A DNA stretch of 21,670 bases from a virus. Shown here piece by piece: positions 1 to 21,670 of this stretch. Position numbers and translations under genes: made by a program. Positions within the stretch are counted from its first letter, which is position 1. Each line of letters opens with the position of its first letter. The notes under the pieces are model-generated. The model was given only the letters and a program-made list of their open reading frames with translations, made no database searches and had not been told where the DNA came from. The stretch spans positions 1-21,670 of IMG/VR virus record IMGVR_UViG_3300017917_001006; one strand, written 5' to 3'.

Positions 1-216
1 AGTGCCAAAATCAAGTCGCCATACTACTTGACTTCAAAGTGGGTTGCCCGCAATCCACGTACAGACAAGTTGGTGGACATGAACAAGGATATCAAGCACA
101 ATCTTGATGAAGAGTACTACCCACTTGTGGATGCTATTCGTGCTAATATTGTTGAATACACTGCTATGGACGAGCAAGCTCGTTTAGAGTGGGTGCGTAA
201 CTTTGTTGGCGCATAA
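1..216 (+). CDS. hypothetical protein, 5' end cut off by window edge
   Basis: The frame is open from base 1 with no stop before the TAA at 214-216, so the gene very probably begins upstream of the window. The first possible internal start is only a TTG at 28. The visible 72 codons include motifs such as VARNPRTDKLVDMNKD and a C-terminal acidic, amphipathic stretch ending WVRNFVGA. I do not recognise the family. The stop overlaps the ATG of the next small ORF by one base (TAATG), as expected for translational coupling in a phage operon. Confidence 0.6.
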   Translation, partial: SAKIKSPYYLTSKWVARNPRTDKLVDMNKDIKHNLDEEYYPLVDAIRANIVEYTAMDEQARLEWVRNFVGA

Positions 217-323
217 TGTATATAACAAACAAATATGGTTCAATCAGACTGCCCTACAGTGAAGAACTGTTAGAGTGGCTGATTGAAACTTATCCTTTCT
301 CAAAATATAGGGTGGTAGAATGA
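216..323 (+). CDS. 35-aa small hypothetical protein
   Basis: ATG at 216-218 overlaps the upstream stop by one base (TAATG), and its own TGA (321-323) overlaps the next ATG (320) as ATGA. The product is 35 residues, starts MYITNKYGSIRLPY and ends YPFSKYRVVE, with a short amphipathic segment (EELLEWLIETY). The coupling on both sides, with no gap, is the main reason to believe it is translated. No domain is recognisable. It could be a small phage regulator or anti-host peptide, but nothing in the sequence says which. Confidence 0.5.
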   Translation: MYITNKYGSIRLPYSEELLEWLIETYPFSKYRVVE

Positions 324-715
324 AAATTGGAATCACAGGCACACGCGAAGGCATGACAGAGCACCAGTTTGAAATGGTTCGAAAATATCTTACTGGCCGA
401 TACTGCGAAGGTGCCGAATTCCATCACGGTGACTGTACAGGTGTTGACGTTGAGGCGGCCTATATTGCCAAAGAGTTGGGTTACAAAATTGTCTGTTATC
501 CTCCCAAGTTAGATGAAACTCGCGGCTTCTTCGGTGGTGATGTAGTACACGAGCCAGCAGGGTATTTAGAACGTGACCGTGCTATTGTAGACGCTTGCGA
601 TTATTTGCTTGTGGTTCCACTACAGATGGAATGGCAACCAAAAGGCGGCACTTGGTATACCCATGACTATGCCGTAAAGAAAAACAAACCATTTTTTGTA
701 ATATATCCAAAATGA
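320..715 (+). CDS. SLOG-superfamily Rossmann-like nucleotide-binding protein
   Basis: 131 aa with a SLOG/DprA-like layout. It has an N-terminal beta strand and glycine loop (KIGITGTREG, residues 2-11), then HHGDCTGVDVEAA (about 35-47), an RDRAIVDACDYLLVVP segment, and a GGTWYTHDYA loop near residue 110-120. The GD.TGVD.EA and GGTW.T..A signatures are typical of small phage and bacterial SLOG proteins, which bind nucleotide-type ligands. Standalone members have no agreed activity. The start is an ATG in ATGA overlap with the preceding 35-aa ORF, preceded by a GGGTGG stretch. The stop overlaps the next gene by four bases, so it sits in an operon of small accessory genes. Confidence 0.7.
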   Translation: MKIGITGTREGMTEHQFEMVRKYLTGRYCEGAEFHHGDCTGVDVEAAYIAKELGYKIVCYPPKLDETRGFFGGDVVHEPAGYLERDRAIVDACDYLLVVPLQMEWQPKGGTWYTHDYAVKKNKPFFVIYPK

Positions 716-921
716 AAGACGAAAGCCATTTACCAGTAGCACAGCAAAGTCTCCTTTTCCGATTGAGAAAACGAGCAGAAATCCGTCGCCAAATTCCCGG
801 CAGACTTGCAGTAGTCGAAGGCAAGCCAGATAAGATTGCAAACCTCTTAGACGAAGCTGCTGACGAAATTGAACGATTACGAGCTATTTTGGACGAGCAC
901 GATATCCGTCCGGACCGTTGA
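712..921 (+). CDS. small charged coiled-coil protein
   Basis: 69 aa, starting at the ATG in ATGA overlap with the SLOG-like gene. The middle is strongly basic (FRLRKRAEIRRQIPGRL). The C-terminal half, about residues 40-62, is a heptad-like acidic helix (IANLLDEAADEIERLRAIL). Short proteins with an LL.EAADEIERLR helix are common in phage early regions, but I know no defined function. The stop codon lies inside the -35 box of the promoter at 918-946, so this gene ends the first transcription unit seen here. Confidence 0.65.
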   Translation: MKDESHLPVAQQSLLFRLRKRAEIRRQIPGRLAVVEGKPDKIANLLDEAADEIERLRAILDEHDIRPDR

Positions 922-946
922 CAAACTGGTAAAACTCTGCTATAAT
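918..946 (+). promoter_or_regulatory. consensus sigma70 promoter with extended -10
   Basis: TTGACA at 918-923, 17-bp spacer, TATAAT at 941-946, and TG at 938-939 giving a TGCTATAAT extended -10. All twelve consensus bases match. Predicted start near 952-954 gives a leader of about 16 nt to the ATG at 969, with AAAGGA at 958-963 as ribosome binding site. It should be read by the host vegetative RNA polymerase. Confidence 0.85.
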
Positions 947-968
947 ATAGCATAGAGAAAGGACTGTT

Positions 969-1196
969 ATGATTACTGGAGTTCGTTGGTTTACTAATCG
1001 TACCTGTGTCGGTATTGTTCAAGTGGTTCAAGACCATCAAAAAGACGAATATCGACAGACTGGTTTGGCTGATTTCAAATATTATATTTCTGGCGTACCT
1101 GGAGAGGACGAAGAAACGGACAAACTCTATGTAGCATCGTTCGGAGTACCGTTTCCTACTAATGCTGGAGATCTGATGTTTGGTGTAGAAAGATAA
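969..1196 (+). CDS. hypothetical protein, first gene after the strong promoter
   Basis: 75 aa, ATG at 969 with AAAGGA five bases upstream. The protein looks like a small soluble beta-rich domain (VRWFTNRTCVGIVQVV at residues 5-20; a FKYYISGVPGEDEETDKLYVA segment in the middle). No catalytic motif, signal peptide or membrane segment is visible and I do not recognise the family. It is the first gene under the consensus promoter at 918-946 and is followed two bases later by a GTG-started gene, so early and strong expression is likely by inference. Confidence 0.65.
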   Translation: MITGVRWFTNRTCVGIVQVVQDHQKDEYRQTGLADFKYYISGVPGEDEETDKLYVASFGVPFPTNAGDLMFGVER

Positions 1197-1198
1197 AA

Positions 1199-1396
1199 GT
1201 GAAATTCAAACTGATCAAAATCTCCGCACCCGGTTGGGAAAAAGAGTTTAAGAATCGTAGCTCAGCTCGCGACGAACTTTTTAAGTACATCTGTTCTCAT
1301 TGTCAAAAAGACGAACAGATTACAGCAAACTCAAAGATTGAAGATATGCTGGGTACTGGTTGCGGATATGAATTTGATTTTGAGGAATTGAAATGA
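1199..1396 (+). CDS. hypothetical protein with CxxC
   Basis: 65 aa. The start is a GTG at 1199, two bases after the previous stop, the only start that covers the open frame. Cysteines at about residues 32, 35 and 55 (ICSHC and GCGYEF) could bind a metal but do not make a full zinc-finger set. The acidic C-terminus (FDFEELK) overlaps the next ATG as ATGA. Not recognised. It has the same size class and spacing as its neighbours, which supports its being a real phage gene. Confidence 0.6.
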   Translation: MKFKLIKISAPGWEKEFKNRSSARDELFKYICSHCQKDEQITANSKIEDMLGTGCGYEFDFEELK

Positions 1397-1656
1397 CAGT
1401 CTATGCAGACGGAGTAAAGTATCAAACCATGTATCTGCCCTGTGGCGGAGTTGCAGAGTTCGATGAGTCGAGCGGTATTAGTTACCGTTGTGAAATGTGC
1501 GGTGCAGTAGTCGGTAGTATTGGACAACCTCGAAGCTGTAAAGAAGAAGCAAAGAAATGGGAAGCCTGGAAAGCTATTGGCGGACAAGGTTGGGATTATA
1601 ATAAAGGAGAACCATATGCCGTGGATTCAAAACGTAGCGCTCGCCGACATACCTAA
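1393..1656 (+). CDS. small zinc-ribbon-like protein
   Basis: 87 aa, ATG at 1393 in ATGA overlap with the previous gene. Cysteines at residues 17, 33, 36 and 49 (C-x15-C-x2-C-x12-C; the central part reads YRCEMCGAVVGS) look like a four-Cys zinc ribbon. The C-terminal 30 residues are basic and rich in Trp and Lys. Such phage proteins may bind nucleic acid or host proteins, but no specific role can be given. The last 41 bases overlap the phosphatase gene in another frame, so its C-terminus (SKRSARRHT) is constrained by the overlap. Confidence 0.6.
   Translation: MTVYADGVKYQTMYLPCGGVAEFDESSGISYRCEMCGAVVGSIGQPRSCKEEAKKWEAWKAIGGQGWDYNKGEPYAVDSKRSARRHT
1602..1609 (+). promoter_or_regulatory. ribosome binding site that sets the phosphatase start
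   Basis: AAAGGAGA six bases upstream of the ATG at 1616. It is the best Shine-Dalgarno match near this gene. It lies inside the upstream zinc-ribbon gene and argues for starting at 1616 rather than at the in-frame ATG at 1520. Confidence 0.65.
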
Positions 1657-2128
1657 GAAGCATCATGTAGCTGTAGGTGAGAACAGTATGCTGATTCAAA
1701 TTGTGGATCCGGCAATGACTTTTCCTACTCCGGCACACAAGTTCAAAGAAGTTCATCAGTTTGAGTTCCTGGATCTTGAGAAGGATGACAAGTGGGGCGA
1801 AGAGTTTAAAGTTACTGATGAGCAGGCCGCAGAGCTGGTACGACTGCTACAACACGCATTGGACAACCGCATGGATGTTATTGTACACTGTGTTGCAGGT
1901 GTGTGCCGTAGTGGTGCAGTTTGTGAAGTTGGTGTTATGATGGGCTTTCAGGATACTGAAGCATACCGTAGCCCTAACTTGATGGTCAAGCACAAGATGA
2001 TGAAAGTTTTGGGCTGGACTTATGATGAACAAGAACCGCACACCATTAACGGTGTGCCGTTCGAATACGATGAATTGGGTAATAAGAAAATTTGGGTTCC
2101 TCCGGAGAAGGAAGATACCTACGATTGA
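1616..2128 (+). CDS. cysteine-based protein phosphatase (dual-specificity/PTP-like)
   Basis: 170 aa from the ATG at 1616, chosen because of the AAAGGAGA site and because an earlier ATG at 1520 would lie wholly within the previous gene. Residues 91-99 read HCVAGVCRS, the HC-X5-R-S phosphate-binding loop of the protein tyrosine/dual-specificity phosphatase fold, with Cys92 as nucleophile and Arg98 as phosphate ligand. An Asp-rich loop upstream (FLDLEKDD, residues 51-58) may supply the general acid. A helix (TDEQAAELVRLLQHAL) precedes the active-site strand, as in the family. Substrate unknown: phosphoproteins, RNA 5' phosphates and phosphoinositides are all known for the fold. The proximity to tRNA genes and an RNA-binding protein is suggestive only. 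Confidence 0.75.
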   Translation: MPWIQNVALADIPKKHHVAVGENSMLIQIVDPAMTFPTPAHKFKEVHQFEFLDLEKDDKWGEEFKVTDEQAAELVRLLQHALDNRMDVIVHCVAGVCRSGAVCEVGVMMGFQDTEAYRSPNLMVKHKMMKVLGWTYDEQEPHTINGVPFEYDELGNKKIWVPPEKEDTYD

Positions 2129-2150
2129 TAGTCGTTAAATAATTGATAAT

Positions 2151-2226
<76 letters not shown>

Positions 2227-2230
2227 TTAT

Positions 2231-2305
2231 CGGTCCTTGGTGAAATGGATATCATGCTTGGCTTCGAACCAAGCGGTGTGGGTTCGATTCCTGCAGGACC
2301 GGCCA
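2231..2305 (+). tRNA. tRNA-Arg (anticodon TCG)
   Basis: Perfect 7-bp acceptor stem (2231-2237 with 2295-2301). The anticodon stem CTTGG/CCAAG closes loop CTTCGAA, giving anticodon TCG, which reads CGA (and CGG). T loop TTCGATT. Discriminator G at 2302 and encoded CCA 2303-2305. Only four bases separate it from the tRNA-Thr, so both probably come from one precursor. Confidence 0.93.
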
Positions 2306-2306
2306 A

Positions 2307-2381
2307 CCCGCTGTAGTTCAATGGATAGAACGGGGACCTCCTAAGTCTCAAATACAGGTTCGATTCCTGTCGGTGGGACCA
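2307..2381 (+). tRNA. tRNA-Arg (anticodon CCT)
   Basis: Acceptor stem 2307-2313 with 2371-2377 (two G-T pairs). The anticodon stem GGGAC/GTCTC closes loop CTCCTAA, giving anticodon CCT, which reads AGG. T arm ACAGG/CCTGT. Discriminator A at 2378, encoded CCA 2379-2381. One base separates it from the previous tRNA. A TTG-rich low-complexity stretch (about 2383-2400) follows. Confidence 0.92.
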
Positions 2382-2415
2382 TTGTTGTTGTAGTTGTTGT
2401 GAGAGAAAGAAGAAA

Positions 2416-2631
2416 ATGTTTGTAGTAAAATGGAAAGATGTAGCAGGTGTCTGCTACGAAAGAGAATTTGATAACTTAGGTCCTGCAATGGACTGGGCAA
2501 AGGCACTGGCTGTCTTTGTAACAATATCCGGTAAGGATTTCGAACTCGTAGGTATGTTTGGAGTTGACAGCATTGAAGATGGTGTTTGTCCAGATGGTAT
2601 CGCTTACGATTGGAAAAAGCGTAGAAAATAA
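2416..2631 (+). CDS. hypothetical protein
   Basis: 71 aa, ATG at 2416 preceded by a purine-rich GAGAGAAAGAAG tract that can serve as a ribosome binding site. The sequence starts FVVKWKDVAGVCYEREF, and has a helix (GPAMDWAKALA) and a strand (DFELVGMFGV), so a small alpha/beta domain is likely. The C-terminus is basic (WKKRRK). No catalytic residues stand out and the family is not recognised. It lies between the tRNA cluster and the promoter at 2645, with no terminator seen after it. Confidence 0.6.
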   Translation: MFVVKWKDVAGVCYEREFDNLGPAMDWAKALAVFVTISGKDFELVGMFGVDSIEDGVCPDGIAYDWKKRRK

Positions 2632-2644
2632 TTTTAAAAAATTG

Positions 2645-2673
2645 TTGACAGACACGCAAATTTCATATACAAT
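2645..2673 (+). promoter_or_regulatory. near-consensus sigma70 promoter for the leader RNA/TROVE unit
   Basis: TTGACA at 2645-2650, 17-bp spacer, TACAAT at 2668-2673 (one mismatch from TATAAT). Predicted start near 2680. It is followed by over 500 bases without a credible gene, which is the structured RNA described separately, and then by the TROVE-like gene. Confidence 0.8.
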
Positions 2674-2695
2674 AGATGTATTGAAACAGAGAATT

Positions 2696-2813
2696 ATAGG
2701 TTAGTTACAGCATCAATCTATTAACATAGAACCGAATGGGCAGAGATAACTTCACAGCCTATTCAAGCAGGAGTTGTTACCCTGTCTAATCAAGTAGCTA
2801 AAAACTAACCTGT
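2696..2813 (+). other. RNA module A
   Basis: P1 AGGTTAGTT (2698-2706) pairs with AACTAACCT (2803-2811), extendable by a T-G and an A-T pair. ACAGCA at 2707-2712 follows. P2 is TCTAT/ATAGA (2717-2721/2726-2730), then ACCG (2731-2734). P3 is 2734-2741 with 2757-2764 (8 bp, one G-T) with a 15-base loop. A further hairpin is CAGG/CCTG (2768-2771/2781-2784). Confidence 0.6.
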
Positions 2814-2821
2814 TTGTTTTC

Positions 2822-3110
2822 TTAGGATAGATACAGCAACCTTTAACTTTATAAAGACCGCAACTAATGCAGTAGAAGGTGGCCCGCAAGGCGAGATGCA
2901 CTGGAGCCTTAATTGGCTTTGAAGGTGCCCTCATAGCTAACATACCGCTTCCTCGGCGTATCAGAGGATGTTAGACACTAATGGAACTGACGACAGATTG
3001 GAAAGACTTTCTATGTTCATGTACAGAACTTACATGATAGGCTTGGGGAACTGAACCGATATACTGGGGATGGGGCCAAGCAGAAAATAAAAATCGTTCC
3101 GGCTATCCTG
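2822..3110 (+). other. RNA module B (with large insert)
   Basis: P1 AGGATAG (2824-2830) pairs with CTATCCT (3103-3109). ACAGCA at 2833-2838. P2 CTTTA/TAAAG (2841-2845/2852-2856), then ACCG at 2857-2860. P3 can form 2858-2864 with 3096-3102 with one mismatch and encloses a multi-helix insert. Insert helices are GCAC/GTGC (2898-2901/2925-2928) around AGCC/GGCT, CTAACAT/ATGTTAG, TCATGTA/TACATGA and GCTTGG/CCAAGC. A possible pseudoknot is CCTC (2951-2954) with GAGG (2964-2967). Confidence 0.55.
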
Positions 3111-3116
3111 TTGTAG

Positions 3117-3188
3117 TTAGGTTAATTACAGCATTTTTAATCGTATCATTAAAACCCGTAGGAAAAACGAATCCTACATTTAACCTGA
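3117..3188 (+). other. RNA module C (minimal copy next to the ribosome binding site)
   Basis: The shortest copy, about 72 bases. P1 AGGTTAA (3119-3125) pairs with TTAACCT (3180-3186). ACAGCA at 3128-3133. P2 TTTTAAT/ATTAAAA (3135-3141/3148-3154), then ACCCG (3154-3158). P3 GTAGGA/TCCTAC (3158-3163/3172-3177) has an 8-base loop. This is a clean three-way junction whose P1 3' strand abuts the Shine-Dalgarno at 3190-3193. Confidence 0.6.
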
Positions 3189-3200
3189 AAGGAAAGAAAA

Positions 3201-4610
3201 ATGAACGCTTTTGTTCAAGCAGTAGCAAATCAAGAAGCCCGTACCGCTAATGGTATGAAGGCTCGTAAGTCGACAGCTAAAAAGACTGTAGACTTGTTTT
3301 ACAACATCGGTGCAAGCCGTGGCAAGAATATCGTTCCTGCCTTTACAGCGGCTTATGTTGAAAACGCAGACATCGCTCTGCGTATTGCACAATGGGCTCG
3401 TGATGTCCGTGGCGGTGCTGGCGAACGTCAGTTGTTCCGTGACATCCTTGTCCATCTGGAAAAGACTAATCCAGATGCCGCTTTGACTCTGTTGAAGAAG
3501 GTACCGGAAGTTGGTCGTTGGGATGACATCTTTGTCTTCTCTACTCCTGCTCTTAAGAGCGCCGCTTATACCATGCTGGGCGATGCACTTCGTGCTCGTA
3601 ACGGCTTGGCTGCAAAGTGGACTCCTCGTAAGGGCAAGGTTGCGGCTGAAATCCGAGAATTCTTCGGAATGAGTCCAAAGCAATACCGTAAGAGTCTTGT
3701 GGCTCTTACTAAGGTTGTTGAAACACAGATGTGCGCCAACGACTGGGACAACATCAACTTTAGTCATGTTCCTTCTGTGGCTGCTCGCAACTACAAGAAG
3801 GCATTTAACCGTCATTCTGTAAAGTTTGCGGAATATGTAGCTAAGTTGGTTAGTGGTGATAAAACTGTTAAGGTTAACGCCGATGCAATTTTCCCACATG
3901 ATGTCCTGAAGGGTATTGCACATGCCTACAAGAGCTTTGACAAGACCGAAAAGGATCACGTCAAGGCACAGTGGGACGCTCTGCCAAACTATGTAGGTGA
4001 CGCAAGTATCCTACCTATCGTTGACGTCTCTGGCTCTATGACTTGCTCAGCAGGTAAGAGCGGTGCAACTCGTTGCATCGACGTGGCAGTTGGTCTGGGT
4101 CTGTACCTGGCGGATAAGAACAAGGGCGTGTTCAAGGACACATTCTTGACCTTCTCCGACAAGCCTGATCTTGTTACCCTTAAGGGTGACATCCTTCAGA
4201 AGCTTGACCAAATGGTTAAGAGCAACTGGGAAATGAGTACTAACCTGCATGCCGCTATGAACAAGATTCTTAGCGTTGCAGTTAAGAACTCTGTACCAGA
4301 AAGCGACATGCCAAAGATGTTGCTGATCCTGTCGGACATGCAGTTCAACCAATGCGCCAAGTTTGACAACAGCGCAATGGAAATGATTGAACGCAAGTAT
4401 GCAGAAGCAGGTTACACTGCTCCGCAAGTTGTGTTCTGGAACCTAAACGCAAGTGACAACGTTCCAGTCAAGTCTGACAAGAGCGGTGCTGCTCTGGTTA
4501 GTGGATTTAGTCCAAGCATCATGAAGGCTCTGCTTTCCGCTGATCTGGATCAATTCACTCCAGAAGGTATCATGCTTAAGACAGTCATGATTCCACGCTA
4601 CGACCTGTAA
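3201..4610 (+). CDS. TROVE/DUF2828-like RNA-binding protein with vWA domain (Ro60 type)
   Basis: 469 aa. The start is ATG 3201, with AAAGGAAAG at 3188-3196 upstream. Residues about 1-260 are helical-repeat-like and contain LFYNIGASRG (33-42) and ARDVRGGAGERQLFR (66-80), the signature seen in TROVE and DUF2828 proteins, whose HEAT-like ring in Ro60 binds Y RNAs and the ends of misfolded RNAs. The C-terminal part is a von Willebrand A domain with an intact MIDAS: DVSGS at 275-279, a distal Thr in FLTFSD, and an Asp in LILSDMQF. The preceding candidate RNA and tRNAs fit a ribonucleoprotein role, but binding is inference. Arg codons are almost all CGT/CGC (18 of 19), suggesting good adaptation to the host and high expression, unlike the genes downstream. 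The exact split between TROVE and DUF2828 families is uncertain. Confidence 0.8.
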   Translation: MNAFVQAVANQEARTANGMKARKSTAKKTVDLFYNIGASRGKNIVPAFTAAYVENADIALRIAQWARDVRGGAGERQLFRDILVHLEKTNPDAALTLLKKVPEVGRWDDIFVFSTPALKSAAYTMLGDALRARNGLAAKWTPRKGKVAAEIREFFGMSPKQYRKSLVALTKVVETQMCANDWDNINFSHVPSVAARNYKKAFNRHSVKFAEYVAKLVSGDKTVKVNADAIFPHDVLKGIAHAYKSFDKTEKDHVKAQWDALPNYVGDASILPIVDVSGSMTCSAGKSGATRCIDVAVGLGLYLADKNKGVFKDTFLTFSDKPDLVTLKGDILQKLDQMVKSNWEMSTNLHAAMNKILSVAVKNSVPESDMPKMLLILSDMQFNQCAKFDNSAMEMIERKYAEAGYTAPQVVFWNLNASDNVPVKSDKSGAALVSGFSPSIMKALLSADLDQFTPEGIMLKTVMIPRYDL

Positions 4611-4626
4611 AAAGGTATGTAGATCC

Positions 4627-4653
4627 AATACCCGCTTCGGCGGGTATTTTTTT
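4627..4653 (+). terminator. intrinsic terminator with UUCG tetraloop
   Basis: A 9-bp stem, 4627-4635 with 4640-4648, ends in a C-G pair closing loop TTCG (4636-4639), followed by a run of Ts to 4653. It ends the RNA/TROVE transcription unit 16 bases after the stop codon and marks the border with the radical SAM island. Confidence 0.92.
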
Positions 4654-4665
4654 GATTTAAATATC

Positions 4666-4674
4666 TGTTATAAT
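4666..4674 (+). promoter_or_regulatory. extended -10 promoter element for the radical SAM island
   Basis: TGTTATAAT: TG at 4666-4667 and a perfect TATAAT at 4669-4674, with no good -35 (T-rich terminator tail at the expected place). The predicted start near 4681 is only a few bases before the ATG at 4685, so the first gene could be leaderless or start further in. Confidence 0.55.
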
Positions 4675-4684
4675 ATATATTAAT

Positions 4685-5656
4685 ATGACTCATACAGTAC
4701 CATTTGACAGCATAGTAAGATTCGGCCAGCAGACAATGATGCACCATCCGCTCTTTTCCATAAGCTGGATTTTGGGAAGATTTTGTAATTACAAATGCTC
4801 TTATTGTTGGCCATATGCACGATCGGATAATGTTGATCACTTGCCATTAGAAGTCTATAAGTCGGCAGTGGATGAAATAAAAAAGCAAGCAAGAAGCAAT
4901 GGATTTGATCGATTCCACTGGAGTATGAGTGGAGGGGAACCTACAGCGTATAAACATCTTATAGATTTGGTAAAACACATGGACGATATCACAGTGCCTT
5001 ACCAAAGCATACATATGACCACTAATTTAAGTGCTGGCAGCAAATGGTGGAAGAGCTGGTGCGATGCAACATCGGCTTGGCAACGAAGAAGTATCACAGC
5101 AAGTTATCACGAAGAATTTGCCAAAGAAAAAGACTTCAGTGAAAAATGCCTACAACTAATAGACCAAACTGTTTTCGTTACAATCAATCAAGTTATGGTT
5201 CCGGAAAGATTTTATGAATTGTACGATAGGTGTCAGCGTTTTTATGACATGGGAATCAACGTAACATTGAAACCGCAAAGCGACCCTACTGCCAGTAAAG
5301 TAGTATCTGGGTACAATGATGAGATGATCCATTTAATGCAAACTGGATTTCCGCAACAGTTTGCAGGCGAAGAAATACATCAAGTTGCATTATACGACGA
5401 CAACAATTCTGAATATCTGTTTGATCAAGCAGAACGATTTAACGCATTTGGATTTAACAAGTTTAAGGGTTGGAGTTGCAATAGTGGTTATCAAAGTGTT
5501 ATAATTAGGAGTAATGAAGTTAAGCGTGGTTACAGTTGCCACGATACTCCCTTGGGAACATTAACAGAAGGTTTTGACCTATTTAAAAGCCCCCAGAGAT
5601 GCATCACTCCAAGTTGCATAAGTTCAGCTGATAGTAAAATACCTAAATGCAAATAA
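4685..5656 (+). CDS. radical SAM protein with C-terminal Cys-rich (SPASM-like) region
   Basis: 323 aa. The radical SAM [4Fe-4S] motif CNYKCSYC is at residues 34-41 (Cys 34, 38, 41), and GGEP is at 83-86 for SAM binding. The C-terminal cysteines 265 (GWSC), 285 (GYSC), 306, 311 and 322 suit one or more auxiliary clusters of SPASM/twitch type, as found in enzymes acting on peptides or proteins. It is a clear paralogue of the gene at 8715 (shared FCNYKC, a WW-containing segment after the third strand, and SxHxEFA). It overlaps the methyltransferase-like gene by 10 bases. Of its 14 Arg codons, 12 are AGA, CGA or AGG. An alternative start is the Met pair at residues 18-19 (ATG 4736). Substrate unknown. 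Confidence 0.85.
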   Translation: MTHTVPFDSIVRFGQQTMMHHPLFSISWILGRFCNYKCSYCWPYARSDNVDHLPLEVYKSAVDEIKKQARSNGFDRFHWSMSGGEPTAYKHLIDLVKHMDDITVPYQSIHMTTNLSAGSKWWKSWCDATSAWQRRSITASYHEEFAKEKDFSEKCLQLIDQTVFVTINQVMVPERFYELYDRCQRFYDMGINVTLKPQSDPTASKVVSGYNDEMIHLMQTGFPQQFAGEEIHQVALYDDNNSEYLFDQAERFNAFGFNKFKGWSCNSGYQSVIIRSNEVKRGYSCHDTPLGTLTEGFDLFKSPQRCITPSCISSADSKIPKCK

Positions 5657-6240
5657 ACACCGAACACTTACATTACTGGATGCAGGCCATAAGACAGAGT
5701 CCGGACCCTATGAGGACCATGGATGCTTTTTGGAGCGGTCAACTTAAAAGTAAAGAATGGTTAATTGAAAATCTGTCAAAGTTTGTCAAAAGAAGATCTA
5801 ATATTGACATACATGGAGGTTGGGTAGGTGTGCTGGCCAGTATGCTATTTCAAAGTAGTATACCTATTAACAATATTCGAAGTATTGATATAGATCCGAC
5901 GTGCGAGCCGATTGCATCTATGATGAATAAGTTAGAAGAAATGACTGGTAGATTTAACGCAGTAACCGCAGACATGTGTTCAGTCCGGAGTGCCTCAGAT
6001 ATCATTATTAATACCAGTTGTGAACATATAACGCAACCACAATACGAACTATGGCTAAGTAAGGTACCAAGCACAAGTTTATTAGTATTGCAGAGTAATA
6101 ACTATCGCATCGACGAACATATTAGACCTGCAGATTCTTTAGAAGAATTTGCACTACAATCTAAGATTGATATCAAATGGCAAGGTCAGTTAGAGTTGCC
6201 GCTATACACACGATGGATGATCATAGGACATAATGTTTAA
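5647..6240 (+). CDS. class I SAM-dependent methyltransferase-like protein
   Basis: 197 aa. The middle follows a Rossmann methyltransferase pattern: a glycine loop HGGWVGVL (residues 56-63), an acidic strand end SIDIDPTCEP (79-88) expected to hold the SAM ribose, a second Asp in VTADM (107-110), and INTSCEH (121-127) at the strand-4 position where catalytic motifs usually lie. The first 50 residues are helical and may form a cap. The ATG at 5647 overlaps the end of the preceding radical SAM gene, and its stop overlaps the next radical SAM gene by 8 bases, so the three are translated together. Substrate unknown. An alternative is a Rossmann protein that only binds SAM. Confidence 0.65.
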   Translation: MQINTEHLHYWMQAIRQSPDPMRTMDAFWSGQLKSKEWLIENLSKFVKRRSNIDIHGGWVGVLASMLFQSSIPINNIRSIDIDPTCEPIASMMNKLEEMTGRFNAVTADMCSVRSASDIIINTSCEHITQPQYELWLSKVPSTSLLVLQSNNYRIDEHIRPADSLEEFALQSKIDIKWQGQLELPLYTRWMIIGHNV

Positions 6241-7297
6241 ATTTAATGAGTTAAAACAGCTACATTTAGAAATTACAAATAACTGTCAGGCCAGTTGTCC
6301 TATGTGCAGTAGAAACCATCACGGCGGACAGAGTAACCCGTTAATCAAAATAACTGAATGGTCTTTTGACGATTTCAAAAACATCATAACACAAGAAGTA
6401 TTAGATCAAGTCAGTAGCATTTACTTCTGCGGAAACTTTGGAGACCCACTGTTAAATGATAACTTGCCTGCTATGTGCAATTACATCAAAGACAACAGTC
6501 AAGTATCAATAAGAATACATACTAACGGCAGTCTTAGAAACGAATCATGGTGGAAATCCTTGGCTTCAAAGATGCCAAAAAATCATATTGTTATTTTTGC
6601 AATTGACGGACTTGAAGATACCCACTCAAGATACAGAATAGGAACTGATTACTCAAAGATTATTAAGAATGCCAAAGCCTTTATTGATGCAGGCGGAAAA
6701 GCAGAGTGGGCCTACATAGTATTTGAGCACAATGAGCACCAAGTTGAAACAGCAAGAAGTCTTTCAAAACAGTTAGGCTTTACAAGGTTTACTGTAAAGA
6801 ACAGTAGTAGGTTTGTTGGCGATAGTAAATTTCCTGTATACAACGACAAAGGGGAAACAGTTGACACACTTTACCCTACTAAAAATTCTGTAATCAAATT
6901 TATCGACAAATCTGCGTTGAACAAATACAAAGAAATAGTTGCGGAGGCCGAAATAGATTGTTATGTATTAAAGACTAAAGAAGTTTATATAGATGCCTAT
7001 AAAAATTTATTGCCTTGCTGCTTCTTAGCATCTGCTCCGTACAACTACACAGAACCTAACAGTTTAATCTTTGAAGTGCGACAAGAAATACTCGATCAGT
7101 ACAACAGTCTAATATCAGATTTAGGAACTATAAACACTTTAGAAAAATCAGTAAAGAGCATAATCGACTCTGACGAATATCAAACTGTTTGGGATGATTA
7201 CTGGGGATCTAAAAAATTAATAACCTGCGCCAGAACTTGCGGGAAAAACGAGTTCTCAAAACCAATTGATCAATTCGTAGAAAAGAAATTAACATGA
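6233..7297 (+). CDS. radical SAM protein, FGDP variant
   Basis: 354 aa. CQASCPMC at residues 18-25 gives Cys 18, 22 and 25 of the radical SAM cluster. The SAM-binding loop after strand 2 reads CGNFGDP instead of GGEP. Near the C-terminus is a half-SPASM-like element, VYIDAYKNLLPCC, followed by further cysteines (ITCARTC). It is closely similar over its length to the gene at 18528, with shared EITN.CQASCPMC, NTNGS-type, RIGTDF/Y and YIDA segments, so the pair are paralogues placed 11 kb apart. It overlaps neighbours by 8 and 4 bases. The family resembles SPASM-type enzymes that act on peptides or carbohydrates; the actual substrate cannot be told. Confidence 0.85.
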   Translation: MFKFNELKQLHLEITNNCQASCPMCSRNHHGGQSNPLIKITEWSFDDFKNIITQEVLDQVSSIYFCGNFGDPLLNDNLPAMCNYIKDNSQVSIRIHTNGSLRNESWWKSLASKMPKNHIVIFAIDGLEDTHSRYRIGTDYSKIIKNAKAFIDAGGKAEWAYIVFEHNEHQVETARSLSKQLGFTRFTVKNSSRFVGDSKFPVYNDKGETVDTLYPTKNSVIKFIDKSALNKYKEIVAEAEIDCYVLKTKEVYIDAYKNLLPCCFLASAPYNYTEPNSLIFEVRQEILDQYNSLISDLGTINTLEKSVKSIIDSDEYQTVWDDYWGSKKLITCARTCGKNEFSKPIDQFVEKKLT

Positions 7298-8718
7298 ACA
7301 ACAACACTTCACCTGTATTCTGGTTACAGCCCGAAGACACACAGTTAGGCAAATGGCAAAATAAGATTGCCAACATGTCTAAGTCTCCTACCTTTTGCGT
7401 ACTACCTTGGATACATTTTGCAACAAGACCTAATGGAGATATGCGTCTATGCTGTAGTGCTAATTCCAGTGGAGCAGGAGAAAATCACACTATTGGATTG
7501 GTGAAGAACGAAAGTGGACGCCCGGCAAACTTCGGAAGAGAAACTCCAATGAGTGCATGGAACAACGGTTATATGAAGAGCGTTCGCACTACCATGTTAG
7601 ATGGGCATATCCCTGCCAGTTGTACTAAGTGCTTTGATGAAGAGTCTAAAGGCGTGGCCAGTAAAAGAATATGGGAAACTGGTACCTGGGTACAAGAAGG
7701 AATTGACATTGAGGAACTAATTGCTCAAACACAAGAGGATGGGACTGTTCCTGAAAAGTTAACGTATCTTGATCTAAGATTAGGTCACACCTGTAACATT
7801 AAATGTGTGATGTGCAGTCCGCACGACAGCAGTCAATGGGTAGCTGACCACAAAAAAGTATATCCTCTGTTTGAAGCAAAAGAACTTAAACAGCAGATGC
7901 ATTGGGATCGTAAAAAGTTTAACAACTTTTGGCATGAGAATCCCGACTTCTGGAAAGAAATGTATGCTCAGATTCCTAACCTAAAGCAGGTTTATTTTGC
8001 AGGCGGCGAGCCGTTGATGATCAAAGAGCATAAACTGTTCTTAGAAGAAATCATTAGGCAAGGGTATGCAGATAAAATTCTTGTACGCTACAATACTAAT
8101 GGTCTATTAATATCTGAAGATATTATCAAGCTCTGGGAAAAATTTAAAAAAGTAAAAATTGGATTCAGTATTGATGCGATAGGAGATAAGAACTATTACA
8201 TACGCTACCCCAGCGATTGGAATACCATTGTAAAAAACCTAAACCGACTTGATAATACTCCGGACAATATACAGGTAAGTATAGCAACAGCTATTCAGAT
8301 TCTTAATATCAAACATCTACCCGATTTTGCCAAGTGGAAGATTGAACAAAATTTTAAGAAAATAAACTTTGAAAATGTTACGGCAGGCGTAGAAGCAGGC
8401 GGCGGCATTTTTAATATGCACTTGATATATATTCCCACATATCTAAGTATTAAATGTTTGCCCGCAGCTGATAAAATAGAAGTAAGAAAAAAGTTCGAAG
8501 AGTTGAAAACTTGGCTGTACAACAATTATAGACAAGATGATGATTTTTGGAAAGACAATCCCTACGGATGGAAGCGCTGGCAAGCAGTTTTAGACTTTAT
8601 GGATTCTGAGGACCATAGTCATTTGTTACCTGTCTTTAAGGAATACATAGAAAAATTAGAACAACTTAGGAAAACTAATTTTGTTGAAACATTTCCAGAG
8701 TTATCGCACCTATTATGA
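7294..8718 (+). CDS. radical SAM protein with N-terminal twitch domain (N_Twi_rSAM type)
   Basis: 474 aa and two-part. Residues about 30-120 form an N-terminal twitch-like cluster domain: FCVLPW (Cys35), PNGDMRLCC (Cys53/54), a WN...R...L.G block, and CTKC (Cys110, 113). The radical SAM core follows, with CNIKCVMC at 167-174 and AGGEPLM further on. Having the auxiliary-cluster domain before the barrel is the mark of the N_Twi_rSAM group, known mainly from phage and marine sequence data and without an assigned reaction. Paralogues lie at 10733 and on the minus strand at 14575. The start is in ATGA overlap with the previous gene. It is longer than its paralogues because of an insert between the two domains (about 115-155). 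Confidence 0.87.
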   Translation: MNNNTSPVFWLQPEDTQLGKWQNKIANMSKSPTFCVLPWIHFATRPNGDMRLCCSANSSGAGENHTIGLVKNESGRPANFGRETPMSAWNNGYMKSVRTTMLDGHIPASCTKCFDEESKGVASKRIWETGTWVQEGIDIEELIAQTQEDGTVPEKLTYLDLRLGHTCNIKCVMCSPHDSSQWVADHKKVYPLFEAKELKQQMHWDRKKFNNFWHENPDFWKEMYAQIPNLKQVYFAGGEPLMIKEHKLFLEEIIRQGYADKILVRYNTNGLLISEDIIKLWEKFKKVKIGFSIDAIGDKNYYIRYPSDWNTIVKNLNRLDNTPDNIQVSIATAIQILNIKHLPDFAKWKIEQNFKKINFENVTAGVEAGGGIFNMHLIYIPTYLSIKCLPAADKIEVRKKFEELKTWLYNNYRQDDDFWKDNPYGWKRWQAVLDFMDSEDHSHLLPVFKEYIEKLEQLRKTNFVETFPELSHLL

Positions 8719-9686
8719 TTAATGAAATAGACAACGATGTTCCCGATAACATGTTAAGAATTGAATACATGTTAGGAAACTTCTGCAATTACAAATGTCA
8801 TTATTGCTTCCCTGGCAGCAATGAGGGAGATGTGTCATGGCCAGACATCGCAGTTGTTAAGAACAATCTATATCATTTATTAACTCATTATAAAAAGTAC
8901 GGTAAAAATAAGTTTCATTTTTACCTTGTCGGTGGCGAACCAACTGTGTGGAAAGACCTTCCAGAATTATGCAATTTTTTAAAATCTAACTTTGATGTAA
9001 TAATAGAGTTAAGTACAAATGCATCGAGAAGTTTAAGATGGTGGACTGAGAATTTAAATAACTTCGACCATATTGCAATCAGTGTGCATAACGAATTTGC
9101 AAAAATAGATCATATCATTGAAGTTGCAGACATGCTGTACCATAACGGTGCATATGTAAATGCAGATGTGCTTATGGATCCAAACAATTTTGATGCGTGT
9201 AAAGACATTGTTAACGCACTGTTTGATAGCCAACACAATTGGCCTATAATTGCAAAAGCTGTCTACTTCGACGGATTACATAAGCATACACAAGACCAGT
9301 TAGAATATCTTAAAGAACCTATAAAAAGAATGCCCAGTATGGAGTGGCATAATTCGACTACTAAAAAACCCGTAGTTACTACTACTATAAAATATAGTAA
9401 TGGTGAAATAGTAAACACAATTGACGACGGTTGGATTAAGAAAAATAACTTGAACTTTTTCTATAATTGGTCATGCAACATTGGCGTAGAAATTATAAAA
9501 ATTTTTGGCAATGGTAGAATCTCGAGCAATTGCCAACAACCCCTGTATGGACTTAATACTGAGTTTAATTTGTATGATTCTAATTTTATCGAAACGTTCG
9601 ATGTTCCAATAGTACCAACAACTTGTAAACAATTAATTTGTCCCTGTAATAGAGAAACCGTTGCTAAAAAAGTAAAACATGCCTGA
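8715..9686 (+). CDS. radical SAM protein with C-terminal Cys-rich region
   Basis: 323 aa, the same length as its paralogue at 4685. CNYKCHYC at residues 24-31 holds the cluster, and VGGEPTVW is the SAM loop. The third-strand region has STNAS and RWW, then ISVHNEFAK. The tail has WSCNIG, SSNCQ and TCKQLICPC, enough cysteines for an auxiliary cluster. ATGA overlap with the upstream twitch gene and 8-base overlap downstream place it in the same polycistron. Lys and Asn are frequent and the gene is AT-rich. Substrate unknown. Confidence 0.85.
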   Translation: MINEIDNDVPDNMLRIEYMLGNFCNYKCHYCFPGSNEGDVSWPDIAVVKNNLYHLLTHYKKYGKNKFHFYLVGGEPTVWKDLPELCNFLKSNFDVIIELSTNASRSLRWWTENLNNFDHIAISVHNEFAKIDHIIEVADMLYHNGAYVNADVLMDPNNFDACKDIVNALFDSQHNWPIIAKAVYFDGLHKHTQDQLEYLKEPIKRMPSMEWHNSTTKKPVVTTTIKYSNGEIVNTIDDGWIKKNNLNFFYNWSCNIGVEIIKIFGNGRISSNCQQPLYGLNTEFNLYDSNFIETFDVPIVPTTCKQLICPCNRETVAKKVKHA

Positions 9687-10740
9687 GTTCAATACATTAA
9701 AGCCCGTAAAGAATCTTACATTTCAAGTTGCATGGGAGTCAACTTTGAAGTGTAATTTAGATTGTAGCTATTGCGGCGACGGTCACGACAACACCCAGTC
9801 TCACCCTCCATTGGCTGAGTGTCTTTCAACGGTGGATTTTATAACCGAGTATTTGGACATTCAAATGTCTAAAAAGACTGCTCCTTTAAAGAAAGCAAGT
9901 CTAAACATACAAGGCGGCGAAAGTATCTTTCATCCTAACATTGTTGAAATTTTACAGTATATTAGATCTAAGAAAGCATCCTACGAAACTTGGCGCCTCA
10001 GTGTCAGTCTAATTACAAATGCAATCAGTGGCAAAACAAGATGGAGTGAAATTGTTGACCTTGTAGACTATTTTACTATCAGTTATCATAGCGAAGCCAA
10101 TGACAAGCAACAGGATCTATTCAAAGATAATGTTTTATACCTAAAAGAAAAAAACAAAAACTTTCATGTTGCAATATTGATGCATCCTAAAAAATGGGAA
10201 AGATGTCAGAACATGATCGAATGGTGTAAGGCCAATGACATAAAGTATTTGCCAAGACAATTAGATCATCATTGGCTCGATTTTAGATTTAACTACAATA
10301 ATGAACAAGTAGAATTTTTAACAGGTAAGCCTCCTGTATCTACAGCTAAGAAAGTAATTGCTATTGTATCTAAAGGATTTGATCTTTCCGAGCAAGGCAG
10401 AGCTTGTTGCGGCGGCAATGAAATGTGTTTAGACGGAGAGAAGACTTCTTATGTTAACGGTAATAACTTCAAAGGATGGAGTTGCTCTGTTGATAAATTC
10501 TTTCTTTATATTAGGCAAACTACCGGAGAAATTTTTACCAACAAAGATTGCCGTATGAACTTCGACGGTAGCATTGGACCAATTGGAAATTTAGCCAATA
10601 CCAAGCCGTTGTTAGACAGAGTAAAAACAGAAACCGATACTATTGTCTGTAAGAAATCATCTTGCTGGTGCGGGCTGTGTGCGCCAAAGGCAGCATTACA
10701 GGATGAGTATACTGAATTAATGAAGCAGTATCATGTCTAA
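9679..10740 (+). CDS. radical SAM protein, GGES variant, with SPASM-like tail
   Basis: 353 aa. CNLDCSYC at residues 25-32 is the cluster motif. The usual GGEP reads QGGES here. The C-terminal third has a dense set of cysteines: ACCGG, EMC, FKGWSCSVDKFFLY, a KDC, and CKKSSCWCGLCAPKA at the end. The minus-strand gene at 11868-12917 has the same tail order (FKGW.CSVD.YFL, then CGCGMCVPKAE), so these two are paralogues. Such tails in SPASM proteins hold two extra [4Fe-4S] clusters and contact peptide substrates; that is family knowledge, not seen here. It overlaps both neighbours by 8 bases. Confidence 0.85.
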   Translation: MPEFNTLKPVKNLTFQVAWESTLKCNLDCSYCGDGHDNTQSHPPLAECLSTVDFITEYLDIQMSKKTAPLKKASLNIQGGESIFHPNIVEILQYIRSKKASYETWRLSVSLITNAISGKTRWSEIVDLVDYFTISYHSEANDKQQDLFKDNVLYLKEKNKNFHVAILMHPKKWERCQNMIEWCKANDIKYLPRQLDHHWLDFRFNYNNEQVEFLTGKPPVSTAKKVIAIVSKGFDLSEQGRACCGGNEMCLDGEKTSYVNGNNFKGWSCSVDKFFLYIRQTTGEIFTNKDCRMNFDGSIGPIGNLANTKPLLDRVKTETDTIVCKKSSCWCGLCAPKAALQDEYTELMKQYHV

Positions 10741-11875
10741 ATTTTGCATAGTACCGTGGGCACAGATAGAAGTGAGTCCTTCGGGCGATGTTCGGCCCTG
10801 TTGCGAATATGAATCTTCCATGGGAAACATTAACCACAGAGACAGTAGTATTATAGAAGTATGGAATAATGATCGCTTTAAACAATTAAGGCAAGATTAC
10901 TTAAATGGTGTTGAACCTGTAGGTTGTGCCAAATGTCAACAGTGCGAAGATGTTGGAATTAAATCAAGAAGGCAATACGAAAATAAAAAGTATAAACATC
11001 TTTTTGATAGAGCAGTATCGGCCGATGCACTTGCACCTGCAATGATGGACATTAAGTTTGGAAATATATGCAACATTAAATGCAGAATATGTTCAAGTAA
11101 AAATAGCCATGTCTGGAAAAGAGACGAAAAGCAATTATTCGGATTTACGACTATAGAAGATGCTCCGCAAAGTTGGGTAGATATCGATTCAAGGTGGAGT
11201 GAGTTATCTGCCTTTATTGATAACTTAGAAGTTCTTTATATAAGTGGCGGCGAACCTTTATTGATTAAGAAAAATTACGAGTTCTTCCGAGCATGTATTG
11301 AAAAGAATAAATCTAAAAACATCAGTGTACGAATACTAACTAATGGAACGATTGCATTAGAACCCGAATTAATTGAACTGTTAAAACATTTCAAACATGT
11401 TTATATAGGCTACAGTATAGATGACCTGGGCGAAAAGTTCAATTATCAAAGAAATCCTGCAAAGTGGGATAGGGTAGAAAAGAACTTTATCGATGCTTTA
11501 AAATATAACTTTATCCATGTCGGTATTTCTTATTCTATTAGCATCTTTAATGTGTTATCTGGATCTGAATTTATTAAATGGTGTGACAACATTAAATTTC
11601 CTACAGGTAATATTGTAAGAAACTTTGTTAGACATCCTAACCACTTTGATGTAAGTATGTTAATGCCCGAAGAAAAAGAGCAGATCCTAACGCTATTAGG
11701 AAACAATGTTATAGATAATGATATTAGGAACTATCTAACATCGACTTTTACCAATCATTCACTGGCCAATGTCCGAGATAATAGAATAAAAATTATCAAG
11801 GGAATTGACCAATTAAGAAATGAACAGTTTAATCAAGTGTTTCCAGAACTAAATCGAATACTAAAAATTATCTAA
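10733..11875 (+). CDS. radical SAM protein with N-terminal twitch domain
   Basis: 380 aa, the most compact of the three twitch-first proteins. Twitch part: FCIVPW (Cys5), PSGDVRPCC (Cys23/24), WNN..F..LR, and CAKCQQC (Cys65, 68, 71). Radical SAM core: CNIKCRIC at 113-120, SGGEPLL, and TNGT. The C-terminus ends in an FPELNR-type helix also found in the other two paralogues. It is the last gene of the first plus block. Its stop lies 8 bases inside the convergent minus-strand gene, and no terminator is visible at the junction. Confidence 0.87.
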   Translation: MSKFCIVPWAQIEVSPSGDVRPCCEYESSMGNINHRDSSIIEVWNNDRFKQLRQDYLNGVEPVGCAKCQQCEDVGIKSRRQYENKKYKHLFDRAVSADALAPAMMDIKFGNICNIKCRICSSKNSHVWKRDEKQLFGFTTIEDAPQSWVDIDSRWSELSAFIDNLEVLYISGGEPLLIKKNYEFFRACIEKNKSKNISVRILTNGTIALEPELIELLKHFKHVYIGYSIDDLGEKFNYQRNPAKWDRVEKNFIDALKYNFIHVGISYSISIFNVLSGSEFIKWCDNIKFPTGNIVRNFVRHPNHFDVSMLMPEEKEQILTLLGNNVIDNDIRNYLTSTFTNHSLANVRDNRIKIIKGIDQLRNEQFNQVFPELNRILKII

Positions 11876-12917
11876 TATTGAGATATTCTTCGAGAGTTTC
11901 TGCTTTAGGGACACACATTCCGCAGCCACATCGATTATTTGGACAGACAATGATGTTATCTCTGTTCTCTTTTACATAATTAAAAATTTCTTCAGGCTGG
12001 TCCAAATTACCAATCGCTCCCTTTTTTCCTGTGTGGGTTGCTTGGCATGTTTGATGATGGTATACCAGACCTGTTTCTTGATCGATATGCAAGAAGTATC
12101 GATCTACACTGCAATGCCATCCTTTGAAATGAGTATCTACAAGGTTAACAGTTTGCCATTGATCATTAACTTTTCCTTGTACGCATCTTCCGCCGCAACA
12201 ATTTCTACCTAACTCAGTGCCTTGTTTTTTTGCAGTAGTATTAGCTGGCAATCCCATACGTTTAAAGTACCATGCCTGTTGTTCTTCAGTATATTCGTGA
12301 CTGGTTCTTCTCAGCGTGCCGTCGGTATCAGTAAACCATCCTACTCGAGTAACGTTACCATCACCGATAGGTCTTGGGTTATACTGGACACCTTCTTTGT
12401 CTAATAGCTCGCACACTTGAACACATTCGTCCCAGTAATCGGCGTGCATCATAACATTAACTTTTAGAGCAATTTTACTCTTATGCAGTTCTAAAATATT
12501 TTTGACTACATTGTTTTTAAGAGTTTTGTCTGACTCAGCATGATAACTGACAGTTACCCATTTAAATGATTCAACAATAGTTGGTACAAACTTTGTACTA
12601 AATGCTCCGTTAGTAGTTAGACCTAATTTAAAATTTGGATTAGTCTTGGCATATTCTACAAAGTCAAAGAATATAGGATTAACTGTTGGTTCGCCGCCAG
12701 TGAAATTGATGTTTGCATTTTCCAGTCCGTACAATTTTATATATTCATTGATAAAGTCAAATGTCTTTTTTAGTTCAGAAAGAGAACTATGTTTGCTAAT
12801 GTTATTATGTCGTGTTGCCTCGCAATAGGTGCAGTCGTAATTACAACGTCTGCCCAGCTCCCATGTCACCATTAACGGTTCGGGATTTTTTAACTTAATC
12901 GCTATTGTCTTGATCAT
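11868..12917 (-). CDS. radical SAM protein with SPASM-like tail
   Basis: 349 aa, first of the island genes whose 3' end meets an opposing gene. CNYDCTYC at residues 25-32, FTGGEPTVNP as SAM loop, LTTNGAFS. The tail repeats the pattern of the 9679 gene: CCGGRC, FKGWHCSVDRYFL, HHQTC, and CPNNRCGCGMCVPKAE. It overlaps the preceding minus gene (12895) by 23 bases, so it is translated downstream of that gene. It retains the canonical GGEP that its paralogue at 9679 has lost. Confidence 0.86.
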   Translation of the reverse strand: MIKTIAIKLKNPEPLMVTWELGRRCNYDCTYCEATRHNNISKHSSLSELKKTFDFINEYIKLYGLENANINFTGGEPTVNPIFFDFVEYAKTNPNFKLGLTTNGAFSTKFVPTIVESFKWVTVSYHAESDKTLKNNVVKNILELHKSKIALKVNVMMHADYWDECVQVCELLDKEGVQYNPRPIGDGNVTRVGWFTDTDGTLRRTSHEYTEEQQAWYFKRMGLPANTTAKKQGTELGRNCCGGRCVQGKVNDQWQTVNLVDTHFKGWHCSVDRYFLHIDQETGLVYHHQTCQATHTGKKGAIGNLDQPEEIFNYVKENRDNIIVCPNNRCGCGMCVPKAETLEEYLNIR

Positions 12918-13809
12918 TTTTTATTTTTGTTAAAGGTATGTCAGCCGCACAGGTACACCAGTCTCTTGTACATTTAATAGGTTCGTTAGCGGCTAAGAAT
13001 GTTCCGTTGTAAATATTTCCTAAACTATCACCTACTCTACAAGTAGCGCGATGGACATCTCCGTCCCAATTAATCATAAGACTTTCGATGCCTGCATAAC
13101 ACATCCAATCTTTGTACTTGTTTTTGTGCAGTTTAATAACGTCATTGGCATGAAGTAATTCTTCTTTGTCTTTATACACTATTACAGTGTTAGGAGATAC
13201 AGTAGCTTCTTGTCCTATCAACCATTTGTAATCATCAGGATGGTATCTCATATCATCGAAAATGTTATGATCACCTTCTGTCCATCTTATTCTTCTAACA
13301 GTATTAGGAATCTGATCATTAGTTAATGCCGCTCTAACTATCATAACACTATCCATCATGTTATGATGTGCCATTATTTGACCTATGACTTTGATTGCCG
13401 TATGCTCTGCTATTTCTCTTAAGGTGTTTACAGCTTTCATCCAATCGTATTCAAAATGTATGCTGAATACATATTGGTCAACTGGCAGTGAAGAATAAAA
13501 TTCAACAGGCAGTGTGCCATTGGTTGTTACGCCAATCCACGGTATTCCTACATGCTTACAATACTGTACAAGTTCTTTAAACTTAGGATGAACAGTTGGC
13601 TCTCCCCCAGTGAAACTAAGACGTATAGGTTTGCCTAAAGTCATTAATTTGTCCACAGTCGACTTAAGAACATTAATATCAGTATGCGGACTGTTGTTAT
13701 CATGTATGCTGCTTGGGCAATAACTGCAATCGTAGTTACACCTCTTTCCGAGATTCCACTCGACTTTGATACTGCTCTGGTGAGGCCACCTATTAGTTAC
13801 TTTAATCAT
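12895..13809 (-). CDS. radical SAM protein with C-terminal Cys-rich region
   Basis: 304 aa. CNYDCSYC at residues 24-31, FTGGEPTVHP as SAM loop, VTTNGTLP. The tail has MCYAGIESLMINWDG, ATC, and CTRDWCTCAAD, a shortened version of the SPASM-like tail in the neighbouring minus gene. Its N-terminal half is similar to the 11868-12917 gene (shared W.LGxRCNYDC.YC and GGEPTV.P.F), so the two are probably an old tandem duplication. It overlaps the PP-loop ATPase gene upstream by 4 bases, which couples a radical SAM enzyme to an adenylating enzyme. Confidence 0.85.
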   Translation of the reverse strand: MIKVTNRWPHQSSIKVEWNLGKRCNYDCSYCPSSIHDNNSPHTDINVLKSTVDKLMTLGKPIRLSFTGGEPTVHPKFKELVQYCKHVGIPWIGVTTNGTLPVEFYSSLPVDQYVFSIHFEYDWMKAVNTLREIAEHTAIKVIGQIMAHHNMMDSVMIVRAALTNDQIPNTVRRIRWTEGDHNIFDDMRYHPDDYKWLIGQEATVSPNTVIVYKDKEELLHANDVIKLHKNKYKDWMCYAGIESLMINWDGDVHRATCRVGDSLGNIYNGTFLAANEPIKCTRDWCTCAADIPLTKIKNDQDNSD

Positions 13810-14582
13810 AGATGATTAATTTTCAAAGCCCAGTTTCTTTCTTGACACCAAAAACATTTTCCGCACATTGGTACCATTTGCCCGGGTACATAGTTTTTAT
13901 AATTGATATGACTAAATTCTCCTTCACAACTTCTTGTGATTTCAAATAAGTCCATGAGGTCATTGTTTATATATTGTTTGACTATCCAATCTTTAGCAAT
14001 ATATTTGAAAGGATGACACGCCCAAATGCCTTCATGTTCGACCATAATAGATCTTAAATCCGTTAACTCTGTAACATTCCTATCGGGCATTCCTTTGCTT
14101 GAAAATTCCTCCGGTGGATTCTTTGTAATACCAGCAAACCAAGCATTTATATTGTTTGTGATACAAATATATTCAGCATGTGATCTGGTACTAATTTGAT
14201 CTCCGCCCTTCATCTGTCCGTAAGTATCTTTAATAATTGGACCAATATTCCCATATTCAATTTCAGGAGAAATAAAGTTTTCATGCCTGTAGAATTTTAA
14301 AGACGGAAATCTTTTTACTAACCAATTAAAGACATCTAAGCTGTTATATTTTTGCCAAGGTCGTGTTTTCCACATCCTAACATTACTAATAACATGAACT
14401 TCTATGTTTAAACCTAATGTAACTATTGTATTACATATTAGATAAGATAGCAATGCACTGTCAGCACCACCGCTAACGCTGAGAGAAACTTTTTTCCATT
14501 CGGGATGCATTGGAAAATATACTCCGTCAACTTCTCGAATGTAGTCTTTTAGACTGTGCTGATCAATCAATTGCTTAAACAT
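13806..14582 (-). CDS. QueC-like PP-loop ATPase
   Basis: 258 aa. SGGADS at residues 37-42 is the PP-loop (SGGxDS) of N-type ATP pyrophosphatases, which adenylate a carbonyl or similar oxygen. The C-terminus carries Cys219, Cys240, Cys243 and Cys246 in the order C-x20-C-x2-C-x2-C followed by QERNW. QueC, the 7-cyano-7-deazaguanine synthase, has a zinc site of this form at the same end (C...CxxCxxC..R). The middle differs strongly from classic QueC, and no QueD, QueE or FolE partner is in the window, so a new substrate is at least as likely as a deazaguanine. A paralogue lies at 17210 on the plus strand. Overlaps: 8 bases with the twitch gene, 4 with the next radical SAM gene. Confidence 0.75.
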   Translation of the reverse strand: MFKQLIDQHSLKDYIREVDGVYFPMHPEWKKVSLSVSGGADSALLSYLICNTIVTLGLNIEVHVISNVRMWKTRPWQKYNSLDVFNWLVKRFPSLKFYRHENFISPEIEYGNIGPIIKDTYGQMKGGDQISTRSHAEYICITNNINAWFAGITKNPPEEFSSKGMPDRNVTELTDLRSIMVEHEGIWACHPFKYIAKDWIVKQYINNDLMDLFEITRSCEGEFSHINYKNYVPGQMVPMCGKCFWCQERNWALKINHL

Positions 14583-15888
14583 AATTTTTAAATTCAGGAA
14601 CTGCGTCTAATAAATTTTGTTTTCTGGTAGAATCTAATCCAAGATTAAACTCAACAAAATCTTTCCACAAATGGTATTGATCTTTAGCCTGCAAATAGTT
14701 AATGTTGTCTTTAATTTGCTGGTGCGTTACTTTACCTAAGAGAGGATTCTTTTTAACAGCTTCCCAAGAATCGACTCGAAGGCTAACAGATTGCAATCTT
14801 TTAATTGCAAGGTCTTTTAGATCAAAAGGTAAGACTTGTGCAGATAGGCAGTTAGGATAACTGACCCTGTGACTGTAGAATACAATGTTCATTTTGTTAA
14901 TGAAGTAGTCGATACATTCTGCTGCCTGTAATATGTTACCTGCTTGTGCAGTGAATGCTCCAACTACTCGGCTTACATTAGGAATTTTTTGTATTTCTTT
15001 AATGTTATCTTCTAACTGACTAAAGTCGCCGTTGCCGCGAATGTAGTTATAAACATCGTGAATGCCGTCTATGCTGACGTTAACTGCAACACTTCTAAAG
15101 TGAGGCCAGTAGTCGTGTATTGTTCGTCCTTGACTAATACCTAACGTTGTTCCATTTGTTGCATACTTAATTTCGATGTTCTTGCCGTAGGGTTTCAACA
15201 TATCTAAAATTCGATAATGCTGAGGATCCATTAGAGGCTCTCCTCCTGCAAACTCTACACGCCTAAAATAAGGTAGCAACTTTTCAAAACTGGCCCACCA
15301 GTTGTCTGTATCGTCAAACGCACCTATATACTTTCCTGGCTTATCCACTAAGTTGTCAATTGTGTTTACTAAAAAGTTTTTTTCTTTTTTGTAAAATGGA
15401 ACAACCGTATTCCAATCTTGCCAACTGGTGCTATCCAATGGATTGCACATGCGACATTTTAAATTGCATAGATTATTGAGCTTGATCTCCATAGTAGGAA
15501 ATTCAAAAGGCATAATTTCCTGCAAAGGAGTATTTGGATATAGGTTAATACGTGCTTCAGGAATAACTCCATTGATGTGACGTTGTCTTAAACTCTCAAC
15601 ACCTTGGTCCTCTAAATCAAAACAGGGCTTACAGACGTCAGGCCTTTCACCATTTAGCACCTGTCGACGGACAAGTTGCATGGTTTCATTATTCCAAATT
15701 TCTTCCAGACTGTTATCTTTGATGTGACCAATCGGCGCACTGCGACAACAAACTTTGACTGCACCGTCTTCTCTTGTCGCCAAACCTGTAAATGGATGTA
15801 AGCAAAATGTTTTACTTTGGGTATTCAATGAAATTCCTAACAAGTTAAAAATATTTAGTGGCATTATCATGGTATATAAATATTTCAT
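14575..15888 (-). CDS. radical SAM protein with N-terminal twitch domain
   Basis: 437 aa if the outermost ATG is used. FCLHPF (Cys29), DGAVKVCC (Cys47/48), WNN.....R...L.G and CKPC (Cys86, 89) form the twitch part. CNLKCRMC at 141-148 and AGGEPLM belong to the radical SAM barrel, with ATNGT and VSIDG following. The C-terminus ends in FPEF-like VPEFKNYV. The start is uncertain: ATGs at 15888, 15870 and 15864 are in frame and none has a clear ribosome binding site. The two inner ones would reduce or avoid overlap with the divergent plus-strand gene. First gene of the minus block. Confidence 0.84.
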   Translation of the reverse strand: MKYLYTMIMPLNIFNLLGISLNTQSKTFCLHPFTGLATREDGAVKVCCRSAPIGHIKDNSLEEIWNNETMQLVRRQVLNGERPDVCKPCFDLEDQGVESLRQRHINGVIPEARINLYPNTPLQEIMPFEFPTMEIKLNNLCNLKCRMCNPLDSTSWQDWNTVVPFYKKEKNFLVNTIDNLVDKPGKYIGAFDDTDNWWASFEKLLPYFRRVEFAGGEPLMDPQHYRILDMLKPYGKNIEIKYATNGTTLGISQGRTIHDYWPHFRSVAVNVSIDGIHDVYNYIRGNGDFSQLEDNIKEIQKIPNVSRVVGAFTAQAGNILQAAECIDYFINKMNIVFYSHRVSYPNCLSAQVLPFDLKDLAIKRLQSVSLRVDSWEAVKKNPLLGKVTHQQIKDNINYLQAKDQYHLWKDFVEFNLGLDSTRKQNLLDAVPEFKNYV

Positions 15889-16555
15889 GCTGTCACAACT
15901 ACCCTATACCGTTCCTCAAGATTTATTAAAGGTAGCATCAACATATAACACAGACGAATTCCGACAGTCAATTAACAAACCGACTGGGGACTTTTTCTAT
16001 GATCCTTGGATTATCAAAGAAGAGTTTATCGGAACTCCGTGGGAAAAGATCCTCCAAACATTGCCTTTCAATGTAGGCGAAGCAAGAATAATAACATTAA
16101 AGCCCGGAACGTGTTATACTGTACATGCCGATATCGACGATAGATACCATTTGTCAATATCTGGCGATCATAGTTATCTGGTCGATCTTGAAAATAACGA
16201 CATCCATAAAACACAGCAGGACGGTATTTGGTACGATATGGACGCAGGCCGATTACATAGTGCAGTAAACTTTGGACGTCTACCTCGGGTACAGTTGGTG
16301 ATTAGAAAGTTATTAACCAAGACTAATTTAAAAAATCCATTAGATATCAAAGTAACTACAAATATATCTAACTTAGATAAAGCAAGATTCGATTTTGATC
16401 AACAGATTAGTTGTTGGCTAAACCGAGCAAACAAGAGAAAAATAATATCTAATTTTTTATATGAAGGTGCAGTTGTTTCTTTTAAATTAGAATCTGAATA
16501 TATTGAAGAATTTAGACAATGTGCTGGCAAAAGTTTTAATGTAGAGCTGATATGA
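15869..16555 (+). CDS. Fe(II)/2OG-oxygenase-like protein (Asp/Asn beta-hydroxylase-like) with C-terminal extension
   Basis: 228 aa from the ATG at 15869; the ATG at 15887 would give 222. A longer open frame to 15755 is antisense to the twitch gene and was not used. Counting from 15887, HAD at residues 80-82, His124 and Arg134 match the HxD...H...R iron and 2-oxoglutarate ligands of jelly-roll oxygenases. They are set in LKPGTCYTVHADIDD and GRLHSAVN..RLPRVQLVIR, which resembles aspartyl/asparaginyl hydroxylase-type folds. About 80 further residues follow with no motif. It overlaps the next gene by 4 bases. Oxygenase activity is inferred from the ligands only. Confidence 0.68.
   Translation: MVYKYFMLSQLPYTVPQDLLKVASTYNTDEFRQSINKPTGDFFYDPWIIKEEFIGTPWEKILQTLPFNVGEARIITLKPGTCYTVHADIDDRYHLSISGDHSYLVDLENNDIHKTQQDGIWYDMDAGRLHSAVNFGRLPRVQLVIRKLLTKTNLKNPLDIKVTTNISNLDKARFDFDQQISCWLNRANKRKIISNFLYEGAVVSFKLESEYIEEFRQCAGKSFNVELI
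15875..15882 (+). promoter_or_regulatory. TATAAATA box (T4 late promoter-like) in the divergent region
   Basis: An exact match to the T4-type late promoter core TATAAATA, on the plus strand, within the short space where the minus-strand twitch gene and the plus-strand oxygenase-like gene diverge. Transcription starting about 6 bases on would give an almost leaderless message from the ATG at 15887. Chance occurrence in AT-rich DNA is quite possible. Confidence 0.3.
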
Positions 16556-17232
16556 TAGACACTTCAAACTGGACATACCTTTATAAATTAAATGATCTTA
16601 AACAAGATCACACTACTAACATGCTCTATACTCCGATTGTAAATCCTGAAAAGAACATAATGTGCATGTTGTGGGATGAAAATAGTCCCTATCAAAACAA
16701 TAATCAATTGACAAAGGAACTTATAAACTACTTTTTTGAAAGAGAATTAAAACATCTATCACTCTTTCAAGGACGTAGTTGGACTCCAAAATTAATTGAT
16801 GTCGATGTAAATCAAAGAAAAATATTCATCGAATGGAATAAGGAAAGTATGAACCATATTATCATCGGTGGCAGAGATGTTAGCAAACAATTTTCTATTT
16901 GGAAGAAAGAAATTAGACAGGCATTAACTGATATATTAGAATTAGGGTATTATAAAATGGCATTATATCCCCACTGCTTTTTTATCGGAGCCGACGGTCA
17001 TGTAAAAACTATAGACTTTTATTCTTGTGTAGGAATTCAAGAACGATATATTCCGTTTGATACACTAAAAGGAATAGTAGGTGTAGATTCAACTGACAGA
17101 TTTAAGAATGCAAAAGTCGATGATCAAATAGACTTTAAAATATTTTTTGAAAATACAATTAAAACACACTTAGGAAAAGTCTGGCCTGATAATCCATTCA
17201 ACGAATTTTATGAAAGCTACTATGGAAGATAA
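16552..17232 (+). CDS. hypothetical protein, distantly kinase-like (possible pseudokinase)
   Basis: 226 aa. The second half reads like the catalytic lobe of a protein/small-molecule kinase. A helix (IRQALTDILELGYYKM) is followed by LYPHCFFIGADGHVKTIDFYS, where IDF matches the metal-binding DFG/DFD strand and PHCFF stands where HxDxxxxN is expected. The catalytic Asp and Asn are not there, so it may be an inactive or diverged member. The first half (TPKLIDVDVNQRKIFIEW) could be the N-lobe strands. ATGA overlap with the oxygenase-like gene; the PP-loop gene begins inside its 3' end. The fold call is tentative and the function unknown. Confidence 0.4.
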   Translation: MIDTSNWTYLYKLNDLKQDHTTNMLYTPIVNPEKNIMCMLWDENSPYQNNNQLTKELINYFFERELKHLSLFQGRSWTPKLIDVDVNQRKIFIEWNKESMNHIIIGGRDVSKQFSIWKKEIRQALTDILELGYYKMALYPHCFFIGADGHVKTIDFYSCVGIQERYIPFDTLKGIVGVDSTDRFKNAKVDDQIDFKIFFENTIKTHLGKVWPDNPFNEFYESYYGR

Positions 17233-17944
17233 ACTAAACTATATAAATTTTGATAATATATCAATTGGTATATACAAAGACGGTCCCGTAGGTATTAGTG
17301 TAAGCGGCGGCGCAGATAGTTCGGCATTACTGTATGTTTTAATGAAACATGTTGAACACGATTTACATATTTTTCAACTGTTACCCGAATATAGAAGATT
17401 AGCATTAGAAAATCCTTTTGATAGAGTAGTCAAGAAGTGCAGTGAGCTTACTGGAAAGAAGAATTACTTTGTACATAAACTGAGATTAGAGCAGGCTGCT
17501 CCCGAAATGCTGTTTAAAGTCTATAAAGAATATCTCGATAATAAAACTGTTGACATAGTCTATACCGGAATTACTAAATTTCCTCCAGACGAAGTGTATG
17601 AAAACTGGGATGAAAAACTTCCTTCATTTCATGTTGACTTTAGACGAGATAAGAATGTACATCCTTTATTTGGAATACAAATTGATATTCCCAAAGGAAC
17701 AGATTGCGGTAACGTAACCATTGGCGGAGAGATAAAAGATAAAATTGTTTCCGACAAGAGAGTATATTCACCGTTAATTAATAACAATAAAAAAGACGTA
17801 GCAAAGATCTATAGATTTTTTAATGTTGAAAAAGAACTGTTTCCAGTAACTCGTAGTTGTGAAAATGACAAACACCCCGAATCCCATTGCGGAAAGTGCT
17901 GGTGGTGCCAAGAAAGAATATGGGGTTTTGGTTATTTGGAATGA
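17210..17944 (+). CDS. QueC-like PP-loop ATPase, second copy
   Basis: 244 aa. SGGADS at residues 32-37 is the PP-loop. Cys217, Cys227, Cys230 and Cys233 (TRSCEN...CGKCWWCQERIWG) reproduce the QueC-type zinc site, C-x9-C-x2-C-x2-C, with near-identical flanks to the minus-strand copy at 13806 (TRSCE and CGKC.WCQER.W in both). Between these, ITKFPPDE matches ITKNPPEE in the other copy, so the two are paralogues with a shared substrate-loop motif. The start may be ATG 17210 (23-base overlap with the previous gene) or ATG 17222. Substrate unknown. It is flanked by two oxygenase-like genes and followed by a radical SAM gene. Confidence 0.75.
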   Translation: MKATMEDKLNYINFDNISIGIYKDGPVGISVSGGADSSALLYVLMKHVEHDLHIFQLLPEYRRLALENPFDRVVKKCSELTGKKNYFVHKLRLEQAAPEMLFKVYKEYLDNKTVDIVYTGITKFPPDEVYENWDEKLPSFHVDFRRDKNVHPLFGIQIDIPKGTDCGNVTIGGEIKDKIVSDKRVYSPLINNNKKDVAKIYRFFNVEKELFPVTRSCENDKHPESHCGKCWWCQERIWGFGYLE

Positions 17945-17955
17945 CTGATTATTAA

Positions 17956-18525
17956 ATGCTTAAAAACAATCTATCAACTTTAGTAAGCTCAGCACATGCA
18001 GGTCGCTATAACAATAGCGATCTACTATCTATTGTTGCATCTTTAATAGATAAAGAAGGCGTATCAGTTACTACCGATCCTAACAGATGGAATTTTGATA
18101 CGCCCGGATACGCAGATATTTACAAAAAATGGCAGGATGCAAAGTTTAATCCAAACGCAATTAAATGGACAAATTATTATCCCGGTAATCATTATTCGCA
18201 GGACATAGTCGATAATGTTGCGGCTCATTTAAAATTAAAGGGTGTACATAGATCTTGGATCAGTCGTATAGATCCCGGTTACTATGCGCCATGGCACTGG
18301 GACGTTGACGACAACGAACCCGAATATCTAAAAAAAGGTCAGGTTCTTCGATACAGTATTTCACTATCGGCTCCTGTTATGGGTCATATCTTTATATTGG
18401 GCGAAGACTATCTTTATAAAATGACCCCTGGAACTATTTTTAAATGGAAAAACTATAAAGAATGGCATGCCGGAATTAATGCAGGCATGGAACCTAAATT
18501 TATGTTTCACATTATTGGATATTAA
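17956..18525 (+). CDS. Fe(II)/2OG-oxygenase-like jelly-roll protein
   Basis: 189 aa. HWD at residues 114-116 (in GYYAPWHWDVDD) and His171 (KEWHAGIN) make the HxD...H iron triad. Lys181 (EPKFMF) stands where the 2OG-binding Arg usually is. A strand pattern RYSISLSAP and GHIFILGEDY lies between, with MTPGTIFKW before the distal His, the same order as in the minus-strand genes at 19597 and 20122. The N-terminal 90 residues are helical and unlike those genes. Eleven bases separate it from the PP-loop gene, and the GTG of the next radical SAM gene comes two bases after its stop. Confidence 0.65.
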   Translation: MLKNNLSTLVSSAHAGRYNNSDLLSIVASLIDKEGVSVTTDPNRWNFDTPGYADIYKKWQDAKFNPNAIKWTNYYPGNHYSQDIVDNVAAHLKLKGVHRSWISRIDPGYYAPWHWDVDDNEPEYLKKGQVLRYSISLSAPVMGHIFILGEDYLYKMTPGTIFKWKNYKEWHAGINAGMEPKFMFHIIGY

Positions 18526-18527
18526 TC

Positions 18528-19610
18528 GTGTTTAGTTTTGAAGAAACAGAGCAGATCCAGGTTGAAATCACCAATCGATGTCAAGCAAGTTGTCCCATGT
18601 GCTTGCGAAATATCCACGGAGGTATTGAAAATCCCCTGCTGAAACTCAACGATTGGACAATTGATAACTTCAAGGCTATCATAAATCTGCAGGTATTATC
18701 AAGATTGAAACAAATTACTTTTTGTGGAGACTTCGGAGATCCTATTTTAAATAATGACCTAATAGAAATGTGTCAATATTTAAAAGACAATAGTGATGTA
18801 GCTGTAGTAATCAATACCAACGGCAGTGCAAGAAACATCGCATGGTGGGAATCGTTAGCACAGGCGTTACCTCATAATCACAAGATTGAATTTGCATTAG
18901 ACGGAATGACTACACATAGTCTGCATCGCATTGGCACAGACTTTGACACAATAATTAGAAACGCTAAGGCATTTATATCTGCAGGCGGCCAGGCTCATTG
19001 GATGTTTATTAAATTTAAACACAATCAACACGAAGTAGAAGCTGCTCGTATAGTTGCAAAGAAGATTGGATTTAAATCATTTAATGTCAAGACCAGTAAG
19101 AGATTTGAGAAACCTTTTCCTGTACTGAACCGATCAGGTGAAATTTCTTATCACATTGAGCAACACGATCATAGTGACATTAAACCTATAGAATTTGTAG
19201 ACTTAAAAGATTACAAACAATGGCAAGGAGAAGTCAGTTGTTTTACCCACGAAGCTAAAGAGTTATATATTGATGCTCACGGACATTTATTTCCGTGTTG
19301 TCTAACTGCATCTTTTGTCTATGCAAATTATGATATTAATCTGTATAACAGGTATAAGATTGCAGACGACACATCAGTTATTAGAATTGCAAAGCAACTA
19401 CAAGATGAAACTTATCAATTAATTAACGAGTTTGGCGGATTAGAAGCGTTAGATACTAATAAGTACAGCATTCAAGAGATAATGAGTCGTCCTATATGGC
19501 AACAACTTATGCACAAGAAGTGGAAGGAAAAATCGTTTGGGCCTTGCAAGGTTTTGTGTAGCAACGATTCTCCCTATATTTCCGTTAAAGAACAAATTAA
19601 TCGTGCATAG
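18528..19610 (+). CDS. radical SAM protein, FGDP variant, paralogue of the 6233 gene
   Basis: 360 aa. The start is GTG 18528, two bases after the previous stop; it aligns residue for residue with the start of the 6233 gene. CQASCPMC at residues 18-25 and FCGDFGDP as SAM loop, so it shares the rare FGDP form. Further shared blocks are NTNGS, RIGTDF, and LYIDAHGHLFPCC near the C-terminus with a final PCKVLC. It ends the second plus block: its last 14 bases overlap the convergent oxygenase-like gene. Two copies of the same enzyme type in one island suggest either different substrates or two linked steps. Confidence 0.85.
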   Translation: MFSFEETEQIQVEITNRCQASCPMCLRNIHGGIENPLLKLNDWTIDNFKAIINLQVLSRLKQITFCGDFGDPILNNDLIEMCQYLKDNSDVAVVINTNGSARNIAWWESLAQALPHNHKIEFALDGMTTHSLHRIGTDFDTIIRNAKAFISAGGQAHWMFIKFKHNQHEVEAARIVAKKIGFKSFNVKTSKRFEKPFPVLNRSGEISYHIEQHDHSDIKPIEFVDLKDYKQWQGEVSCFTHEAKELYIDAHGHLFPCCLTASFVYANYDINLYNRYKIADDTSVIRIAKQLQDETYQLINEFGGLEALDTNKYSIQEIMSRPIWQQLMHKKWKEKSFGPCKVLCSNDSPYISVKEQINRA

Positions 19611-19618
19611 TAATTTGT
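19592..19618. repeat. 8-bp inverted repeat across two convergent stop codons
   Basis: ACAAATTA (19592-19599) and TAATTTGT (19611-19618) are perfect reverse complements with an 11-base loop. They span the stop codons of the two convergent genes. There is no GC in the arms beyond one pair and no U tract, so if it terminates transcription it does so weakly. Confidence 0.35.
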
Positions 19619-20118
19619 AATGTATATCTGGGCTTGAAACTAATGTTAGTGCAGCCGTGAATGATCATAGGATCACTCCACTCAAATAGATCTCCTGCTA
19701 CATAGTTTGCAGCAATTTTATCTTCCCACACAAATATATGTCCAGGATGATAATCTTCTAAGAACATTGTGTAACGTACAGGATTCTTTACTTCAACCAA
19801 GTGCGGATCTATATGCATTGCCTGCATTTGCCCCGGATGCAATTTAATGAACCACCAAAAACAATGCTTTCGTTTCTCTGGTAGCTCCGGCAATACAATT
19901 GGAAAGCCCTTCATTTCTTCGGTGTTAGAATTGAATTGCTGGAAGTCGTGATTCTTATGTGAATACCCAACACGGCAAAGTTCACGGAACTCATCTAACA
20001 AAGGATGGCCTTGCCATCTTTCTGGTTGCCAAACTGGTCTTGTGTCACCGTCGTGTGTCCTAAGAAAGTTCATAAGATCATCAGTGATCCAATTTTTATA
20101 GTTGCCTATGTATTTCAT
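19597..20118 (-). CDS. Fe(II)/2OG-oxygenase-like protein, tandem copy 1
   Basis: 173 aa. HID at residues 102-104, His154 and Arg164 form the HxD...H...R set for iron and 2-oxoglutarate. WWFIKLHPGQMQAMHIDPH and GHIFVWED place them on jelly-roll strands. It starts MKYIGNYKNWI, nearly the same as the next gene (MKYIGNFKDWI), and stays similar to its end (GDL..W.DP..IHG..NIS..PR.T.Q.T), so the two are a tandem duplication three bases apart. Its 3' end overlaps the convergent radical SAM gene by 14 bases. Substrate unknown; a cupin-like role without 2OG use is possible. Confidence 0.7.
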   Translation of the reverse strand: MKYIGNYKNWITDDLMNFLRTHDGDTRPVWQPERWQGHPLLDEFRELCRVGYSHKNHDFQQFNSNTEEMKGFPIVLPELPEKRKHCFWWFIKLHPGQMQAMHIDPHLVEVKNPVRYTMFLEDYHPGHIFVWEDKIAANYVAGDLFEWSDPMIIHGCTNISFKPRYTLQITMHD

Positions 20119-20121
20119 ATG

Positions 20122-20625
20122 TTATTCGTAAGTTGTAAACTGAAATGTAAGTCTTGGAGTATAGCTTATATTACATGCTCCATGAATTTCTGACGGATCG
20201 GTATAGGCCCATAAGTCTCCTGCCTTGTAATCAGTCATAAAAATATTTTTATAGACAAAGACATGCCCGGGTTGATAGTCTTGCAAAGGCATCCAGTATC
20301 TTGTACAGTTAGAAAAGTTTGGATCTTGAGTAACATGCGGGTCTCTATGTACTGGCATGTAGTGCCCAGGGTTCATTTTAATAAACCACCACATAATTTT
20401 CTTATCAGTTTCTATCGGAACAGTAATATCAAAGGGTGTGTTCTTCTCGCAATAATGATACCACCATGTTTTTGATAAATCGTAACCAACTTCAACTGCT
20501 ATTCTAAATTCCTCACTGTCTGGATTCTCACCAGGAGTGTTAGGCCGCGGAGTTCCGTTATGAGTCAACAGGTACTCGACGTATTCTTCTTTAATCCAAT
20601 CTTTAAAATTACCTATATATTTCAT
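20122..20625 (-). CDS. Fe(II)/2OG-oxygenase-like protein, tandem copy 2
   Basis: 167 aa. HRD at residues 93-95, His148 and Arg158 give HxD...H...R. FIKMNPGHYMPVHRDPH and PGHVFVYKN match the neighbouring copy. The N-terminus MKYIGNFKDWI and a short variable region (about 30-75) are where the two copies differ most, which in this fold lines the active-site mouth. The start ATG (20623-20625) overlaps the stop of the SDR-like gene by one base, and three bases separate its stop from copy 1, so all are in one transcript. Confidence 0.7.
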   Translation of the reverse strand: MKYIGNFKDWIKEEYVEYLLTHNGTPRPNTPGENPDSEEFRIAVEVGYDLSKTWWYHYCEKNTPFDITVPIETDKKIMWWFIKMNPGHYMPVHRDPHVTQDPNFSNCTRYWMPLQDYQPGHVFVYKNIFMTDYKAGDLWAYTDPSEIHGACNISYTPRLTFQFTTYE

Positions 20626-21200
20626 TATGATTTGGAGTGACTTTTATATAAGGCCGATACTTCGTCTGTCATTTTTTGTATTCCTATAACTGGAACATCT
20701 ATGCCTGCATCTAATATCCATCTGATCGTGCTTGCAACATGTTTAGGATCCATTACATCCAACTCTAATGTTTTTGCTTTGTGCAATGATTTAAAAATAC
20801 CAACAGTTACATGTGTTACCTTAAATTTATCACTGTTAAAAGACAGCCCTAAATTTTTTAACTCGTTGTTTTCTTTATGTGATCGAGGATTTACATGTGA
20901 ATACATTTCGTATTCGTCTAAGCTACCAATATTAAAAACGTGTCCTGATTCCCATACTTCTTTTGTTAGTTTTAAAATTTCTTTCTGAACTCCAAAGGAA
21001 ACATATGCATTATTAACCAACACATTAAATTGTGGAAGTATGTCTTTCAATTTAGCAATACCTTCCTTAGTTGCTAAATCAAATCCCGACGTTCTGGAGG
21101 CAAAAACAGCATCAGGAAATATATTGTTTATTTCCTGAGCTATACCTATATCGTTTGGATTGCCAGTGCATAGCACTTTAATAGGCTTCAAGATGATCAA
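20625..21200 (-). CDS. SDR-like Rossmann protein lacking the expected catalytic Tyr
   Basis: 191 aa if started at TTG 21200. A GTG at 21176, one base after the upstream stop, would give 183 aa but cut into the first strand. TGNPNDIG at residues 12-19 is the NAD(P)-binding glycine motif of short-chain dehydrogenases, and LVNNAYVSFG (61-70) matches their NNAG motif. NIGS (90-93) supplies the active-site Ser, but 13 residues on, where YxxxK should begin, the sequence reads RSHK with no Tyr. At 191 aa it is shorter than a usual SDR (about 250). It may be a sugar- or nucleotide-binding non-enzyme, or a reductase with a changed mechanism. It overlaps the upstream gene by 23 bases with the TTG start. 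Confidence 0.6.
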   Translation of the reverse strand: MIILKPIKVLCTGNPNDIGIAQEINNIFPDAVFASRTSGFDLATKEGIAKLKDILPQFNVLVNNAYVSFGVQKEILKLTKEVWESGHVFNIGSLDEYEMYSHVNPRSHKENNELKNLGLSFNSDKFKVTHVTVGIFKSLHKAKTLELDVMDPKHVASTIRWILDAGIDVPVIGIQKMTDEVSALYKSHSKS

Positions 21201-21670
21201 TTCCTAACTTTTTGCGAAACTCTTCAGTAAACTTTCCGTCTATACGCAAACTATAACTCTGTTCCATGATACGTTCGCCGCCGTGCCAGTCAACATCGTT
21301 CCACCAAGCTGCTCTTGTGTTGAGATAAATTTTGTTTTTCTTTTCCGGGTCCCAGACATAGAATGCTTTTTTAGTGTTAGGTCTGATGTGAATAAATTCG
21401 TTTCTATGCGGTTTAATAACATCAATACCGTTTTTCGCATCAAGGTCCCTATGCTCAAATGGAACACCGTCTGCTTCGCAGTGGAAAAATATAACACGGC
21501 CTATATCTTCGAAAATATTTCCAACCATAGACTCTACCCATTTAACTACGTTAGGAAAGTATTCAGCTTCCGGTGTTAGTTTACGGGGAGCAGTTCTATC
21601 ATCCCAAGAACCTTCTTCCCACAGGAAGTAATAGATATAAGGATCATATGCACCAGTAACCATTTTCAAG
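21178..21670 (-). CDS. Fe(II)/2OG-oxygenase-like protein, 5' end at or beyond the window edge
   Basis: About 163 codons are visible. The frame is open to the right edge; a TTG at 21669 and an ATG at 21663 are possible starts, or the gene may begin outside. Counting from the TTG, HRD at residues 73-75, His129 (DWHGGER) and Arg142 (SYSLRIDGKF) form HxD...H...R. They sit in FFHCEADGVPFEHRDLD and VWDPEKKNKIYLN. This form differs from the two tandem copies downstream, so it is a separate oxygenase-like sub-family. It is the first visible gene of the second minus block. Confidence 0.62.
   Translation of the reverse strand, partial: LKMVTGAYDPYIYYFLWEEGSWDDRTAPRKLTPEAEYFPNVVKWVESMVGNIFEDIGRVIFFHCEADGVPFEHRDLDAKNGIDVIKPHRNEFIHIRPNTKKAFYVWDPEKKNKIYLNTRAAWWNDVDWHGGERIMEQSYSLRIDGKFTEEFRKKLGIDHLEAY

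What the first reader, a model, noticed from the sequence alone, without database searches (positions are those of the whole stretch)
2680..3190. Three tandem copies of one RNA module with compensatory base changes
Three segments repeat the order P1 strand, NT, ACAGCA, P2 hairpin, ACCG or ACCCG, variable P3 region, P1 complement. P1 in module A is AGGTTAG/CTAACCT, in B AGGATAG/CTATCCT, in C AGGTTAA/TTAACCT. The A-to-B change T-A to A-T and the A-to-C change G-C to A-T both keep pairing, so the duplication has been kept as RNA structure. P2 keeps pairing with wholly different sequence in each copy. I do not recognise the module. It could be a tandem aptamer or a large ornate noncoding RNA.
Basis: seen in the sequence. 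Interest (0 to 1): 0.88.

Follow-up and report, generated by a model that had tools for sequence, protein, structure and literature searches.

The report
Phage Y-RNA-like array beside Ro60 gene
Three structured RNA modules sit in a row just before a phage gene for a Ro60-like RNA-binding protein; relatives in hundreds of phages and in bacterial chromosomes share the same short RNA 'handle' but carry different cargo, often copies of tRNA parts, which points to a large and so far undescribed class of tRNA-mimicking Y-type RNAs.

Summary
Window 2697-3189 has three modules, each 7-bp P1 + 2 nt + ACAGCA + cargo + P1' + G. Across phages P1 covaries at all seven pairs (98.6% paired, 91 compensatory cells, 0/500 shuffles) and CAGCA is invariant. 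The array lies between a sigma70-like promoter and a 469-aa gene whose predicted fold is Ro60/TROVE (Foldseek top nine hits). The same handle lies beside this gene in phages of many hosts and beside chromosomal homologues. It also lies downstream or tens of kb away in tRNA clusters, so it is not only a leader. It is absent from four phages lacking the gene. Cargo is the surprise: anticodon stem-loops, D/anticodon/T-arm bodies, circularly permuted tRNAs with 7/7 acceptor pairs (weak Rfam YrlA hits), and a 250-nt domain with a covarying pseudoknot. A close relative's array holds a permuted tRNA next to modules homologous to window B and C. Best reading: a multi-module Y RNA array; P1/CAGCA is the Ro60 dock, and module C, 14 nt before the start codon, probably autoregulates. 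Binding is inferred, not shown. Phage Y RNAs are known; this handle and mixed-cargo array I found described nowhere.

The parts
2645..2673 (+). sigma70-like promoter TTGACA-17-TACAAT (11 of 12); expected start near 2680, just before module A
   Evidence: only such site in 2380-3260, but 1.9 looser ones are expected by chance
2697..2814 (+). module A: P1 AGGTTAG/CTAACCT (2698-2704/2805-2811), ACAGCA 2707-2712, ~90-nt cargo with three hairpins
   Evidence: z -3.87; handle model R1 E 2.6e-4
2823..3112 (+). module B: P1 AGGATAG/CTATCCT (2824-2830/3103-3109), ACAGCA 2833-2838, ~250-nt cargo with two internal helices and a pseudoknot
   Evidence: 24 homologues, 95.6% paired, 13 pairs with double changes, 0/500 shuffles
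3118..3189 (+). module C: P1 AGGTTAA/TTAACCT (3119-3125/3180-3186), ACAGCA 3128-3133, hairpin plus T-arm-like hairpin GTAGG..CCTAC; ends 14 nt before the start codon
   Evidence: R1 E 2.2e-6
3189..3196 (+). Shine-Dalgarno-like AAGGAAAG directly after module C
   Evidence: sequence
3201..4610 (+). Ro60/TROVE-like protein, 469 aa (DUF2828 + DUF7788; PHROG 850 'RNA-binding protein')
   Evidence: AlphaFold pLDDT 89.5; Foldseek top nine PDB hits all Ro60/TROVE, E 1e-9 to 7e-7
2151..2381 (+). three tRNA genes (Thr, Arg, Arg) upstream of the array; same kind of neighbourhood as distant modules in other phages

Best explanation
The region is an array of three Y-RNA-like noncoding RNA modules that serve the Ro60-like protein encoded next to them. 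Each module has a common docking handle: a 7-bp stem whose sequence differs from module to module, then an internal loop with invariant CAGCA. Each carries a different cargo. The handle most likely binds the Ro60-like ring (inferred). The cargo then presents a tRNA-like or other RNA surface to an effector such as a ribonuclease or a tRNA-binding enzyme, or blocks the ring (inferred from known Y RNAs). Module C, 14 nt before the start codon, probably also lets the protein repress its own translation (inferred). Shown: the modules, the covariation, the predicted Ro60 fold, the co-occurrence with the gene, cargo exchange between arrays, and tRNA mimicry in relatives' arrays.
For: P1 covariation. 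Within one array only 1 of 347 module pairs share P1 and 2.3% could cross-pair, against 9.8% between loci, as if insulated from each other. Protein fold is Ro60, including a Thermus phage Ro60 among the hits. Handle model R1 hits 15 of 20 named phages with the gene that contributed nothing to the model (13 at E<0.005) and 0 of 4 without it; the five misses have visible handles. Handle arrays lie beside chromosomal homologues: 88 against 5.8 expected, up to nine in tandem. Fourteen modules are circularly permuted tRNAs, 12 with 7/7 acceptor pairs. YrlA hits fall exactly on them (E down to 4.8e-7) and recur in bacterial loci. Relative L058 has permuted tRNA, mid, B-type and C-type modules in one array. 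Short cargos with strict anticodon-type loops: 18/117, against 3/915 gene-body windows.
Against: No binding data. The window's own modules show no YrlA match up to E 10 and none of its three cargos is a clear tRNA mimic. YrlA hits in relatives stay below the gathering score (46-48 against 69 bits). The handle sequence (CAGCA) differs from the YrlA consensus handle (AUGC). About 16% of phage loci with the gene show no perfect module within 700 nt upstream. In Listeria phage CKA15 the one abundant noncoding RNA with published coordinates (26,236-26,727) lacks the handle.
Confidence: 0.77

Rival explanations
1. A cis-acting leader: the modules are riboswitches or protein operators that only control the Ro60-like gene downstream.
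For: Module C sits 13-15 nt before the start codon in most loci. Some phages have only this one module next to the gene (L069, L071, Stenotrophomonas DLP_6).
Against: The same handle lies downstream of the gene in JoeDirt and SEP9, and 10-50 kb away, in OC and S13 inside tRNA clusters. In L072 a 12/12 promoter separates module B from module C. Three different cargos are not expected of a ligand sensor.
Confidence: 0.12
2. Decoys: the cargos imitate tRNA parts so that host anticodon nucleases and other tRNA-attacking defences cut or bind the mimic instead of real tRNA; the Ro60-like protein protects or stores them. (Overlaps with the best explanation: it is one possible job of the same RNP.)
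For: Anticodon stem-loops for Thr, Cys, Met, Phe, Tyr, Ser, Ile, Lys and Arg anticodons, permuted and direct tRNA bodies, different cargos within one array. Phage tRNAs are argued to counter such nucleases (PMC10264068, PMC11555353). A nuclease-inhibitor role was suggested for YrlA (PMC7790460).
Against: No defence test. Many cargos, including the window's A and B, are not clear tRNA mimics. Arrays also occur on bacterial chromosomes.
Confidence: 0.25
3. Scars of tRNA genes: modules are decaying tRNA pseudogenes or insertion remnants.
For: Some cargos are recognisable tRNA pieces, and modules lie in tRNA clusters.
Against: P1 covaries perfectly while cargo changes. CAGCA is invariant. Permuted tRNAs keep 7/7 acceptor pairs. 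B is not a tRNA yet is conserved, with a pseudoknot.
Confidence: 0.02
4. Self-cleaving or splicing RNA, such as a new ribozyme with P1 and conserved core.
For: Stem plus invariant core and exchangeable loops resembles ribozyme anatomy; B has a pseudoknot.
Against: No Rfam ribozyme match. The core CAGCA is only five invariant bases. Strict link to a Ro60-like gene.
Confidence: 0.03

Closest known systems
Bacterial Y RNA, YrlA (Rfam RF02553)
   Same: Encoded beside a Ro60-family gene; ends paired into a basal stem with an internal loop; relatives carry a circularly permuted tRNA-like domain (T-arm, closed acceptor, D-arm) in the same order, and RF02553 hits exactly those modules.
   Different: Handle core CAGCA instead of AUGC; tandem arrays of up to nine modules; most cargos are not the YrlA domain (anticodon loops, direct tRNA bodies, 250-nt domain); all hits below the gathering score; no hit in the window.
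Ro60 / Rsr / TROVE proteins
   Same: Predicted fold: Ro60 chains, Deinococcus Rsr and Thermus phage phiLo Ro60 are the top hits.
   Different: Belongs to the DUF2828/DUF7788 branch by sequence; Pfam vWA_Ro60 is far below cut-off.
Listeria phage CKA15 abundant noncoding RNAs (PMC12282133)
   Same: Highly transcribed noncoding regions upstream of a homologous gene; the authors suggest Y RNAs.
   Different: No motif, handle or structure given. The handle array lies at 25,289-25,553 next to the gene; the region with published coordinates has no handle.
Mycobacteriophage Y RNAs (Chen et al. 2014 as cited in PMC12282133; paper not held)
   Same: Phage Y RNAs were reported by bioinformatics; JoeDirt has three handle modules after its 'Ro-like' gene, one with a permuted tRNA.
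   Different: I could not read whether arrays, anticodon-loop cargos or CAGCA were described there.

Membership tests
Bacterial Y RNA (YrlA, RF02553) | gene next to a Ro60/Rsr gene | tested here: met
   co-occurrence
Bacterial Y RNA (YrlA, RF02553) | 5' and 3' ends form a basal stem with an internal loop | tested here: met
   P1
Bacterial Y RNA (YrlA, RF02553) | tRNA-like domain (D, T, closed acceptor) in the module | tested here: not met
   window A, B, C: no RF02553 match to E 10. Met in sister modules of relatives' arrays
Bacterial Y RNA (YrlA, RF02553) | score above Rfam gathering threshold (69 bits) | tested here: not met
   best 46-48 bits in relatives, none in window
Bacterial Y RNA (YrlA, RF02553) | binds the Ro60-family protein | not testable with these tools
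   needs biochemistry
Ro60/TROVE protein | helical-repeat ring plus vWA fold | tested here: met
   AlphaFold pLDDT 89.5, Foldseek top nine all Ro60/TROVE; prediction, not a solved structure
Ro60/TROVE protein | Pfam Ro60 model above cut-off | tested here: not met
   vWA_Ro60 13.5 against 27.7 bits; DUF2828 and DUF7788 above cut-off
Riboswitch / cis leader | element confined to the leader of the controlled gene | tested here: not met
   modules downstream and 10-50 kb away
GOLLD, ROOL and other Rfam families | covariance-model match | tested here: not met

The most novel reading that the evidence does not exclude
A general 'handle plus cargo' RNA system. Ro60-like proteins of the DUF2828 branch, in phages and bacteria, each carry an array of RNAs with one docking handle and interchangeable cargos that copy different parts of tRNA and other RNAs, working as a multi-valent decoy or adaptor set against tRNA-targeting defences or for steering ribonucleases.
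Probability: 0.3. Interest if true: 0.92.

Novelty: new variant of a known kind. Interest (0 to 1): 0.78.

Why it matters
682 of 50,697 phage records in the collection encode this Ro60-like protein, usually named only 'hypothetical' or 'RNA-binding'. The handle gives a simple, searchable signature for its likely RNA partners, explains some 'tRNAs' called inside the modules (Oscillibacter), and yields testable RNAs in laboratory phages such as Felix O1 and P100 relatives. It could show what phages want with Ro60, and whether Y RNAs are tRNA decoys, an open question raised for YrlA.

Tried and rejected
Rfam at gathering and permissive thresholds on the window: nothing relevant. DNA search of the array in named phages: no match, too diverged. 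Search with the APT65 protein gave one locus only. First P1 register for the pair count was three columns off; corrected and rerun. Alignment A4 split the 3' strand of P1 and was dropped for A5. RNAalifold on B recovered only three helices; the pseudoknot was found by hand and then counted. ARAGORN at low threshold on modules gave mostly noise. CKA15 region 26,236-26,727 tested as an independent check: no handle. Anticodons of short cargos compared with neighbouring phage tRNAs: no clear rule. The per-position P1 counts are biased by the pairing requirement; only one search is used as the covariation test. Key Y RNA papers (Chen 2014, Sim 2020) are not held.

Full report
What is there. Window 2697-3189 (+) holds three modules, each P1 (7 bp), two nucleotides, ACAGCA, cargo, P1', G. 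Coordinates of every stem are in the parts list. They lie between a sigma70-like promoter at 2645-2673 and an ORF at 3201-4610, after three tRNA genes and a small ORF. Module A's start fits the expected transcription start; module C ends 14 nt before the start codon.

The gene. Pfam gives DUF7788 (E 1e-49) and DUF2828 (E 2e-27), with only a sub-threshold trace of vWA_Ro60. PHROG 850 calls it RNA-binding protein. An AlphaFold model from 36 relatives (pLDDT 89.5, pTM 0.89) matches Ro60/TROVE structures as its nine best PDB hits: 9kop, 1yvr, 2i91, 1yvp, 9l5y (Thermus phage phiLo), 9nfa and 2nvo (Deinococcus Rsr), E 1e-9 to 7e-7; the remaining hits are generic vWA domains. 682 phage records encode homologues.

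Covariation. I aligned the last CAGCA element before the start codon of 50 loci without asking for pairing. CAGCA is invariant, P1 pairs in 98.6% of cells, all seven pairs show double changes (91 cells), 0 of 500 shuffles reach this, and slid registers drop to 27-44%. Across 140 upstream regions, CAGCA with a perfect 7-bp P1 occurs 186 times in 117 regions, against a mean of 7.5 for other letter orders (the overlapping shift ACAGC gives 130; the next 25) and 4 in gene bodies. P1 sequences within one array are almost never the same (1 of 347 pairs) and rarely able to cross-pair (2.3% against 9.8% between loci).

Distribution. The handle is found next to the gene in Synechococcus BUCT-ZZ01, Stenotrophomonas DLP_6, Sinorhizobium phiM12, Rhizobium RHph_I1_18 and Aeromonas APT65, Campylobacter PC14, Listeria LP-048 and Enterococcus PEF1, and downstream of it in Felix O1, Mycobacterium JoeDirt and Staphylococcus SEP9. 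A covariance model R1 (P1 only, 53 short modules) was run on whole phage records. It hits 15 of 20 named DUF2828 phages that contributed no sequence to it, 13 at E<0.005, and none of T4, phiKZ, SPO1, P-SSM2, which lack the gene. E-values are rough. The window's own modules were found by it too (C 2.2e-6, A 2.6e-4). In Ochrobactrum OC, Cronobacter S13, Citrobacter Ci1 and Aeromonas Ah1 the modules lie 10-50 kb from the gene; in OC and S13 they are inside tRNA clusters. A trans-acting RNA fits; a pure leader does not. In L072 a perfect promoter separates B from C. Chromosomal homologues in Clostridia, Akkermansia, Chloroflexi and others carry the handle as well: 88 against 5.8 expected in 43 loci, nine in tandem in L257, four before the gene in the complete genome of Oscillibacter valericigenes. 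Some of these contigs may be prophage or mis-binned phage; the Oscillibacter one is a complete chromosome.

Cargo. Three tRNA-like classes recur. (i) Anticodon stem-loops: strict C-U-NNN-A loops closed by at least 4 bp in 18 of 117 short modules, against 3 of 915 gene-body windows; a broader loop pattern with at least 5 bp occurs 17 times against 1.3 in shuffles. (ii) Circularly permuted tRNAs: T-arm first, acceptor closed by a cap, D-arm last; 12 of 14 have 7/7 acceptor pairs, and one cap still reads ACCA. Rfam YrlA hits land exactly on these (10 of 11 loci, 30-46 bits, below the 69-bit gathering score), and again in four bacterial loci. (iii) D-arm, anticodon arm and T-arm bodies in normal order within the handle, for example the 'tRNA-Met' of Oscillibacter. 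A fourth class is module B of the window: ~250 nt, conserved in close and moderately distant phages, with two covarying internal helices and a pseudoknot (24 sequences, 95.6% paired, 13 pairs with double changes, 0/500 shuffles). I do not know what it imitates. Of 126 arrays with two or more modules, 119 mix cargo classes as I defined them.

Why this bears on the window. The window's modules are not YrlA by any model. But in L058, a close relative, one array holds a YrlA-like permuted tRNA, a mid-size module, and modules homologous to window B and C, all with the same handle. The handle is therefore the shared part and the cargo is swapped.

Mechanism. Known: YrlA's basal stem binds Rsr and its tRNA-like domain binds PNPase (reviewed in PMC8394870); a nuclease-inhibitor role was proposed for YrlA (PMC7790460). 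Inferred here: P1/CAGCA is the dock for the Ro60-like ring, cargos present different surfaces, and module C doubles as an operator before the ribosome binding site. Whether cargos are decoys for tRNA-targeting defences is open; phage tRNAs have such a role proposed or shown (PMC10264068, PMC11555353). In Listeria phage CKA15, abundant noncoding RNAs upstream of the homologous gene were noted and Y RNAs suggested (PMC12282133). The handle array is adjacent to that gene, but the one abundant region with published coordinates has no handle, so this is compatible, not confirming.

Limits. No binding, expression or function data. P2 in short modules is only weakly supported. Viral loci are partly redundant. 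The main Y RNA papers could not be read, so the novelty claim rests on the open-access library (ten searches) and on Rfam 15.

Noticed in passing
window 4685-19610: Nine or more radical SAM proteins in a row (some with SPASM), with two QueC/ATP-pyrophosphatase-like proteins and small proteins of unknown kind: an unusual phage cluster downstream of the Ro60-like gene.
   Followed up: partly
L284 2270-2365, L280 1551-1655, L271 2332-2426: 'tRNA' genes called by ARAGORN and Rfam lie inside handle modules, so some annotated bacterial tRNAs next to DUF2828 genes are probably tRNA mimics.
   Followed up: partly
L203 3237-3728 (CKA15 26,236-26,727, minus strand): The most abundant noncoding RNA of Listeria phage CKA15 has no CAGCA handle; it may be a different structured RNA near the same gene.
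   Followed up: no
L144, L160, L163, L187 modules of 205-258 nt: Permuted-tRNA-like modules with long insertions between the two acceptor strands, including long paired extensions.
   Followed up: no
L197, L097, L199: RNA ligase or RtcB-like genes close to the Ro60-like gene in several phages (Listeria LP-048, Munch, XbC2), as in bacterial RNA-repair operons.
   Followed up: no
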